DNA from: Microlunatus speluncae
GTDB taxonomy: Bacteria; Actinomycetota; Actinomycetes; Propionibacteriales; Propionibacteriaceae
Length of the DNA: 64,000 bases
Assembly (NCBI RefSeq): GCF_009299835.1
Contig: NZ_VKCZ01000014.1
Coordinates: 744,001-808,000 of the forward strand
Direction: 5' to 3'
Shown: one piece after another, positions 1-64,000 of the stretch
Layout of the letters: the number at the start of each line of letters is the position of its first letter
Position numbering within the stretch: position 1 is the stretch's first letter
Position numbers and translations under genes: made by a program
The notes under the pieces: model-generated
Database searches by the model: none
Seen by the model: only the letters and a program-made list of their open reading frames with translations
What the model was told of the DNA's origin: nothing

Positions 1-300
1 TGGTTCGTCGAGATCGGCGCCGGACAGGTCGGCCGGATCACCACCGACGGCAAGATCACCGAGTTCCCGCTGCCGGACCGGGCCTGTCGGCCGCACGCGA
101 TCACACCCGGCCGGTTCGGCGACTGCTGGTTCACCGAGTGGGGCGCCAACCGGGTCGGCCGGATCACCGTCGAGGGCACGATCACCGAGCACGACCTGCC
201 CCGGCCCGATTCGGAACCGCACGGCATCACCCTCGGCCCCGACGGCGCGGTCTGGACCGCGCTGGAGACCGGCTCCCTCGCCCGCCTCCACCTCGGCTGA
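1..300 (+). CDS. Virginiamycin B lyase-like beta-propeller protein, C-terminal part
   Basis: The frame is open from base 1 and ends at TGA 298-300, so only the last 99 residues are visible. They contain repeated blades of the type VGRITTDGKITEFPLP and CWFTEWGANRVGRIT, followed by PHGITLGPDGAVW. This repeat is typical of the streptogramin B lyase (Vgb) / SMP-30-like six-bladed propeller family. Characterised Vgb enzymes linearise streptogramin B antibiotics, but many relatives have no known substrate. The catalytic region cannot be judged because the N-terminal part lies outside the window. The gene converges on the TetR gene at 326-928. Confidence 0.75.
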   Translation, partial: WFVEIGAGQVGRITTDGKITEFPLPDRACRPHAITPGRFGDCWFTEWGANRVGRITVEGTITEHDLPRPDSEPHGITLGPDGAVWTALETGSLARLHLG

Positions 301-302
301 AC

Positions 303-321
303 CCCGGCCTGTTTCGCCGGG
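303..321. terminator. Possible short bidirectional hairpin between convergent genes
   Basis: CCCGGC at 303-308 and GCCGGG at 316-321 form a six-base-pair stem with a seven-base loop. It sits between the stop of the Vgb-like gene and the end of the convergent TetR gene. There is no clear U-tract, so a terminator role is only suggested. Confidence 0.3.
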
Positions 322-325
322 TCGG

Positions 326-928
326 TCAGTCGCGCAGGACGCTGTCCGCGGCCCGGTACAGGGTGGCCGTCTCGGCGGCGAGCCGGGACTCGGCGCCGGG
401 CAGGGCCCGTTCGAGCGAGAGCCCGTTGATCACCGTCAGCAGGAATCTCGCCCGCTGGGCGTTGTCGCCGACCGCGAGTGACCCCTCGGCACCGAGCACG
501 GCCAACCAGTGCTCCACCCGTTGCTGCGACTCGCGGTCCAGGGCGAGATAGGCCTCCCGGGATTCCGCCGTCGGCTCCGGCGCGATCAACTTCTCGTGGA
601 TCAGACCCCAGGCCCGCCGTGCCTTCTCCGCCGTGCCGAGCGGGGCGAGGATCTGCCGCAGGCAAGCGACCAGCCGATCGCGGGGCGGCAACTCCTGGTC
701 GTGAATGGGATCGCCCGGAAACACCAGGTCGTACAGGCCGGCCAGCACGGCGTCCTGCAGGGCGCGCTGGGTCGGGAAGTGATGCCGCAGCGATCCGGTG
801 CTCACTCCGGCCCGGGTGGCCACCGTCCGCACGCTCAAGCGAGCGGCCGGATCCTCGCCGAGCATCGTCGCTGCGGCGATCAGGATCCGATCCCGCGTGC
901 TCGGTTGCGGGTTCGCTGGTTCAGACAT
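326..928 (-). CDS. TetR family transcriptional regulator
   Basis: This is a 200-residue DNA-binding repressor. The N-terminal helix-turn-helix is clear: STRDRILIAAATMLGE leads into VRTVATRAGVSTGSLRHHFP. The C-terminal part is helical and family-variable, so the ligand cannot be predicted. The start is set at ATG 928 because a strong AGGAGGT lies six bases or less upstream; an in-frame ATG at 970 would lie inside the operator. It is divergent from the membrane-protein gene at 1036, and the shared 107-base spacer holds palindromic sites, so autorepression and control of that neighbour are likely. Confidence 0.9.
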   Translation of the reverse strand: MSEPANPQPSTRDRILIAAATMLGEDPAARLSVRTVATRAGVSTGSLRHHFPTQRALQDAVLAGLYDLVFPGDPIHDQELPPRDRLVACLRQILAPLGTAEKARRAWGLIHEKLIAPEPTAESREAYLALDRESQQRVEHWLAVLGAEGSLAVGDNAQRARFLLTVINGLSLERALPGAESRLAAETATLYRAADSVLRD

Positions 929-964
929 GGGACCTCCTGCCGGCACTCTACTGGCACAGCGTAC

Positions 965-1011
965 TAGCACACTGTGCTAATCTGTCGATTCGGGATCAAC
1001 ACACTGTGCTG
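965..1011. promoter_or_regulatory. Two TetR-type operators in the 929-1035 divergent spacer
   Basis: Bases 965-979 (TAGCACACTGTGCTA) form a perfect 15-base palindrome around a central C. A second copy at 997-1011 has the same core with one mismatch between arms. The 32-base spacing puts the sites about three helical turns apart. Their position between TetR gene 326-928 and gene 1036-1686 suggests this regulator binds here. Confidence 0.65.
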
Positions 1012-1035
1012 GTCAAACTGCGAAGGGCAGGGAAC

Positions 1036-1686
1036 GTGTTCGACGAGTGGCGACATCAGCGGGCGGTAGCGCGGGTGAAGGACGGCACCGGGCGGGAACT
1101 GAAGCGCTTCCGGATCTGGCACCTGCTCGGGCGCTCCTTGCTCTTCCTCCACCTCCCCGGGGCCGGCGGCCGCGAGCAGGAGTACGCGATCGACGTCCGG
1201 CATTGGGGCGAGCAGGAGGACGGCGAGGTCCGGGCCCACCTCTACCTGGACGGACGCCACTTGGCCCAGGCCAAGCTCCCAGCGGCCTTTCCGGTGCCGG
1301 GCGGCCACATCGAGGTCGCGACCAGCTCGTTCGGTCTCCGGCGCTGTCACTACGTCACGACCGACGGCACCGAACGGCAACTCACCCCGCACCCTCGCTC
1401 CCCCGAAGGCCGGCGCGCCCGCCTCGACCGCAATCACCCCACTGCGAGCCGCTGGATCGGCGTCGTCTCGGTGATCATGCTCGTCGTCGGACTCGGCCTC
1501 AACCTGCTGCAGGTGCTGGAGCCGATCTCGCGGATCCCACCGGTCAACGACCTGTTCGGCACCTTCGAATCGCCACTCCAGCTGCCGGTGTGGCTCAACC
1601 TCACCCTGGTGGCCGCCGCCGCGCTGGGCAGTGCCGAACGCGCCCTCCGGCTGCGCTACTCATGGCTCGACAGCGCCGCCAACTGA
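1036..1686 (+). CDS. Hypothetical membrane protein controlled with the neighbouring TetR gene
   Basis: I do not recognise this 216-residue protein. The N-terminal 135 residues are charged and look cytoplasmic. Two hydrophobic stretches follow, near residues 138-158 (WIGVVSVIMLVVGLGLNLLQ) and 178-196 (LPVWLNLTLVAAAALGS). The tail ends RLRYSWLDSAAN. GTG 1036 is chosen because the long open frame upstream of it overlaps the TetR gene and the operators; the ribosome site (AGGGCAGGG) is weak. A diverged copy of the C-terminal end lies at 3109-3174. Control by the divergent TetR is inferred from the two operators. Confidence 0.6.
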   Translation: MFDEWRHQRAVARVKDGTGRELKRFRIWHLLGRSLLFLHLPGAGGREQEYAIDVRHWGEQEDGEVRAHLYLDGRHLAQAKLPAAFPVPGGHIEVATSSFGLRRCHYVTTDGTERQLTPHPRSPEGRRARLDRNHPTASRWIGVVSVIMLVVGLGLNLLQVLEPISRIPPVNDLFGTFESPLQLPVWLNLTLVAAAALGSAERALRLRYSWLDSAAN

Positions 1687-1710
1687 CTCCTCCGATCAGT
1701 GCTCCCGGGG

Positions 1711-3012
1711 TCAGCCGAACCGGCGTTCGAGCCTGCGGCGGCGGGAGACAACGTCGTCGGGCTCGTCGCCGTACACCACCAACTGGGCCGTGCTGCGCCG
1801 GATCGCATTGTCGGTGCGGCCGGTGTCGTGGCCCGCGACGACGAGTACGCCGCCCGCCGCCAGGCTCGGCCGCAGTTCGGCCAGCAGGTCCGCGAGCGGC
1901 CCGGCCACGGTCAGCGTGACCGACTCGGCCGGACGGTCGAGAAGGTCGGGCCGGATCGACTGCAGCGCCAGCAGCGGGACCGACCCACTGGTGATCCGGA
2001 AGTTCAGGTCGAGCACGGCGAGCTGGCCGTCCTCGGTCTCGGCGCAGTCAAGGCTGCACATGCCGCGGTAGCCGAGATCTGCCGCGCGTTGGGTGATCGC
2101 CAGGCACTCGGCGAGCAGCGCCGCCGGCGGCGGGGTGACCAATCCGAACCGACCCCCGGCGTAGACGCCGAGGGAGTCGATCCGCTGCTCGGTGACGGCC
2201 AGTAGGCGTGCCTGAGCGTCCGGTCCGACGTAGAGCTGAAGGCCCCAGTTGCGCTGGATCCGCAGATACTCCTCGAGCACGAACTCGGACAGCAGCTCGG
2301 TGAAGGCCGGCAGGATGATCGGCACGCCGGCCCGGTGCAGGTAGACATCCAGCCTGCCGCCGTGCGCGTCGTCGGTGGCCGCCTTGAGGACCCAGGACTC
2401 GGCTTCCGGTGCCGCCGCCAGCAGCTCCGCCCGCGACACGACCCGGCGCCGCGCCTGGAAGACCGGGTCGACCAGGCTGCCGATGCTGGCCTTGTTGTTC
2501 AGGTAGCCGACCAGTTCGGCGCTCTTGACCCCGCCGACGTCGACGTACGGCATCGCCGGCTGCGGATACTCCATCGAGATCGACAGGCCGTCGGCCAGCG
2601 CCTCGGCCACGCGGGACTCGAACTCCGCCTCGCTGCGGAACTCGCGAAGATCGGTGCCGACCGGCAGGCCGACATCGCGCAGCACGGCCAGCAGCGCCGG
2701 GTCGGTGCCGCCGGCACTGCAGATCAGCGGGGTGTCCGCCGCCACGCCGAGCGGCCTGGCGGAGACGACGTCCCGACTGTTCCGCTGGCCCGCCGAGGCG
2801 GTGACCTCCAGTGGCGGTCGGGCGCAGACGGCGACGCCCGGGCCGTAGATGTCGCTGAGCGTACGAGGGGCGCCGACCGACGGCGAAAATGAGACGGCAA
2901 GAGTAATGGAGAACCTCCCGGAGGGTGCGCGGTGCCCGCGTCCGGCGGAAGGCAGGACGGGGCGAGAGTTGATCAGTGCTGAGCAAAGAAGCGGGCCCGT
3001 GACGGACGGCAT
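1711..3012 (-). CDS. ATP-grasp family protein
   Basis: The protein has up to 433 residues. Its C-terminal half resembles ATP-grasp enzymes: a lysine strand (SWVLKAATDDAHGGRLDVYL), then SLDCAETEDGQLAVLDLNFR, which corresponds to the family's acidic metal-binding strand and the asparagine-arginine that contact ATP. Relatives ligate a carboxylate to an amine or thiol, but no substrate is evident here. The start is unsettled. ATG 3012 has no ribosome site, whereas a GGGAGG lies six bases upstream of an in-frame ATT at 2907 that would give a 398-residue protein beginning (I)TLAVSFSPSVGAPRTLSDIY. No partner gene is adjacent. Confidence 0.65.
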   Translation of the reverse strand: MPSVTGPLLCSALINSRPVLPSAGRGHRAPSGRFSITLAVSFSPSVGAPRTLSDIYGPGVAVCARPPLEVTASAGQRNSRDVVSARPLGVAADTPLICSAGGTDPALLAVLRDVGLPVGTDLREFRSEAEFESRVAEALADGLSISMEYPQPAMPYVDVGGVKSAELVGYLNNKASIGSLVDPVFQARRRVVSRAELLAAAPEAESWVLKAATDDAHGGRLDVYLHRAGVPIILPAFTELLSEFVLEEYLRIQRNWGLQLYVGPDAQARLLAVTEQRIDSLGVYAGGRFGLVTPPPAALLAECLAITQRAADLGYRGMCSLDCAETEDGQLAVLDLNFRITSGSVPLLALQSIRPDLLDRPAESVTLTVAGPLADLLAELRPSLAAGGVLVVAGHDTGRTDNAIRRSTAQLVVYGDEPDDVVSRRRRLERRFG

Positions 3013-3108
3013 CTGTTGCTGGGTCCGTTCGGTGCTCGCGAGCCGGACACGATGACAGCCGTGGGCAGACGGCCCGGATTCGGGCTGTATGGCCCGATCA
3101 TCTCACGG

Positions 3109-3174
3109 CGGCTCAAATCCTCGGCGATCGCTCGGCGCCTGCACTACTCCTGGCTCGACAGCGCCGGCAACTGA
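3109..3174 (+). pseudogene. Fragment matching the C-terminal end of the 1036-1686 gene
   Basis: The frame reads RRLHYSWLDSAGN before TGA 3172-3174. This nearly repeats the end of the protein at 1036-1686 (LRLRYSWLDSAAN), and DNA similarity continues a few bases past the stop. No start codon or upstream homology is visible, so it is a remnant of a duplicated gene, not a functional one. Confidence 0.55.
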
Positions 3175-3202
3175 TTCCGGTCGGATCGCGCCTTGATGAT
3201 CA

Positions 3203-3466
3203 TCAGCGCCCGTAGTGATACCGGCAGGATGCGATCCGGACCTCGGTGTCATCGACGAGTCGATAGACCAACCGATGCTTGTCAGTGATCCGGCGTAACC
3301 AATATCCGGCGAAGTCATGGCGCAGTGGCTCAGGCTTGCCGATGCCCTCGTTGCCGTTTCGGAGAACGTCCTGGATGAGCAGATTGATTCGCTTCAAGGT
3401 CTTCCGGTCCTGCGTTTGCCACCACAGGTAGTCATCCCAGGCGCTGAGATCCCAGACCAGACGCAT
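3203..3466 (-). CDS. yoeB: YoeB-type toxin (RelE superfamily mRNA interferase)
   Basis: This 87-residue protein has the full YoeB pattern: MRLVWDLSAWDDYLWWQTQD at the start, then KRINLLIQDVLRN, GIGKPEPLRHDFAGYWLRRI, DKHRLVYRL and a terminal CRYHYGR. YoeB enzymes cut ribosome-bound mRNA; the conserved Arg and the C-terminal His-Tyr are the family's catalytic residues and both are present. The length is normal. The gene starts three bases after the antitoxin stop, as expected for a co-translated toxin-antitoxin pair. Confidence 0.93.
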   Translation of the reverse strand: MRLVWDLSAWDDYLWWQTQDRKTLKRINLLIQDVLRNGNEGIGKPEPLRHDFAGYWLRRITDKHRLVYRLVDDTEVRIASCRYHYGR

Positions 3467-3469
3467 GGG

Positions 3470-3727
3470 TCAATCCGTGTCGATCAGGTCGCGCACTTCC
3501 CCGCTCCCGGACTCGAGCCGCTCCATGGCGTCGAGCAGCCGGCGAGCGTTCGCGGGGGAACGCATCAGATAGGCCGTCTCCCGCAACGACTCGTAGTCGG
3601 CCAGGGAGACGATCACCACTGGCTCATGACCGGACCGAGTCACGATCACTTCTTCTCGGTCGTCGACCACGGAGTCCAAAACCTCGGCGTAGCGAGCGCG
3701 TGACTCGGTATAGCTCATGGTCCTCAT
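3470..3727 (-). CDS. yefM: YefM-type antitoxin (Phd/YefM family)
   Basis: This 85-residue protein begins MRTMSYTESRARYAEVLDSV and continues with EEVIVTRSGHEPVVIVSLAD, the typical YefM DNA-binding N-terminal fold. The C-terminal part would wrap and neutralise YoeB. ATG 3727 is preferred because GAGAGGG lies five bases upstream; the nearby ATG 3718 is an alternative. The gene precedes the toxin in the same operon, and an inverted repeat directly upstream is the likely autoregulatory operator. Confidence 0.93.
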   Translation of the reverse strand: MRTMSYTESRARYAEVLDSVVDDREEVIVTRSGHEPVVIVSLADYESLRETAYLMRSPANARRLLDAMERLESGSGEVRDLIDTD

Positions 3728-3744
3728 GGCGACCCTCTCGATGT

Positions 3745-3764
3745 ACGTACAGAAAACTGTACGT
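3745..3764. promoter_or_regulatory. YefM-YoeB operator
   Basis: ACGTACAG (3745-3752) and CTGTACGT (3757-3764) are perfect inverted arms around AAAA. The arms carry a TGTAC core like that described for YefM operators. The site lies 18 bases upstream of the antitoxin start, where the promoter should be. Confidence 0.75.
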
Positions 3765-3903
3765 CCCCGACGGGCCGATCTCAACGCTCTGCGCCGGCTT
3801 CGCTCGTGAGGGGTCAGGGGGTGACTGTGCGGGTCCGATGGATGACGGTGACCTCCCGGTCCGGCCAGGCGGCCAGCGCCCACTGGCCCATCGGATCGGA
3901 CAT

Positions 3904-4602
3904 CTAGCCGGCCGGCTTGTGGTCGGTGCCGGCACGGGCTTGGGCGAGCAGGCCGTCGACGAAGGCTTCCAGGCCCGGCCGGAAGGTGTCGCGGTTCTCG
4001 ATCTCGATCCAGTCGTTCCCGATGGCGGCGAGGTTGGGCAGCTTCGCCATGTCGGCGCCGTGGAAGAAGGTGCCGTCGGGGTAGGTGCTGAGGTCGACGC
4101 CGCCGGGTGAGTGGGCGCGGACCAGGATCTCGCCGACCGTGTAGAACCAGATGCTGCGGAAGAGGTAGACGGCCTGATCCAGGGTGCAGCCGGCGTCGAT
4201 GGCACCGGCGACGATCGCCTCCGAGGTCCAGGCGGCCGACTCGTCCAGCCGGCCGAGGTAGCCGTCGTTGGTGATCACCTCGACCGCCCAGGGCCAGGCG
4301 GCCAGCAGGTCGTGGCCGGCGACGGCAGCGACGACGATCCGGTCCCGCGGGTCACTTGGCAATTCCGGTCGCGGCGTCCGCGCGGCGAGTTCGTTGAGCA
4401 GGTGCACCAGCAGGTCGTCCTTGTCCCGGACGTGGTGATAGAGCGTGGTGGCGCCGATGCCGAGCTCGGCGGCCAGGCCGCGGATGGTCAGCCGCTCCCA
4501 GCCGTCCCGGTCGATCAGCGTCCGGGCCGCGGCCAGGATCGCCGGCAACGAGGTCGCCGGCGGCCGGCCGGCTCGGCGGTGGGGGCTGGTCGGGGTGGCC
4601 AC
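3904..4602 (-). CDS. TetR family regulator, probable repressor of the adjacent efflux pump
   Basis: This is a 232-residue TetR protein. The helix-turn-helix is evident in ILAAARTLIDRDGWERLTIR and LGIGATTLYHHVRDKDDLL. The C-terminal half has the length and aromatic-rich character of TetR_C-type ligand pockets. GTG 4602 (VATPTSP) is chosen over ATG 4644 because the extra residues are Arg/His-rich and unlike a TetR N-terminus, but neither start has a good ribosome site. The gene is divergent from the DHA2 transporter at 4707, and a GGAACATGTTCC palindrome overlaps the transporter start, so drug-responsive repression is the simplest reading. Confidence 0.85.
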   Translation of the reverse strand: MATPTSPHRRAGRPPATSLPAILAAARTLIDRDGWERLTIRGLAAELGIGATTLYHHVRDKDDLLVHLLNELAARTPRPELPSDPRDRIVVAAVAGHDLLAAWPWAVEVITNDGYLGRLDESAAWTSEAIVAGAIDAGCTLDQAVYLFRSIWFYTVGEILVRAHSPGGVDLSTYPDGTFFHGADMAKLPNLAAIGNDWIEIENRDTFRPGLEAFVDGLLAQARAGTDHKPAG

Positions 4603-4694
4603 GGGTCCATCATGCCGTCTCCGGTCCCGACACCCGGACGGCAATCAGGGTCGGCTCAGGTGCCTTCCGGACTCCCCGATCGACCGGCCCGGTC

Positions 4695-4716
4695 TAATTT
4701 AGGAACATGTTCCGAA
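4695..4716 (+). promoter_or_regulatory. -10 element and TetR-type operator over the efflux-gene start
   Basis: TAATTT at 4695-4700 is followed by exactly six bases and then ATG 4707, the layout of a leaderless transcript. A perfect palindrome GGAACATGTTCC occupies 4702-4713, and the symmetry extends three more bases on each side with one mismatch. The operator therefore contains the start codon, so a bound repressor would block the transcription start itself. Confidence 0.65.
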
Positions 4717-6173
4717 ATAACTCTCGAGCCGGCATCACACTGGCTGCCGTGGCCGTCGTGCAGTTCATGGTGTCGCTCGACCTGTCGGTGGTCAACGTCG
4801 GTCTCCCCCAGATCGCCGCGGGGCTCGGCTTCGTCGGCGCCGACCTGACCTGGGTGATCCACGCGTACGCCCTCGCCTTCGGTGGGCTGCTGCTGCTCGG
4901 CGGGAAGGCGGCCGACCTGCTCGGCCGCAAACGGCTGCTGATCTTCGGCCTGGCCGTGTTCGGCCTGGCCTCCCTGGCCGGCGGCTTCGCCCTGCAGGCG
5001 GGCCAGTTGATCGCGGCCCGAGCGGTGCAGGGACTGGGCGCCGCGGCCCTCGCTCCGGCCGCCCTGTCGCTGCTGACCTCGACCTTCCCCAGCGGCCGGC
5101 CGCGGGTCCGCGCGTTCGGCGTCTGGAGTGCCGTCAACGCCGCCGGTGGTGCGCTCGGGGTGCTGATCGGCGGGCTGCTGACCGAGTACGCCGGCTGGCG
5201 TTGGGTGATGTTCGTCAATGTGCCGATGGCCCTGGTCGCCCTGGCGTTGGTCGGGGTCGGGATCGCCCGCACCGAGACCGCCGCCGGCCCGCGGAGCCGG
5301 CCCGACGTGCTGGGTGCGGTGCTCGGCACCGCGGGGATGACCACCCTGGTGTTCGGTGTGGTCCGCACCGACCAGGTCGGCTGGGCCTCCCCGGTCACGG
5401 CGATCACGCTGACGGTCGCGGTCGCGCTGTTGGTGGCGTTCGTGCTGGTCGAGCGCCGGTTGGAACGTGATCCCGCCGGGCCCGACCCGCTGATCCGGCT
5501 GGGCCTGTTCCGCAATCGCTCGGTCGCCGGGGCGAACACGTACAACCTGCTGCTCGGGGCCGCGATGGCATCGGCCTTCTACTTCGTCTCGCTCTACCTG
5601 CAGCGGGTGCTGCACTACGGGCCGGCGCAGTCCGGACTCGCCCTGCTGCCGTTCGCGATCGGCGTGATCATCGGCTCGGCGATCGCGGTCAAACTCGGCT
5701 ACCGGATCGCGCCGCGGACGCTGATGATCGGCGGCGGACTGCTGACCGCGGTCGGGTTCGCCTGGTTCGGCCTGATCAGCGCCGAGGGCTCGTTCCTCGG
5801 GGACGTGCTCGGCCCGTCGCTGGCGGTCAGCATCGGCTTCGGCCTGTGCCTGGCTCCGATGGTCTCGACGGCCACGGCCGGTGTCGCCGCCGCGGAAACC
5901 GGTACGGCCTCCGGACTGCTGAACAGTTCGCGCCAACTCGGGGCCGCGCTGGGCCTGGCCGTCCTCGGCACCGCGGCGCAGCGGCGGACCGGGGACCTGA
6001 TCGACCCGGCCGCCCTGAGCAGCGGGTACGCCCTCGGCCTGACCCTGGCCGCGGTGCTGCTCGCCGGATCGGTCCTGATCGCGCTGATCGTGCTGCCCCG
6101 CCGCCGGGCCGAACCGGACGCCGTCGAGCCGGCCGCCGCGACGACGGTAACGCCGGACCCCACCCGTCCTTGA
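4707..6173 (+). CDS. DHA2 family MFS multidrug efflux transporter (14 TMS)
   Basis: The 488-residue protein is rich in membrane segments consistent with 14 helices. It has the family signatures DLSVVNVGLPQIA in helix 1, GKAADLLGRKRLL in loop 2-3 (motif A), and LIAARAVQGLGAAALAPAAL plus a helix-5 GALGVLIGGLLTEYAGWRW region (motif C). These proton-driven transporters export drugs and dyes. The start is ATG 4707, which appears leaderless. The divergent TetR gene and the operator over the start indicate substrate-induced expression. The next gene, 44 bases downstream, encodes a small membrane protein and may be co-transcribed. Confidence 0.92.
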   Translation: MFRNNSRAGITLAAVAVVQFMVSLDLSVVNVGLPQIAAGLGFVGADLTWVIHAYALAFGGLLLLGGKAADLLGRKRLLIFGLAVFGLASLAGGFALQAGQLIAARAVQGLGAAALAPAALSLLTSTFPSGRPRVRAFGVWSAVNAAGGALGVLIGGLLTEYAGWRWVMFVNVPMALVALALVGVGIARTETAAGPRSRPDVLGAVLGTAGMTTLVFGVVRTDQVGWASPVTAITLTVAVALLVAFVLVERRLERDPAGPDPLIRLGLFRNRSVAGANTYNLLLGAAMASAFYFVSLYLQRVLHYGPAQSGLALLPFAIGVIIGSAIAVKLGYRIAPRTLMIGGGLLTAVGFAWFGLISAEGSFLGDVLGPSLAVSIGFGLCLAPMVSTATAGVAAAETGTASGLLNSSRQLGAALGLAVLGTAAQRRTGDLIDPAALSSGYALGLTLAAVLLAGSVLIALIVLPRRRAEPDAVEPAAATTVTPDPTRP

Positions 6174-6216
6174 TCATCCGAAATCCCGGAATCCCAACCT
6201 CGGAAGGAAACTCTCC

Positions 6217-6681
6217 ATGTCCACCACCACCTCCCGGCGCGCGCCGCTGGCCACCCTGTTCGCCGGTCTCGGCCTGACCCTGGTCGCCCTGATCGTGCTC
6301 TATGTCGATCATCTCGCCGGCAACGAGCTCCGGAGCCACCTCCGGTCCGGCTACCCCGCCCTGGCGCCGGCGGACATCGACGCGGCCGCCTCGGTTTATC
6401 TGGTCTACCTCTCCGTCCTCGGCGTGCTCGGCGTCCTGTTCTGGTCGGTCACGACCTGGGCGGTCGCGACCGGCAAGGGCTGGGCCCGGTGGCTGGCGAC
6501 CGTGATCTTCCTGCTCGCCGGCGCGGTGTCCCTGACCAACCTCATGATCACCGACACGTCCGGCGACACCGGGCTGCCGCCGTTGCTGGGCTGGCTCGGC
6601 GTGCTGCCGTGCGTGGCCGGGCTGGCGATCGTCGTCCAGTTGTGGCGCGCCCCACGCCCGGTGCGAGCGGGCCGGCCATGA
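6217..6681 (+). CDS. Small four-helix membrane protein
   Basis: This 154-residue protein has four predicted membrane helices, near residues 12-30, 60-82, 90-112 and 122-142, for example LFAGLGLTLVALIVLYVDHL and VYLSVLGVLGVLFWSVTTWA. I do not assign a family. AAGGAAA is correctly spaced before ATG 6217. It follows the DHA2 transporter by 43 bases on the same strand, so it is probably in the same transcript, but nothing shows that it takes part in efflux. Confidence 0.7.
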   Translation: MSTTTSRRAPLATLFAGLGLTLVALIVLYVDHLAGNELRSHLRSGYPALAPADIDAAASVYLVYLSVLGVLGVLFWSVTTWAVATGKGWARWLATVIFLLAGAVSLTNLMITDTSGDTGLPPLLGWLGVLPCVAGLAIVVQLWRAPRPVRAGRP

Positions 6682-6741
6682 CGAGGGCCGGGTGGTTCTG
6701 GTGGCTCACCGGGACCTGAACCGGGCTGGAAGAATCGGCGG

Positions 6742-7620
6742 ATGGAACTACCCGATCAGGTGACCGAGACCTTCGTCGACATCGCCGGCGGCCCGGCCCG
6801 GGTGCTCCGCGCCGGGCGGCCGGACCGGCCGGTGCTGCTGTTGATCCACGGCGGCGGCACCGACAACGCGGCGATCTCCTGGGGCGGGATCCTCGGTCCG
6901 CTGGCGGAGGCGTGGCAGCCGGTCGCGATCGATCTCCCGGGGTTCGGCGGCACCGCGCTCGAGCCGGTCGGCGGGCCGGTCGAGCTGGCCCGGTTCGTGA
7001 TCATGGTGCTGGATCGGCTGGGGATCGATCGAGTGATCGTCTTCGGGGTGTCGATGGGCGGCGACGTCGCGCTGAATCTCGCTCTGCTGGCGCCGGACCG
7101 GGTGGCCGGACTGGTGCTGATCGCGCCGGGCGGTCTGGTGCCGATCTTCCGCAGCCGGCCGCTGCACCTGATCGCCTGGCTCGGCACCCGGCTGCCCGAT
7201 CCGGTGCTGCTCCCACTGGCCCGGATCGCCGGCCGCTTCACCGAGCAGGCCCTGCGGGCGATCGTCCGGCATCCCGAGCGGCTGCCCGCGGCGGTGGTCG
7301 AGGAGTTCACCCGGGAGGCCCGGCGCCCCGGCGGCGGCATCGCGTACGGACGCTACAACCAGGCCACCTTCGCCCGAAACCGCATGATCAACAACCTGCT
7401 GCCGGTGGTCTCCACCATCACGGCTCCGACGCTGATCGTGCACGGCGCCGACGACCCGATCGTCGACCCGCGGGGCTCGCAGCAGGCCGCGGCCCTGATG
7501 CCGCACGCTCGGTTGATCATGATCGACGACTGCGGTCACTGGGTCCAGGTGGAGGAACCGGAACGGTTCCTGGCCGCCGCCCTCCCCTGGCTCGAAACAC
7601 TGCCCGAGCCGCCCCTGTGA
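6742..7620 (+). CDS. Alpha/beta hydrolase
   Basis: This 292-residue alpha/beta-hydrolase-fold enzyme has the oxyanion-hole strand LLLIHGGGTD near residues 33-42, the nucleophile elbow GVSMGGD near residue 109, the acid in HGADDPIVDP near 234-243, and the catalytic histidine in DDCGHWVQVEEPERF near 260. All three catalytic residues are present. The cap between about 130 and 220 is Arg-rich and gives no substrate hint; relatives include esterases, C-C hydrolases and haloperoxidase-like proteins. It converges on the TetR gene ending at 7628. Confidence 0.88.
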   Translation: MELPDQVTETFVDIAGGPARVLRAGRPDRPVLLLIHGGGTDNAAISWGGILGPLAEAWQPVAIDLPGFGGTALEPVGGPVELARFVIMVLDRLGIDRVIVFGVSMGGDVALNLALLAPDRVAGLVLIAPGGLVPIFRSRPLHLIAWLGTRLPDPVLLPLARIAGRFTEQALRAIVRHPERLPAAVVEEFTREARRPGGGIAYGRYNQATFARNRMINNLLPVVSTITAPTLIVHGADDPIVDPRGSQQAAALMPHARLIMIDDCGHWVQVEEPERFLAAALPWLETLPEPPL

Positions 7621-7627
7621 CCTGCGC

Positions 7628-8254
7628 TCACACAGCGGGCCCGATGCGGCCGCTGCTCCCGTCCCGGACCGCCCGCGCAAGCATGCCCAGCACGTCCCGG
7701 CCGTCGGGCGTTACGCCTCGGTCGACGAAGTCGACACTGAGCGAGTCATTCAGCACCCGAACGGCACCAGCCACCGAGGCTGCGATCTGCTTCACCTCCC
7801 GGCTTGTCTCATCCTGGCCGAGCCGTTCCCCGAAAAGCTGAGCGCACTGACGTTCCGCGTCATCACACACCACCAACCAGGAACTGCGCAGAGCGGGTTC
7901 GTCGAACCCCAGCCGAACCATTCTCATCGCGCGCACGTCGTCGACGGTGTACACCACCGGTCCCGGCTGGCGCGACGACTCCAAGAACTCCTCGAGACTC
8001 GCATTCAGGGGCCAGGCGGCGAGGACGGCCATGAACCGGCGCCCGGACTCCACCAGGACCGGTTCGATGCACGCCTCTTTGGAACGAAAGTAGCGCCAGA
8101 GCGTGCGCGTGGCGATCCCCGCCGCAGCGGCGATGTCCTCGCCGCGGGTGGCCGACACCCCATCACGCCAGAACAATTCCGCCGCCAGACGAGACACCTG
8201 CAGCCGCGCATCTGAGCGGCGACGAAGATCTATTGGCACCACCCTGTCTGTCAC
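7628..8254 (-). CDS. TetR family regulator divergent from a CPBP protease gene
   Basis: This 208-residue protein has the TetR helix-turn-helix (RLAAELFWRDGVSATRGEDI then GIATRTLWRYFRSKEACIEP). The start is GTG 8254. TATAGT lies exactly six bases upstream with no ribosome site, so translation is probably leaderless. The start codon lies within the GTCACATAGTGAC palindrome (8250-8262), one of three related sites shared with the divergent CPBP gene. Autorepression and repression of that gene are inferred. Confidence 0.87.
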   Translation of the reverse strand: MTDRVVPIDLRRRSDARLQVSRLAAELFWRDGVSATRGEDIAAAAGIATRTLWRYFRSKEACIEPVLVESGRRFMAVLAAWPLNASLEEFLESSRQPGPVVYTVDDVRAMRMVRLGFDEPALRSSWLVVCDDAERQCAQLFGERLGQDETSREVKQIAASVAGAVRVLNDSLSVDFVDRGVTPDGRDVLGMLARAVRDGSSGRIGPAV

Positions 8255-8317
8255 ATAGTGACTATAAGCCCGGCGATGGACTAATGTGCCACTAAGTGAC
8301 AGTAGTCACTTAGTGAC
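8250..8317. promoter_or_regulatory. Three 13-bp TetR operators between the regulator and CPBP genes
   Basis: GTCACATAGTGAC (8250-8262), GCCACTAAGTGAC (8288-8300) and GTCACTTAGTGAC (8305-8317) share the pattern GTCAC-N3-GTGAC. The first overlaps the regulator's GTG start and -10 region. The other two sit just upstream of the ribosome site of the CPBP gene. One repressor could therefore control both directions. Confidence 0.75.
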
Positions 8318-8335
8318 TTCAGGAGGGAGATGGTC

Positions 8336-9040
8336 ATGCCGACATCGTCGGACGCACGCACCTTGGCGGATGCTCATCCGGGGTGGCCGGAGATTGCGGC
8401 TGCCGCGGTGACGTACGCGGGGCTGTTGTTCCTGCTTCCGCCGGTGTTGACCGATCTGGCCGCCGGGGACGCGGCCCTCCGGGGCCAGCTGTTGGCGGCG
8501 CTGTCGGGGCTTCTCGGTTTCGCGGCCTTCGGTGCGGCGTTCGTGATCCGGCGTCGCAGGTGGGGAGCGTTCGGGGTGCGCCGCGTCTCCTGGCGTTGGC
8601 TGCTCGCCGGTCTCGCCTTGGGCGTCGCCGCGGTCGCACTCTCACGACTCGTCGTCATTGTCGTTGTGGCTCTCACAGGTGACGCACTCGTCGATCCACA
8701 AGGCTCCTACCAGGACGCCGCCCGCGCCGGTGGGGCATCCCTCGCGCTGCAGCTGGTTCTGCTCGGACTACTCACCGGGGCCGGAGAGGAGTTCGCGTTC
8801 CGTGGCGTACTCACCAACGCTCTCACCCGCTATGGCTCCGTCCTGGCGGTCTCCGTCAGCACAGTGATCTTCGCGGTGGCACACGGCATCAACCTGGCGC
8901 TCGTCCCTGCACTCATCGTTGGGCTGATCGCGGGCGTGCTCACGGTGCGCTCCCGGTCGATCTGGCCCGGGGTGGTCGTCCACGTCGTGAACAACTCCCT
9001 CGGCACGATCGTTTCCCAACTTCTCACCTCCGCCGCCTGA
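8336..9040 (+). CDS. CPBP family intramembrane glutamic endopeptidase
   Basis: This 234-residue polytopic membrane protein belongs to the CPBP/Rce1-like family. The three active-site motifs are present: GAGEEFAFRGVLTN (EExxxR), VIFAVAHGIN (FxxxH) and VVHVVNNSLG (HxxxN). Such proteins cleave membrane-associated substrates or act in bacteriocin maturation or immunity; the substrate is unknown here. ATG 8336 is preferred over ATG 8330 because AGGAGGG at 8321-8327 is eight bases from 8336 but only two from 8330. It is paralogous to 9780-10484. Confidence 0.88.
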   Translation: MPTSSDARTLADAHPGWPEIAAAAVTYAGLLFLLPPVLTDLAAGDAALRGQLLAALSGLLGFAAFGAAFVIRRRRWGAFGVRRVSWRWLLAGLALGVAAVALSRLVVIVVVALTGDALVDPQGSYQDAARAGGASLALQLVLLGLLTGAGEEFAFRGVLTNALTRYGSVLAVSVSTVIFAVAHGINLALVPALIVGLIAGVLTVRSRSIWPGVVVHVVNNSLGTIVSQLLTSAA

Positions 9041-9049
9041 TCACCTCCA

Positions 9050-9688
9050 TCACGCACTCCCTCGTGACCGGGCTCGGCCGCTCCGCCCTGTCGGTGCATC
9101 GGTCTCGACGAGTACCGACGTGGCGATGAAGGTACGAAGCAGTTGCTGTGCGGCGGGCACGTCGAGGCGTTCAGGTTCGGTCAGCATCGCCAGGTGCAGG
9201 CCGTCGATCAGCGCGAGCAGCATCGTCGCCTGCTCGGTCACTACCGCCGGTAGGGAATGACCTTCTTCTCTGAGCAGGAGCAGCCACCGTTCGATGGCGT
9301 TGGCCGACGAGCGCCGGCCGTTGACGAGCACGTCGCGCACCCCGTGGGCCGCGTCGGGACCGAACGACAGCCGGTAGTACTCCATCCACCCCTCCAGTGC
9401 TGCCATTGGGTCCCGCTTTGACGGGAGGAACTGCTCCAGGCACTCGGCGAGCCGTTGCGCGGCAGGGAGTGACGAGTCGGCGATGTTCCGGTCGCTCATT
9501 GAGACAGAGACAAACTCCGCCGTGACCGCGCTGTGCAGGAGCGCCTGGGTGGGGAAGTAGTTGCGCAGCGTCGTCGGACCCACGCCCGCCGCCGCGGCCG
9601 CAGATCGTACGGACAGGGCGCCGAGCCCTTTCTCCCTGGCTAGTTCTATCGCGGCCTGGAGGATGCGTTGGCGCGTGCTCTCGCTCAT
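9050..9688 (-). CDS. TetR family regulator of the second CPBP module
   Basis: This 212-residue TetR protein begins MSESTRQRILQAAIELAREK and has the recognition region GVGPTTLRNYFPTQALLHSA. TACTCT lies six bases upstream of ATG 9688 with no Shine-Dalgarno sequence, suggesting a leaderless message. It faces the second CPBP gene across a 16-base perfect inverted repeat. It is not closely similar in sequence to the TetR of the first module despite the same gene arrangement. Confidence 0.88.
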   Translation of the reverse strand: MSESTRQRILQAAIELAREKGLGALSVRSAAAAAGVGPTTLRNYFPTQALLHSAVTAEFVSVSMSDRNIADSSLPAAQRLAECLEQFLPSKRDPMAALEGWMEYYRLSFGPDAAHGVRDVLVNGRRSSANAIERWLLLLREEGHSLPAVVTEQATMLLALIDGLHLAMLTEPERLDVPAAQQLLRTFIATSVLVETDAPTGRSGRARSRGSA

Positions 9689-9702
9689 GGCTCAAGAGTA
9701 TG

Positions 9703-9737
9703 GCACACCGTACCGCACATCGTGCGGTACGGTGTGC
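9703..9737. promoter_or_regulatory. Large perfect inverted repeat, TetR operator
   Basis: GCACACCGTACCGCAC (9703-9718) and its exact reverse complement (9722-9737) are separated by three bases. The repeat contains smaller nested GTACxGxxC units, so it may hold two overlapping dimer sites. A further GTGTGCGGTAC-type half site follows to 9742. It lies 15 bases upstream of the TetR start and 43 upstream of the CPBP start. Confidence 0.75.
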
Positions 9738-9779
9738 GGTACAGCGTACTTATCGCACCACGGGACAGGGAGTAGACCC

Positions 9780-10484
9780 ATGAATGCCATCACCACAGCA
9801 AGTACCCCTCGGGCATCCGACCGCACGACGGCACGCCCAGGCTGGCCGGAGCTCAGCGTGGGCGCGGCCGTCTATGCCCTCACCCTGGCCCTCGGCATCT
9901 GGTGGATCGACAGCGTCCCCTCCGAGCTGGGCGAGCTGCGCGGGTGGATCAGCTACTTCGTCTCCGGTGCGACGGGCGTTCTCGCGCTCGTCGCCGCGAT
10001 CCTGGTCCGGAGGCTGTCCTTGGCTTCCTTCGGTTTCCGCACGACGAGCTGGAAGTGGGTAGCAGTGGCCATCGCGGCCGGCATCGGCGTCTACTGGGTG
10101 AATCAGCTCGTCGCTCTGGCCTACATCGCCCTCTTCGGCAACGACACCCCGCAAGCCGATTACCAGGCCGCAGCCAGCGGTAGCCCTCTGTCGCTCGCCG
10201 TGACTCTCGTCCTCGGAGCCGGGCTGACGGGGCTCGGCGAGGAGGTGTTCTTCCGAGGCGTCGTCGCCAACGTGCTGTGGCGATACGGCGCCTGGGCCGG
10301 CATCTTCCTCAGCGCGATCATCTTCGCCGTCGTGCACGGGTTCAACCTGATCCTGCCGATCGCTCTCGTCGTCGGCATCGTCAACGCCATCCTCTTCCGC
10401 CGCAGCGGCTCCATCTGGACGTGCGTCATCGTGCACGTGATGTACAACGGCATCAGCAACGTCGGCTTCCTCCTCGTAGCATGA
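9780..10484 (+). CDS. CPBP family intramembrane glutamic endopeptidase (second copy)
   Basis: This 234-residue membrane protein has GLGEEVFFRGVVANVLWRYG (EExxxR), IIFAVVHGFN (FxxxH) and IVHVMYNGIS (HxxxN), so all catalytic motifs of the CPBP family are kept. It has the same length and order as the protein at 8336-9040, including the PGWPEL N-terminal segment, and is a paralogue. ATG 9780 follows GGGAG at a short distance; the longer frame upstream would run through the operator. It converges on the TagF-like gene ending at 10523. Confidence 0.88.
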   Translation: MNAITTASTPRASDRTTARPGWPELSVGAAVYALTLALGIWWIDSVPSELGELRGWISYFVSGATGVLALVAAILVRRLSLASFGFRTTSWKWVAVAIAAGIGVYWVNQLVALAYIALFGNDTPQADYQAAASGSPLSLAVTLVLGAGLTGLGEEVFFRGVVANVLWRYGAWAGIFLSAIIFAVVHGFNLILPIALVVGIVNAILFRRSGSIWTCVIVHVMYNGISNVGFLLVA

Positions 10485-10522
10485 CGGGTAGCCATGGCAC
10501 CTCGGATCCAGGAACGACGGGG

Positions 10523-12043
10523 TCAGGTGCCGGCCAACAAGTAGCGGATGGCGGTGTCGAACTGCTCGGTGGAGGGGGCGCTGCCGCCGAGGTAGTGCTC
10601 GGCGACCATGCGCCGGCGGTCGACGTTGGGGTCGGTGCGCAGTAGGAGATCGAGGGGTTCGTCGAGGTCGCCGGCGGCGAGGCGATCGGCGGTGATCAAG
10701 TAGCCGGCGCCGGCGGTCGGCGGGGGCTCGGGGTTGGTGCGGGACAACGTGACCGCGTACGGCTTCCCGGTGGCGAAGTAGTCGACCAGCAGGCCGCCGA
10801 CGTCGGTGATCAGGGCGTCGGTGGCGTTGAAGGCCTCGACCAGCGGGTCCCGGCGGCCTTCGGCGGCGAGCCGGTGTCGTCGGCCGGAGGTGGTGCGGTC
10901 ACGCTGCAGCAGCGCGTCCACCTCGTTGATCAAGGCGCGTTCGTCGGCGTTCTCCCAGCTGAGCGGATGCGGCCGGAAGGCGACGGCGGCGCCGCGCCGG
11001 ACCAGGGCCCGGGCCAGCGTGCGGCAGGACGGCAGCGAGCTGAGGTCGGTCCGGGTGTTGTAGCCGCGCCAGGTCGGCGCCAGCAGCACGGTCGGCTCGG
11101 CCACCTCGCCGATCGGCGTCGCGGCCGGGGTCACGGCGGCGAGTTGCGGCCGGCCGATGATCACGAACTTCTCGTCCGGGATGATCAAGCCGGCCTGGCG
11201 GTAGCGGTCCCGGGCGGCCGGCCCGGCGACGAAGATCCGGTCGAACATCGTGTGCGTGGGATGGATCGAGGCTTCCTTGTCGGAATCGCCGTGGCCGAGA
11301 TAGACGTGCCGCAGCGAGCGGTAGCCGATCAGGTTGGCGTTGCCGCCGACGACGTTGACGTAACAGGCGACCCGCAGCGTGTCCACGATCACCGCGTCGA
11401 GGTCGGCGGCGAGCGGGGCGCTGATCACCGGGGCCGAGGTCAGCCGGGCGGCCCAGGCTTGCGCGGCCGGGTGCCGGACCACGACGACGAACCGCTCCCC
11501 CAGCCGCTCCAGCAGCGGCAGCCACATCGCCAGCTGATAGGCGCCGCCGGTCTCGCGGCTGGTGTAGATGATCAGTCGCGGCGCGTAGTCGGTCAGCGCC
11601 GCAGCGACGGCGGCGCGGTGACCGACAGTGGCGTTGCGGCGCCGCACCATGATCACCAGCAGGCCGGCGAACAGCACCCCGACGATGCCGGTGATGATCA
11701 TCACCGGCGCAGTCCCGACCGCCGCGGCCAGACCACAGACCAGCACGATCAGGCCGGCGGCGGTCCGGGTGATGGTCCGGGTCACCGGCCGGCCCGGATC
11801 GGGGCGACCGGGCAGCGCCACCGTGCTCAGCAGTGGCCGCGACCCGGCGCGGGCCAGCGGTCCGCTGACCGCGACCATGATCACCGCCAACAGGCCGAGG
11901 CCGTAGCCGGTGAACACCGGCAGGGCCGGAACGGAGACGACGCCCGGGGCGAAGGCGCGGAGCTGGACGACGATGATCACCAGCAGCCCGGCGGCGACGG
12001 CCAGGGCCAGATCCGGCGCGGCCCGGCGGAGCAGGCTAACCAT
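10523..12043 (-). CDS. TagF-like CDP-glycerol glycerophosphotransferase family protein, single domain
   Basis: The protein has 506 residues. The first 140 contain about four membrane helices (for example LALAVAAGLLVIIVVQLRAF). The rest matches the TagF/TarL transferase domain: YLGHGDSDKEASIHPTHTMF near residue 250, GRPQL, LLAPTWRGYN, FRPHPLSWEN and ALITDVGGLLVDYFATGKP. Such enzymes transfer polyol-phosphate units from CDP-activated donors to build wall polymers at the cytoplasmic membrane. Its start overlaps the end of the upstream gene by eight bases, so it is the last gene of a three-gene operon. The exact polyol cannot be told. Confidence 0.85.
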   Translation of the reverse strand: MVSLLRRAAPDLALAVAAGLLVIIVVQLRAFAPGVVSVPALPVFTGYGLGLLAVIMVAVSGPLARAGSRPLLSTVALPGRPDPGRPVTRTITRTAAGLIVLVCGLAAAVGTAPVMIITGIVGVLFAGLLVIMVRRRNATVGHRAAVAAALTDYAPRLIIYTSRETGGAYQLAMWLPLLERLGERFVVVVRHPAAQAWAARLTSAPVISAPLAADLDAVIVDTLRVACYVNVVGGNANLIGYRSLRHVYLGHGDSDKEASIHPTHTMFDRIFVAGPAARDRYRQAGLIIPDEKFVIIGRPQLAAVTPAATPIGEVAEPTVLLAPTWRGYNTRTDLSSLPSCRTLARALVRRGAAVAFRPHPLSWENADERALINEVDALLQRDRTTSGRRHRLAAEGRRDPLVEAFNATDALITDVGGLLVDYFATGKPYAVTLSRTNPEPPPTAGAGYLITADRLAAGDLDEPLDLLLRTDPNVDRRRMVAEHYLGGSAPSTEQFDTAIRYLLAGT

Positions 12044-15000
12044 GATCGGAAGTGATCATCGGGACTTGCCCTTCGACAGGCACAGGGAACGGATGATCGG
12101 CATGGTCGATCACCGCGCGGGCCCGGTCGAGGAAGCCGTCGGCGTAGCGATCGGCCGGGAAGTCACCGAGGTAGTAGACCCGGGTGGCGGACCGTTCGGG
12201 GCTGCGCGGGTCGGCGCCGAGCAGGTCGTCCAGGGCCGGCTCCAGGTTGGCCAGGTCGTCCTCGATCACGTAGGCCGCCCGGGCCGCCGGCGCGTCCCGG
12301 AGCAGATCCTCCGGGGTCCGGCCGACCGAGACGATCGCGAACGGTTTGTCGCTGTGCAGGTAGTCCGACACCACCGCCGACACGTCGGAGATCATCGCGT
12401 CGGAGGCGTTGAAGCAGTCCTCGACGGTCAGCTCCTGCTCGGCGGCGCTGCCCCACAGATGATCGGCCCCGGGGTCGGCGGCGAGCCGGGCCTGGATCTT
12501 CTTGATCAACTCGACGGCCGCCGGATAGCGATAGTTGAACGGATGGGCCCGGAAGATCACCCGGAGCCCACGGCGCAGCAGCGCCTCCACGATCTGCTCC
12601 CCCACCGGCAGCGAATAGACCCGGGTGTCGGCGAAGGAACCCTGCCAGGTCGGCGCGTACAGCACCGTCGGCCGGGACCCGGCCGTGGCGGTCAGCTCGG
12701 CGATCGAGACCTCGGCGCGCTTGATCAGCTCGACCTGGGGCCGGCCGACGATCCGGAACTTCTCGGCCGGGATCTCCACCCCGTGCCGGGCATACCGGTC
12801 GATGCCGGCCTGGCCGGCGGCGAAGATCAGGTCATAGATCGCGTGCACCGGGTTGTAGCAGGCCGGCTTCTCCGAATCGCCGTGATTGAGCCAGACGTGG
12901 GTCAGCTCGCGCCGCTCGATGAAGTGGGTGTTCTTGACCGCGTTGTTGACGTAGAAACAGGTGGTCAACGACGGCACGATCACCTCCTCCAGACTGCCCA
13001 GTGTCTGCCGGTAGATCACCGGCGCCGACGCGATCGCGGCGATCTCCCGCTGCATCTTCAGATCGCGGGTGATGATCACGTACGGCACCCCGAGCCGGTC
13101 GAAGTACGGCAGCCACATCCCCAGCTGGTAGCGGCCACCGACCGGCGAGGCGAAGTAGGCCGCGAACCGGGGCGCGAGGTCGGCGACCACCTGGGGCAGG
13201 TGTTCCTCGGCCGACACCACCCGGTGCACCCGGATCGCGGTCAAGATCAGCCCGCCGAGCGTGATCACCAGCAACGCCACCGCCGCGACCAGGGTCAGCC
13301 AGCCGCCGACCGGGGTCCACCAGGTCAGCCAGCCGAGCGTGATCACGACCAACGAGCCGGGCCAGGTCAGCTGCCAGACCAGCGGCCGGGCCACCTCGGC
13401 CCGCAGCGCGGGCAGATTGGCCACCTCAACCCCCTGCCGGCCCCAGCCCCGCTTGATCGCGGCCTCGGCGGCGATGCACAGCGTGATCGCGATCAGGGTC
13501 AGCACGGTGGTCGGTCCGGGACCGACGACCACGGCCAGGCCGACGGCCAACAGCAGCCGGGCCGGCGCGGCGAAGGTGAGCAGCGAATCCCAGCGCGCAG
13601 GATCGGGCAGCCTGGTGCGCCGCAACCAGCCGATCAGCACCAGCGCGGCCAGCGCCGGCAGCACCGACACCAGGGCGGGCGCATCGAGCAGGTCGGCGGC
13701 CAACGCCAGCGCGGCCAGTCCACCGGCCACGGCACCGCCGGCGAGCGACGACACCTGCCGCTTCAGGTTGGCCCGGCGGCTCGGCCGGGACGGTTCGTCC
13801 GGCTCGGCCAGGCCGCGGCCGGCGTGGGCCGACGTCTCCGCGCTGCTCACCTCGCGGACCGCGTCGACGAAGGCGTCGGCATATCGCTCGGTGGGGAAGT
13901 CGCCGAGGTAGTCGGCGCGGATCTCGGCCCGGACCGCCGCGTGCGGGTCGGCGCCGAGCAGATCGTCCAGGACCAGGTCGAGGTTGGCCAGGTCGCCGTC
14001 GAGCACGTAGGCACCGCGGGCGATCGGATACTGCCGGCGGAAGTCGCCCGGCGGCACCGCGACCATCGCGAACGGCTTCAACGAGTAGAGGTAGTCCGAC
14101 ACGATGGCCGAGACGTCGGCGATCATGGCGCCGGATTCGTTGGTGCAGTCCAGCACCGTGCGCTCGGTCTCGGCCGCCGGGCCCCAGACGTGCTGCCGAC
14201 CGGTCCGGGCGGCGTCCTCGGCCAGCAACCGCTGGATTCGTTCGAGCTGCGCCGTGTCCTCGGGATAGTGGTACGAGAACGGATGCGGCCGGAAGATGAC
14301 CGTGCGGCCGCGGGCCAGCAGCGCCTCGATGATCTTCAGGCCGACCGGCAGCGAGGACAGTTGGGTCTCGGTGACGTGACCGCGCCAGGTCGGGGCGTAG
14401 AGGACCGGACGGTCGGGATCGAGGGAGGATCGGGCCTGCCCTTCGAAGCGGCTGGGCGCTGTCGGGCTTACCTCGACGGCCTCGACCTGGGGGCGGCCGA
14501 CGACCCGGAACCGGTCGGCCGGGATCCGGACGCCGTGGTCGGCGTAGCGCCGGGTCGCGGCCGGGCCGGCGGCGAAGATCAGGTCGTACATCGCGTGGGT
14601 CGGGTTGTACGAGGGCGGCTTGTCCGAGTCGCCGTGGCCCAGATAGACGTGATCAAGATGCCCGTAGCGGATGAAGGCGCCGTTGCCCGACGACGCGTTG
14701 ACGTAGAACGCGGCCTGCAGCGACGGCGCGACGACATCGTCCAGCCCGCCCATGGTGCGCCGGACCACGATCGGCACGTCGGTCAGCTCGGCCAGCATCC
14801 GGGCCGGCAGTTCGTCCCGGGCGACGATCAGGAACGGCAGCCCGGCTCGTTTCAGGTACGGCAGCCACATCGTCACCTGGTAGGACGCGTCGTCCGGCCG
14901 CCCGGTGTAGATCAGGAACCGTGGGGCGTAGGCCGCGACGGCGTCGGCCAGGTCCCGCTCGATCGCCTGGTGCCGCTTGATCCGCCGGCCGATCCACAGC

Positions 15001-15587
15001 AGGTAGCCGGCCAGCACCGCTGCCGGCAGCAACGACGCCAGCACCCAGAGCCAGGGGCCGATCATGATCAGTTCGGACCGGCCGAGCCAGCCCAACCCGG
15101 CGCCGACGATCGTCGCGGCCAAGCTGGCCCACAGCACCAGCAGCGGCAGCGACCGGTTGACCGGCGGCAGCGGGGTGATGCCCGGCAGGTTGTGCACGAA
15201 GACGAAGCGGGACGCCGCGCCCCGGGCCACCGCCGGCTCCAGGATCAGGCCGGCGATGATGATCAACATGGCCAGCGACGAGCCGAGCGCCGCGGCCGGT
15301 CCGCCCATCCCCTCAGACGCCGTGGGTTGCAGCACCGCCACCGTCGCGACCAGCGCGACCCGGGGCAGTTGCCGACTGCCGACCGGGGTCAGCTCCTCCC
15401 GCCGGTACGCCAGCTGCTGCTCCACCCCGATCGTCACCGCAGCGACGATGATCACCGCAGCGGCGAGACCGGCCCCGGCGGAGCCCGGCAGCCAGCCGGA
15501 CCGCACCAACCAGGCGAGCAACAGCGGCAGCGCGGCGAGCAGCGGATCCTCGATGCTCCAGCGCACCTGCTCGGTCGTCCGGTTCAC
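12036..15587 (-). CDS. Fusion of two TagF-like polyol-phosphate transferase domains
   Basis: This 1183-residue protein contains the same unit twice: a block of membrane helices then a TagF-type catalytic domain. Domain 1 has YLGHGDSDKPPSYNPTHAMY near residue 319, LYAPTWRGHV, FRPHPFSYHY and MIADVSAIVSDYLYSLKP. Domain 2 has WLNHGDSEKPACYNPVHAIY near residue 904, LYAPTWQGSF, FRAHPFNYRYP and MISDVSAVVSDYLHSDKP. The second membrane block lies near residues 610-770. With 10523-12043 this makes three related units in tandem. The gene begins four bases after the upstream stop. Two active sites could alternate substrates or set polymer length, but that is inference. Confidence 0.85.
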   Translation of the reverse strand: MNRTTEQVRWSIEDPLLAALPLLLAWLVRSGWLPGSAGAGLAAAVIIVAAVTIGVEQQLAYRREELTPVGSRQLPRVALVATVAVLQPTASEGMGGPAAALGSSLAMLIIIAGLILEPAVARGAASRFVFVHNLPGITPLPPVNRSLPLLVLWASLAATIVGAGLGWLGRSELIMIGPWLWVLASLLPAAVLAGYLLWIGRRIKRHQAIERDLADAVAAYAPRFLIYTGRPDDASYQVTMWLPYLKRAGLPFLIVARDELPARMLAELTDVPIVVRRTMGGLDDVVAPSLQAAFYVNASSGNGAFIRYGHLDHVYLGHGDSDKPPSYNPTHAMYDLIFAAGPAATRRYADHGVRIPADRFRVVGRPQVEAVEVSPTAPSRFEGQARSSLDPDRPVLYAPTWRGHVTETQLSSLPVGLKIIEALLARGRTVIFRPHPFSYHYPEDTAQLERIQRLLAEDAARTGRQHVWGPAAETERTVLDCTNESGAMIADVSAIVSDYLYSLKPFAMVAVPPGDFRRQYPIARGAYVLDGDLANLDLVLDDLLGADPHAAVRAEIRADYLGDFPTERYADAFVDAVREVSSAETSAHAGRGLAEPDEPSRPSRRANLKRQVSSLAGGAVAGGLAALALAADLLDAPALVSVLPALAALVLIGWLRRTRLPDPARWDSLLTFAAPARLLLAVGLAVVVGPGPTTVLTLIAITLCIAAEAAIKRGWGRQGVEVANLPALRAEVARPLVWQLTWPGSLVVITLGWLTWWTPVGGWLTLVAAVALLVITLGGLILTAIRVHRVVSAEEHLPQVVADLAPRFAAYFASPVGGRYQLGMWLPYFDRLGVPYVIITRDLKMQREIAAIASAPVIYRQTLGSLEEVIVPSLTTCFYVNNAVKNTHFIERRELTHVWLNHGDSEKPACYNPVHAIYDLIFAAGQAGIDRYARHGVEIPAEKFRIVGRPQVELIKRAEVSIAELTATAGSRPTVLYAPTWQGSFADTRVYSLPVGEQIVEALLRRGLRVIFRAHPFNYRYPAAVELIKKIQARLAADPGADHLWGSAAEQELTVEDCFNASDAMISDVSAVVSDYLHSDKPFAIVSVGRTPEDLLRDAPAARAAYVIEDDLANLEPALDDLLGADPRSPERSATRVYYLGDFPADRYADGFLDRARAVIDHADHPFPVPVEGQVPMITSDHG

Positions 15588-15591
15588 CGAA

Positions 15592-18500
15592 TCACCTTCC
15601 TGCCACCACGTCGGCCGAGAAGTTGGCGTCGACCACCCGCCGGCCGGCGGAGCCGTCGTGCAGCCCGTTGTACTCGGCGTTGAACCGCGCGATGTCGGAC
15701 CGGTACTCCTTCTCCACCACCTCCAGCCGGAGCAGCCAGTCGACCAGCTCCGGCAGTTCCCGCACCTGCGGCCCGGGCGCCGTCGGACCCCAGTCGTACA
15801 AGGCCGACCGGGCGCCCAGGTAGTCGTCCAGGTCGGGCACGAAGAAGATCATCGGCTTGCCGGTCAGCGCCCAGTCGAAGCGTAGCGACGAGTAGTCCAG
15901 GATCGCCACGTCGGCGGCCAGGGTCAGGTCGTTGATCTCCGGATAGCGGGTCACGTCCAGCACCGTCGCGGCCAGGTGTTCCAGATCGCCGTGGCGCAGG
16001 TTGTAGTTGTGGCCGCGGAGCAAGATCACGTAATCGTCGCCCAGCTCCTCGGCCAGCCGCTCGATGTCGAGCGCATCGAAGAACCGGGCCGTCCAGGCGC
16101 CGGTCGCGCTGGTGTCCCGCCAGGTCGGCGCGTACAAGATCACCTTCTTGGCCGGGTCGACGCCGAGCCGGCCCAGCACCCGGGCCCGCTCCCCCGGATC
16201 CGGGTCGATCAGCGCGTCGCTCCGCGGATACCCGGTGACCAGGATCTCGCCTTCATAGCGGTATTCCCGCCGGTACAGCTCGGCACAGAACTCCGACGGC
16301 ACCAGGATCGAGGTCCAGGCAGCGTTGCGGCGCTCGCACTCGACGTCGATCAGATCCTCCGGGAAGCCCTTGGCCCGCCAGAACGAGATCCCCATCGACT
16401 TGAACGGGTAGCCGTGGAAGGTCTGCAGGAACCGCTGGAACGGCCGCCGGCGGAAGAACCGGTCGAAGTCGATGTTGTTGCACAGATGCCGGGACCGGGC
16501 GATCGCCTCGTACCAGTCGGCGCTGCCGATGATCACCGGTCGGCCGCCCTCCGGCAGCTCGACCGACAGGTCGGACACGCCCCAGACCAGATCCAGCTCG
16601 GTCCCCCGCCGGCGCAGTTCCTGATGGATGGCGAGCTGGCTGTCGGTGGCGAACTCGCCCCGGTAGCACTGGAAGAACACCTGCTCCAGCGGCTCCTCCG
16701 ACCACTCCCGCGCGGCCAGCCGCCGCTGGGCGACCCGGCCCAGTTCGCGCTCCGCCAGCGGGGCCCGCAGACCGATGGTCAGCACCGGCGACCCGACCCG
16801 CCGCGCCACGGTGACCCGGTGCCGCTCGGTCACCAGCTCGTACGGCAGCTCGGGCAGCCAGGCCAGGTCGTACAGGCAGTTGACGGTCGAGTCCGCACCG
16901 TCCTCGTCGAGCTGCCAGGGCAGCCGGATGCCGTAGCTGCCGGCCGGCAGCGGATACGCCGTCGGGCTCCCCCAGCTCGACGCCGCCGACTCGAACACCA
17001 GCCGGTGCCGGCCCGTGCCGAGATCCTCGACCGACGACGTGGTGACGTTGGCCTTCGCCGCATGCAGATAGGCCCGGGCCAGCACCGACGGATCGGCGCC
17101 GCTGAGCGTGACGTCGACCAGCAGCCGGTTGCCGTCCGCGGCCACGGCGTGGGCCCGCAGCACCACCGGCGCGGTGCTCAGCGTGACGTAGCCGCGCGGT
17201 GTCCGCGTCCACCGGGAGGACCCGGGGCCGAAGCCGCCGAGCTCGGTCCCGACCTCAGCCTCCGCCGGCCAGGACAGACGCCGCTCGGTCCGGCTCGCGT
17301 CGCGGACCCGCACCTCCCAGCTACTGCTCGGCGGCAACGTTTCCGGCAGCTCGACCGAGAACCCGTAGTCGCCGTCCGGACGCGGCTCCAGCTTCGCCAG
17401 CACGACCTGTTGCGCGTTCCGGGTGAGCACGAGCTCGCGCGCCGGCCGGCCCGGCCGCAGCAGTCGCACCTGGCCGGTCAGTCGGCGCCCGGTGGCGGCC
17501 AGCCGCACCGCCCGCCACCGATCGGGCCGGATGTGCAAGACGAAGCCGGCCTTCGGGTCGCAGACCGGGACGATCCGGTACGTCACGTCGCCGGACGCCA
17601 GCTCCCGGGCCGCGTTCATCTTGCCCTGGCCGATCCGGATCAGGCCGTGCACCGCGCCTTCGCGGGCGACACCGCGGCTGCTGGTCCGGATCCGCAACTG
17701 CCACCGGGTCTCCGCGGGATCCCGGTCGGTGACCAGAGCGTCGACGTCGATCACCGTCGTGAAGCCGGCGGAGTCGTAGCGCTGGTTGGGATGGTTCGCC
17801 CACCGGGTGATGTAGTCGCGGCTGAACCGGCCGACCTCGAGCGGGACCCGGTGGCCGCTGGTCAGATCCTTCAGGTAGGCGGTGATCTCCTCGTCGTGCT
17901 CGGTCAGGTCGACGCCGCGGGCGAAGGCCCAGCCCTCGATCCGGAGGCGGCCGTCGGGCAGCCAGTCGGTCCGCGCGATGCAGGCCGACAGGGCGCTCTG
18001 ATGATCACTGAGCCGGTACAGCTCGTCCGGCAGGTCCAGCTCCGCGGCGATCGCCAGCTCGGCCAGCACCAGGCCGTCGACGACCGTCGTCTGCGGCAGC
18101 GCACCGTTCAGCCGGAAGAACTCGATCACCCGGCCGGCGTCGACCCAGCGGCCCTCCGCGGCCAGATGCACCCGCAGCTTGCGTTCGACCCGGACCTGCG
18201 ACCAGGCCGCGTCTCCGGCGCGAGCCAGGAAGCGCTGGCAGGCCCGCTGCAGCACCGCCCGGTACTCCTCGTCGGCGGTGACCCCGTACTCGACGAACAG
18301 CGACAGGTCGAGGTCCAGCACCCGGCCCAGCCAGGCGGCGGCGACCCGGGGCGACGCCTCGGCCGTCACGACCTCCCAGGCCTGGTCCTTGACCGAGACC
18401 CGGTCCCGCAGGTTGGCGGTCTGGTGCTTCTGCTGGCCGATCGAGGTCTGGTCCTCCCTGATCCGCCAGTTGTAGGTGGTGCTGCTGAGCAGGTCGAACG

Positions 18501-19191
18501 AGGTGGCCCGCAGGTAGGCGGTGACCATCGGCACGTGATCTTCGTACGCGATGCCCTCCGGGAACGGCCCGACCCTGGCGTTCCAGAAGTCGCGCCGGAA
18601 CATCCGGTTGCAGGCGATCACGTCCTGCATCGCGTCCGGGAACTCGTCGATCGTGATCTTCAGCCGCTCCTCGCGGTGCGCGTTGTCCACCCAGGCCGGC
18701 GTGGACGACCTGCCGTGGCTGAACCGGCGGACCGAGCCGACCACGAACTCGGAGCCGGTCCGGCGCAACGTGTCCACCATCCGTTGGTACGCCCGCTGCG
18801 GGATCGTGTCGTCGGAGTCGAGGAAGGTGATCAGCGGCGAGGTCGCGGCGGCGATGCCGACATTGCGGGCCGCGCCCAGGCCGGCGTTGGCCTGCCGGAT
18901 CACCCTGATCCGCCGGTCCTTCGCGGCGTACGCGGCGATCACCGCGGCCGAGCCGTCGGTCGAACCGTCGTCGACGATGATGATCTCCAGCCGCTTCAGC
19001 GTCTGGCGCAGCAGGCTGTTCAGGCAGGCACCGAGGTAGTCCTCGACGTTGTAGACCGGGACGATCACGCTCAACTCGGGCCCCGGCAGCCGCCGCCACA
19101 GCATCGGCCCGATCGGGCTCTCCTTGACCGCTCGGACCAGGCGGTTCGGAAGCCGCCGGGCGATCCGGCTGAAAAGCTTGCGTGCCTGCAC
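15592..19191 (-). CDS. GT2 glycosyltransferase-TagF fusion protein
   Basis: The protein has 1199 residues. The N-terminal GT2 domain shows LSVIVPVYNVEDYLGACLNS (about 40-60), IIIVDDGSTDGS and the metal-binding FLDSDD near 124. A long middle section is beta-rich with no family I can name. The C-terminal TagF-type domain has FHGYPFKSMGISFWRAKGF near 924, VTGYPRSD, LYAPTWRD, LLRGHNYN and DYSSLRFDWALTGKPMIFF. It probably adds both a sugar and a polyol-phosphate to a wall polymer. GTG 19191 is chosen because AGGAG lies four bases upstream; GTG 19260 has none. It heads the three-gene operon down to 10523. Confidence 0.87.
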   Translation of the reverse strand: MQARKLFSRIARRLPNRLVRAVKESPIGPMLWRRLPGPELSVIVPVYNVEDYLGACLNSLLRQTLKRLEIIIVDDGSTDGSAAVIAAYAAKDRRIRVIRQANAGLGAARNVGIAAATSPLITFLDSDDTIPQRAYQRMVDTLRRTGSEFVVGSVRRFSHGRSSTPAWVDNAHREERLKITIDEFPDAMQDVIACNRMFRRDFWNARVGPFPEGIAYEDHVPMVTAYLRATSFDLLSSTTYNWRIREDQTSIGQQKHQTANLRDRVSVKDQAWEVVTAEASPRVAAAWLGRVLDLDLSLFVEYGVTADEEYRAVLQRACQRFLARAGDAAWSQVRVERKLRVHLAAEGRWVDAGRVIEFFRLNGALPQTTVVDGLVLAELAIAAELDLPDELYRLSDHQSALSACIARTDWLPDGRLRIEGWAFARGVDLTEHDEEITAYLKDLTSGHRVPLEVGRFSRDYITRWANHPNQRYDSAGFTTVIDVDALVTDRDPAETRWQLRIRTSSRGVAREGAVHGLIRIGQGKMNAARELASGDVTYRIVPVCDPKAGFVLHIRPDRWRAVRLAATGRRLTGQVRLLRPGRPARELVLTRNAQQVVLAKLEPRPDGDYGFSVELPETLPPSSSWEVRVRDASRTERRLSWPAEAEVGTELGGFGPGSSRWTRTPRGYVTLSTAPVVLRAHAVAADGNRLLVDVTLSGADPSVLARAYLHAAKANVTTSSVEDLGTGRHRLVFESAASSWGSPTAYPLPAGSYGIRLPWQLDEDGADSTVNCLYDLAWLPELPYELVTERHRVTVARRVGSPVLTIGLRAPLAERELGRVAQRRLAAREWSEEPLEQVFFQCYRGEFATDSQLAIHQELRRRGTELDLVWGVSDLSVELPEGGRPVIIGSADWYEAIARSRHLCNNIDFDRFFRRRPFQRFLQTFHGYPFKSMGISFWRAKGFPEDLIDVECERRNAAWTSILVPSEFCAELYRREYRYEGEILVTGYPRSDALIDPDPGERARVLGRLGVDPAKKVILYAPTWRDTSATGAWTARFFDALDIERLAEELGDDYVILLRGHNYNLRHGDLEHLAATVLDVTRYPEINDLTLAADVAILDYSSLRFDWALTGKPMIFFVPDLDDYLGARSALYDWGPTAPGPQVRELPELVDWLLRLEVVEKEYRSDIARFNAEYNGLHDGSAGRRVVDANFSADVVAGR

Positions 19192-19306
19192 TCTGCTCCT
19201 GTTCAGTCTCCGCGAGGTCCATTCACGCGTGCCATGACGACGCGTCAGTGTAAGTGACACCGCATCCTCAGGACGAGTGGCCCACGCCGACCCTGGTCAC
19301 CGGGGG

Positions 19307-21223
19307 TCACCAGTCCGCGGTCGCCGCGTCACTCAGGAATTCGCCGTCCCGGTCGAAGTCGACGCTGAACCCGGACGCGAACGCCTTGCCGTCCCAGCCC
19401 TGCTCCGGCTGCGCGATGTCCGGGTCGCACCAGACCAGGCGCACCCGGTGCCCCATCGCGAACGCCATCATGTATTCGTTCCGCGCAGTGTAGGACTCCG
19501 ACGAGATCATGATCACCCGCTTGGGCTCGGCGCAGAAGATCAAACTGAACAGCGCACTGCCGGCGAAGCCGGCGATCAGCTCGGCCGAGTCGAAGATCAT
19601 CGCCTGCTCGGCCACGTCGTAGTCCTCCGGATAGAGGACGGTGAAGCCGTGTCGGACGAAGAATTCCTCCACCTCGGACAGGTTGTGACAGGCCCGCTTG
19701 TAGTTGGACCGGCGGGAGATGAAGACCTTGGCCGGCCACTCCCGCTGCTGGGCCCGCGCGATCAGGTGCGCCCCGGCCCGGCGCCACACCGCGGGCAGCT
19801 CCGGGTGGACGTAGGTCGGGTTGACCAGCATCGGCGTGGCCGACAGCAGCCGTTCCACCCGGAGCACGCCCTTCGGTGACACGAAGTCCTCCGGGGGGAT
19901 GCCGACCGCGCCGAGCACGTCCCGCTCGAACGGGGCCAGCTCGTTGTGCCCGCCGGGCAGGGGCAGCAGCGCCTTGAGGTCCGGATACCGCTGCTTGGCG
20001 ATCGACCAGGCCCACAGCCGGGACAGCTGCTCGGTCATGATGTGGCCGAAGTGCCGCGGCCATTCCGAGGACAGATAGAAGTAGCTGCCGGAGAGCTCCT
20101 TGGCATCGGTCAGCTTGCGCGGATAGCGGGCGAACAGCGGGTGCAGGTCGTCCAGGAACCGGCTCTTCAACCGCGGATGGGTGAAATGGCGGAACGTGTC
20201 CGGCAGCACCAGCTCCTGCGACAGCAGCACCTGATGGGGGCCGGCCAGCACGTCGTCGTACTCGCGCAGCTGGACCTCGGGCACCTGGTATTCGGTGGCG
20301 AACCGGAGGTCGTGGCGATCATGGTTGCAGCGCAGGTCCCCGACCCGGGCGAAGGACCGGGCCGGCAGCCGGGTCAGCACCCGGCCGAGCTCCGGCCGGG
20401 CCTCGAACACCCGGCCGATCTCCCACTCGCGCAGCTTCGGCAGGGCCGGGCCGGTGCTGGTGATGATCAACAACTCGTCGTCGTAACCGATCCGACGGAC
20501 CGACTCGGCGATCGCCTGCTCGTCCTTGGCCGGGCTGGGCACCAGGCCGTCGATGTCGGCGTACCGGCCGCGGGCCTGATCATCGACCACCCGGCTCAGG
20601 AAGGTCCAGACCGACGGGGCCTTCGTCCGGTCCGCGGCGCCCGCCAGGCCGGCGGTGACGCTGCGGACGATGTAGCGGCCGCGGGCCGCCAGATGGAACC
20701 AGACCCGGCGGAACCGGCGGAGCCGTTCGGCCGGCGGATCGAGGGTGGCGTCCATGATCAACTGGTACGGCCCGAGCGCGGTCAGCTCGGCGTGCACCAC
20801 GGAGTCGTCGGCACCGACGACCAGCCGCAGCCGGTCGTCCGGCCGGCCGTCGTGATCTTGGTCCGCCGGCGCGACCTGGACGACGGTGGCCGCCGGCCAG
20901 GCCTGCCGTGCCAGCCGGCCGAACGCGGCCGAGTCACGGTCGGTGAACACCACGACCCGCTTCGGCTTGGCCTTGGCCAGCGCGCTCTCGGCCTGCTTGA
21001 GGAAACGTCGGGTCTGCTGGTCGGGCTGCCAGCCGAGTTCCACGGCCCGGGTGACCCAATCGGTCGTCGCCGCACCGTTGCCGGCCGGCGCCGGCTTGCC
21101 GCCGCGGGCGGAACGATAGGCGTCCTTGAGCCAGTCGGGGGCGTACCGGCGACCGAGTCGCTTCAGCCGGGCCCCGCGGCGCGGCTGATCGGATTGACGT
21201 GACCTTTCCACCGGACTCCTCAT
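19307..21223 (-). CDS. Glycosyltransferase family 61-like protein
   Basis: This 638-residue protein has a C-terminal half matching the DUF563/GT61 pattern: SGSYFYLSSEWPRHFGHIMT, VFISRRSNYKRACHNLSEVE, YDVAEQAMIFDSAELIAGFA and GSALFSLIFC. The N-terminal 280 residues are basic and mixed alpha/beta without a recognisable family. GT61 proteins transfer sugars such as xylose or GlcNAc; no donor can be read from the sequence. ATG 21223 was chosen; ATG 21241 is an in-frame alternative and neither has a strong ribosome site. The gene lies between the TagF operon and a divergent GT2-like gene, which supports a wall-polymer role. Confidence 0.75.
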   Translation of the reverse strand: MRSPVERSRQSDQPRRGARLKRLGRRYAPDWLKDAYRSARGGKPAPAGNGAATTDWVTRAVELGWQPDQQTRRFLKQAESALAKAKPKRVVVFTDRDSAAFGRLARQAWPAATVVQVAPADQDHDGRPDDRLRLVVGADDSVVHAELTALGPYQLIMDATLDPPAERLRRFRRVWFHLAARGRYIVRSVTAGLAGAADRTKAPSVWTFLSRVVDDQARGRYADIDGLVPSPAKDEQAIAESVRRIGYDDELLIITSTGPALPKLREWEIGRVFEARPELGRVLTRLPARSFARVGDLRCNHDRHDLRFATEYQVPEVQLREYDDVLAGPHQVLLSQELVLPDTFRHFTHPRLKSRFLDDLHPLFARYPRKLTDAKELSGSYFYLSSEWPRHFGHIMTEQLSRLWAWSIAKQRYPDLKALLPLPGGHNELAPFERDVLGAVGIPPEDFVSPKGVLRVERLLSATPMLVNPTYVHPELPAVWRRAGAHLIARAQQREWPAKVFISRRSNYKRACHNLSEVEEFFVRHGFTVLYPEDYDVAEQAMIFDSAELIAGFAGSALFSLIFCAEPKRVIMISSESYTARNEYMMAFAMGHRVRLVWCDPDIAQPEQGWDGKAFASGFSVDFDRDGEFLSDAATADW

Positions 21224-21319
21224 CCGTAACGGACTATTCATGACCAATTGGGGCCTTCCGTGTCCCATTAATGCCCTTCGCGGCACTCCGACCCCGACGA
21301 CAACAGTAAGGTGAGAGTG

Positions 21320-22837
21320 ATGTCTCGCTCCGTCTCGGTTGTGGTGTATGCGGACCGCCCACCTCAGGAGTTGTCCGCCACCCTGGCGTCCATTGACGCC
21401 CAGACGCTGCCGGCCGCCCAGATCCAAGTGATCCTGGCCACCGGCAGCGGCGAATTGGCGCGCCGTCTCGACCGGTACGCCCAGAACCGGCCCAACGTGG
21501 TCATCCATCACAACGAGGGCCCACCGGAGGCGTCGAAGCACGGCGCCGCGGCGCTGGCGTCCGGTGACTGGACCCTGGTGCTCGGGCCGAGCGTGATGGA
21601 GCGCCGGGCCCGCGTCCTGCCCGAGGCGTTGGAGCGGTTGACCCGGTATGCCGAAGAGCATGATCTGGACCGGCTGACCGGCCGGGTGACCTATCGCAGC
21701 GCGGCCGGGATCCTCGACGGCCTGTTCATCGACAACGCGGTCTGGACCGGTGACGCGCCGGACCGGCCGGAACCGTTCGTGCTGTACCGCACGGCGGTGC
21801 TGACCGATCCGCGGCGGCACACCCGCCGCGGCGGTGTGCTGGCCGACTACCCGAGCCTCTATCTGGATCCGCATCTGTCCAACACTCCGCCGATCACCCG
21901 CTCCGGGGTGGCCGCGGAATGGGTCGACGGGCGGTTGCGGGTCGAGGTGACGCTGCGGACCGACTCGGCGCTGACGAGCGGCCGCCGGCTGCATGATCAA
22001 CAGTTGTGGTTCGCCGTGCATCATCCGGCGACCGGGCTGGACTTCTGGCTGCCCACGGACGCGCCGACGCCGGTCGATCCGACGGCCGAGGTCCGAGTGG
22101 CGCGGACCGAGCTCGATCCGCTGCACGCCGCCCTGGGTGGCCCGTTGGCCGACGGGGTCTGGGAGCTCTGGATCTCGGTGATCGGCCCCGATCACACCGG
22201 CTGCCGACTGCGGATCCCCGCCGCGGCGGCCCCCTCGGCCGTGCTCGACGGCACCCTGGTCGCCGTGGCCCGGCACGCCGACGGCCTGGCCGTCGACATC
22301 GGCGCCACCCGGTATCCGGTGGTCGGCGCGCTGCCGGCTGACGGGGCCGAGGTGACGGAAAGCCGGCGCGGATCGCTCGCGACCTTGATGGTGCCCGACC
22401 TGCAGGTCACCGGCGAGGCCCGGATCCGGGGCCGGCTGCACGGGCACGATTCGGCGCCGGCGACCCTGGTCTGCGCCGAAGGTCAGGCCCGGATCGAGTG
22501 CTTCCTGTCCGGGCTGGCCGGCACCCAGCCGTTGTCGGCCGCGTTCGGCGGTGCCCGACCGGCCGAGACCGGGCTGACCCTGCGGATCGAGCCGTCCGGG
22601 TCGATGGTGATCATTCCGACTCCGCCGGTACGCCGACCGCGGCCGGTCACCGTGCCGGCGCCGGAGCCGTCCCGATCGCAGACCCGGAGTCGGCCGAAGC
22701 CGCCGCCGACCGTGCTGACCAAACTGCGCCACCGGATCCCCGGCTTCCTCGAGCCGACCGCCCGGCGCCTCTCGCACAACCCGGCCGCCCGTGCCTTCTA
22801 CCGCAGGGTCAACCGGTCACTCCGCGGCCGGATCTGA
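21320..22837 (+). CDS. GT2-like protein with degenerate catalytic motif
   Basis: This 505-residue protein begins MSRSVSVVVYADRPPQELSA, followed by LASIDAQTLPAAQIQVILAT, which aligns with the first strand and helix of GT2 enzymes. The DXD segment (normally FLDSDD) reads WTLVLGPSVMERRA here, so metal binding and catalysis are doubtful. Residues 200-440 resemble the beta-rich middle of the GT2-TagF fusion at 15592. The tail is Pro/Arg-rich and basic. ATG 21320 follows AAGGTGAG; GTG 21311 is an alternative. It is divergent from the GT61 gene and may be a structural partner in the same pathway. Confidence 0.6.
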   Translation: MSRSVSVVVYADRPPQELSATLASIDAQTLPAAQIQVILATGSGELARRLDRYAQNRPNVVIHHNEGPPEASKHGAAALASGDWTLVLGPSVMERRARVLPEALERLTRYAEEHDLDRLTGRVTYRSAAGILDGLFIDNAVWTGDAPDRPEPFVLYRTAVLTDPRRHTRRGGVLADYPSLYLDPHLSNTPPITRSGVAAEWVDGRLRVEVTLRTDSALTSGRRLHDQQLWFAVHHPATGLDFWLPTDAPTPVDPTAEVRVARTELDPLHAALGGPLADGVWELWISVIGPDHTGCRLRIPAAAAPSAVLDGTLVAVARHADGLAVDIGATRYPVVGALPADGAEVTESRRGSLATLMVPDLQVTGEARIRGRLHGHDSAPATLVCAEGQARIECFLSGLAGTQPLSAAFGGARPAETGLTLRIEPSGSMVIIPTPPVRRPRPVTVPAPEPSRSQTRSRPKPPPTVLTKLRHRIPGFLEPTARRLSHNPAARAFYRRVNRSLRGRI

Positions 22838-22848
22838 CCGCAGCCGGC

Positions 22849-24813
22849 TCACTGGTCGTACCAGACGACGTCGTCGCCGAACGGGTTGCTGTAGCTGAAC
22901 GCCAGCGGGCTGCCGGTGTCGCGGATCCGGTAGGTCAGGTCGCCGTCGGCGCACTCGCCCTCGGGCAGGGTCGTGGCGACGAGTTGCGGCCCGCCGCCGT
23001 CGGTCCGCTCCCCCGCCATCCCGTCCTGGGAATGCAGCGCGAAGTTGGCCGGGCCGACCGCGCGCTGGACCGCGGGGTCGGTGCCGCGGGCGGCGTTGAG
23101 GTCGCCGCCGGCGCAGATCCGGACCGACGTGCTGACGATGAGGTCCTGGCCGTCGGCGCGGGTTTCGATCCCGCTGGCGGTGAGTGCGGTCCCGCTGGCC
23201 AGTTCCACCGTCTGCCCCTCGGCGACGCGGGCGGTGACCGGCCGCGCGCGGGTGGCGCTCTGCACGATCCCGATGCTGATCACTGCGCTGAAGGCGACCG
23301 CGGCGATGATGGCCCCGATCACGTACCGACGCTTGGTCGACGTGGTCCGGCGCTGTTCCGGGGTCGGCTCCGACTGCTCGGGCTGTTCGGTGAGCCTGAT
23401 CCGCGGCACGCCGGCGAGCCGTCGATCCAGCAGCTCCTTGAGCTTGCCGCCGCGACGCAGCTGCCCGGTGTCGACGTCGACGCCGCGGCCCGAGGCGTCG
23501 AAGATCGCCAGGTTGGTCGGGCTGTGTTCGATGATCACGGCGACTGCGTCGAGATCGATCACGTTGCGCTCGGCCGGCTCGCCCAGCGTCTCGGCCGGGA
23601 CGTCGGTCAGCAGGGTGCGATCGCCCAGCCGGACGGTGCTCGGCCCGCCGCTGAGCGCGGAGTGGGCGAGCCAGGAGCTGAACTTCTGCCCCCGCTCCTC
23701 CGGCAGCTCGGGCATCAGCTCCGGGTAGCCGGGCAGCACGGACACGCTGCGGTCGTCCGGGCCCAGCAGCGACGTGATGTGCACCGTGTTCAGCGCGGCC
23801 CCGAGCGCGTTGCGGACCCCGGGGACGGTCAGCGCCTCGTCGTCCTCGGGGAGCCCGAGGACCCGACGGTTCCGGGCCCACTGGCTCTCGGACAACTGCT
23901 CGACCTCGAGGATCACGGCAGTCAACCGGGCATCGGCGATCGGCGCGGCCAGGGTGCGGGCGATCGCCCGGTCCCGATGCTGCGGAGCCGGTACGCCCTC
24001 GCAGGCGACGGTGATCCACCGGTCGGCCCCGAACTCGTGGATCACGCAACCGGTGCCCGGGTCGGTGCCGCCGACCGAGGTCAGCGCCTCGGCGAAATGC
24101 GTCCGCAGCGCCAGCCCGGCCGCGAGCCCGGTGCGAGTCCGCGGCACCACCGCGGTGAACTGGACCGGCCCGAGCGGAGCGCCCAGGCTGCCCGGCGTGG
24201 CCGCTCCCCGAGCCCGGCCCGGGGCCGGGATCGACTGCTGCCGCGGGTCGTCCGGCGGAGCGGCGAACGCCTCGACGCCGACCAGCGACTCGTCGGTCGT
24301 GAAGAACGCACTCCGGACCCGACCGGCGGACGGATCGAGGTGCCGGCGCAGCCGGTCGACCTTCTCGGCGGCGACCACGATCGGCGGCAGGTCGAGCAGG
24401 GACACCGTGAAGGAGTTCATGCCGCTGCGGAAGGCGGCGTCCCGGGTCCAGCCGAACGTGTCCACCGGATGCGGATCGGCGAGATCGGCCGGCACCGTGC
24501 CCTGGAAGTAGCCGGCCAACCGACGCCAGGTGGAGACGGCCACGTCGGGCCGGCCGCGCACGGCGAAGGTCAGGGTGTCCTGGCTGATCTCGACCATGCC
24601 TTCCGGCACCGAGACACCGCCGCCGGCCAGCTCGGTCGGCCGGCCGAGCTCGGCCCGGATCTGGCCGCCGACCAGTTGCAGCGTGCCGTAGTCGGCCACG
24701 GGCTCGTCCAGCATCCCGTACGCGAGCGTCGCCCCCAGCACGACCTCCGTGGCGTCCTCCGCCCGGTCGATCAGCTGCCAGTCGTACCCACCACGCTCGC
24801 TCCATCGAAACAC
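22849..24813 (-). CDS. Bitopic membrane protein of unknown function at the edge of the toxin region
   Basis: I do not recognise this 654-residue protein. It starts (V)FRWSERGGYDWQLIDRAED and has about 480 soluble residues, a basic stop-transfer sequence and a single membrane helix near 500-522 (YVIGAIIAAVAFSAVISIGI). A roughly 130-residue extracytoplasmic domain with paired cysteines (RICAGG and EGECADG) follows. GTG 24813 has TATCCT six bases upstream, again a leaderless layout. A cytoplasmic domain joined to an external domain could suit a secretion-machine or signalling component, but no motif proves it. It lies between the glycosyltransferases and the immunity-gene array. Confidence 0.6.
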   Translation of the reverse strand: MFRWSERGGYDWQLIDRAEDATEVVLGATLAYGMLDEPVADYGTLQLVGGQIRAELGRPTELAGGGVSVPEGMVEISQDTLTFAVRGRPDVAVSTWRRLAGYFQGTVPADLADPHPVDTFGWTRDAAFRSGMNSFTVSLLDLPPIVVAAEKVDRLRRHLDPSAGRVRSAFFTTDESLVGVEAFAAPPDDPRQQSIPAPGRARGAATPGSLGAPLGPVQFTAVVPRTRTGLAAGLALRTHFAEALTSVGGTDPGTGCVIHEFGADRWITVACEGVPAPQHRDRAIARTLAAPIADARLTAVILEVEQLSESQWARNRRVLGLPEDDEALTVPGVRNALGAALNTVHITSLLGPDDRSVSVLPGYPELMPELPEERGQKFSSWLAHSALSGGPSTVRLGDRTLLTDVPAETLGEPAERNVIDLDAVAVIIEHSPTNLAIFDASGRGVDVDTGQLRRGGKLKELLDRRLAGVPRIRLTEQPEQSEPTPEQRRTTSTKRRYVIGAIIAAVAFSAVISIGIVQSATRARPVTARVAEGQTVELASGTALTASGIETRADGQDLIVSTSVRICAGGDLNAARGTDPAVQRAVGPANFALHSQDGMAGERTDGGGPQLVATTLPEGECADGDLTYRIRDTGSPLAFSYSNPFGDDVVWYDQ

Positions 24814-24848
24814 CGCGCCAGGATAGGGGCTCCCGGGACTTGCCACGA

Positions 24849-24986
24849 TCAGGCGTCGACCGTGTCCAGCCGCACCCCGAAGACCCGCGCCGCCTCCGCC
24901 ACGAATTCCGCGCCCGCCCGCGCCGGCAACCGGGCCTCCCACCATGCCTGCTCTGGGCGCACCAACGGACCGTCGGTGATGATGAC
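24849..24986 (-). pseudogene. C-terminal remnant of a second copy of the RHS-linked immunity-like gene
   Basis: Reading from 24986, the frame gives VIITDGPLVRPEQAWWEARL and then PARAGAEFVAEAARVFGVRL before TGA 24849-24851. It matches the end of the protein at 29618-30019 (GPLVRPDEPWWRARLPPRAS ... EEAERMFKVKLTSVDD). The frame is stopped upstream by TAG 24987-24989, the end of the preceding gene, so no start remains. The missing N-terminal half has a counterpart at 27483-27733. Confidence 0.7.
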
Positions 24987-25373
24987 CTAGAAGGTCGGGC
25001 CCGGCGGCGGGGCGTCGGCCACCGGCCCCGCGCCGACCAGCACCACACTCAACCCTTCGGCCCGCAACACCCAGGGGTCGAGGTGGGTGTCGGCCCGGAC
25101 CACCAGCTCTGTGCCGTCGTCGAACCTGATCACGGGATCCCGCAGGTCTTCGCCGATCCTGATCTCGACGATCGACCTCCCCCTGAGCGCCGCGATCACG
25201 ACCTCGAACTCCTCGTCCTCCCACCCGGCGAGCCGGGCGTCCCCGCGGTTCAGTGACCAGTCACAGTTGATCGCCAGGCTCCAGTCCTGGCCGAAGACAT
25301 TGAAGAACGGGCTGGTGATCGCGTACTCGATCACCCGTAGCGGCAGCACCTGCGCCACCTCGTCGCTGATCAT
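24987..25373 (-). CDS. Hypothetical protein of the immunity array
   Basis: This 128-residue protein begins MISDEVAQVLPLRVIEYAIT and continues SPFFNVFGQDWSLAINCDWS. The second half reads VIRFDDGTELVVRADTHLDP and ends PPPGPTF. It is acidic and soluble, with no family I can name. The content and length suit an immunity protein or small cytoplasmic partner of an RHS toxin. ATG 25373 overlaps the upstream frame's TGA (ATGA), so the two are coupled. The first 42 codons are duplicated nearly exactly at 27762-27888. Confidence 0.55.
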   Translation of the reverse strand: MISDEVAQVLPLRVIEYAITSPFFNVFGQDWSLAINCDWSLNRGDARLAGWEDEEFEVVIAALRGRSIVEIRIGEDLRDPVIRFDDGTELVVRADTHLDPWVLRAEGLSVVLVGAGPVADAPPPGPTF

Positions 25374-25380
25374 GAGGTCG
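25247..25380. repeat. 134-bp direct repeat, copy 1 (copy 2 at 27762-27895)
   Basis: Bases 25247-25380 and 27762-27895 are the same apart from one visible mismatch (T at 25254, C in the other copy). The repeat covers the first 42 codons of the MISDEV gene and a few upstream bases. The two copies are in direct orientation 2.5 kb apart, and the sequence between and beside them is scrambled. Confidence 0.85.
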
Positions 25381-25984
25381 AGATATTGGTCGGTGGCCGA
25401 GCCGATGCCCCGACAAGATCGAACTCCGACTCCCAATCGGCCAACCGGGCTCGAATCTCTGAATCGGTAGCGCCGGTGAAGTCGGGTGGCGGTTCGTCGC
25501 CTCCGGGGATGTCGCCGACATAGAATTCCGCACCCGTGCCGACCACCCGCAGCCGCACACCGGGCGTCGTTTCCGCTACCAGCTCCAACTGGCCTGCAGC
25601 CACCCTCGGGACCCACACCCCGTGACGACTCGCCAGGTCCGGCTGTGCCGTGGCTCGGCTTCCCAACTGAAGGCCGTGACGCCGTTGACCGCGATCACCG
25701 CCGTGTTGGCTTCCGCGATCTGCAGCGCTCCGCGACAGTCGAACAGCAGCCAGAGCTCGGAGGTCGTGGCATCCAGCCGCACGTCCAACAGCGCGGCCTC
25801 CGCCAGCTCTCCGGCCCAGGCCCGAAGCAACAGCAACTCCTCGTCGGTGGCGCCGACCAGTGGCAGGTCGGGGTCGAGCGGGCACCCGAACTCTCCGCCG
25901 CTGGTAGAAGATCAGACCGGCGACCTCCTCTGAGCCGCCGAGCATGATCGTCAGCTGCTCTCGGGCCGGTGTACTGCCGGTCAC
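25370..25984 (-). pseudogene. Frameshifted hypothetical gene of the immunity array
   Basis: A GTG at 25984 overlaps the upstream stop by four bases and starts (V)TGSTPAREQLTIMLGGSEEV, then AGLIFYQ. Good coding character then moves to another frame (PLDPDLPLVGATDEELLLLR through AVIAVNGVTAFSWEAEPRHS). It returns to the first frame near 25620 (LELVAETTPGVRLRVVGTGA, EFYVGDIPGGDEPPPDF) and ends at TGA 25370-25372. Two compensating shifts in one 200-codon gene indicate decay, or assembly indels. The product is unknown; the neighbours suggest a toxin-array partner. Confidence 0.6.
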
Positions 25985-26280
25985 CCTCCAACGGCCTTCA
26001 CGATGTCCTTCGGCCTGACGCTGAGCCGCGGCTGGCCGCCGAACTCGGTGTAACCGAGCAGCACCGCCTCAACCTCGGACCCGATCCTCGGGAAGTCCGG
26101 GCTCGCCACCGAATCATCGGCGATCATGGTGATGACCACAACACCTTCCTGATCCTCGCCAAAGTCGATCATGAACCCGTAGTTCTCATGCCTGGTGACT
26201 CTCCCGCGGACCAGCCGGGACGGCTCTTCACCGCTGATCACCACGCAGCCGCTCCCCTGCCGGCGATGCCTTGCCAGCAC
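25981..26280 (-). CDS. Small S1-like RNA-binding-fold protein
   Basis: In this 99-residue protein, residues 25-95 look like an S1/OB fold: RLVRGRVTRHENYGFMIDFG, EGVVVITMIADD, PRIGSEVEAVLLGYTE and PRLSVRPKDI. S1 domains bind RNA, but stand-alone forms also occur near toxin genes. GTG 26280 is chosen because it follows the upstream stop (TGA 26282-26284) by one base; longer frames overlap the neighbour. Its own stop overlaps the next start (GTGA). This tight packing indicates a single operon. Confidence 0.6.
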   Translation of the reverse strand: MLARHRRQGSGCVVISGEEPSRLVRGRVTRHENYGFMIDFGEDQEGVVVITMIADDSVASPDFPRIGSEVEAVLLGYTEFGGQPRLSVRPKDIVKAVGG

Positions 26281-26281
26281 G

Positions 26282-26713
26282 TCATGGCAGATACCTGTCG
26301 AACACGGCCAGCGCCCGCGAATCGCCCTCACCGAGATCGGCGATGTGCCGGACCTCCCGAACGAACTCCGGATACCCCCACAACGCGGAGACGGGAAAGT
26401 TCCACAGCTCCTCGTCCGCGATCCGATTGCCGGCGGCCAAGGAGAACATCCATCCCTTGGGCACCTCCCGCGCCACCACGTCGAAGAAGGCAGCAGGGAC
26501 GAAGACCGGGTCCCCTTCATCGTCCCGCACCAGGAACAGCAGCCGTCCCTCAGAGATCATCATGCCGCCGACCAGGTAGGTCCGGCCGACGGTGATCGGA
26601 TAATCCCCGGAGAACTGGTCGATCCGGTTTCGCTGATGCTTGGGCAGAGCCATTGGATGGCGCATCCTGCAGACGGCCTCCATGCCCAGCACCCTAGCCG
26701 GTTCCTCCATCAA
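26282..26713 (-). CDS. Hypothetical protein, possible immunity protein
   Basis: This protein of up to 143 residues has the core PKHQRNRIDQFSGDYPITVG, then YLVGGMMISEGRLLFLVRDD and VFVPAAFFDVVAREVPKGWM. I do not recognise the family. It is soluble and acidic toward the C-terminus. The start is uncertain: ATG 26713 overlaps a small upstream frame, GTG 26692 has GGAGGA ten bases upstream, and ATG 26683 is also possible. It is coupled to the S1-like gene downstream. Confidence 0.55.
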   Translation of the reverse strand: MMEEPARVLGMEAVCRMRHPMALPKHQRNRIDQFSGDYPITVGRTYLVGGMMISEGRLLFLVRDDEGDPVFVPAAFFDVVAREVPKGWMFSLAAGNRIADEELWNFPVSALWGYPEFVREVRHIADLGEGDSRALAVFDRYLP

Positions 26714-26804
26714 GTTCTACGCCAAGGTCATCTAGATAGCCCTTGGACTCGACGAGCCGCCAGTCGTAGTCGTCAAAGCCCTCCGGTGGAATGATTCTGC
26801 GCAC
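26694..26804 (-). CDS. Possible 36-residue protein or gene remnant
   Basis: GTG 26804 to TAG 26694-26696 reads (V)RRIIPPEGFDDYDWRLVES, then KGYLDDLGVELDGGTG. The composition looks protein-like but is too short to assign. It overlaps the next gene's possible start. It could be the C-terminal scrap of an earlier immunity gene. Confidence 0.3.
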   Translation of the reverse strand: MRRIIPPEGFDDYDWRLVESKGYLDDLGVELDGGTG

Positions 26805-26928
26805 GCTATACCGTCCTTATGTGCCCGAGCTGTTCGGCGAATTGATCAGGCGTGAGATCTTCCGCGGAGTCCACTCGTCCCTAATGGAAGGTTCTAGCCG
26901 ATGCCCTGCTCTGTACGAACCTCAGTCG

Positions 26929-27174
26929 CTATTCGTAGGACCGGGCGGCGAGCAGAATCATCGCAATCAGACTCCAGGTTGGATGATCCGGCACCTCCTC
27001 CCCCAACCCTTGAAAGTAGCCGTCCATATCTTCGATCCATCCCGACATTCCATCGAGGTACGAGCGAAGGGTGGTATTCTCCCAGGCTTCATCCGTGCCC
27101 TCAGACGCCTGGGCAAGCCCTTGAACAAACTGAGCCAACTCAAGTCGCGTCGTAGGCAAACTCTGCGGATCCAT
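26929..27174 (-). CDS. DUF7660-like small protein, likely immunity partner of the orphan toxin
   Basis: This 81-residue protein contains AWENTTLRSYLDGMSGWIED, MDGYFQGLGEEVPDHPTWSL and a terminal IAMILLAARSYE. This resembles the DUF7660 pattern as I recall it (W-E-N-x-T-L, a central DxxGYY, then P-x-W and a final A-x-x-YE). It starts two bases after the stop of the toxin-like frame at 27177, the usual toxin-then-immunity order. Small DUF7660 proteins are commonly found beside polymorphic toxins, so an immunity role is inferred from position, not shown. Confidence 0.65.
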   Translation of the reverse strand: MDPQSLPTTRLELAQFVQGLAQASEGTDEAWENTTLRSYLDGMSGWIEDMDGYFQGLGEEVPDHPTWSLIAMILLAARSYE

Positions 27175-27176
27175 TC

Positions 27177-27482
27177 TCAGCCTCCCCTGATTCTGATCGA
27201 AGTTCCTTCGTTCTTTGTCGTGAATTTGAACGCGTCACGCGCAACCTCTTGCGGTGTTGCCATGCGGGCAGGCACGTTCATATCAGCCTGCTGGAACGCT
27301 GCCAGTCGCCGGTTGTCAAGGGTGTAAAGCACTCCATCGCGGTCAACGACACGGATGGGCTGCACGTCCTCGGGCCTGATCGAACCGTTGCGGAGACCCT
27401 CAGCAAGATCATCGACTGATCGCCCATCCTTGAACGTCGCCTTGATGTTGTCCTGACTGAAGCGAACCTGATGCGGATCGAT
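27177..27482 (-). pseudogene. Orphan RHS toxin-tip module, ParB-like toxin domain
   Basis: The open frame reads IDPHQVRFSQDNIKATFKDG, then RSVDDLAEGLRNGSIRPEDV and QPIRVVDRDGVLYTLDNRRL, and ends at TGA 27177-27179. The pattern of a binding strand, D-D-L, P-I-R-V and LDNRRL is like the ParB-type domains used as tips of polymorphic toxins. There is no start codon, secretion region or RHS shell in frame; upstream sequence belongs to a broken immunity-like gene in another frame. It is therefore a displaced tip cassette, usable by recombination with a full RHS gene. GTG 27365 could still start a short product. Confidence 0.6.
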
Positions 27483-27733
27483 TCGGCCCGCAGGTCACGC
27501 CAGGCCGGCCAGGCGTCGAGGGTCCGGCTCCGCAGCGCCGCCTCCAGCCTCGCGCGGAGGAACAGCTCGTCCTGGTACTCATACAGTGCTCCGTCGTAGC
27601 CGTCCCGAACCTGGCGGACGAACGTCCGCCAGGCGTCGACGAACTCGAACGGCGACCAGTGCGTACGCCGTCCCGTCGCCCGGACGACCTTCCGGAACGC
27701 CGCGGTGAAATCGTGGCCCGGCTCCCGGGACAC
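27483..27733 (-). pseudogene. N-terminal remnant of the RHS-linked immunity-like gene
   Basis: From GTG 27733 the frame reads (V)SREPGHDFTAAFRKVVRAT, then HWSPFEFVDAWRTFVRQVRD, GALYEYQDELFLRARLEAAL and WPAWRDLRAE. It aligns with the first 90 residues of 29618-30019 (GWSPFQFVDAWRTFVREVGE, YEYWNELFVRDHLEVALGSD). The homology stops near 27485, where the orphan toxin begins in another frame. The C-terminal half of such a gene lies at 24849-24986. Confidence 0.7.
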
Positions 27734-27761
27734 GATCTCGAAGTTCGGGCCCGGCGGATGA

Positions 27762-27895
27762 GGTTCAGCGACCAGTCACAGTTGATCGCCAGGCTCCAGT
27801 CCTGGCCGAAGACATTGAAGAACGGGCTGGTGATCGCGTACTCGATCACCCGTAGCGGCAGCACCTGCGCCACCTCGTCGCTGATCATGAGGTCG
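27762..27895 (-). pseudogene. Truncated duplicate of the MISDEV gene (copy 2 of the 134-bp repeat)
   Basis: ATG 27888 begins the same MISDEVAQVLPLRVIEYAIT sequence as the gene at 24987-25373. Identity ends after CDWSLN. The DNA then continues with the last codons of the same gene type (PPGPNF without the stop) and runs into the immunity-like remnant. The middle two thirds of the gene are therefore deleted in this copy. Confidence 0.75.
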
Positions 27896-27921
27896 GGAGT
27901 CGATCCGGAAGCCTCAACATC

Positions 27922-28428
27922 TCAGAGATTCTCATCCCGGGTGGCCTCGGCTTCCAGAAGGCCCGTCGTCCCGCAACTCGGCCAGACGTAGGCCGACTGC
28001 CAGCGCAGGTCGGGATGAGTCCGGACAAGATCGTGCTGAATCGTGGCCACCGCGGCCTTGATCACCGATGACTCCACGATCCAGAACTTGCCCGCCTCGT
28101 CGAGATCATCCCGAATGCACCCGAGCCACACCCGTTCGGACGGAGCAAGATCATCGACGGGAAGGAGCAGGATCGGCTCCACATCGCCCCGGGTGTTGCT
28201 GCCCGGTCCGGAGATCTCCGCGATCGCGTCCAGCTGCGACGCTCGCGCTGCCGGGTCGACCTCGACACCAGCCAACTGGGCCAACTGCCGGATCAAGGCC
28301 CTGCGCTCGAAGTCGTCGAGCGAAGGCTCCCAGTCGCGGACCACCGACGCCGCCTCGTCCCGCTCCGCCGCAGCGTCGGACACCAGCCGGCCCAACAGCC
28401 AGCCCAGGTTCTTCCGCCCGATGCCCAT
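27922..28428 (-). CDS. Hypothetical protein of the immunity array
   Basis: This 168-residue acidic soluble protein begins MGIGRKNLGWLLGRLVSDAA. It has helical stretches (SLDDFERRALIRQLAQLAGV, REASQLDAIAEISGPG-like) and a C-terminal half with LVRTHPDLRWQSAYVWPSCG. The phrase DLRWQSAY resembles NPDLRWRTGY in the protein at 29090-29500, so these may share a short common element. No family is recognised. Its position among toxin and immunity genes is the only functional hint. Confidence 0.5.
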   Translation of the reverse strand: MGIGRKNLGWLLGRLVSDAAAERDEAASVVRDWEPSLDDFERRALIRQLAQLAGVEVDPAARASQLDAIAEISGPGSNTRGDVEPILLLPVDDLAPSERVWLGCIRDDLDEAGKFWIVESSVIKAAVATIQHDLVRTHPDLRWQSAYVWPSCGTTGLLEAEATRDENL

Positions 28429-28552
28429 GAGGGAAACGTATCGGTTGAGTATCCGGATGGAGTGCAGTATTTGGATGGCGCGATGCCGAGTGGTCTCCGG
28501 ATCGAGGCGGACACCGCTTAACTACGGCTCCACACCGCCGACGGGGGTAAAC

Positions 28553-29062
28553 TCACAGTCTCTCAGTTCCTCCGGCCCGCTCGACGGTAACGTCTAGGTC
28601 CCAATCGTCGAGGTCAGCAATTCGTGCACTCACCTGGACATCCCCGAATCGGACTATGGCACCGATCAGAAGTCCAGCCGAATCAGAAATCGCTTCGATT
28701 GCGCTCGCAACCCTACCGACGACAGCGTGAAGTGGATCCTCCCGATCGACAGGTGTCGGCATCCACAATCCAACCTCTTCTTCCAGTCGGTCCCTTGCGT
28801 CGCCGGTAACCTCGGCGTACGGGTCGATCCAGGGCTGGTCGGTGACCACGACCGTGAGGTCAGATTTGGAGTCCATCGTCGTGACGCTGCCGTCACTCCA
28901 GTTGAATTGAACGGGGCCGCGCGGAGATTCCACTTGCCCCTGATAGTGGTGTCGAATCTTGATTACCTTGACACAGGTCTTTCCGCTGATTCCCGGCAAC
29001 TGGATGCTCATCAGTGTGGGAACACCTCCGCGTTCATGAATCTCGTATTGGTCGGTCCCCAC
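28553..29062 (-). CDS. Hypothetical protein, possible immunity protein
   Basis: This protein of up to 169 residues contains MSIQLPGISGKTCVKVIKIR, PVQFNWSDGSVTTMDSKSDL and WIDPYAEVTGDARDRLEEEV. It is mixed alpha/beta, acidic and without membrane segments. GTG 29062 is the longest start; ATG 29011 has GGAGGTG eleven bases upstream and may be real. It follows the gene at 29090-29500 in the same frame by 27 bases. No family is recognised. Confidence 0.5.
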   Translation of the reverse strand: MGTDQYEIHERGGVPTLMSIQLPGISGKTCVKVIKIRHHYQGQVESPRGPVQFNWSDGSVTTMDSKSDLTVVVTDQPWIDPYAEVTGDARDRLEEEVGLWMPTPVDREDPLHAVVGRVASAIEAISDSAGLLIGAIVRFGDVQVSARIADLDDWDLDVTVERAGGTERL

Positions 29063-29089
29063 GGATACATAGCCCTTGGACCCCGGACC

Positions 29090-29500
29090 TCAGGCCGCGG
29101 CACGAATGAGATCACGCAACATCGCCTTGTTCGATCGGAGGAATTCTGCGGCCGCCTCGAACTGCTCGTGCACCCAGGCAGATCGATGGACACCCTCCGG
29201 CTCCAAGACCGTCGGTCCCTCGGCCATGATCCGGCCGTCCGGGTAACAGATGTCACTGGTAATTCGCAGACGTTCGCCCTCGTGTTGACAATCGACGGTG
29301 AATTCGATCCCTTCGATCTCATCGGCGAGGTTGTCGGCAGTAGCCGACGCGTAACCCCGGAACGGAAACACCGGTTGCGGCTTCGAGTAACCCGTCCTCC
29401 AGCGCAAGTCCGGATTGGCGATCGAAAGTTCCCACGCCACCTCGGACACAGCAGACTCGACGGCCCGCCACGCTTCGGCCCAGAGTTCTTCGTTCATCAT
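29090..29500 (-). CDS. Hypothetical protein of the immunity array
   Basis: This 136-residue protein begins MMNEELWAEAWRAVESAVSE and continues with WELSIANPDLRWRTGYSKPQ and EGIEFTVDCQHEGERLRITS. A strong GGAGGTGA precedes ATG 29500 by seven bases. Its start overlaps the stop of the small frame upstream (ATGATGA). It is acidic and soluble, with no family assigned. It is two genes downstream of the toxin-bearing RHS gene, so it may protect against it or be a leftover of an earlier cassette. Confidence 0.6.
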   Translation of the reverse strand: MMNEELWAEAWRAVESAVSEVAWELSIANPDLRWRTGYSKPQPVFPFRGYASATADNLADEIEGIEFTVDCQHEGERLRITSDICYPDGRIMAEGPTVLEPEGVHRSAWVHEQFEAAAEFLRSNKAMLRDLIRAAA

Positions 29501-29601
29501 TTCTTGATCACCTCCACCACGGCATCCACCGCAACCATTCTTCCATATACCTCCTCGTCAATTCCGAGGTCTTCTGGGACATCTTCGTTGGCACACCTCA
29601 C
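29497..29601 (-). CDS. Possible 34-residue protein in the immunity operon
   Basis: GTG 29601 to TGA 29497-29499 reads (V)RCANEDVPEDLGIDEEVYG, then RMVAVDAVVEVIKK. The stop overlaps the next start by four bases, which argues for translation. The acidic, ordered composition looks like the C-terminal end of a larger immunity protein whose front has been lost. The frame stays open a little upstream of GTG. Confidence 0.35.
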   Translation of the reverse strand: MRCANEDVPEDLGIDEEVYGRMVAVDAVVEVIKK

Positions 29602-29617
29602 AGCCCGTTCCGGTGAA

Positions 29618-30019
29618 TTAGTCGTCGACCGAGGTGAGCTTCACCTTGAACATACGTTCGGCCTCTTCGACGAAGTCTTCGCTCGCTCGCGGGGGCAATC
29701 GGGCCCGCCACCATGGCTCGTCCGGGCGAACCAGGGGGCCCTCGCCGATGATTCCGCGAAACTCATCGTCTGCAGCTTCGATCTGAGTTCGGAGGCCCCG
29801 CCAGGCCTCCCAGGAATCCAACGCGTCGCTGCCGAGAGCAACCTCCAGATGATCTCGGACGAACAGTTCGTTCCAGTACTCGTAGAGATCATCGGCGTAC
29901 CCTTCGCCTACTTCGCGAACAAACGTTCGCCAGGCATCGACGAACTGGAACGGTGACCAGCCACTCCGCCGTCCGCCAGCCTGGACGACGGACCGAAATT
30001 CGTTGAAGAAGGCTTCCAT
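29618..30019 (-). CDS. Probable immunity protein of the adjacent RHS toxin
   Basis: This 133-residue protein begins MEAFFNEFRSVVQAGGRRSG and has WSPFQFVDAWRTFVREVGEG, YEYWNELFVRDHLEVALGSD and GPLVRPDEPWWRARLPPRAS. I cannot name the family, but it is acidic, cytoplasmic and the right size. ATG 30019 shares one base with the RHS stop (TGATG), so it is translationally coupled to the toxin gene, the usual arrangement for an immunity gene. Broken relatives lie at 27483-27733 and 24849-24986, showing that this family has been reused in the array. Confidence 0.7.
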   Translation of the reverse strand: MEAFFNEFRSVVQAGGRRSGWSPFQFVDAWRTFVREVGEGYADDLYEYWNELFVRDHLEVALGSDALDSWEAWRGLRTQIEAADDEFRGIIGEGPLVRPDEPWWRARLPPRASEDFVEEAERMFKVKLTSVDD

Positions 30020-33000
30020 CACAAGAACTGCTTCCTAAAGTAATCGATACCGTCGTCCGGCCGGAAGAACGTCCGGATCACCCCATCCGAAGATCTCGCT
30101 CCGAAATAGCCCGTTGATTGTTCGAATCGCACGAGTGCTCCGTCGCTCTGCCTCACGCCTTCTATGGCGCCGTCTCTCAGCCCACCGCCCATGAATCCTC
30201 GGGCCGCCGTGCGATATTCGGCAGGGTTCGCGAACTCTGGCATATCCGGCCCACCCTTTTTTGCCAGGAGCTTCCCATTCGGTTTGACGATCACTCCCCT
30301 GGCGTGTTTCGCGTAGTGTTCCACAGCCTTCGCGTTCGACGCGAAGTCAGCTACGCGAACCAGTCCGTTACATGTGTTGTGGACCCGGAGCCAGGTTGTT
30401 CCCGCCTGGACGTGATAGTTCTGCAGGCCCTCGACGTGAAAGTTGTGAACCGTTGCGGTACGTCCCGTCGGTGTGACCGCTTCGACCTCGACCTTGGTGC
30501 CCTTCGGATCAACGAGCCTGTCCCCGGGTCGCAGGTCGCAGACCGGGGTCCAGCCCTTGCCCTGCACATAGAACGGGTGCTCCTCCGTCGAGGTGACCGT
30601 GCCCGCAGTCGTGATCACGTCGTAGGTAGGCACGTCCTCGTGGATGTAGGTCTCCACCACCCGGCGGGCGTGAATCTCTCCGGTCTCGGAATCGGCTGCC
30701 GTGACCTCGTCCCCGACTTCGACTTCCTCGATGTGCTTCGAGCTTCCGTCGCCCATCAGCACCTGAGTGCCCGCGAGGAAGCAGCCGGACTTGGCTGTCT
30801 TCGACATCAGCTTGGCACCGGCACCCTTGAGCAGCTTCGCGCCACCCTTCAGTGCGGCGGCACCTGGGATCGGGACCATGCCGATCAGACCGTCAACGCC
30901 GGCCTGCCCCCAGTCGACGGAACCTTTGGTCGCCTTCTGTTGGGCGACCGACATACCCATCGACAGTGCACCGCCGGCCAGGGCAAGGCCGACCGGGCCG
31001 CCGACACCGGTGGCCATCAGGGCGACACCGGCGACGATCATGGCGCCCGCCGCGATGTACTCCCAGTTGTCTTTCACCCATGACGTAGTCGCGTTCCACG
31101 CGTCGGAAAGCGCGCCGTTGTTGGAGTCTCGGTAGGCCTGGAGTTCCTTGTCGGTGACCGGTTCCAGACCCCAGGGATCCGACTGGTTCAGTGGATCGTT
31201 GCCGGCGAAGGAGTATGGGTTCCCGGCCCAGCCGGTGCCGGGCACCGGGTCCAGCGGATCGGTGGACAGGAACCCGCGGCTACTCGGGTCGTAGACCCGG
31301 GCCTGCATCCACTCGCGGCCGTCGACCAGGAGGTTGGCCTGGCCACCGATGGCGACTCCCGACGGCATGCCGGCTCGCTGCACCCCCGGGGCGACGCCCC
31401 ACGGATCGGTGCCCGTGGTACGGGGGCGCCAGTCCGGCGTCACCCATTCGCCCCGCTCGCCGGTCTGGCCGGCGGCATCGGGCAGCAACGAGGTCAGCGG
31501 GCCGATGTTCGAGACCGAGATCTCGCCGACCTGAGCCAGCGACGGCAGCTCACCGGCGGAGTCCCAGGCCACTGGCTGGTCGTCGACGGTCGCCAGCTCG
31601 CCGAGGGCGTCGACGTGGAAGTCACGGATAGTCGCGGCCTCGTCGGAGACGTCCCGGGTCCGGGCCGTGATCTTGTCGCGATCGTGGGTGATGGTCGTGA
31701 TCCGGGCCAGGAATCCGCGCGGGTCCCAACTGAACCGCCGCTCGCCCTCCGGACCGATCTCGCGGGTTCGTCGCCCGGACGCGTCGTAGCTGTATTCGGT
31801 CGCGCCATCGGGACCGCGGCGGGTCAGCAACTGACCCGCCCGGTCGTAGTCGAGATCGGTGGTCCGACCGTCATTGACCTCGCGGATCAGCCGGCCGGCG
31901 GCATCGTAGGTGTAACCGGTGACCGACCCGTCACTGCGGCGGGCCTCGACCAGCTGACCGGCCGGGTCATAGCCGTAGGTCGTCCGCTCGTCGTTGCTGG
32001 TCTGGGCTACCACTCGACCGGCGCCGTTGCGCTCGATCTCCACGGTCTCGGTGACCCCGTGCCGGGTCACCTGGTGCCGGACGATCCCTCCACCGTTCCA
32101 GACCCAGGTCGCGTGCAGGCCGGGCGCGGCCATCGACACGATTCGGCCGATGCCATCACGCTCGATCACCGCCCGGCCCAGGCCCGGCTCGGTCACCGCT
32201 GTGACCCGGCCGGCCTGGTCGTACTCGTAGCGGGTCTGCGAACCGTCACTGCGAGTGAACGAGGTCCGGCGGCCGTCGCCGTCATAGGTCCAAGACAGCC
32301 CGATGACCGTGGAGGGAGCGCCATCGCGGCCTCGGCTGCGCCGGATCAGGTTGCCGTTCTCATCCCAGACCAGCTCGTTGACCGCGTCACCCTCACGGAC
32401 CCGCAGGGTGCGGCCAGCGAGGTCGTGTTCGATCCGGGACAGCAGCCGGTCCCCGGCCCGGGTCTCGACCAGCCGACCGGTGCCGTCGTAACCCCACGAG
32501 AGCCTCACCCCAGTCGGGTCGAGCTGGCGGGTCTGCCGTCCGGCGGCGTCGTATCCGAAAGTGATCGTCCGTCCGAGCGGATCGGTTTCGGCGACGATGC
32601 GTCCCATCGGGTCGTAGCGCCGTTCGGTCCGGCCGCCCAGTGGATCGACGATGGCGACACAGTGGCCGAGCTCGTTGTACTCGAACTGGGTGCGGCCACC
32701 GGCGGCGTTGGTCACCCCGACCAGTTGCCCGGCGGGGTCGTACTGGAGCCGACGGCGACCGTACCAACCGTCGTTCAGCTGTTCGATCCGGCCGGCCTTG
32801 TCGTAGCGGAAGCTGAACGAGCCCTTGCCTGGTTCGAACCGCTCGCTCACCCGCCCGCAGTCGTCATAGGTCAGCCAGGCTTCCTCGCCGGTCGGCCAAT
32901 GCTCGCGCGCCAGTCGGCCGTCGGCGTCGTAGCTGAACTCGTACCGGGAACCATCGGTGTCGACCGTCGCCGAACGTCGTCCGCAGGTGTCGTACTCGTA

Positions 33001-35793
33001 GCGGTAGGTGGTGCCCATCGGGTGGGTGATAGCCACCTGACGACCGGCCGCATCGAGCTGGATCCGAGTGGCTGCCCCGGTCGGATCGGTGTGCTCGACG
33101 AGCCGACCGCACCGGTCGTAGCGATAGTGGTGTGTGCTGCCGTCCGGCGCCGTCTCGGCCACCGTCCGGCCCAAGGCGTCATAGTCGGTTGTGAATTGGG
33201 ACAGTCGGTCCCCGAACTTGGTCGGTCGGCCGGTCCGGTCCCGCTGCACGGTGTGCTCGACCCCGGTCGGATCCTCCGTCCGGGCGACGAAGCCGTGCAC
33301 GTCGTAGTCCAGCTGCCACCGACCGCCACTTGGATCGGTCGACGCCCTCATCCGGGACATGGCGTCGTAACCGAACTCCCAGGCGTTGCCGTCGGGCAGC
33401 TCCGACCGCTTGGGGTTGCCCAGGTCGTCGTAGGTGGAGGTTGTCGCCCGGCCCAGCGGGTCGATGGTCCGCGACTCCTCGCCGTGCTCGCCGTACTCGA
33501 CCTCGGTCCGGCCGCCCAACGGGTCGATCACCGCCGTGACCCGGCCGGCCGCCGACGTCTCATACCGCCAGATCGCCCCGTCCGGATCCTGCCGCGACAG
33601 CAACGCTCCGGCACCGTCATAGCGATACGTCGTCCGGTGGCCCAGCGGCGTGACCGCCCCGACCACCCGACCAAGATCATCACGCTCCAACCGCGCGATG
33701 TTGCCCTCGGCGTCAGTGCTGGAGATCAAGTCGCCGTGCTCGTCATGGTCGAACTCCAGCGCGACTCCGACCGGATCGACGATCTTCTTCAGCAGCCCGC
33801 CGGACCAGCTCATCAGGGTGACCCCACCCTCGGGGTCAACGAGCCGAGCGGGATCGCGCGAATCGCCCTCATAGCTGTAGTGAGTGGCCGCCTCGACCGT
33901 GTCACCATGATCATCTGTGCTCGTGACCAGCACGCTGGCCGGGCGGTCGGCCTCGTCGTAGTGCCACTGGACGCGTGCGCCAGAGGGCATGACCTGCTGA
34001 ACCCGACGGCCACGGTCGTCGTAGGTGTTGACGGTCGTCGCGCCGTTGCGCTCGGTGATCATGACCGGGTTGCCGTGGCGGTCGTAGCTGGTGGACTGGC
34101 GGTGATCTTCGGCGTCGATGACGCCGATCAGGCGGCCCTTGCCGTCGGCGATCCAGGTGTTGGCTCGGGTGCCGTCGGTGTCGGAGACCTCGGTCACGCC
34201 GCCGGGCAGGTAGACGAAGCGCGTGAGGCGGCCGAACGGAGAGCGCTGGGTGGTGACCCGGCCCTGATCGTCGTAGGTGTTCTCCGCCTCCATCACGCCG
34301 TCGGCGTCGAACACGGCATCGATCAGGTCCGCCTCGTCCCACCGGTAGCGGCGGATCCCGGCCGGGGTGTGGGCGGCGACCAGGCGGCCGCGGTCGTCGT
34401 ACTCATAGGAGACCCGGCGACCGTCGGAGGCCGTCGCGGCGCCGATCCGACCGGCCTCGTCCCACTGCAGGTCGAGGGCGCGGCCGAACTCGTGGGTCAT
34501 CGTGGCCAGGCGGCCGGTGTCGTCGTAGGTATAGGTGATCGTGGTGCCCGGGCCGTTGCCGGTCGAGACGAGGCGGCCGTTGGCGGACAGTTCCCACCGC
34601 AGCCCGGTCGAACCGGTCACCCGATAGCCGGTGTCGGTCCGGTCGAGCCACAGGTTCTCTCCGCCGGCGCGGTCCCAGCTGTCGCCGAGGCGGGGGAAGA
34701 CGATCACGCGGCCGTCGGACAACCGCAGCCGACCGGCTTCGTCGGTCAGGGTCAGCCCGGCCTCGGACCACGACGTCCAGCCCAACCCGAAGCCGCCGAG
34801 GTCACGGTTCAACGAGTTGTAGGTCCGGGTCAGGCCCAACTCCGCGGCAGCACCGGTGAAGGCGAGGTCGTTCTCGTTCTCGATGAAATTGCCGGTCGCG
34901 GTGTTGACCGGATCATCGGAATAGCCGGTGGTCGGGGGCTGACCGTAGGCGGTGGGCGGGTCGACCACGATGTCCTGCCGGTTGACCGACACGTTCGCCG
35001 CTCGCAGCGCGGCCTCGATCGTGCTGTTCGACAACGTCGACACGTTGCCCTCGCCGCCGGCGCGGGCGAAGGCATCGGCCACGGTGTTGGCCCACTTGCC
35101 GTCCTCACCGTTGAGCCGCAGCCAGTCCTTCAGCGCCTGGATCGGGCCCGACGCGTCCAGCGTTGCCCACTTGCAGTCCGAGTCGAAATTGCCGCACTGG
35201 GTCTGTAACGTCCCCGCCCGATCCGAGAACGCCTCATCGCCACCCGAGGTGCTCGTCGCGAAGGAGCGCAGGTTCTCCGGCTTCGCCGACGACTTTCCGC
35301 CGCCCCCACCGCCGCCGCTGCTGCCGCCCGGGGGCGGGGTCTCCCGGCTGCCGGACCGGGGGGCCGGGGTCGACGCCGCCGGGCCGGTCTCACTGATATC
35401 GGTGTTCGGCGGGTCCTCGCCGCCGAAGACCGAGTCCCAGCCCTTCTCAAACATGTTGCGATCTTCTTGGCGCTGCGCCCAATCCCGCGCGGTCTTGCGC
35501 CGTTGATTCTCCTGCCGGGCGGCGTCCTCGACGTCCTCGATCTTCGACGCGACGTCCTTGAGGGCCGACACAACCTCGGTCAGGTCGGTCAGCTGGGTCG
35601 TGCCGTTCTGCTCGAACACCGTGCTGAAGTGACCGTCGAAATCCTTCAGCCCCTCCAAACGCCAGGTCGACCGATCACTGCGCTGGGCCTCGATGTCCGT
35701 GGCCGCCGCCCGGAACGCCGCCTTCACCGTCGTCGACGTGTCGAAATTGAACTCGACGTCCGGCATGCCCTTCAGATCATCGATGTTCACCAC
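30019..35793 (-). CDS. Giant RHS/YD-repeat protein with Hint pretoxin domain and C-terminal toxin
   Basis: The protein has 1924 residues. Residues 1-135 are helical and WXG/LXG-like; there is no signal peptide. A Pro/Gly/Ser linker follows, then DDPVNTATGNFIENENDLAF (near 290), starting an RHS shell with dozens of YD repeats. The core ends near 1521 (YDPSSRGFLSTDPLDPV). A hydrophobic Ala/Gly stretch precedes a Hint domain at 1669-1805 (GCFLAGTQVLMGDG, TSTEEHPFYVQGKGWTPV, LRVHN). The tip (1806-1924) contains YAKHARGVIVKPNGKLL and DGVIRTFFRPDDGIDYFRKQ, possibly a BECR-type RNase, which is weakly supported. The WXG100 gene lies 104 bases upstream and the immunity gene overlaps the stop. Start GTG 35793. 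Confidence 0.9.
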   Translation of the reverse strand: MVNIDDLKGMPDVEFNFDTSTTVKAAFRAAATDIEAQRSDRSTWRLEGLKDFDGHFSTVFEQNGTTQLTDLTEVVSALKDVASKIEDVEDAARQENQRRKTARDWAQRQEDRNMFEKGWDSVFGGEDPPNTDISETGPAASTPAPRSGSRETPPPGGSSGGGGGGGKSSAKPENLRSFATSTSGGDEAFSDRAGTLQTQCGNFDSDCKWATLDASGPIQALKDWLRLNGEDGKWANTVADAFARAGGEGNVSTLSNSTIEAALRAANVSVNRQDIVVDPPTAYGQPPTTGYSDDPVNTATGNFIENENDLAFTGAAAELGLTRTYNSLNRDLGGFGLGWTSWSEAGLTLTDEAGRLRLSDGRVIVFPRLGDSWDRAGGENLWLDRTDTGYRVTGSTGLRWELSANGRLVSTGNGPGTTITYTYDDTGRLATMTHEFGRALDLQWDEAGRIGAATASDGRRVSYEYDDRGRLVAAHTPAGIRRYRWDEADLIDAVFDADGVMEAENTYDDQGRVTTQRSPFGRLTRFVYLPGGVTEVSDTDGTRANTWIADGKGRLIGVIDAEDHRQSTSYDRHGNPVMITERNGATTVNTYDDRGRRVQQVMPSGARVQWHYDEADRPASVLVTSTDDHGDTVEAATHYSYEGDSRDPARLVDPEGGVTLMSWSGGLLKKIVDPVGVALEFDHDEHGDLISSTDAEGNIARLERDDLGRVVGAVTPLGHRTTYRYDGAGALLSRQDPDGAIWRYETSAAGRVTAVIDPLGGRTEVEYGEHGEESRTIDPLGRATTSTYDDLGNPKRSELPDGNAWEFGYDAMSRMRASTDPSGGRWQLDYDVHGFVARTEDPTGVEHTVQRDRTGRPTKFGDRLSQFTTDYDALGRTVAETAPDGSTHHYRYDRCGRLVEHTDPTGAATRIQLDAAGRQVAITHPMGTTYRYEYDTCGRRSATVDTDGSRYEFSYDADGRLAREHWPTGEEAWLTYDDCGRVSERFEPGKGSFSFRYDKAGRIEQLNDGWYGRRRLQYDPAGQLVGVTNAAGGRTQFEYNELGHCVAIVDPLGGRTERRYDPMGRIVAETDPLGRTITFGYDAAGRQTRQLDPTGVRLSWGYDGTGRLVETRAGDRLLSRIEHDLAGRTLRVREGDAVNELVWDENGNLIRRSRGRDGAPSTVIGLSWTYDGDGRRTSFTRSDGSQTRYEYDQAGRVTAVTEPGLGRAVIERDGIGRIVSMAAPGLHATWVWNGGGIVRHQVTRHGVTETVEIERNGAGRVVAQTSNDERTTYGYDPAGQLVEARRSDGSVTGYTYDAAGRLIREVNDGRTTDLDYDRAGQLLTRRGPDGATEYSYDASGRRTREIGPEGERRFSWDPRGFLARITTITHDRDKITARTRDVSDEAATIRDFHVDALGELATVDDQPVAWDSAGELPSLAQVGEISVSNIGPLTSLLPDAAGQTGERGEWVTPDWRPRTTGTDPWGVAPGVQRAGMPSGVAIGGQANLLVDGREWMQARVYDPSSRGFLSTDPLDPVPGTGWAGNPYSFAGNDPLNQSDPWGLEPVTDKELQAYRDSNNGALSDAWNATTSWVKDNWEYIAAGAMIVAGVALMATGVGGPVGLALAGGALSMGMSVAQQKATKGSVDWGQAGVDGLIGMVPIPGAAALKGGAKLLKGAGAKLMSKTAKSGCFLAGTQVLMGDGSSKHIEEVEVGDEVTAADSETGEIHARRVVETYIHEDVPTYDVITTAGTVTSTEEHPFYVQGKGWTPVCDLRPGDRLVDPKGTKVEVEAVTPTGRTATVHNFHVEGLQNYHVQAGTTWLRVHNTCNGLVRVADFASNAKAVEHYAKHARGVIVKPNGKLLAKKGGPDMPEFANPAEYRTAARGFMGGGLRDGAIEGVRQSDGALVRFEQSTGYFGARSSDGVIRTFFRPDDGIDYFRKQFL

Positions 35794-35897
35794 AGGCCGC
35801 TCAACCCCTCACCCTGATCACCAGCTCCTGATCGGACAGCAAGGCCGCCGCAACCTCTCACAGGTCACGGCGGCCCACATCATGCCTTGGCCGAACG

Positions 35898-36179
35898 TCA
35901 GCCGTTGCCGCCGGCGGTCATGATGTTCTGCGAGATCTTCTGCAACTGGTCCCGCAGTTCTTCCAGCTCCTGCTTCGCCTTGTCCAACGCCGCCTTCGTC
36001 TCCGGCCAAGTCGAACTCCGGAACTGAGCCGCCAACGCGCCGTCCCAGACATTCGGCTGCGACAGCGTGGTCCCCTGGGTGTTCAACTGCGTGATGTCAT
36101 CCGTCAAACCCCCGCTGATGATCCTCTGAATCTCCCCGATCGCGATCTTCGCTTCCTCAGTCGACAAAACCCGCGTCAT
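35898..36179 (-). CDS. WXG100 family protein (copy b)
   Basis: This 93-residue helical-hairpin protein reads MTRVLSTEEAKIAIGEIQRI and has W45-D46-G47 in the turn (QPNVWDGALAAQFRSSTWPE). Its second helix is LDKAKQELEELRDQLQKISQ. WXG100 proteins are small type VII secretion substrates or partners that dimerise and travel with larger effectors. No YxxxD/E tail is visible. GGAGGAG lies upstream of ATG 36179. It precedes the toxin-bearing RHS gene and is probably its secretion partner. Its DNA is identical to copy a at 48330-48611. Confidence 0.88.
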   Translation of the reverse strand: MTRVLSTEEAKIAIGEIQRIISGGLTDDITQLNTQGTTLSQPNVWDGALAAQFRSSTWPETKAALDKAKQELEELRDQLQKISQNIMTAGGNG

Positions 36180-36185
36180 CCGTAC
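35898..36185. repeat. 288-bp exact direct repeat spanning the WXG100 gene (other copy 48330-48617)
   Basis: Reading both regions base by base, I find no difference from 35898 to 36185 against 48330 to 48617. Beyond 36185 there is one mismatch, then another after about a dozen bases, as the similarity fades. Third codon positions are also unchanged, while the neighbouring RHS genes differ, so the copies were recently duplicated or homogenised by gene conversion. Confidence 0.85.
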
Positions 36186-36294
36186 TCCTCCATCCACGCC
36201 GGCCATCAGCCGGCACCTGGCACCGACAAGCTCACGAAGCGGTTGTACGAGCCGACCGGTGCCTCCACGCAGCAGGCCCGCAACAACCTCCGTA

Positions 36295-36315
36295 AACCTA
36301 ACAGGGAGAGGGTCA
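36295..36315 (-). promoter_or_regulatory. Conserved element upstream of WXG100 copy b (also at 41916-41936)
   Basis: Reverse strand: TGACCC, pyrimidine tract, then CTGTTAGGTT. The same 21-base string, with one difference, occurs at 41916-41936 upstream of the second RHS gene, and a weaker version lies near 48734 upstream of WXG100 copy a. TAGGTT could serve as a -10 box. A CAGCAGGCCCG string also lies near both stronger copies, so the whole upstream region is a diverged duplicate. Confidence 0.45.
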
Positions 36316-36367
36316 ACCGCCGCCGAACTCGCGCGGCCGGTGTGGCCAACGCCACGCCGGCCTGCGG

Positions 36368-39300
36368 TCACGGCGTCCCGAGGCCGAAGTGCAGCCCCAT
36401 GTTGGCCGCATAGCTGGTCGCCGCGCCCTGCCCGACGGTGGTCCAGAGGGCCTGGGTGTTGCCGCCGCCGAAGTTGACGAGGCCGGCAGGTGTACGCGGG
36501 CCGAAGTACGACAGCTGGTTCAGGGTGCCGGTGCCGTTGGCGCTGACGTACGGGGGGATGTAGGACGTGGCGCCGCTCACGCCGCCGGCGATCGCTGCCC
36601 CGGTCCAGTTGATCGGGTTGCCGGACACGATGTTGTTCGTCACCGAGGCCGAGGCGCCGCCCACGAAGTTGATGCCGGCGGTCATCGACTTGGCGGTCAG
36701 CGAGGTCGACGCCTTGCCCATCAGGGTGGCCAGCGTGCCGCCGCCCGGACCCGAGGCGCCGCCGACCGCACCGCCGAGGAAGCCGCCGGCTCCGGCGCCG
36801 AGAGCACCGCGCCAGCTCAGGTTGCCCCAATTCTTCGTGACGTACGAAGCCTCGCCACCCATCGCCCCGACCGTGCCGTAGACGGCGACCCGGGAGCGTA
36901 AGGCGGCCAGTCCGCCCTTGCTGGCCTTCGCCGCCAGGCCCGCAAGTCCACCGCCGACGCCGCCGATCGCCCCGGAGATCGCGACCTGTCCCCAGTTGAC
37001 CTCGCCGGTGGTGGCCTTCTGGATGATCGTGTCGGCGCCGGCACTGAGCAGGGCCATGCCGGCCGGGCCGCCGACGCCGGTCGCCATCAACACTCCGCCG
37101 GCGATCACCATCGCCCCGCCGGCCAGATACTCCCAGTTGTCCCCCACCCAGTCGACGACGGCCGACGCCGCCCCGTCGTTGGAGGCCGCGTACGCCTTCA
37201 GTTCTTCGTCGGTGACCGGGCTGAGTCCGGTCGGGTCGAGGGCGTGCAGTGGATCGTTGCCCGCGTACGCATACGGGTTGCCGGACCAGCCGGCGCCCGG
37301 AACCGGATCGAGCGGGTCGACCGACAGGAAACCGCGGGTCGCCGGATCGAAGGCGCGCGCTCCCAGCCATTCCAGCCCGGCGATCCGCAGTTCGCCGGCG
37401 CCGCCGATGCCGAGCCCGGCTTCGTCCAGGGTCCGGAACGGATCGGCCGCCCACGGGTCCGCGCCGACCGCCCGGCCGGTACGCCAGCCGGGCGTGGCCC
37501 AGCCGTCACCGATGCCGGTCAGCCCGCCCGGAGTGGGTAGGACCGGGGTGGTGCCGACCTGGACCAGGCCGGGCGCGAAGCCGGCCGCGCTGTCCCACCA
37601 GGTGTCGAGATCGTCGATCCGGGCCAGCTCGCCGAACGCGTCCACCGAGAGCGAGACCGAGCTCAGGTCACCGGTCTCGGACTGGTCGGCGATCGAGGTC
37701 AGCCGGCCCGAGTCGGACCAGGAGAACCGGCGGACCCGGCCGTCGGGCGACTCGGCGCGGATCCGGCGACCGGCCTGGTCGTACTCGTAGTCCGTCCGGT
37801 CGTCGCCGGCCAGGGTCGCGGTCAGCTGGCCCGCGGTGTCGTACTCATGGACGCGCTGGGACCCGGCCACCGATTCGGCGACCAGCCGGCCCGCGCGGTC
37901 GTAGCGCCAGCTGGAGACCGTACCGTCGTCGAGCCGAGCCTCGATCAGCTGGCAGGCCTCGTCGTAGCCGTAGGCGCACCGGCCGGAGGCCGACCCGATC
38001 GCGCTGATCCGGCCCCACTCGTCCCGGTCCAGCCGGCGGCTCGTGGCACCGTCCGGACCGGTCGTCGTGTGCTCGACGACGAAACCGTCCGTGTGCCGCC
38101 AGGTCTGGATCAGGTCACCGGCGCCGGCCTGCACCAGCCGGCCTGCCGGGTCGTAGCTGAAGGTCGCCCGGCCGAGCCGCGGATGTTCCACGGCGGTGAC
38201 CCGGCCCGCCGCGTCCCGCCGATATCGGGTCTGCAGTCCGTCCGGCCCGGTCAGCGTGTCCCGGTGGCCGTCCGTGTCGTAGCTCCACTCGAGCCGGCGA
38301 TCACCGCGGCGCCGGGTGATCAGCTGCCGGCGGCGGTTCCAGGTCAACTCGTGCTCGACCGGACGGTCGGGATCGGAGCTATCGGCGACGACCACGCTCC
38401 GGCGACGCAGGTCGCGGGAGACGACGGTCCAGACGACTCGACCGTCGACCCGCTGCTCGGCTTCCCGGCCGGCGTCGTCGTAACTCCACTCGGTCCGGAC
38501 GCCGGTCGGGTCGGTCTGGGCGACCGGTCGACCGGCGCGGTCGTAGGCGAGCGTCGTGGTGCGGCCGAGCGGATCGGTCTCGGCCGTCAGCCGGCCCAGC
38601 GCGTCGTGGGCCCGCCGGGTCACTGCCCCCAGCGGATCGGTGATCGCGACCAGTCGCCCACAGACGTCGTAGTCGTAGCGGGTCACGCCGCCGTTGCCGT
38701 CGGTCGTCTCGACCAACTGACCGGCGGCGTCGTAACGGAACCGGCGCCCGCCGTGCCAGGAGTCGGTCGCCCGCACGACCCGCCCCATCAGGTCGTAGCC
38801 GAAGCGCGCGAGCCCGCGTCCGGGCTCGAACCGGGCCAGCAGCCGGCCCGACTCGTCGTAGTCGGACCAGGCGACCTCACCGGTCGGCAACCGCCGCCGG
38901 GCGACCCGGCCGTCGGCGTCGTACTCCAGCGTGGTGCGGGCCCCGAGCGGATCGATCACCGCCGCCGGTCGGCCGCACTCGTCGTACTCGAGGCGGGTCG
39001 CCGCACCGGAGGGCAGGACGCGCTCGATCACCCGACCGGCGCCGTCGCGGCGCAGCACGGTCAGCCCGCCCTCGCCGTCGACCAGCTCGACCGGGCGGCC
39101 GCAGCGGTCGTAGCTGATCAACTCGGTCGAGCCGTCGGCCGGCTCGGCGGCGACCGGCCGGCCCAACGGATCGAACCGCAGACCGGTCGCGTTGTCGGCC
39201 TCGGTCACCGTGGCCGTCGCACCGGCCGGATCGGCATCCAGGGTGAGCTGGGCCCCGGACGGATCGGTGTACGCGACCAGCTCCCCGGTGGCGTCGTATT

Positions 39301-41761
39301 CCCGCCGCCAGACGCCGCCGGTCGGATCAACCGTCTCGCGCAGCCGGGACAGGGCGTCGTGCACGAACCGCCAGCTCGTGCCGTCGGGCAACTCGGCTTC
39401 GGCGATGTTGCCGAGATCGTCGAAGATCCGCGTCGCGGCCCGGTCGAGCGGATCGATGGATTTCGTCGCCTCGCCGTGCGGCCCGTACTCGATCGCCGTC
39501 CGGCCGCCGAGCGGGTCGATCACCGCGGTGAGCCTGCCGGCCGCCGAGTGCTCCTGGCGCCAGATCGCGCCGTTGGGTTCACGTCGCGAGACCAGCCGGC
39601 CGGCCGCGTCGAAATGGAAGCTGGTCCGGGCCCCGGACGGCGTGATCGCCGCGGTCACCCGTCCGGTGGCGTCGCGCTCCAGCCGCGCCACGTTGTCGGC
39701 GGCGTTGGTCACCGAGATCAGGTCGCCGAACTCGTCGTAGCCGAACCGGACCTGCACGCCGGTCGGGTCGACCACCCGGCGCAGCAGCGAGTCGTCCCAG
39801 TCGAGCTCGGTCCGACCGCCCTCGGGATCGATGATCACCGACGGGTTGCGGTTCGCGCCCGCGTAGCCGTACTCGGTCGCCGCCCCCGATTCGGTGACCA
39901 CCGTGGTGACCCGGTCGGCGTCGTCGTAGCCGTACGTCAGGTCGGCGCCGGACGGCGTCAGCGTCCGCACCAGCCGGCCGCGGTCGTCGTAACCGTGGCT
40001 GGTCACCGAGCCGTCGCGCTCGGTCACCGACACCAGATCGCCGAAGCCGTCGTAACTCATCGACTGCCGCTGTCCGTCGCTGTCGACGACGCCGATCAGC
40101 CGGCCGCGCTGATCCGCGATCCAGGTGTTCGACCGCTCGCCGTCCAGGTCGGAGACCACCGTGGTCCGGCCGGCGAGGTAGACGTACCGGGTCCGGCGGC
40201 CGAAGGCGGACAGCTGGCTGGCCACCCGGCGTCGATCGTCGTAGCAGTTCTCGACCTCGATCACTCCGTCCGGGTCGACCACGGCGCTGATCAGGCCGGC
40301 GTCGTTCCAGCGGTACGTTCTCGTGCCGCCCGGTCCGGCGGCGGAGGTCAGCCGGCCGGCTTCGTCGTACGCGAAGATCACGGTGCGACCGTCGGAGGAC
40401 CGCACGTCCTCGACCCGGCCCCCGGACCAGCCGACCGAGATCCAGCGACCGCGCTCGTGCGCCAACCGGACCAGCCGGCCGTCGGCGTCGCGTTCGGCCG
40501 TGATCGCCGTCCCCGGCCCGCGGGTCAGACTGAGCCAGAGCCCGCCCGTGGTGAAGGTCCACCGCCCGCCGTCGTTGTCGGTGACCTCCAGCGTCGCGCC
40601 GGCGGCCGACTCGGCCCGAGCCAGCCACAGGCTCTCCCCCGGCGCCCGGTCCCAGCCGTCGCCGAGCCGGGGGAAGAGCACGCGGCGTCCGTCCGCCAGC
40701 ACCAGCGCCGCACCGTCGTCGGCCAGGTCCAGCCGCAGCTCGAGCACCGACGACCAGCCCGGGCCGAACACGCCGCCGCGGTCATCGACCGCGTTGTACG
40801 TGCGGGCGAAGTCCAGCCGTCCGGCGGCGCCGGCGAAGCTCAGATCGACCTCGGTCTCGACGAAATTGCCGGTCGCGGTGTTCACCGGGTCGTCGGCGTA
40901 ACCGGTGGTCGGCGGGTGCCCGTACGCCTGCGGCGGGTCGATCGTCAGGTCCTGCCGAGTGGCACTGATCCCCTGCGCTTGCAGCGCCGCCGCCAGGGCG
41001 CTGTTGGACACCCGCGAGATGTTGCCCTCGCCGCCGGCCGCCTTGAAGGCGTTCGCGACCGTCGTGGCCCAGCGCACGTCCTCACCGTTGGCGGTCAGCC
41101 ACTTGTCGAAGCCGGTCAGCACCCCGTCGGCGTCGAGCCGGCCCCACTTGCACTTCGAAGCGAACTGCGTCAGGTGGCTGCGCAGCGTGGCCGGCCGGGT
41201 CGTCAGCTTCCCGTTCAGGCCCTCCGATCCGGTCGCGAACGCGCGCAGTTCCGACGGCCGGGCCGAGGAGGTCCCGCCGCCACCGCCGGCACCGCCCGGC
41301 GGTGGCGTCTGCCGGGTGCCGTTCTGGGCGGCCGAGACCGGGATGGACGGCTCCTCCGCAGGAGGGCCGACCGGCGGGTCGTCGCCGCCGAAGGCCCAGT
41401 CGCCGAACTCCTGGAAGACGTTGCGGTCGTCCTGTTCCTTCTTCCACTGCCGGGCCTTCTGGCGGCGCTGTTGCTCCTTGTCCGCTTCCGTCTTGAGCAG
41501 ACCGGCGCCGGTCGCGACCTCGCGCAGTCGGTCGGCCAGCTCGGACGCGTCGGCGGACGCGACCGAGGCATTGCCCTTGAAGAGGTCGGAGAAGTTTCCC
41601 TCGAAGTCCGACAACGCGGTCGTCACCAGTTGGGATCGTTCGCTCGATTGCCCGTCGATGTCCTTGGCGGCGCCGTTGAAAGCAGTGATCAGATCGTCGG
41701 CCGTGTCGACGTCGAACGGTACGTCCTCGTCGATGGCACCGAGGTTCGAGATGTCTACCAC
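36368..41761 (-). CDS. Giant RHS/YD-repeat protein without a recognisable toxin tip
   Basis: This 1797-residue paralogue of the RHS at 42785-48190 starts at GTG 41761 (VVDISNLGAIDEDVPF), with GGGAAGG upstream. The helical N-terminal region (1-110) contains KEQQRRQKARQWKKEQDDRN. A Pro/Gly linker follows, then DDPVNTATGNFVETEVDLSF near 290 and YD repeats. The core ends near 1487 (GFLSVDPLDPVPGAGWSGNP). The last 280 residues are glycine- and alanine-rich and hydrophobic (GGAMVIAGGVLMATGVGGPA, GGGLAGLAAKASKGGLAALR). There is no Hint domain, catalytic tip or adjacent immunity gene. It may insert into membranes or be a scaffold awaiting a tip. Confidence 0.88.
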   Translation of the reverse strand: MVDISNLGAIDEDVPFDVDTADDLITAFNGAAKDIDGQSSERSQLVTTALSDFEGNFSDLFKGNASVASADASELADRLREVATGAGLLKTEADKEQQRRQKARQWKKEQDDRNVFQEFGDWAFGGDDPPVGPPAEEPSIPVSAAQNGTRQTPPPGGAGGGGGTSSARPSELRAFATGSEGLNGKLTTRPATLRSHLTQFASKCKWGRLDADGVLTGFDKWLTANGEDVRWATTVANAFKAAGGEGNISRVSNSALAAALQAQGISATRQDLTIDPPQAYGHPPTTGYADDPVNTATGNFVETEVDLSFAGAAGRLDFARTYNAVDDRGGVFGPGWSSVLELRLDLADDGAALVLADGRRVLFPRLGDGWDRAPGESLWLARAESAAGATLEVTDNDGGRWTFTTGGLWLSLTRGPGTAITAERDADGRLVRLAHERGRWISVGWSGGRVEDVRSSDGRTVIFAYDEAGRLTSAAGPGGTRTYRWNDAGLISAVVDPDGVIEVENCYDDRRRVASQLSAFGRRTRYVYLAGRTTVVSDLDGERSNTWIADQRGRLIGVVDSDGQRQSMSYDGFGDLVSVTERDGSVTSHGYDDRGRLVRTLTPSGADLTYGYDDADRVTTVVTESGAATEYGYAGANRNPSVIIDPEGGRTELDWDDSLLRRVVDPTGVQVRFGYDEFGDLISVTNAADNVARLERDATGRVTAAITPSGARTSFHFDAAGRLVSRREPNGAIWRQEHSAAGRLTAVIDPLGGRTAIEYGPHGEATKSIDPLDRAATRIFDDLGNIAEAELPDGTSWRFVHDALSRLRETVDPTGGVWRREYDATGELVAYTDPSGAQLTLDADPAGATATVTEADNATGLRFDPLGRPVAAEPADGSTELISYDRCGRPVELVDGEGGLTVLRRDGAGRVIERVLPSGAATRLEYDECGRPAAVIDPLGARTTLEYDADGRVARRRLPTGEVAWSDYDESGRLLARFEPGRGLARFGYDLMGRVVRATDSWHGGRRFRYDAAGQLVETTDGNGGVTRYDYDVCGRLVAITDPLGAVTRRAHDALGRLTAETDPLGRTTTLAYDRAGRPVAQTDPTGVRTEWSYDDAGREAEQRVDGRVVWTVVSRDLRRRSVVVADSSDPDRPVEHELTWNRRRQLITRRRGDRRLEWSYDTDGHRDTLTGPDGLQTRYRRDAAGRVTAVEHPRLGRATFSYDPAGRLVQAGAGDLIQTWRHTDGFVVEHTTTGPDGATSRRLDRDEWGRISAIGSASGRCAYGYDEACQLIEARLDDGTVSSWRYDRAGRLVAESVAGSQRVHEYDTAGQLTATLAGDDRTDYEYDQAGRRIRAESPDGRVRRFSWSDSGRLTSIADQSETGDLSSVSLSVDAFGELARIDDLDTWWDSAAGFAPGLVQVGTTPVLPTPGGLTGIGDGWATPGWRTGRAVGADPWAADPFRTLDEAGLGIGGAGELRIAGLEWLGARAFDPATRGFLSVDPLDPVPGAGWSGNPYAYAGNDPLHALDPTGLSPVTDEELKAYAASNDGAASAVVDWVGDNWEYLAGGAMVIAGGVLMATGVGGPAGMALLSAGADTIIQKATTGEVNWGQVAISGAIGGVGGGLAGLAAKASKGGLAALRSRVAVYGTVGAMGGEASYVTKNWGNLSWRGALGAGAGGFLGGAVGGASGPGGGTLATLMGKASTSLTAKSMTAGINFVGGASASVTNNIVSGNPINWTGAAIAGGVSGATSYIPPYVSANGTGTLNQLSYFGPRTPAGLVNFGGGNTQALWTTVGQGAATSYAANMGLHFGLGTP

Positions 41762-41915
41762 TTCTGCAACCTTCCCCTGCCGCAGCTGACAAGGACCGGC
41801 GCACCCGGGACCCGCGCCGGTTCCAAGAAGCACATCGGCGACCGACCTGACGGGTCACCTCACCTCGGGCCGAATGAACACCAAGCCAACACAGCAGGCC
41901 CGAAAGTTGGTCAAC

Positions 41916-41936
41916 AACCTAACAGGGAGGGGGTCA
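41916..41936 (-). promoter_or_regulatory. Conserved element upstream of the second RHS gene
   Basis: This is the second copy of the 36295-36315 element (reverse strand pyrimidine tract then CTGTTAGGTT), about 155 bases before GTG 41761. It lies between the RHS start and the end of the membrane-protein gene at 41946, so it may give this RHS gene its own promoter. Confidence 0.4.
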
Positions 41937-41945
41937 GGGTTGCTG

Positions 41946-42785
41946 TCAGTCCGGATCGAGCCCCGGGGGTCTCAGGTCGGCCACGTCGGCGTCGGTACGC
42001 CAGGAGAGTGCCGGCGATCGGTCGCCCGATTCGAGGAACTCGGCCGCGGCCAGCTTGGCCGGTTCCAGCGTCGTGGTCTGCCAGGCGCGGAAATGGCCCA
42101 CGGCCTCGCTGAACCGGATGGCGACCTCGGAGTCCGCGGCCCCGGGGGTGGTCAGGTGGCTCCACTCCGGCCGTCTGGCCGCGTGATCGGCGCTGAAGTA
42201 GACCATCATCGGCCCGGCGGCGCTGCCCGACAGGTCGAGCCGGGCCGGCCCGCGGAACAGGCTGATAACGGTCCGTTCGCTCCCGTCCAGGGCGTCGATC
42301 GCGGCCGAGACCGCCTCCGGCGACGGCGCGGCCAGCACGACCTCGTCCTCATCCTCGCCGGGATTGCACACCATCCGGTCCGGCGCCGGGCCGGACGGAT
42401 CGCCGTCACCCGTGGTCGTCGGGCGCTTCCCGGTGCCGGCCCGGACCGCCCTCAGATGCCCGCCCAGGGCCAGTCCGCACGGAAACAGCACCAGCCAGCT
42501 CAGCGCGAGCAGGGGGTTCAGCAGTCCCCAGGCGAGGGCACCGCCGAACCCCAGGACCCACATCAGCACTTCCCGGGCGATCCTCGGCAGCAGGACCGAA
42601 CCGAACCCCAGCGCGAGGGCCAGCACGATCACCGTGATCGTCAGGTCCGGCCGGGCCTGGAAGATCACCGGCACGGCGATGCCCATCGCCACCGGGATCA
42701 GGAGCAACCACAGGTCCAACGGGCGCAGCCGCCGGAACTTCGGGGGACGACGGCGCCGCTTGCGGGTCGGACCGGAGCTACTCAC
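41946..42785 (-). CDS. Membrane protein coupled to the RHS gene, possible immunity protein
   Basis: This 279-residue protein has a basic N-terminus (RKRRRRPPKFRRLR) followed by about four membrane helices (LDLWLLLIPVAMGIAVPVIF, TITVIVLALALGFGSVLL, VLMWVLGFGGALAWGLL, LALSWLVLFPCGLALGG). A soluble 150-residue C-terminal domain follows (VLAAPSPEAVSAAIDALDGS, PMMVYFSADHAARRPEW). GTG 42785 shares the G of the RHS stop (TAGTG), so translation is coupled. A membrane protein in the immunity position behind a hydrophobic-tailed RHS suggests protection against a membrane-active tip. This is inference; the family is unknown. Confidence 0.65.
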   Translation of the reverse strand: MSSSGPTRKRRRRPPKFRRLRPLDLWLLLIPVAMGIAVPVIFQARPDLTITVIVLALALGFGSVLLPRIAREVLMWVLGFGGALAWGLLNPLLALSWLVLFPCGLALGGHLRAVRAGTGKRPTTTGDGDPSGPAPDRMVCNPGEDEDEVVLAAPSPEAVSAAIDALDGSERTVISLFRGPARLDLSGSAAGPMMVYFSADHAARRPEWSHLTTPGAADSEVAIRFSEAVGHFRAWQTTTLEPAKLAAAEFLESGDRSPALSWRTDADVADLRPPGLDPD

Positions 42786-45700
42786 TAATGTCCGAAGAAC
42801 TGAATGCCGTGGCCCTGGAGGGGTGATCCGACGAGCACGTTCGCACCGTAGCTCTGCACGGAACTCTGAATGGCGCCGACATAGAGCGCCTGGGTGCCGT
42901 GGTTGCCGAAGCTCGCCAGGTTGGAGAAGCGGGGGCCGTAGTGGGACACCTGCTGCAGCGTGCTCGAGGTCCCGCTGGGCGCGTTGTAGATCTTCGGAAT
43001 CTGCGAGGTGCCCGCACCGAGGCCGCCGGAGACCAACGCCCCCGTCAGATTGATCGGGTTGCCCGAGACCACGTTGTTCGTCACCGAGCCCGAGAACCCG
43101 CCCACGAAGCCGAGCCCGGCGGTGAATCCCCGGGCCGCGAGCCCCTTGGCGTTCTGGCCGACCGCGGTCGCCAGGCTGCCGCCACCCGGACCGCGCCCGC
43201 CGGAGAAGGCGCCGGCCACGAAGCCACCCGCACCGGCACCCAGCGCGCCCCGCCAACTGAGGTTGTTCCAGTTCTGCGTGACATAGGTCGCCTCGCTGCT
43301 CACGGCACCGATCGTGCCATAGACGCCGACCCGGGCCCGCAAGGCGGCAAGTCCGCCCTTGCTGGCCTTCGCGGCCAGGCCCGCCAGGCCGCCGCCCACC
43401 CCACCGACGACGCCGGAGATCGCGACCTGGCCCCAGTTGACCGTGCCGGTGGTGGCCTTCTGGATGATCGTGTCCGCGCCGGCGCTGAGCAGCGCCATGC
43501 CGGCCGGGCCGCCGACCCCGGTGGCCATCAGCACGCCGCCGGCCAGCACCATCGCCCCGCCGGCCAGATACTCCCAGTTGTCTCCGACCCATTCGGTGGC
43601 GGCGTTCCAGGCCCCGTCGTTGCTGGCCGCGTAGGCCTTGAGCTCCTCGTCGGTGACCGGGCTCAGCCCGGCCGGATCGAGCGCGTGCAGCGGATCGTTC
43701 CCGGCGAAGGCGTACGGATTGCCGGACCAGCCCGCACCGGTCACCGGCTCGAGCTGGTCGACCGACAGGAACGCCCGGGTCGCCGGATCGTAGGCGCGGG
43801 CGCCCATCCACTCCAACCCGCCGACCAGCAACTCCCCCGCGGCGCCGACCCGCATCCCGGCGGTCAGGTCGGCGACCGGAGCGACGGCCCAGGGATCGGG
43901 GGAGGCCGCCCGCGCGGTCCGCCAGCCGGCCGCGTGCCAGGCACCGCCGACGCCGGTCAGCCCGCCGGCGGTGGGCACCACCGGCGAGTCGCCGGCCTGG
44001 ATCAGTCCCGGCGCGTACGACTCCGCGGAGTCCCACCAGGTCTCGGCCCCGTCGACCCGGCCGAGCTCGCCGACGACATCCACCCACAACCGGGTGGTCC
44101 GGGTGGCGCCGGTGGCGTCGCGGTCGGTGATCGCGGACAGCCCGCCGACCTCCGACCAGGCGAACTCCCGGACCCGGCCGTCGGACGCCTCGGCCCGGAC
44201 CCGCCGGCCCGCCTGGTCGTAGTGATAGCTCACCCGCGCCTCGCCGGTGCTGGTCGAGACCAGCTGTCCCGCGGCGTCGTGGCAGTGGTCGCGGCGGGTG
44301 CCGTCGATCGCCTCGGCCGTCAGCCGGCCGGCCCGGTCGAACACCCAGCTCGACCCGGTGCCGTCCTCGGCCCGCTCCTCGACCAGCTGCCCGGCCTCGT
44401 CGTAGCCGAACGTGCGCCGGCCAGAGTCGGCGGTGAGCGAGCAGATCCGGCCCGACTCGTCGCGCTCCAGCCGGGTCCGGGTCGAGCCGACCAGCCCGGT
44501 CAGGGTGTGCTCGACGACGAAGCCGGCCGCGTGACCCCAGGTCTGGATCAGGTCACCGGCGGCCGCCCGGACCAGCCGGCCCGAGGCGTCGTAGCCGAAG
44601 GTGGCCCGGCCGAGCAGCGGATGGTCGACGGCGGTCAGTCGGCCGGTCTCGTCGCGTTCGTAGCGGGTCCGGTGGCCGTCCGGCGTGGTCATCGTGGCCC
44701 GCCGGCCGTCGCTGTCGTAGGTCCACTCGACCCGGCCCTCGCCACGGCGCCGGGTGATCAACTGCCGGCGCCCGTTCCAGCTCAGCTCGTGCTCGGTCGA
44801 CCGTTCGGGGTCGGAGTGATCGGCGATGATCACGCGCCGGTCGCGGAGGTCGCGGCTGATCTCGGCGATCAGCCGGCCGTCGATCCGCAGCGTCGCTTCC
44901 TGGCCCGCCCGGAACGTCCGTTCGGTCCGGCGGCCGCAGGGATCGGTCCGGGTGAGTTGCCGGCCGGCGGCGTCGTACTCGGCGGTGGTGGTGCGGCCGA
45001 GCGGGTCGGTCTCGGCGATCAGCCGCCCCATCGGGTCGTAGCTGCGCCGGGTCACCCCGCCGAGCGGGTCGGTGATCATGATCACCCGGCCGAGGGCGTC
45101 GTAGTCGTAGCGGGTGATGCCACCGTTGCCGCCTGTCGCCTCGACCAGTTGCCCGGCGGCGTCGTAGCGGAACCGGCGCGGCCCGTGCCACGGGTCGGTC
45201 TGCCGGATCAGCCGGCCCATCAGGTCGTACCCGTAGCGGGTCAGCCCCTCGCCGGGCTGGAACCGGGCCACGACCCAGCCCATCGCGTCGTAGTCGGACC
45301 AGGCGACCTCCCCGGTCGACGACACCTCCCGCACCACACGGCCGTCGGCGTCGTACTGCCGCTCGATCCGGCCGCCGGTCGGATCGGTCACCGCGGCCGG
45401 CCGGCCGCACGCGTCGTATTCGTAGCGGGTGATGGCGCCGGACGGCGCGACCAGCTCCACCAGGCGGCCGGCGGGATCCCGCCGCAACAGCGTCAGTTGG
45501 CCTTCGCCGTCGACCAGTTCCACCGCACGGCCGCAGCGGTCGTAGCTGATCAACCGGGTCGACCCGTCCGGCTCCTCCGCCGCGACCGGGCGGCCCAGCT
45601 GGTCGAACTTGAGCGCCGACGTCGCCTCGGCCTCGACCAGCGCGGCACTGCGGCCGGCCGGATCCGCGGCCAGCGTGCGGTGCAGCCCGGTCGGGTCGGT

Positions 45701-48190
45701 GAACGAGGTCACCTCGCCGTTCGCGTCGTACTCGCGCCGCCAACTGCCGCCGGAGGGATCGATGGTCTGCCGCAGCCGGGACAGCGCGTCGTGCACGAAC
45801 CGCCAGCTGCTGCCGTCCGGCAGCTCGACCGCGGCCAGGTTGCCGAGATCGTCGTAGCTGCTGGTCGTCGCCCGGCCGAGCGGGTCGATCGTCTTGATCA
45901 CCTCGCCGTGCGGGCCGTACTCGAGCTCGGTCCGGCCGCCGTACGGGTCGATCGTGGCCGTCGGCCGGCCGCCGGCCGAATGCTCGAACCGGTGGATGGC
46001 GCCGTTCGGGTCGCGGCGGGAGGCGAGCAGGCCGGCCGCGTCGTAGTGGAAGGTGGTCCGCGCTCCGGACGGCGTGATCGCGGCGATCACCCGACCGGCC
46101 GCGTCCCGGTCGAGCCGGGCGCGGTGGTCGGCGGCGTCGATCACCGCGACCAGGTCGCCGTGCTGGTCGTAGTCGAACCGGAGTCGGACCCCGACCGGGT
46201 CGACCACCTGGCGCAGCAGCGCCCCGTCCCAGGTCAGCTCGGTCCGGCCGCCCTCGGGATCGGTGATCACCGACGGATTGCGGTCCGCGCCGGCATAGCT
46301 GTATTCGGTGACCGCGCCGGACTCGGTGACCACGGTGGTCACCCGGTCGGCGTCGTCGTAGCCGAAGGTCAGGTCGGCGCCGGCCGGGGTCCGGGTCCGC
46401 AGCCGCCGGCCCCGTTCGTCGTAGCCGTGGGTGGTGACGGCGCCGTTGCGTTCGGTCGCCGAGACCACGTTGCCGAAGCCGTCGTAGTTCATCGCCTGCC
46501 GGTGGCCGTCGGCGTCGACGACCCGGACCAGCCGGCCGCGCTGGTCGGCGACCCAGGTGTTCGACCGGTCGCCGTCGCGATCGGACACGACCGTGATCCG
46601 GCCGGGTAGATAGGTGTAGCGGGTCTCCCGGCCGAAGGGCGAGCGCTGGCCGGCGACCCGGCGCTGCTCGTCATAGCTGTTCTCGACCTCGACCGTGCCG
46701 TCGGCCGCGATCACGGCCTCGATCAGGCCGGCGTCGTTCCACCGGTACGTGCGGGTGCCCAGCGGCCCGGTGGCCGAGGCGAGCCGGCCGGCGTCGTCGT
46801 AGCCGAAGGAGGCCCGGCGGCCGTCCGAGGCTCGCACCTCGGTGACCCGGTGCGCGGTCCAGCCGATCTCGATCCACCGGCCGCGCTCGTGGGCCAGCCG
46901 AATCAGCCGACCCTCGTCATCGCGCTCCGCGGTGATCTTGGTCCCGGGACCGCGGCTGACCGAGGTCCAGAGCCCGCCGGCCGTGAAGGTCCGCCGCAGG
47001 CCGTCGTTGTCCGACACCACCAGGCCGCCGGAGCCGACCCGGTGCAACCACAGCTTCTCCCCCGGTGCCCGGTCCCAGCCGTCGCCGAGCCGCGGGATCA
47101 GCACCCGGCGCCCGTCGGCCAGCACCATCGTCGCGCCGTCGTCGGCCAACTCCAGCCGTACGTCGAGCACCGACGACCAGCCCGGCCCGAACGCGCCGCC
47201 TTCGCCGTCCACGGCGTTGTAGGTGCGGGAGAACTCGAGCTCGGCCGCGGCGCCGGCGAAGCCGAGATCCAGTTCGGTCTCGACGAAGTTGCCGGTGGCG
47301 GTGTTCACCGGGTCGTCGGCGTAGCCGGTGGTCGGCGGATGACCGTAGGCCTGCGCGGCGACGATGGTCAGATCCTGCCGGGTCTCGGCGATCCCGGCGG
47401 CGCTCAGCACCTCCGACAGGGTGCTGTTCAACAGCCAGGTGATGTTGCCCTCGCCGCCGGCCGTGGCGAACGCGTTCGCGACCGTCGTCGCCCAGGTCAC
47501 GTCCTGGACGTTGGCGGCCAGCCACTGGTCGAAGCCGGTCACCACGCCGTCGGCGGACAGCGAGCCCCACTGGCAGGCCGAGGCGAAGCTCGTCAGGTGG
47601 CCGCGCAGCGCGCCCGGCTTGTCCTTCAGCGCCTCGTTCAGCGGGGCGGAACCGGTCACGAACTGGCGCAGGTTGGAGGGTCGGGCCGAGGTGGTGGTCG
47701 AGCTGCCGCCGCTGGCGCCGGTGCCCGGTGGCGGGGTCTGCCGGGTCCCGTTCTGCGATGCCGAGGCAGTGATCGACACCGGGTCGGCCGGCGGCCCGAC
47801 CGGCGGATCCTCACCACCGCCGATCCAATCGCCGAACTCCTCGAAGACGTTGCGGTCGTCCTGCTCCTGCTTCCAGGTGCGCGCCTTGTCGCGACGCTGC
47901 TGTTCCTTGGTCGCCTCGGTCTTGAGGGTGCGCGCACCGGTCGCGACCTCCCGCAGCCGGGAGATCAGCTCGGTGGCGTCTGCGGCGGCCACCGAGGCGT
48001 TGCCGGAGAAGAGTTCGGAGAAATGTCCCTTGAAGTCCACCGTGCCGGTGCTCACGGACGTCGCGCGAACAGCCGTCTGCCCGTCGATGTCCGTCGCCGC
48101 CGCGTCGAAGGCCGCGATCAGTGCGTCGGCGACGTCGTGGTCGAACGGCACCTTCTCGTCGATGGCCCCGAGGTCGGAGATGTCTACCAC
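42785..48190 (-). CDS. Giant RHS/YD-repeat protein, hydrophobic-tailed, no recognisable toxin tip
   Basis: This 1801-residue protein starts at GTG 48190 (VDISDLGAIDEKVPF), with GGGAAGG about eight bases upstream. The N-terminal 110 residues are helical and include KEQQRRDKARTWKQEQDDRN. RHS repeats begin with DDPVNTATGNFVETELDLGF near 290, and the core ends near 1483 (RAFLSVDQLEPVTGAGWSGN). The 290-residue tail has hydrophobic glycine-rich segments (GGAMVLAGGVLMATGVGGPA) and ends SPLQGHGIQFFGH. It is very similar throughout to 36368-41761. WXG100 copy a lies 139 bases upstream, and a coupled membrane protein follows. Secretion through the type VII-like system is inferred. Confidence 0.88.
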   Translation of the reverse strand: MVDISDLGAIDEKVPFDHDVADALIAAFDAAATDIDGQTAVRATSVSTGTVDFKGHFSELFSGNASVAAADATELISRLREVATGARTLKTEATKEQQRRDKARTWKQEQDDRNVFEEFGDWIGGGEDPPVGPPADPVSITASASQNGTRQTPPPGTGASGGSSTTTSARPSNLRQFVTGSAPLNEALKDKPGALRGHLTSFASACQWGSLSADGVVTGFDQWLAANVQDVTWATTVANAFATAGGEGNITWLLNSTLSEVLSAAGIAETRQDLTIVAAQAYGHPPTTGYADDPVNTATGNFVETELDLGFAGAAAELEFSRTYNAVDGEGGAFGPGWSSVLDVRLELADDGATMVLADGRRVLIPRLGDGWDRAPGEKLWLHRVGSGGLVVSDNDGLRRTFTAGGLWTSVSRGPGTKITAERDDEGRLIRLAHERGRWIEIGWTAHRVTEVRASDGRRASFGYDDAGRLASATGPLGTRTYRWNDAGLIEAVIAADGTVEVENSYDEQRRVAGQRSPFGRETRYTYLPGRITVVSDRDGDRSNTWVADQRGRLVRVVDADGHRQAMNYDGFGNVVSATERNGAVTTHGYDERGRRLRTRTPAGADLTFGYDDADRVTTVVTESGAVTEYSYAGADRNPSVITDPEGGRTELTWDGALLRQVVDPVGVRLRFDYDQHGDLVAVIDAADHRARLDRDAAGRVIAAITPSGARTTFHYDAAGLLASRRDPNGAIHRFEHSAGGRPTATIDPYGGRTELEYGPHGEVIKTIDPLGRATTSSYDDLGNLAAVELPDGSSWRFVHDALSRLRQTIDPSGGSWRREYDANGEVTSFTDPTGLHRTLAADPAGRSAALVEAEATSALKFDQLGRPVAAEEPDGSTRLISYDRCGRAVELVDGEGQLTLLRRDPAGRLVELVAPSGAITRYEYDACGRPAAVTDPTGGRIERQYDADGRVVREVSSTGEVAWSDYDAMGWVVARFQPGEGLTRYGYDLMGRLIRQTDPWHGPRRFRYDAAGQLVEATGGNGGITRYDYDALGRVIMITDPLGGVTRRSYDPMGRLIAETDPLGRTTTAEYDAAGRQLTRTDPCGRRTERTFRAGQEATLRIDGRLIAEISRDLRDRRVIIADHSDPERSTEHELSWNGRRQLITRRRGEGRVEWTYDSDGRRATMTTPDGHRTRYERDETGRLTAVDHPLLGRATFGYDASGRLVRAAAGDLIQTWGHAAGFVVEHTLTGLVGSTRTRLERDESGRICSLTADSGRRTFGYDEAGQLVEERAEDGTGSSWVFDRAGRLTAEAIDGTRRDHCHDAAGQLVSTSTGEARVSYHYDQAGRRVRAEASDGRVREFAWSEVGGLSAITDRDATGATRTTRLWVDVVGELGRVDGAETWWDSAESYAPGLIQAGDSPVVPTAGGLTGVGGAWHAAGWRTARAASPDPWAVAPVADLTAGMRVGAAGELLVGGLEWMGARAYDPATRAFLSVDQLEPVTGAGWSGNPYAFAGNDPLHALDPAGLSPVTDEELKAYAASNDGAWNAATEWVGDNWEYLAGGAMVLAGGVLMATGVGGPAGMALLSAGADTIIQKATTGTVNWGQVAISGVVGGVGGGLAGLAAKASKGGLAALRARVGVYGTIGAVSSEATYVTQNWNNLSWRGALGAGAGGFVAGAFSGGRGPGGGSLATAVGQNAKGLAARGFTAGLGFVGGFSGSVTNNVVSGNPINLTGALVSGGLGAGTSQIPKIYNAPSGTSSTLQQVSHYGPRFSNLASFGNHGTQALYVGAIQSSVQSYGANVLVGSPLQGHGIQFFGH

Positions 48191-48329
48191 TGCTGCAACC
48201 TTCCCGTTGATTGCCTACCCCTGACGGAACGGGTCGGTCAGCTCGGCGTCGAGGTGACCGCACCGGTAGCCGGGAGGAGCGGCGACCGGAAGGCCGCGAC
48301 GACTCCTCCCCGCTCGAAGCCGGGGCAGC

Positions 48330-48611
48330 TCAGCCGTTGCCGCCGGCGGTCATGATGTTCTGCGAGATCTTCTGCAACTGGTCCCGCAGTTCTTCCAGCT
48401 CCTGCTTCGCCTTGTCCAACGCCGCCTTCGTCTCCGGCCAAGTCGAACTCCGGAACTGAGCCGCCAACGCGCCGTCCCAGACATTCGGCTGCGACAGCGT
48501 GGTCCCCTGGGTGTTCAACTGCGTGATGTCATCCGTCAAACCCCCGCTGATGATCCTCTGAATCTCCCCGATCGCGATCTTCGCTTCCTCAGTCGACAAA
48601 ACCCGCGTCAT
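48330..48611 (-). CDS. WXG100 family protein (copy a)
   Basis: The 93-residue sequence and DNA are identical to the copy at 35898-36179, including W45-D46-G47. The ribosome site differs by one base (GGAGGTGTACGG). It precedes the RHS gene at 42785-48190 by 139 bases and is divergent from the lipoprotein gene at 48952, so one intergenic region may control both the substrates and the secretion components. Confidence 0.88.
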   Translation of the reverse strand: MTRVLSTEEAKIAIGEIQRIISGGLTDDITQLNTQGTTLSQPNVWDGALAAQFRSSTWPETKAALDKAKQELEELRDQLQKISQNIMTAGGNG

Positions 48612-48951
48612 CCGTACACCTCCATCCACACCGGCCCCGGGCCGGTCAACGTGTGTGAGTTGGCTCATTCATCGTCTGGGCGAACACGCGGAGCAGACCC
48701 GCCCGCTCGTACGGCCCGACTCGAACCAAGATCAACTTAACAGCGGCGGGAGCACCAAGATCATTTGGAAATCCACTGTTCTTCCGGCGTTAACCAAGGC
48801 CCGCACCGGGCCCGGAGGAAGATCACGGCTCGGCGCGGCGTGGACGGCACCGTGACGCGCCTCTGCGATACGATCCCGCAGCATGGCGACGCCCGGAGCG
48901 TCGGAAGATCGCACCACCCAGCCGACTGACCAGCCATTCACAAGGGAGCTG
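48612..48951. promoter_or_regulatory. 340-bp divergent control region between the WXG100/RHS and secretion genes
   Basis: No convincing gene lies here. ACCAAGATCA occurs twice in direct orientation (48725-48734 and 48754-48763), 29 bases apart, as expected for a regulator site. On the minus strand CTGTTAAGTT near 48734 resembles the element found upstream of the other copies. On the plus strand TACGAT lies eight bases before ATG 48883, which starts a short in-frame extension of the lipoprotein gene and may mark the transcription start. Confidence 0.4.
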
Positions 48952-51906
48952 ATGACGATCACCAGGCCCGAACGGACCTGTCCCAGCGGGTCCTTCGCCC
49001 GTCAACCGTCCATCCGTGTCCGACCCCTCGCGCTGCTGCTCGCGGCCGTGTTGGTGGTCGCCGGCTGTACGACGCAGGACCAGGGACCGGACCTGCCGCC
49101 GCAGCGCATCCTGCAGTCGGTGGACGTCCAGATGGCCCCGGACGGCGCGATGACCGCGATCAAGTCGACCGCACTGTCGGTCCGCGAGAACGCGTCCGAC
49201 GCCACCACCGACACCCGGAACTACTCCCCGCGCGAGGTCGCCGACGACCTGCCGGTGCGGGTGAGCACGGCGTACCGTACGGCCGACAGGACCGGCACCA
49301 ATCTCGACGAGCTGGCCGGGCACACCGGCCGGATCGAGATCGACATCACGGTGCAGAACCTGACCCTGCGGCCGGAGAACCTCACCTACGACGTCGCCGG
49401 CAGCTCGCGGACCCAGCCGGCGCTGGTCGGCGCCCCGCTCACCGTGGTCGCCTCGACCGCGCTGTCCGGGGTCGAACCGACCGAGGTGATCACCGCCACC
49501 GCGTCCGGCACCGGGGCCGCCACCAACGGCGTGCTCAGCCGGTCCGACAACGGCGAGGCCGTGATCCAGTGGGCCGCCCTGCTCGCGTCGCCGCAGATGG
49601 GCTCGAACGCGACCCTGCGACTGGTCGCGGACGCCAAGGACTTCAAGGTGCCGACCTTCGACCTGTCGGTGCAGCCCGGGCTGGTCACCGATCCGTCGGT
49701 GAGCCGGGTGCTGGAGTCGGCGTTCAACACCAGCCCGACCTCCCAGCTCGCGCTGGAGCAGCGGACGATCCGGGTGATCACCGACGTCAACCAGGTGCTC
49801 ACCCGCGCCAGCGGGGACATCTCCAAGGTGCGGAAGAACCTGGAGTCCACCTCCAAGACGCTCGGCACCCGGACAGTCAAGGAACTGGAGGAGAGCACCA
49901 AGGGTCTGTCCTCCTCGGTCAAGACCCTCGACGGCCAGCTCACCGATCTGAACCGCGACATCGAAGGCACCGTCGAGGGCGCCCAGTCCGCGGTGCTGCA
50001 GGAACTGAGCCAGACCGTCGGCGCGCTGGACAAGCTGCTCGGCGACACCTCGGGTGATCCGCCCGCACCGCGGGTCAGCGGCAACGGCTGCGCGACGGTC
50101 GTCGGCTCGCCGCAGGCCGTCGGCAGCGTGTACGGCAACCTGCTCCAGGTCTCCGGCCAGCTCCAGGGTTACGCCACCGCCAGCAAGAACTGCAAGGCCG
50201 AAGCCCAGGCCGTGCTGCTGCGTTCGGTCGGCCCGGCCGAGCCGAGTGCCGAACTGTGCAAGGAGGACAAGTCGACCACCTGCTCACTGTGGGCGGCCGA
50301 GCAGACCTTCGCCGCGATCATGCAGCGGCTGGTCGATGACGGCGAGAAGTTGATCAGCAAGCTGCAGCCCGAGATCGTTGCGACGGCGCGGGACGAATAC
50401 GCCGGTCTCGAAGACGAAGTTGTAGCCGTCGGCGACAACGCCAACCTGGTCAAGAAGTCGGCCGAGATCTTGGAGGCGGCCGCCAAGCAGCGACTGGATG
50501 ATGTCGAGAAGAATCTGGAAGCCGAGCTGGCTGGAACGAAAGCCCAGCTGGAGGCGATGGACCAGCAATTGGAAGACCTATCGGCGGTTCTGACCCAGAC
50601 TGACGAAGGGTTGGACCTGTTCGGCGACGGTCTGGAGACGATCCACGTCGACGCCGGCAACGCGATCGAAGAGTTGCGGAGCGAGGACGAGGACAATCCC
50701 GATCGGGGCGACTCGGTGGAGGCCCAGATCCTGGCGGCTGCCGAACTCGCCTGCGAGATGGGCGAGGATGGTGCGTTCGACGAAGGTGCCGACGAGCGCG
50801 ACGTCGAGAAGATGCGGGCCTACCTCGTCGGCACGGGCTGCGAGCTCATCGACGACGACAACAATCCCCAGACACCGCCGGTGCCGGAAATCCTGGACGC
50901 TCCGTCGCCGTTCCGGCAGAAGGGTTCACTGCTGCAGCGGATCAAGGACCAGTCGGCCGCCTGGCAGAAGGTCGTGGATGCCACCGATGAGGAGAGCGAC
51001 GAAAGCCTCTACGGTCCGCTGCGCGCCACTAAGCAGAAGCTGGCCGATTCCCAGGAACGGATCACGGCGATCCGTGCCGCGATCCAGAAGCTCCTCGCTC
51101 AGACGCCGGAGGACGTGGACATCGATAAGGAACTGCCCGAGCTGGATGACTTGACCGAGCAGGTCGAGGAGCTGACCGGATCGATCGAGGAGTTCCAGGG
51201 CTCGTACCAGGACATGGGCCCGGCGATGGAGGCCCTGATCAAGTACGAAGCCGAGCTGCCGGGCCTGATCCGGGCCGGGTTCAAGAACGCCTCCCAGGAC
51301 GCCACTAAGCGACTGGCCGAGGCGATCGAGCCCGCGATTCGCAAGATCAGCAAGCAGGCCGAGATCGACAGCGAGGCCGTGGGCAAGATGTTCGAGCAGT
51401 CGGCCGTGGGGTTGTCCAACGGGGCGGCGGCGATCAACAAGAACGGCGCCCGGATCATCGACAGCCAGCGCCGGGCGCTGCGCGAGTCGGAGAAGCGGAC
51501 CGCGGCGGCCGCGGCCAAGCAGGTCGACGAATCACTCGGCGACCTGGCCCGCGGAGTGTCGGACTCGACCCGGGACGTCAACGCCTCGTTCGCCCTGCTC
51601 GAGACCAGCCTGAAGAAGGTGCTGCTCGACCTCGGTGACCGCAAGGTCAACGGTTCCGGCCTGCTCGGCTCGATGGCCACCAGCGCGGCCCAGGTCGGCA
51701 CCGCCGACTTCCAGCTGGCGCTGGCGTCGGGCCAGACCGAGGCGTACGCCAACGTCCGCGGTGAGGACATCAACGGCATCCTGCTGAAGCAGGCCCAGTT
51801 GCAGGCGGCCCTGCAGGTCGGCGCCACGCTGCCCGCGTTCCAGCTCGAGGTGCCGCCCGGCGCCGAGAGCCAGACCGTCTACACCTTCCGAATCGGGGCG
51901 CAGTGA
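48952..51906 (+). CDS. Large coiled-coil lipoprotein next to the secretion ATPase
   Basis: The protein has 984 residues. A signal peptide with lipobox LVVAGC places the acylated cysteine at residue 39. The mature protein is beta-like to about 250, then mostly long heptad-rich helices (KVRKNLESTSKTLGTRTVKE, KQRLDDVEKNLEAELAGTKA, LDDLTEQVEELTGSIEEFQG), ending in a small beta region. ATG 48952 follows GGGAG; ATG 48883 in frame would place a 23-residue extension before the signal. An extracellular coiled-coil rod recalls the outer segment of EsaA/YueB in Firmicutes type VII systems, but no homology is claimed. Its stop overlaps the next start by four bases. Confidence 0.75.
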   Translation: MTITRPERTCPSGSFARQPSIRVRPLALLLAAVLVVAGCTTQDQGPDLPPQRILQSVDVQMAPDGAMTAIKSTALSVRENASDATTDTRNYSPREVADDLPVRVSTAYRTADRTGTNLDELAGHTGRIEIDITVQNLTLRPENLTYDVAGSSRTQPALVGAPLTVVASTALSGVEPTEVITATASGTGAATNGVLSRSDNGEAVIQWAALLASPQMGSNATLRLVADAKDFKVPTFDLSVQPGLVTDPSVSRVLESAFNTSPTSQLALEQRTIRVITDVNQVLTRASGDISKVRKNLESTSKTLGTRTVKELEESTKGLSSSVKTLDGQLTDLNRDIEGTVEGAQSAVLQELSQTVGALDKLLGDTSGDPPAPRVSGNGCATVVGSPQAVGSVYGNLLQVSGQLQGYATASKNCKAEAQAVLLRSVGPAEPSAELCKEDKSTTCSLWAAEQTFAAIMQRLVDDGEKLISKLQPEIVATARDEYAGLEDEVVAVGDNANLVKKSAEILEAAAKQRLDDVEKNLEAELAGTKAQLEAMDQQLEDLSAVLTQTDEGLDLFGDGLETIHVDAGNAIEELRSEDEDNPDRGDSVEAQILAAAELACEMGEDGAFDEGADERDVEKMRAYLVGTGCELIDDDNNPQTPPVPEILDAPSPFRQKGSLLQRIKDQSAAWQKVVDATDEESDESLYGPLRATKQKLADSQERITAIRAAIQKLLAQTPEDVDIDKELPELDDLTEQVEELTGSIEEFQGSYQDMGPAMEALIKYEAELPGLIRAGFKNASQDATKRLAEAIEPAIRKISKQAEIDSEAVGKMFEQSAVGLSNGAAAINKNGARIIDSQRRALRESEKRTAAAAAKQVDESLGDLARGVSDSTRDVNASFALLETSLKKVLLDLGDRKVNGSGLLGSMATSAAQVGTADFQLALASGQTEAYANVRGEDINGILLKQAQLQAALQVGATLPAFQLEVPPGAESQTVYTFRIGAQ

Positions 51907-53195
51907 GCAAGCGTCATTGGATCGTGATCGCCGTCGCGGTCGTCGTGCTGCTGGCCGGCGGCGGCGGGTTCCTGGTGTGGCGGAACGCCTCCGCCACCCC
52001 GAAGACGGACCCGGCTCCGGCCCAGCCGGTCGCCGTCGCGGTGCCCGGGGCGCCGGCCGAGCTGAAGATCGGCGTCCTGGTGACGCTGGCTTCGCGGCCG
52101 GGCCAGGGCTCGGAGTGGAAGTTCGCCGCCGAGGGCGCCCAGGTGGCCGCGGAACGGCTGACCATGGGCGGCGTCAAGGTCACGCTGGTGACCGTCGACG
52201 ACAAGGGCAGCGAGGCCGGCGCCCAGCGCGCGGTGGAGCAACTCGCCGACCAGAGCGTGGTCGGGATCATCGCTGCCAGCCAGGGCTCGCACCTGAGCGG
52301 CGCGGTGAAGGCCGCCAAGAAGGCCAAGGTGCCGCTGCTGCTGCCGTACGAGCCGGATCCGAAGCTGCTCGGCGATCTGGCCTGGGCCACCGGCCCGCAG
52401 GATTCGGCCATCGGCGCCGCCCTGCAGCAGTCGCTGACCGCGGCGAACCTGAAGCGGACCCTGCTGATCGACGTCGGCGGCGGCACCCCGGACGGGGTGG
52501 ACCCGGACGGCAAGATCACCTTCGAGCCGGACGACGATCCGAAGAACCTGGTCAAGGTCGTCACCGACCGGACCAAGGAGAAGAAGCCCATCGACTCCGT
52601 CCTGATCTCCGGGCCGGCGGTGCAGCAGGCGGCCGTGGTCCAGGCGCTGCAGGGCGCGGACCTCACGCTGCCGCTCTATCTCACCCCGGACGCGACCAGC
52701 CCGGCCTTCACCGCCGCGCTGGTCGAGGCCGGCGGCAGCCTGTCGACCAGCCTGGCCAGTGTCGGGCCCGACGCCGACGACGCGGCGGCGCTGGGCGCGG
52801 ACGAGACCGGCAAGGCGGTGTCGGCCTTCCTGGCCGCCACCCGGATGCTGGCCGGTGATCCGGAGCGGACGACGTTGTTGGGCGACCAGCCGTTCGCCGA
52901 GGTGGCCGACCACGCCGACACCCGCAGCCACGACGCGGTGATCGCGATGGCGTACGCCATCACCGCCGTGACCACCCGGCAGAGCCAGGACGGCAGCGTC
53001 GATCCGGAGACCGCGATCGCCGGGTTGAAGCTCGACCACGCCAGCGGACTGGCCGGGCCCGCGCTCGACTTCTCCGGCAGCGGCGCCCTGGCGCCCGACG
53101 GCGTGATCGGGTTGCGATCGTCGGATCAGGATCTCGGGCTCCGGCCCGGCGCGTCCGACCCGGCCCCGCGGCTGATCTGGTTCGCGGCCCCCTGA
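51903..53195 (+). CDS. Membrane-anchored periplasmic-binding-protein-like protein
   Basis: This 430-residue protein has one N-terminal membrane helix (WIVIAVAVVVLLAGGGGFLV) followed by a type I periplasmic-binding fold: LKIGVLVTLASRPGQGSEWK, AEGAQVAAERLTMGGVKVTL, VVGIIAASQGSHLSGAV and SVLISGPAVQQAAVVQALQG. This is the Leu/Ile/Val-binding (Peripla_BP_6) pattern, yet no ABC permease is nearby. GTG 51903 overlaps the lipoprotein stop (GTGA), so the two are coupled. A fixed external sensor or scaffold for the secretion module is inferred from context. Confidence 0.75.
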   Translation: MSKRHWIVIAVAVVVLLAGGGGFLVWRNASATPKTDPAPAQPVAVAVPGAPAELKIGVLVTLASRPGQGSEWKFAAEGAQVAAERLTMGGVKVTLVTVDDKGSEAGAQRAVEQLADQSVVGIIAASQGSHLSGAVKAAKKAKVPLLLPYEPDPKLLGDLAWATGPQDSAIGAALQQSLTAANLKRTLLIDVGGGTPDGVDPDGKITFEPDDDPKNLVKVVTDRTKEKKPIDSVLISGPAVQQAAVVQALQGADLTLPLYLTPDATSPAFTAALVEAGGSLSTSLASVGPDADDAAALGADETGKAVSAFLAATRMLAGDPERTTLLGDQPFAEVADHADTRSHDAVIAMAYAITAVTTRQSQDGSVDPETAIAGLKLDHASGLAGPALDFSGSGALAPDGVIGLRSSDQDLGLRPGASDPAPRLIWFAAP

Positions 53196-53255
53196 CTCGA
53201 CGCCCCATGACTCGAGGCCCCGGCGACCTGGGACGCCGATAGCCCCGGGACTCCG

Positions 53256-53309
53256 TAGATTGGACTGGTGACCACCGACGTCGGAAAGGCATTTCGTTGC
53301 GTCTGTTGA
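53256..53309 (+). promoter_or_regulatory. Promoter and 13-codon leader frame overlapping the ATPase start
   Basis: TAGATT (53256-53261) is followed by six bases and GTG 53268, the same spacing as other leaderless starts here. From GTG 53268 a 13-codon frame (VTTDVGKAFRCVC) ends at TGA 53307-53309, crossing the ATPase TTG start at 53297 in another frame. Ribosomes finishing this leader could restart on the ATPase gene, or the short peptide could damp its expression. Confidence 0.4.
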
Positions 53310-56300
53310 TCGACATCGACGGTTCGCCGCGCGAAATCGAGGTGAGCCGCAGCACTCCGTCGGCCACCCTGGCCGATCTGGTCGCCGAGACCTGCGGGCA
53401 GCGGCTCGATGATCAGACGACCCTTTTCGTCGATGAGAACGCCGCCGCCGCCGACACGCTGCTGTCCGAGCTGCTGCTGCTCGAGGGCAGCACCGTGTCC
53501 CGGGCGCCACTGGAACGACCGACGCCGACGACCGGTTGGACCGCGACCCTGGCCGGTGGGCTGGACGCCGGCCTCGTGATCGCCGTTCCGGCGAACCGGG
53601 CGATGATCATCGGCCGCTCACCGCAGGCCGACATCTCGGTGGACTCCGCCAGCACCTCGTGGGAACACGCGACGGTGACCATCGAGGGCGACGGCGTCCG
53701 GGTCAAGGACGCCGGCTCGACCAACGGCACCCTGGTCGACGGCCGGCGCCTCGGCGGCCCCGAGGAAGAACCCGACGGCGACGGCGACGAGGCCGAGGAT
53801 GCCGACGACCAGGACGAGACGGCGACGAAGGACCGGCCCGGCCCACGGCAGCGCGCGGCCGACCTGATCCGACGCAAGGGTCGCAAGGAGGTGCCCGCCG
53901 AGCCGCGGCCCGAGGGGATCCTGGTCACCGAACAGGCCGTGGTCACCGCCGGCGGGGTGACCGTCCTGTTGCGCCCGCGGATCGTGGAGACTCCGGCGCC
54001 CAAGCCGGGATCCCTGCACAACCTCACCCCGGCCGGTACGGCGCCGTACAACCGGCCGCCCCGACCCGGCCGACCGGAGGACCCGGACCCGGTGCAGCCC
54101 CCGGCCCGCAAGGACGTGCCGGACTCCAGCCGGTTCAGCATCGCGATGATCATCGCGCCGCTGGTGCTGGCCGGGGCCATGGTGATGGTGATGGGCAACC
54201 CGATGTTCGCCATGATGGCCGCGCTCAGCCCGATCCTCGGCGTCGGCACCTGGATCGAAGGCAAGCACCGGCGCACCAAGAACCTGAAGGCCGAGGAGAC
54301 CCGGTTCGACGAGGCGATCGTGACGCTGCGGACCGAGCTTCGGGAGGCCGGGGTCGAGGCGAGCCGGCGCAGCTACGGCGACGCGCCCGACCCGGCGACG
54401 GCGATCCGCCGCGCCGCCATCCCCACCATGACGCTGTGGGAGCGCCGATCCCAAGCGCAGGACTTTCTGCACCTGCACGCCGGCGTGGGCGACACCCCGT
54501 GGTCGCCGCCGGTGGAGAACCGGGCCGGCGGCCGGCTCGACGACAAGATCCGGGCGGCGATGCGGGACAGCCGGATGCCCGCGTCCGCCGTCGAGGTCGA
54601 CCTCTCCGGAGCCGGCGTGGTCGGCATCGTCGGCGACCGGGCCGGCGCCCTGGCCGTCGCCCGGAGCCTGCTGACCCAGGCGGCCACGCAGAGCGGGCCG
54701 GCGGATCTCACGGTCGGGGTGTTCTGCGACCAGGGCCGGGACGAGGACTGGGCCTGGACGTCCTGGCTGCCGCACCTGCGCCGGCACGGCGGCGGCGCCG
54801 GCGAACGGTGGCTGTCCGACCAGCGATCCCGCAGCGACGAACTGCTGCGTACGCTGCGCGACGGGATCCATGATCATCCGACCCCGGCCGTGCTGATGAT
54901 GCTCGACTCCGACGTGCTGACCGAAGGCCGCAACGCCCCGGCCCGGACCCTGCTCGGCCACGGCCGGCCGCACGGCACCAGCAACCCGCAGAAGCCCGAG
55001 ACCCAGGTCTCCGGCATCGTCGTCGCCTCCTCCGAAGATCAACTTCCGGCCGCCTGCACGGTGGTGATCACGGTCGGCGCCGACGCCGCCGGCACGGTCA
55101 CCCGGCCGGGTGACCTGAAGCAGGTCGACGACGTCGTGCTGGCCGGGATCAGCCTGACCACCGCCCTCCGGGCGGCGATGGACCTGGCCCGGTTCGACGA
55201 CCCGGACCTGGTCGTGCCGGGCGCCGCCCTCCCCTCGCTGGTCCGGCTGCCGCCGCTGCTCGACTTCGAGGAGATCTCCGCCGAGGTGATCCGGCAGGCC
55301 TGGTCGGCGCCGACCGGGGTGTCGACGCCGGTCGGCATCGGTGAGGGCGGAGCGTTCAGCCTCGACCTGGTCCGCGACGGCCCGCACGGCCTGGTCGGCG
55401 GCACCACCGGCTCGGGCAAGAGCGAGTTCCTGCGCTCGCTGGTGGCCGGGCTCGCGGCCCGCAACGATCCGACCAAGCTGACCTTCATCCTGATCGACTT
55501 CAAGGGTGGTGCGGCATTCAAGACCTGTGAGCGGCTGCCGCACACGATCGGCACGATCAGCAACCTGGACGAGCAGCTGGCCAACCGGGCGCTGCGCGCG
55601 CTGGAGGCCGAGATGCAGTACCGGCAGCGTAAGTTCGCCGCGGCCGGCGAGGGCGTGGACAACCTGGACACCTATCTGGCGACCAACCCGAGCGAGCCGA
55701 TGCCGCGGTTGCTGCTGGTGGTGGACGAGTTCGCGATGCTGGCCAAGGAGTTCCCGGACGTGCTGTCGTCGCTGGTCAGCGTCGGCGCCGTCGGCCGTAC
55801 CCTCGGCGTGCACATGATCCTGGCCACCCAGCGGCCGGCCGGCGTGGTCAACGACGACATCCTGGCCAACACCAACCTCCGGGTGGCCCTGCGGGTGCAG
55901 AGCCGGGAGGACTCGAGCAATGTGATCGGGGTGCCCGATGCCGCCGCGATCAGCCGCCGGCAGCAGGGCCGCGCCTACGTCAAGCTCGGCCAGGACGACA
56001 TCACGCCGGTGCAGACCGCCCTGGTCACCGGACAGTCGGAGCAGGAGTCGGTGTCCAAGATCGACGCCCATCCGGTGGTGTTCGGTCAGGTACGCCAGGA
56101 GGCCCGGCCGCGGCCCGCGGAGGATGCGCCGGCCGACCTTGATCTGATGATCGACGCGATCGTCGCCGCGGCCGGCGATGCCGGCATCGCCGCGCCCCGG
56201 CCGGTCTGGCCCGAGCCGCTGGGCGAACGGGTCGAGCTCGCCGGTTTCGTACCGGAGCAGCCGGCCGGCCTCGAACCGCAGCCCGAGGACGAGGACGGTC

Positions 56301-57754
56301 CGCCGCTGCCGGTGGTGGGCGGTCTGGTCGACGGCGGCCGGATCGAGTTCGCGATCTCCGACGACCCGGACCGGCAGCGGCAGATCCCGGCCGGCTGGGA
56401 CATCGAACGCGGCAACCTGCTGCTGATGGGGATCCCCGGCAGCGGCACCAGCACCTCCCTGTCCACCCTCGCGCTGACCCTGGCCGACGCCGTCGCCCCG
56501 GACGAGCTCGACCTGGTCGTGCTCGACATGGGATCCGGCGACCTGCGGCCGTTGGCCGAGCTGCCGCACACCACCGGCTACGTCGGGTCGGGCAGCGGCG
56601 CCCGGGAACAGCAGGTGCGGTTCATGCGCTACCTGCGGGCCGAGCTGGACCGGCGCAAGGCCGACAGCTCCGGCCAGCATCGCCGGACCGTGGTGCTGAT
56701 CGACGGGCTGGCCGCGCTGCGCGAGGAGTTCCAGGACTTCGAGGGCATCGCGCTGATGGACAGCCTCTACCGCGCGTACGCCGACGGCCCCGACCTCGGG
56801 CTCTACTTCGCGGCGGCGACCACCCGGGCGAAGTCGGTGCCGCCGGCGATCGATGAGGTGACCACCCAGAAGTGGCTGTTCCGGCTGGCCGACCAGTACG
56901 ACTACTCGGCCGCCGGGGTGAAGCCGGCCGAGGCGCCGGCCGCGGTGCCCGGCCGGTGTGTGCTCAGCGAGACCAAGCTGCAGACCCACGTGGCGACGCC
57001 GAACTGCGGGCTGCGCGAAGCCGTGGCCCGGCTGACCGCCAAGTGGGGCGAGTCGGGCAAGTCCGACGTCGTCGGCCGGCTGCCGGAGCACGTGTCGGTC
57101 ACTGAGCTCGGGGTCCGGTCCGTGATCGGCGTCGAGCCGTGGCAGGTCCCGGTCGGGATCCGCGAGGTCGACCTGGAGCCGCAACTGCTGGAGCTCTACG
57201 AGGGCGAGCACATGATGATCGCCGGGCCGGCCCGGTCCGGCAAGTCGACCCTGCTGTTGTCGATCGCCGAGTCGCTGCGGGCCGGTGAACACCAGGGCGA
57301 CCCGGCCCAGGTCTGGGGGGTCGGCGATCGCCGCTCTCCCCTGCTCAGCTCCCCGCTCTTCGACCGGACGGCGTCCGCCGCCGACGGCCTGGCCCCGTTG
57401 CTGGCCGAGGCCCGGATGCACGACGGCCCGCTGGTCCTGATGATCGACGACGCAGAACGCTTCGACGACGCCGATCAGGCGATCAGCGGCCTGCTCGACG
57501 CCGGCCTGACCGATCTCCGGATCATCGCCGGCGGCCGCTCCGACGACCTGCGCAGCCTTTACAGCCACTGGACCAAGACCGTCCGCAAGTCCCGCTGCGG
57601 CGTGCTGCTGCAACCCAACGTCGACTACGACGGTGACCTGCTGGGCGTCACCCTCCCGCGCCGAGCCCCGGTCGCCCTCACTCCTGGCCGCGGCTACGCC
57701 TGCGTCGCCGGCGGCCTGGCCCTGGTCCAGACCGCCAGCCCCTCGACGACCTGA
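53297..57754 (+). CDS. FHA-FtsK/SpoIIIE type VII secretion ATPase (EssC/EccC-like)
   Basis: The protein has 1485 residues. A ubiquitin-like N-terminal strand region (1-70) is followed by an FHA domain (IIGRSPQAD near 105, STNG near 141), an acidic linker, and two membrane helices near 278-318. Three FtsK/SpoIIIE ATPase domains come next. D1 has GGTTGSGKSEF near 701 and LLLVVDEFAML near 806. D2 near 1041 has GIPGSGTSTS, with the P-loop lysine replaced. D3 near 1307 has GPARSGKST. FHA plus three ATPase domains is the EssC plan; the ATPase drives WXG100 and linked effectors across the membrane. TTG 53297 is chosen because GGAAAGG lies eight bases upstream. Confidence 0.9.
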   Translation: MRLLIDIDGSPREIEVSRSTPSATLADLVAETCGQRLDDQTTLFVDENAAAADTLLSELLLLEGSTVSRAPLERPTPTTGWTATLAGGLDAGLVIAVPANRAMIIGRSPQADISVDSASTSWEHATVTIEGDGVRVKDAGSTNGTLVDGRRLGGPEEEPDGDGDEAEDADDQDETATKDRPGPRQRAADLIRRKGRKEVPAEPRPEGILVTEQAVVTAGGVTVLLRPRIVETPAPKPGSLHNLTPAGTAPYNRPPRPGRPEDPDPVQPPARKDVPDSSRFSIAMIIAPLVLAGAMVMVMGNPMFAMMAALSPILGVGTWIEGKHRRTKNLKAEETRFDEAIVTLRTELREAGVEASRRSYGDAPDPATAIRRAAIPTMTLWERRSQAQDFLHLHAGVGDTPWSPPVENRAGGRLDDKIRAAMRDSRMPASAVEVDLSGAGVVGIVGDRAGALAVARSLLTQAATQSGPADLTVGVFCDQGRDEDWAWTSWLPHLRRHGGGAGERWLSDQRSRSDELLRTLRDGIHDHPTPAVLMMLDSDVLTEGRNAPARTLLGHGRPHGTSNPQKPETQVSGIVVASSEDQLPAACTVVITVGADAAGTVTRPGDLKQVDDVVLAGISLTTALRAAMDLARFDDPDLVVPGAALPSLVRLPPLLDFEEISAEVIRQAWSAPTGVSTPVGIGEGGAFSLDLVRDGPHGLVGGTTGSGKSEFLRSLVAGLAARNDPTKLTFILIDFKGGAAFKTCERLPHTIGTISNLDEQLANRALRALEAEMQYRQRKFAAAGEGVDNLDTYLATNPSEPMPRLLLVVDEFAMLAKEFPDVLSSLVSVGAVGRTLGVHMILATQRPAGVVNDDILANTNLRVALRVQSREDSSNVIGVPDAAAISRRQQGRAYVKLGQDDITPVQTALVTGQSEQESVSKIDAHPVVFGQVRQEARPRPAEDAPADLDLMIDAIVAAAGDAGIAAPRPVWPEPLGERVELAGFVPEQPAGLEPQPEDEDGPPLPVVGGLVDGGRIEFAISDDPDRQRQIPAGWDIERGNLLLMGIPGSGTSTSLSTLALTLADAVAPDELDLVVLDMGSGDLRPLAELPHTTGYVGSGSGAREQQVRFMRYLRAELDRRKADSSGQHRRTVVLIDGLAALREEFQDFEGIALMDSLYRAYADGPDLGLYFAAATTRAKSVPPAIDEVTTQKWLFRLADQYDYSAAGVKPAEAPAAVPGRCVLSETKLQTHVATPNCGLREAVARLTAKWGESGKSDVVGRLPEHVSVTELGVRSVIGVEPWQVPVGIREVDLEPQLLELYEGEHMMIAGPARSGKSTLLLSIAESLRAGEHQGDPAQVWGVGDRRSPLLSSPLFDRTASAADGLAPLLAEARMHDGPLVLMIDDAERFDDADQAISGLLDAGLTDLRIIAGGRSDDLRSLYSHWTKTVRKSRCGVLLQPNVDYDGDLLGVTLPRRAPVALTPGRGYACVAGGLALVQTASPSTT

Positions 57755-57786
57755 CCGATCAGGATTCCGCGCCGGGCCCGTCTGTA

Positions 57787-57807
57787 CCTGTGAGACCGAT
57801 TCACAGG
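57787..57807. promoter_or_regulatory. Inverted repeat overlapping the ribosome site of the reductase gene
   Basis: CCTGTGA (57787-57793) and TCACAGG (57801-57807) are perfect inverted arms with a seven-base spacer. The right arm runs into the ACAGGAGG ribosome site, twelve bases before ATG 57819. It could be a repressor operator or an RNA hairpin masking the ribosome site. Confidence 0.5.
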
Positions 57808-57818
57808 AGGCTGGCACG

Positions 57819-58385
57819 ATGCGGAAACTGAGCTACGGGATGAACGTGAGCCTGGACGGCTACATCGCCGCTCCCGGCGACGACCTCGGCTGGAGCGTGC
57901 CGAGCGACGAGCTGTTCCAGTGGTGGTCCGACCGGGTCGGGGCGACCGCTCTGGCACTGTACGGGCGCAAGACGTGGCAGGCGATGAGCTCCCACTGGCC
58001 GACCGCCGATCAGCAGCCCGGCGCGACACCGGCGGAGATCATGTACGCCCAGCGCTGGCGGAACATGCCGAAGGTGGTGTTCTCCTCGACCACCAGCACG
58101 GTCGACTGGAACACCCGCCTGGTCACCGGCGACGCGGTCACCGAGATCACCCGGCTCAAGGCCGCCGAAGGCGGCGGTCCGCTGGACATCGTTGGCGCCA
58201 CTCTGGCCGCGACGGTCATGCGGGCCGGGCTGATCGACGAGTACGTGCTGCTCACCGCACCGGTCCTATTGGGTGGCGGCACGCCGTTCTTCACCGCCCT
58301 GGACAGCTGGGTCAATCTGAACCTGGTGGAGACGCGGACGTTTTCCGGCGGCATCCTCCTGACCCGCTACGAGACGAGGCGCTGA
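57819..58385 (+). CDS. RibD C-terminal/dihydrofolate-reductase-fold protein
   Basis: This 188-residue protein begins MRKLSYGMNVSLDGYIAAPG and has ALYGRKTWQAMSSHWP, KVVFSSTTSTVDWNTRLVTG and a C-terminal LIDEYVLLTAPVLLGGGTPF. These are hallmarks of the RibD_C reductase family common in actinomycetes (YwjB/YyaP-like). Such proteins reduce small molecules with NADPH; most are uncharacterised. CAGGAGG precedes ATG 57819. The inverted repeat over the ribosome site suggests specific control. It converges on the sigma factor gene. Confidence 0.87.
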   Translation: MRKLSYGMNVSLDGYIAAPGDDLGWSVPSDELFQWWSDRVGATALALYGRKTWQAMSSHWPTADQQPGATPAEIMYAQRWRNMPKVVFSSTTSTVDWNTRLVTGDAVTEITRLKAAEGGGPLDIVGATLAATVMRAGLIDEYVLLTAPVLLGGGTPFFTALDSWVNLNLVETRTFSGGILLTRYETRR

Positions 58386-58413
58386 GCACGGGCCCCGATG
58401 GCGACCCGGCTGA

Positions 58414-59409
58414 TCACAGGGTCGAGGGCAGGCCCAGCCATGGTTGGTCCCTGGCGTCGAATCCGGTGAGTTCGGCGATCTTCCCGTCGACGACACGCAG
58501 GACCGCGACGGCGAACAGCCGGTGGTCGGGATCCTCGGAGGCGCGGAGGTACAACGCGGCGGCCGGCATCCGGTTGACCGTCGTGGCGATCCCACGCCAG
58601 TCGTCATGGCCGCGCTGGAAGAGCCCGCCGGAGACCCAGCCGTCCACCGCCTCCTCGGCCGTCCTGATCACCGTGCCGGCCTCGGGCAGCATGGCGAAGC
58701 GCAGGTCTTCGCGGAGCAGCGACACCAGCCCGTCGAGGTCGTTGCGCTGATGGGCCTCGATGTACGACTTCACCACGCCGCGCTCGTCCGTCGACAGCTC
58801 GCGGGTGGCGGGGCTGCGCCAGTCGAGGCGGCGGTCGGGCAGCTGCTCCCGCATCGTCACCCGGGCCCGCTGCAACGCGCTGGTCACCGAGGCGACGGTC
58901 AGCTCGAGGGCGTCGGCGGCGGTCGACGCCGGCCAGCCGAGAACGTCGCGCAGCACGAACACCGCCCGCTGCCGCGGCGGCAGCTGCTGGACGGCGACGA
59001 TGAACGCCAGCTCGATCGTCTCCCGCGCCACCACCGATTCCTGCGGGTCCTCGGGCAGCATCCGGTCGGGGTACGGCTGCAGGTACAGCACCTCAGAGCC
59101 CGAGTCCGGGCCCGGCAACCCGGACGGTACGGGGGTGCGGTCCTTGCGCTTGGCCAGGAAGTCGAGGCAGGCGTTCGTCGCGATCCGGTACAGCCAGGTC
59201 CGCAGGGCCGCGCGCCCCTGGAACGACTCCCGCTTGTGCCACGCCCGCAGAAACGTCTCCTGCGTCAGGTCCTGGGCGTCCTCGTAGTTCGCGAGCATCC
59301 GGTAGCAGTGCACCTGCAACTCCCGCCGGTGCCGCTCGGTCAGCTGCGCGAACCGCGCGGTGTCCCCCGCCCTGGCCGCCGCGACGAACGTAGCCTCGTC
59401 GTCGCTCAT
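58414..59409 (-). CDS. ECF sigma factor with C-terminal SnoaL-like domain
   Basis: This 331-residue protein has sigma region 2 near residues 20-85 (HCYRMLANYEDAQDLTQETF, ALRTWLYRIATNACLDFLAK) and region 4 near 140-190 (LPPRQRAVFVLRDVLGWPAS, AADALELTVASVTSALQRAR). After a linker, a 120-residue SnoaL/NTF2-like domain follows (KSYIEAHQRNDLDGLVSLLR, FAVAVLRVVDGKIAELTGFD). This plan fits the SigG/SigJ-like and ECF41/ECF56-type factors, in which the tail modulates activity in place of a classic anti-sigma. No anti-sigma gene is next to it. ATG 59409 has GGAAGG nine bases upstream. Confidence 0.88.
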   Translation of the reverse strand: MSDDEATFVAAARAGDTARFAQLTERHRRELQVHCYRMLANYEDAQDLTQETFLRAWHKRESFQGRAALRTWLYRIATNACLDFLAKRKDRTPVPSGLPGPDSGSEVLYLQPYPDRMLPEDPQESVVARETIELAFIVAVQQLPPRQRAVFVLRDVLGWPASTAADALELTVASVTSALQRARVTMREQLPDRRLDWRSPATRELSTDERGVVKSYIEAHQRNDLDGLVSLLREDLRFAMLPEAGTVIRTAEEAVDGWVSGGLFQRGHDDWRGIATTVNRMPAAALYLRASEDPDHRLFAVAVLRVVDGKIAELTGFDARDQPWLGLPSTL

Positions 59410-59496
59410 GTCATCGATCCTTCCACCGGGTGCGTTGAGTGCTGCCAGAACTGACGACGCGGCGGCGGATTACTGATCGGTGGATGTTTGGTCCGA

Positions 59497-59516
59497 TCCC
59501 TGAGCCTGTCGAAGGG
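59497..59516. repeat. REP-like sequence
   Basis: TCCCTGAGCCTGTCGAAGGG is an imperfect palindrome of a kind seen as a dispersed repeat in many actinomycete and other high-GC genomes. A related string, CCCTTCGACAGGCACAGGG, lies near 12065. It flanks the larger inverted-repeat element to its right. Confidence 0.4.
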
Positions 59517-59547
59517 CCAAGGCGATCAAGCCCTCCTGTAAAGATCA

Positions 59548-59796
59548 AAGACGCGCCAAGGACGGGCGGTTCGAGCGGAGCTTGAGCCCTCAATGCCGGC
59601 CGTCGGCTGGTTGCCGGGCAGTTCGGCGCACCCTCACCGAGTGGACGCGTTGGCCAAGCCCAAGGCGAAATCTCGAGGCCAAACAGTCCACTCGCCGCAA
59701 TCCGCAGACGCGTCCGGGCGGTGTTCCCAGCGCCGGACCGAAAGTCGGCAGGATCGGCTGCGTTCCGCCCGACCCGCCCGTCCTTGGCGCGTCTTT
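59548..59796. mobile_element. 249-bp MITE-like element with long terminal inverted repeats
   Basis: Bases 59548-59570 and 59774-59796 are perfect 23-base inverted repeats. The symmetry continues ten bases inward with only two mismatches. Near the centre, CGAGTGGAC (59638-59646) and GTCCACTCG (59686-59694) form a second concentric stem. No transposase or credible gene lies inside. It occupies most of the 532-bp gap between the sigma factor and kinase genes (59410-59941), which otherwise shows nothing. No obvious target duplication is visible. Confidence 0.6.
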
Positions 59797-59941
59797 CTCT
59801 CCCCAACCCAATCGAACCCACACGTCAGCGATTCGGCGCCTCGACTGTGACGTTATCGACGCCTCAAAGCGATTTCGACGTCGTTTTCGTCACTCTCGAA
59901 GGGAATTCTCCGGGGGCACGGGCACCACTCGCCGCGACCGA

Positions 59942-61951
59942 TCAGCCGCCGCGGGTGACGATCTCGAAGGGGGCGCTCTGCAGGTCGGCGAAGTTGCCGA
60001 CCTTCGCGTTGATCGAGCATTCCGGGGTCTGGGCCAGGGCGGTCACGGTGAGGCCGTTGGAGGAGACGGAAACCGCGCCGGAGCAGCCGTCGCTGAACCG
60101 TACGCCCTTCTCACCTCCGGCAATGGCAACCAGCATCTTGGACGCGGCGCCGACGGACGGGCTCTTGTAGAGGGGATTGACCGAGTCGGAGCCGCTGGGC
60201 CAGACCGGGACCAGGGTGACCGGCAGGGTCTGCTGGCTCACGGTGCGTGAGGGGGTGCTGACCTGGATGTTCTGCAACCGCTGCACCGGGTAGGCGGTGC
60301 CGGTCACCTCGGCGTCCGTGACCGCGGTGCGGGTCGTCTCCGCGGCCGCCGCCAGCCAGTTCTGCAGCTCCTCGGAACTCTTGATCGGCTGTCGCACCGA
60401 GACCCGGACCTGCTTGCTGCTCTGCGCCGGTACGGCGACGCCGTCCACGCTCCAGCCGCAGCGCTGGCTGATCCCGGTGACGCTCGGCAGGTTCTGCTGC
60501 TGCTTGGATCCGTTCCAGCTCACGGTCGGGCAGGCCGCCTTCGGATCCAGCCCGGGCAGCACCTCCAGGAACGGGCCGCGCAGCGGCGCGTTCTGCGCGC
60601 TGTAGGTGATCGTCAGGTCGATCGACGCCGTCTGCGAGTCGTACTCGGCGCGCCGGGAGACGCCGAGCCCGGTCGGGGTCGGCTGATCGGTCTGGCTGGT
60701 CTGATACTCGGCGACCACGGGCGGCGGGGTCGGTGGCGGGGTCGCCGCCGGCCGCGGGATGAGGATGACCGCCGCGATCACCGCACCGATCAGAACCACC
60801 AGGGCGGCGGAGGACAGGATGAGCACCTTCGGCGTCCGCCACCAGGGTCGATCCGGCTCCTCCGACTGAGGTTCCGGCTCGATCGGCGTGGCCGGACGCG
60901 TCGGCAGCGGCCGGTGCAGGGTCGCCTGGCCGGGCGTGCCCAGATCCGGCACCGGGCCGGGGTTGCGGCGGGTCTCGGTGTCCGCCGGCCGCTCGACCGG
61001 CTCCTCGACGACGCCGCGAACGGCGGTGGCCGGCCGGTCGACCCGGGTGTAGTTGTCCGGTAGCGGGACCAGAGCCAGCGGCGGCACCACGTACACCGAT
61101 CCACTCAGCCGGCGCAGGGCAGCGGCGGCCTCGGCGGCCGTCGGCCGGGACCGCGGGTCCTTGTCCAGCAGGCTCTGCACCAGCCGCCACAGCTCCGACG
61201 GCAGCTTCAGCACCGGCACCTGGGCCGAGACGTGCCGCTGGGCGATGCTGAAGTCGGTGCCCGGCCCGGCGAACGGGGTCCGTCCAGCGAGCAACTCGTA
61301 GAAGAGGATGCCGGCGCCGTAGACGTCGGCCGGCGGTCCCGCCTCGCCGGTGCTGATCAACTCCGGCGACATGTATTCCGGGGTGCCCAGCGCCCCCGAC
61401 CCGAGGGCGCCCGTGCCCGATGCGGTGGTCGGCGTGTGCGGGGTGTCGGAGATCATTTCGGCGATGCCGAAGTCGGTGACCTTGACCCCGTCCGTCCGGC
61501 TGGTCCGCCAGTCGGCGAGCAGCAGCACGTTGTCGGGCTTCACGTCGCGATGCAGGATCCGACGCTGGTGCGCGGCGGCGAGCCCGTCCAGGACGGCTGC
61601 GGCGAAGTGGACGGCGACCGTGGGCGGCAGTGTCCGCTCGCGCCGCAGCAACTCGCGCAGGGCGCCACCGTCGAGGTGGTCCATCACGATGGCGAATCGG
61701 TCGCCCTCGATCACCAGGTCGCGGACGGCGACGATGTTGGGATGACGCAGGCCGGTGAGCAGGGACCGCTCGCGGACGAACCGCTCCACCAAACCGGGGT
61801 CGGCGACGTGCTCCGGGCGGAGCAGCTTGGCGGCGATCGTGTCGCCGTTCCGCGTGTCGACTCCGCGCCACACCTCGCCGGTGGCTCCGCTGCCGATCCG
61901 TTCTTCGAGGCGGTAGGAAGCGCCTAGCGCTAGGGCCTCGCTGAACTGCAT
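59942..61951 (-). CDS. Transmembrane Ser/Thr protein kinase
   Basis: This 669-residue PknB-like kinase has the glycine loop IGSGATGEVW (19-28), the catalytic lysine in AAKLLRPE near 41, HRDVKPDN near 136, DFGIAE near 158 and GTPEYMSPEL. A Pro-rich linker leads to one membrane helix near 378-398 (VLILSSAALVVLIGAVIAAV). A 270-residue external domain follows with paired cysteines and a Thr/Pro-rich neck; it is not a PASTA repeat. ATG 61951 is used because the kinase begins at once; an in-frame ATG pair near 62020 is possible. The FHA domain of the secretion ATPase could be a phospho-partner, which is inference. Confidence 0.9.
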   Translation of the reverse strand: MQFSEALALGASYRLEERIGSGATGEVWRGVDTRNGDTIAAKLLRPEHVADPGLVERFVRERSLLTGLRHPNIVAVRDLVIEGDRFAIVMDHLDGGALRELLRRERTLPPTVAVHFAAAVLDGLAAAHQRRILHRDVKPDNVLLLADWRTSRTDGVKVTDFGIAEMISDTPHTPTTASGTGALGSGALGTPEYMSPELISTGEAGPPADVYGAGILFYELLAGRTPFAGPGTDFSIAQRHVSAQVPVLKLPSELWRLVQSLLDKDPRSRPTAAEAAAALRRLSGSVYVVPPLALVPLPDNYTRVDRPATAVRGVVEEPVERPADTETRRNPGPVPDLGTPGQATLHRPLPTRPATPIEPEPQSEEPDRPWWRTPKVLILSSAALVVLIGAVIAAVILIPRPAATPPPTPPPVVAEYQTSQTDQPTPTGLGVSRRAEYDSQTASIDLTITYSAQNAPLRGPFLEVLPGLDPKAACPTVSWNGSKQQQNLPSVTGISQRCGWSVDGVAVPAQSSKQVRVSVRQPIKSSEELQNWLAAAAETTRTAVTDAEVTGTAYPVQRLQNIQVSTPSRTVSQQTLPVTLVPVWPSGSDSVNPLYKSPSVGAASKMLVAIAGGEKGVRFSDGCSGAVSVSSNGLTVTALAQTPECSINAKVGNFADLQSAPFEIVTRGG

Positions 61952-62052
61952 CTCAGTTGAATCCGTCCCTCTACCTGTCGCGGCCCGTACTCCATCGGCG
62001 GTTTGTCCGACAGCCATCATGCCATCGGAGCGGGTTACTGCCGTGCGAGGAG

Positions 62053-62802
62053 TCAGCGGGCGTAGACGGGGCCGAGCTCGACCGCCAGCCGGGCCGCGAC
62101 CTGCTCCTGGATCGCAGCCGGGCCGTCGGATTCCGCGGCCGACCGGAGCACGTCCCAGAGTCCCGAGCCGAGCACGTGGGCCGGCGGCTGGGCGTCGAAC
62201 CGGTCGAGCAGATCCGCCGGCACGGGTTGCGGGTCGGTGGCTCGGAACTCCGACACGATCTGGTCGTACCGGTCGGCCAAAACCGTGTTGCTCGGGTCGA
62301 GGCCCGCCAGCAGCAACAGGCCGGTGGGCTGGGTCCCGATCGGGACCACGGCCAGGTCCGGTCGGTAGGTCCGCAGCACCGCGATGATCTGGTACGCATC
62401 GCCGGTCCACATCCTGGTGTGCTTGACCCGCGCGGCCTCGTCGACGTTCCGCGGCATCACGTCGTGCAGGATGATCACCCCGCGCGGCGACGTGAACCGC
62501 TCCGCGTTGATCAGGTCGCGGAGCACGAACTCGAACAGGTGCAGCCCGTCGATGAAGGCCAGGTCGAACGGCCGGCCGCCGGTCGGCGCCAACGGATCCG
62601 GCTGGCTGAAATAGTCGTCGCTGGTGGTCCGGAACAGCGCCACCTGACAGTGCAACTCCGCCTCGATCGAATACCGCGGATCGATCCCCACCGCCTGCCC
62701 CCGAGCCAGCGCCAGGCTGTTGCCGCGGCGCACACCGATCTCCAGATAGCGCTCCGGCTCGAGCAGCCGATGCACCTCCGCGAGAAGCTCCAGGGACCTC
62801 AT
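62053..62802 (-). CDS. Class I SAM-dependent methyltransferase
   Basis: This 249-residue protein has the first motif YLEIGVRRGNSLALA near residue 20, an acidic residue after strand 2 (GIDPRYSIEAE) and the Methyltransf_24 segment PFDLAFIDGLHLFEFVLRDL, then GVIILHDVMPRN. Members of this group methylate sugars or phospho-sugars, among other substrates. TACCGT lies six bases before ATG 62802, giving a leaderless layout. It is divergent from the cytidylyltransferase-dehydrogenase gene, so the two may share a wall-polymer pathway. Confidence 0.8.
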   Translation of the reverse strand: MRSLELLAEVHRLLEPERYLEIGVRRGNSLALARGQAVGIDPRYSIEAELHCQVALFRTTSDDYFSQPDPLAPTGGRPFDLAFIDGLHLFEFVLRDLINAERFTSPRGVIILHDVMPRNVDEAARVKHTRMWTGDAYQIIAVLRTYRPDLAVVPIGTQPTGLLLLAGLDPSNTVLADRYDQIVSEFRATDPQPVPADLLDRFDAQPPAHVLGSGLWDVLRSAAESDGPAAIQEQVAARLAVELGPVYAR

Positions 62803-62893
62803 CCGGTCACGGTAGCGCGCGAGCGCCGGTGACGGGTCGACGACGGGGAGTCAAGTTCGACGTGTCCGGGGAGGGAACGGCTACAGTCGTGCG
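62803..62893. promoter_or_regulatory. Divergent promoter region with two leaderless starts
   Basis: On the minus strand TACCGT lies six bases before ATG 62802. On the plus strand TACAGT (62882-62887) lies six bases before GTG 62894. Neither gene has a ribosome site next to its start. No operator palindrome was noticed. Confidence 0.5.
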
Positions 62894-64000
62894 GTGACCA
62901 GCTTGCGTAACGTCGCCGTCATCCTCGCCGGGGGCATCGGGACCCGGGTCGGCATGAGCATCCCCAAACAGTTGATCAAGGTTGCCGGGAAGCCGATCAT
63001 CGAGCACACCATCGCCACGTTCGACGCGTGTCCGCTGATCGACGAGATCATCGTGCTGATGACGCCGGGCTACCTGGACGAGGTGCGCGCGATCACGAAG
63101 AAGGGCGGGTACGAGAAGGTCACCCAGATCCTCGAGGGTGCGAGCGGTCCCGGCAGCACTCGCAACGACACCACGGCGATCGCCCTGAAGGCGTTGGGCG
63201 AGGACGACTGCAACGTGCTGTTGCACGACGCCGTCCGGCCGCTGGTGTCGCAGTCGATCATCGCCGCGAACGTGCAGGCGCTGCAGACGCACCAGGCCGT
63301 CGACACCGCGATCCCGTCGGCCGACACGGTGATCATGGTCGACGACCCGGGCGCCCGGATGGTCGACGTGCTCCCCCGCCATCTGCTGCGCCGCGGCCAG
63401 ACCCCACAGTCGTTCCGGCTCTCCACCCTCCGCTCGGCGTACGCCCGCGCGTCGCAGGACCCGGCGTTCACCGCGACCGACGACTGCACGGTGGTGCTGC
63501 GTTATCTGCCCGAGGTGGAGATCGCCGTCGTCGCCGGGCACGAGCGGAACATGAAGGTGACCGAGCCGATCGACATCTCGCTGGCCGACAAGCTGTTCCA
63601 GCTGGCCTCGGCAGATCGGCCCGAGCCGCTCAGCGACGAGGAGTACCGGCGGCGACTGGCCGGCAAGACCATGGTGATCTTCGGCGGCTCGTACGGGATC
63701 GGGCACGACATCGCCGAACTCGCTGCCGGTTACGGGGCCAACGTCCGGTCCTACTCGCGGTCCGCGACCGACACTCATGTCGAACGCCGGGACGACATCA
63801 CCAAGGCGGCCGACGAGGTGCTGGCCAAGGACGGCCGGGTCGACTTCGTGGTCAACACCGCCGGCATCCTGCCGCTCGGCGAACTGGCCGAATACAGCGA
63901 GGAAGCCGTCTATGCGGCGACGGAGATCAACTACCTGGCGCCGATCTTCATCGCCCAGGAGTTCTTCCCGCACCTGGCTGCCAACAACGGCTCGCTGCTG
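62894..64000 (+). CDS. Bifunctional cytidylyltransferase / short-chain dehydrogenase (TarI-TarJ-like), 5' part
   Basis: 369 codons are visible and the gene runs off the window. Residues 1-230 form an IspD/TarI-type cytidylyltransferase: VAVILAGGIGTRVGMSIPKQ, STRNDTTAIALKAL, VLLHDAVRPLVSQSIIAANV and TDDCTVVLRYLPEVEIAVV. From about 250 a short-chain dehydrogenase begins (KTMVIFGGSYGIGHDIAELA, VDFVVNTAGILPLGELAEYS). This order matches bifunctional enzymes that reduce ribulose-5-phosphate and activate ribitol-5-phosphate as CDP-ribitol. It could feed the TagF-like transferases at 10.5-19.2 kb. The catalytic Tyr-Lys of the dehydrogenase lies beyond the edge. Confidence 0.88.
   Translation, partial: MTSLRNVAVILAGGIGTRVGMSIPKQLIKVAGKPIIEHTIATFDACPLIDEIIVLMTPGYLDEVRAITKKGGYEKVTQILEGASGPGSTRNDTTAIALKALGEDDCNVLLHDAVRPLVSQSIIAANVQALQTHQAVDTAIPSADTVIMVDDPGARMVDVLPRHLLRRGQTPQSFRLSTLRSAYARASQDPAFTATDDCTVVLRYLPEVEIAVVAGHERNMKVTEPIDISLADKLFQLASADRPEPLSDEEYRRRLAGKTMVIFGGSYGIGHDIAELAAGYGANVRSYSRSATDTHVERRDDITKAADEVLAKDGRVDFVVNTAGILPLGELAEYSEEAVYAATEINYLAPIFIAQEFFPHLAANNGSLL

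What the first reader, a model, noticed from the sequence alone, without database searches (positions are those of the whole stretch)
48952..57754. Candidate new type VII-like secretion module: rod lipoprotein, binding protein and FHA-ATPase with RHS cargo
An EssC-plan ATPase sits with a 984-residue coiled-coil lipoprotein and a membrane-anchored periplasmic-binding-like protein, divergent from WXG100 and RHS genes. No EccB, EccD, EccE, mycosin, EsaA or EssB genes are visible. This may be a distinct minimal system for exporting giant RHS proteins, with the lipoprotein as an EsaA-like rod.
Basis: partly seen in the sequence, partly recalled or inferred. Interest (0 to 1): 0.8.

Follow-up and report, generated by a model that had tools for sequence, protein, structure and literature searches.

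The report
Kinase-linked type VII secretion variant
In a range of actinobacteria a conserved set of four genes - a long surface rod protein, a binding-protein-like domain, an apparently active protein kinase and a secretion motor - looks like a type VII secretion machine of a kind not found in the papers searched, probably exporting large RHS proteins under the control of phosphorylation.

Summary
The genes are as described: coiled-coil lipoprotein (Lipo), membrane-anchored binding-protein-like protein (PBP), EssC-type FHA ATPase, divergent WXG100 and RHS genes. Three things were missed. (1) A catalytically intact Ser/Thr kinase at 59942-61951 belongs to the set. (2) The ATPase starts with a predicted ubiquitin-like domain before an intact phosphothreonine-type FHA domain. 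(3) The set is conserved beyond the genus: of 52 named-genome loci found through Lipo, 51 have the PBP, 44 the ATPase, 44 the kinase, 39 all four. Searched from the PBP side, the same 27 of 245 genomes ring as have a full-length (26) or broken (1) Lipo. No EccB, EccD, YukC or YukD match was found in the window's genome. The kinase's linker carries a T-x-hydrophobic-R/K motif in 55 of 57 homologues, about 14 times the shuffled expectation: a plausible docking site for the FHA domain. The nearest published relative is T7SSd, which shares ATPase, kinase and WXG100 but has TsdH/TsdI instead of Lipo/PBP. I read this as a new T7SS subtype. The EsaA-like rod role is plausible, not shown; the lipid anchor is not conserved.

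The parts
48952..51906 (+). Lipo/rod: signal peptide with lipobox in the window, beta-rich base (about residues 52-245), about 700 mostly helical residues, C-terminal strand; no C-terminal TM
   Evidence: AlphaFold mean pLDDT 63, pTM 0.36: domain order usable, overall shape uncertain
51903..53195 (+). PBP: Peripla_BP_6-like extracytoplasmic domain with N-terminal membrane anchor; 4-nt overlap with Lipo
53297..57754 (+). EssC-type ATPase: predicted ubiquitin-like domain (residues 1-70), FHA (about 82-226, with an insert), TM, FtsK-type domains
53297..53506 (+). predicted ubiquitin-like domain fused to the ATPase
   Evidence: strand/helix order E2-6 E12-15 H25-33 E42-45 E48-51 E66-68, block pLDDT 90-95; homologue L215 matches PF00240 at 8.2e-4, 19.5 bits against a cut-off of 25.4; against: no YukD match, no Pfam match for the window's own residues 1-80, and unrelated weak matches in two homologues
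59942..61951 (-). Ser/Thr kinase: kinase domain, linker with TAVR and TLHR motifs (T codons about 61027-61025 and 60922-60920), TM, extracytoplasmic domain; the open frame runs to 62410
48330..48668 (-). WXG100 protein; the conserved part begins at the Met about 48611
42785..48190 (-). RHS protein with an N-terminal, apparently helical domain shared with RHS proteins of other families; likely cargo
36368..41833 (-). second RHS protein with the same N-terminal domain
30019..35793 (-). third RHS protein, same N-terminal domain, PT-HINT near the C-terminus

Best explanation
This is a type VII secretion system of a subtype not among the published a-j. Core: EssC-type ATPase with fused ubiquitin-like and FHA domains, transmembrane Ser/Thr kinase with intact active site, extracytoplasmic rod (Lipo), PBP and WXG100. 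Proposed working: the kinase, taking the place of the pseudokinase EssB/YukC, autophosphorylates threonines of its T-x-hydrophobic-R/K linker motifs; the ATPase FHA domain docks on the phosphothreonine, so assembly or activity of the motor is gated by phosphorylation. The rod with the PBP forms the envelope part, and the PBP may report a ligand or envelope state to the kinase. The ATPase exports WXG100 with RHS proteins through their N-terminal domain. Shown here: gene content, linkage, conserved kinase and FHA residues, linker motifs. Predicted: the fused ubiquitin-like fold. Inferred: docking, gating, sensing, export.
For: Linkage: PBP 51, ATPase 44, kinase 44, all four 39 of 52 loci; reciprocal PBP search hits the same 27 of 245 genomes. 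Kinase: VAIK Lys, HRD Asp and DFG Asp 57 of 57; DFG Gly 47 of 57. FHA: G106, R107, S121, H124, N143 invariant in 36 of 36; best PDB sequence and fold matches are FHA domains, among them GarA, FhaA (TB39.8), OdhI and DgcB. Linker motif: 99 occurrences in 57 linkers, 500 shuffles mean 7.1, max 16; Ser version 5, expected 6.9. In T7SSb, YukC's pseudokinase domain copurifies with the YukB FHA region (PMC9600267 passages). WXG100 and the RHS N-terminal domain are conserved across families. No EccB, EccD, YukC in the own genome.
Against: No experiment. Kinase not found within the flank in 8 of 52 loci and ATPase in 8 of 52; in each case 3 of the 8 (L198, L232, L234) are contig ends, the rest are not explained that way. 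The motif was chosen after seeing the sequences, the rows are related, and two of 57 linkers lack it. The ATPases of the sets are not one clade: clade 1 and two clade-2 groups sit apart with other FHA ATPases between (quick method), so 'one system' holds for the Lipo-PBP-kinase part better than for the ATPase. In clade 1 the kinase is often on the opposite strand. 12 of 32 tested Lipo-bearing genomes also hold EccB and 5 of 21 an EccD match. The distribution is patchy: 0 of 395 other genomes of a phylum sample have a full-length Lipo.
Confidence: 0.66

Rival explanations
1. It is T7SSd in a divergent form: Lipo and PBP are far-diverged counterparts of TsdI and TsdH, so nothing new is needed.
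For: T7SSd is actinobacterial, has an FHA ATPase with conserved phosphothreonine site, a kinase, WXG100 and an RHS candidate, and its TsdI is proposed to be EsaA-like (PMC11217815 sections 9 and 15).
Against: TsdI is 1654 aa with Ig-like domains and a C-terminal TM; Lipo is about 1000 aa, mostly helical, N-terminally anchored, without a C-terminal TM. TsdH is one TM with a short cytoplasmic part; the PBP is a 430-aa extracytoplasmic domain. No further gene family of these kinds stood out among the clusters of the loci (ORFs under 60 aa not called).
Confidence: 0.2
2. The Lipo-PBP-kinase trio is a stand-alone envelope sensor that has settled beside T7SS ATPases and regulates them or other processes, not part of the secretion machine.
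For: The trio keeps together while its ATPases come from separate places of the ATPase tree; a PBP-to-kinase-to-FHA cascade (GlnH-GlnX-PknG-OdhI) exists in Corynebacterium glutamicum (PMC9769921 abstract).
Against: An EssC-type ATPase is nearby in 44 of 52 loci, in some loci adjacent on the same strand (L210, L214, L220 and others); without the trio the locus would have only motor and WXG100.
Confidence: 0.22
3. The ATPase works with classical EccB/EccD or EssB parts elsewhere in the genome.
For: 12 of 32 Lipo-bearing genomes hold EccB; 5 of 21 an EccD match.
Against: Own genome and 19 other Lipo-bearing genomes have no EccB; own genome no EccD and no YukC; controls ring.
Confidence: 0.04

Closest known systems
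T7SSd (Garrett, Higginson and Palmer 2024, PMC11217815)
   Same: Actinomycetota; FHA-bearing EssC-type ATPase; transmembrane Ser/Thr kinase; WXG100; RHS candidate substrate; large extracytoplasmic protein proposed EsaA-like; no separate ubiquitin-like gene reported
   Different: TsdH and TsdI not found here; Lipo and PBP instead; ubiquitin-like fold predicted inside the ATPase. TsdC sequences were not at hand, so whether TsdC also carries it is open
T7SSb (EsaA/YueB, EssB/YukC, EssC/YukB, EsaB/YukD)
   Same: EssC-plan ATPase with FHA; kinase-fold membrane protein; rod-like extracellular protein; ubiquitin-like element
   Different: kinase residues intact instead of a pseudokinase; FHA phosphothreonine residues intact where T7SSb is reported to have lost them; no YukC or YukD family hits; no EsaA match for Lipo
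GlnH-GlnX-PknG-OdhI cascade of Corynebacterium glutamicum (PMC9769921)
   Same: a periplasmic binding lipoprotein acting through a kinase on an FHA protein
   Different: metabolic control through GlnX and PknG; no secretion
T7SSa/ESX
   Same: FtsK-type ATPase and WXG100
   Different: no EccB or EccD match in the own genome; the 10 EccC rows form a separate supported group

Membership tests
T7SS in general | membrane-bound FtsK-type ATPase of EccC/EssC plan | tested here: met
   (matches EccC 4nh0, YukB 9qks, EccC5)
T7SS in general | WXG100 protein encoded with it | tested here: met
   window protein: TIGR03930 1.4e-4 and PF06013 4.7e-4, both below cut-off, WDG motif conserved in relatives; 20 of 28 clade-1 loci; a clear WXG100 (PF06013 1.6e-18, one member scanned) in a cluster of 12 of 63 loci, two organisms counted twice
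T7SS in general | secretion of WXG100 and substrates depends on the ATPase | not testable with these tools
   needs deletion and secretome
T7SSa | EccB and EccD | tested here: not met
   0 hits in own genome, 6 of 6 chosen controls ring in each search
T7SSa | EccE and mycosin | not tested
T7SSb | EssB/YukC pseudokinase | tested here: not met
   PF10140 0 hits; the kinase of this set has intact catalytic residues
T7SSb | EsaA/YueB | tested here: not met
   Lipo not matched by the EsaA model; own-genome hits sub-threshold and on other contigs
T7SSb | separate EsaB/YukD | tested here: not met
   PF08817 0 hits in own genome
T7SSd | WXG100 + FHA ATPase + Ser/Thr kinase | tested here: met
   as kinds of protein; orthology to the Tsd proteins not tested
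T7SSd | TsdI: SP, Ig-like domains, C-terminal TM, about 1650 aa | tested here: not met
   no such conserved gene family among the clusters; one isolated Ig-like protein in L053
T7SSd | TsdH: single TM, short cytoplasmic part | tested here: inconclusive
   none in the clusters shown, but ORFs under 60 aa were not called
T7SSd | ATPase groups with TsdC | not tested
   no named Tsd sequence obtained

The most novel reading that the evidence does not exclude
A new T7SS subtype in which secretion is switched by phosphothreonine: an extracytoplasmic binding protein and rod sense a neighbour or wall signal, an active kinase replaces EssB and phosphorylates its own linker threonines, and the FHA domain of an ATPase carrying a built-in ubiquitin-like subunit docks there and fires WXG100/RHS export.
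Probability: 0.35. Interest if true: 0.78.

Novelty: new variant of a known kind. Interest (0 to 1): 0.62.

Why it matters
T7SS in Actinomycetota are usually equated with ESX (recalled). This set would give a range of environmental and host-associated actinobacteria (among the 52 loci: Arthrobacter, Paeniglutamicibacter, Microbacterium, Cutibacterium avidum, Nocardioides, Blastococcus) a different machine. It also makes an open question - what the FHA and kinase-like domains of T7SS do - directly testable, since here kinase, FHA site and a repeated candidate phosphosite all look intact.

Tried and rejected
Distant Lipo hits: the phylum search (33 of 396 genomes) gave, apart from the own genome, only weak hits (best E 4.4e-11), mostly to the N-terminal domain region; of 20 regions fetched, 14 held an ORF matched by our Lipo profile and none matched PBP, ATPase or kinase at E up to 0.01, so they were dropped as domain-sharing proteins. 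Pfam did not name the one scanned (L096). In the order search 51 of 245 genomes matched at E up to 0.001; 24 of these are of the same weak kind (best 6.6e-10) and were not counted as holding the rod.

EsaA by fold: Foldseek on the Lipo model returned SMC-like coiled coils and adaptor mu-homology beta domains; EsaA was not among the 50 rows shown of 856. The second aligner was not available. The PDB profile search with Lipo showed helical and coiled-coil proteins in the 60 rows shown of 296.

Ubiquitin-like domain: no Pfam match for the window's residues 1-80; of four homologues one matched ubiquitin (8.2e-4), one Flagellin_IN (5.9e-4) ahead of a UBX-like family (0.015), one Flagellin_IN (0.038), one an Ig family (0.14), all below cut-offs; so the call rests mainly on the model. 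Foldseek on the ATPase N-terminus showed only FHA-dominated rows.

Rows dropped: regions L058 and L059 held none of the genes (L058 shows that the weak G040 hit was spurious); kinases were kept if over 400 bits and 550 aa, 69, of which 57 remained after removing rows with identical last 250 residues; the ATPase tree used 77 of 103 collected rows, chosen by hand; the PBP and Lipo trees used 34 rows each. I looked for Lipo/PBP beside other FHA ATPases in other classes with our profiles and found none; one (L150) has a Peripla_BP_6 gene nearby, a strong match to the general family, not counted.

Papers: PMC11217815 (abstract, passages, sections 5, 7, 9, 15, 16; supplements not readable here), PMC9600267 (passages), PMC3482391 (passages), PMC9769921 (abstract and outline); all others only as search listings.

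Full report
Observation. The window lies in a 6.8-Mb, high-GC genome. The closest Lipo found is that of genome G164, whose contig has the length of the Microlunatus parietis record (71% identity). The three genes and the divergent WXG100 and RHS genes exist at the stated places with typical coding composition. Pfam and NCBIfam identify the ATPase as FHA plus FtsK/EssC type, between the EssC and EccC models and under both cut-offs, and the PBP as Peripla_BP_6. Lipo matches only weak, coiled-coil-type families below their cut-offs. Chance is excluded by conservation.

Conservation. In the family sample 25 of 197 genomes, the own included, have a Lipo match; one of these (G040) proved spurious. 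Of 25 regions fetched, 23 hold Lipo by tblastn; among these 23 the PBP is hit in 23, the ATPase in 18, WXG100 in 13. A further gene, a Ser/Thr kinase, forms a cluster of 16 loci, the window included. In 245 genomes of the order, 26 have a full-length Lipo (E below 1e-140) and one (G107) a broken one; 24 more match only weakly. The PBP profile at E up to 1e-20 finds exactly these 27, beside Lipo in each by coordinates (in G088 the PBP is split; in G107 it lies across the end of the contig). In an even phylum sample no other genome of 395 has a full-length Lipo, so the set is patchy. A scan of named genomes by two Lipo peptide patterns gave 52 loci in Propionibacteriaceae, Nocardioidaceae, Micrococcaceae, Microbacteriaceae, Blastococcus, Cellulomonas and Actinomycetaceae (some family names recalled). 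Of 52: PBP 51 (the miss is a contig end), ATPase 44, kinase 44, all four 39. Sorting by ATPase score gives 28 clade-1 loci (WXG100 in 20, RHS in 18), 16 clade-2 loci (0 and 0 with the window-type proteins) and 8 without ATPase. Another WXG100 cluster is present in 12 of 63 loci, all outside clade 1 (two organisms counted twice), and a cluster whose scanned member matches T7SS_signal in 8.

Anatomy. The Lipo model (mean pLDDT 63, pTM 0.36) has a confident beta-rich N-terminal region, then about 700 mostly helical residues, and a last strand; this suggests a hairpin rod with both ends at a beta base near the membrane, an inference. The anchor varies: lipobox in the window and some kin, a hydrophobic N-terminus without Cys in others; the PBP shows the reverse, a TM anchor in the window and a lipobox in many relatives. 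The ATPase N-terminus is predicted with the strand and helix order of ubiquitin, followed by FHA; sequence support is thin (one homologue, 8.2e-4, under the cut-off; other homologues match unrelated families as weakly). FHA residues G, R, S, H and N of the phosphothreonine pocket (site recalled) are invariant in 36 of 36 sequences, unlike T7SSb EssC, where the site is reported lost (PMC11217815 section 9). The kinase keeps its catalytic Lys, Asp and Asp in 57 of 57.

Mechanism lead. In the otherwise variable linker between kinase domain and TM, the columns of T462 and T497 (822-aa numbering) are Thr in 39 of 55 and 46 of 52 sequences, while every other Ser/Thr column of the window's linker has at most 10 Thr. 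The pattern T-x-[LVIMH]-[RK] occurs 99 times in 57 linkers (55 have one, 42 two or more) against 7.1 (max 16) in 500 shuffles; the Ser version occurs 5 times against 6.9 expected. The pattern was written after seeing the sequences and the rows are related, so this is conservation, not independent proof. With an intact FHA on the partner, autophosphorylation and docking is the simplest reading. It parallels YukC-YukB, where the pseudokinase domain copurifies with the FHA region (PMC9600267 passages), but by phosphate. A binding protein that acts through a kinase on an FHA protein has a precedent in GlnH-GlnX-PknG-OdhI (PMC9769921 abstract).

Cargo. The WXG100 protein is strongly conserved across families, and RHS proteins of 10 other loci share an N-terminal domain with the window's three RHS genes: signs of T7SS export, not proof.

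Phylogeny. A quick ATPase tree (77 rows) puts clade 1 together (SH-aLRT 100), EccC apart (100), and the two clade-2 groups in different places among FHA ATPases of other lineages (composition warnings). PBP and Lipo trees split clade 1 from the two clade-2 groups (99/99 and 96/92; long-branch warnings for Lipo). So the Lipo-PBP-kinase trio and the ATPase have partly separate histories; exchange of the ATPase, or loss of the trio elsewhere, are both open.

Comparison. The literature searches (open-access library only) found one classification that matters, PMC11217815, with subtypes a-j. T7SSd is closest but is defined with TsdH and TsdI. The words lipoprotein and substrate-binding do not occur in its main text, and periplasmic occurs once in another context. 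Its supplements, which list loci, could not be read, so these species may be in them under another heading.

Verdict. A real, conserved T7SS variant; probably a new subtype; the kinase-FHA link is its most testable feature.

Noticed in passing
L047 (G107:C1:1-3196) with PBP at G107:C1:4913000-4913908: A decayed copy of the module in the same genus: Lipo in pieces with stop codons, RHS in fragments, kinase frame shortened.
   Followed up: partly
L038 10793-12060: The PBP gene appears split into two frames in this relative (G088), assembly error or pseudogene.
   Followed up: no
window 58414-59409 -: ECF-type sigma factor with a SnoaL-like C-terminal domain between ATPase and kinase; also a RibD_C gene at 57633-58385 +.
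   Followed up: no
L149-L167, L180, L181: Other FHA-type or EssC-type ATPases of other actinobacterial lineages stand without Lipo/PBP by our profiles; L181 has two small ORFs, a kinase and a 1049-aa protein beside the ATPase, L156 two kinases with PQQ propellers: more unclassified T7SS variants likely.
   Followed up: partly
L053 6755-10060: 1101-aa secreted protein with repeated Ig-like segments and a hydrophobic C-terminus beside a Lipo-PBP-kinase set, reminiscent of TsdI; it clusters with no other gene.
   Followed up: no
L091, L093, L096 and others: Large proteins (660-1111 aa frames) in distant actinobacteria share the Lipo N-terminal domain region without any gene of the set nearby; Pfam did not name the one scanned.
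   Followed up: partly
window 12036-22777 -: Large glycosyltransferase and CDP-glycerol glycerophosphotransferase-like genes, perhaps a wall-polymer locus, 8 kb from the RHS genes.
   Followed up: no
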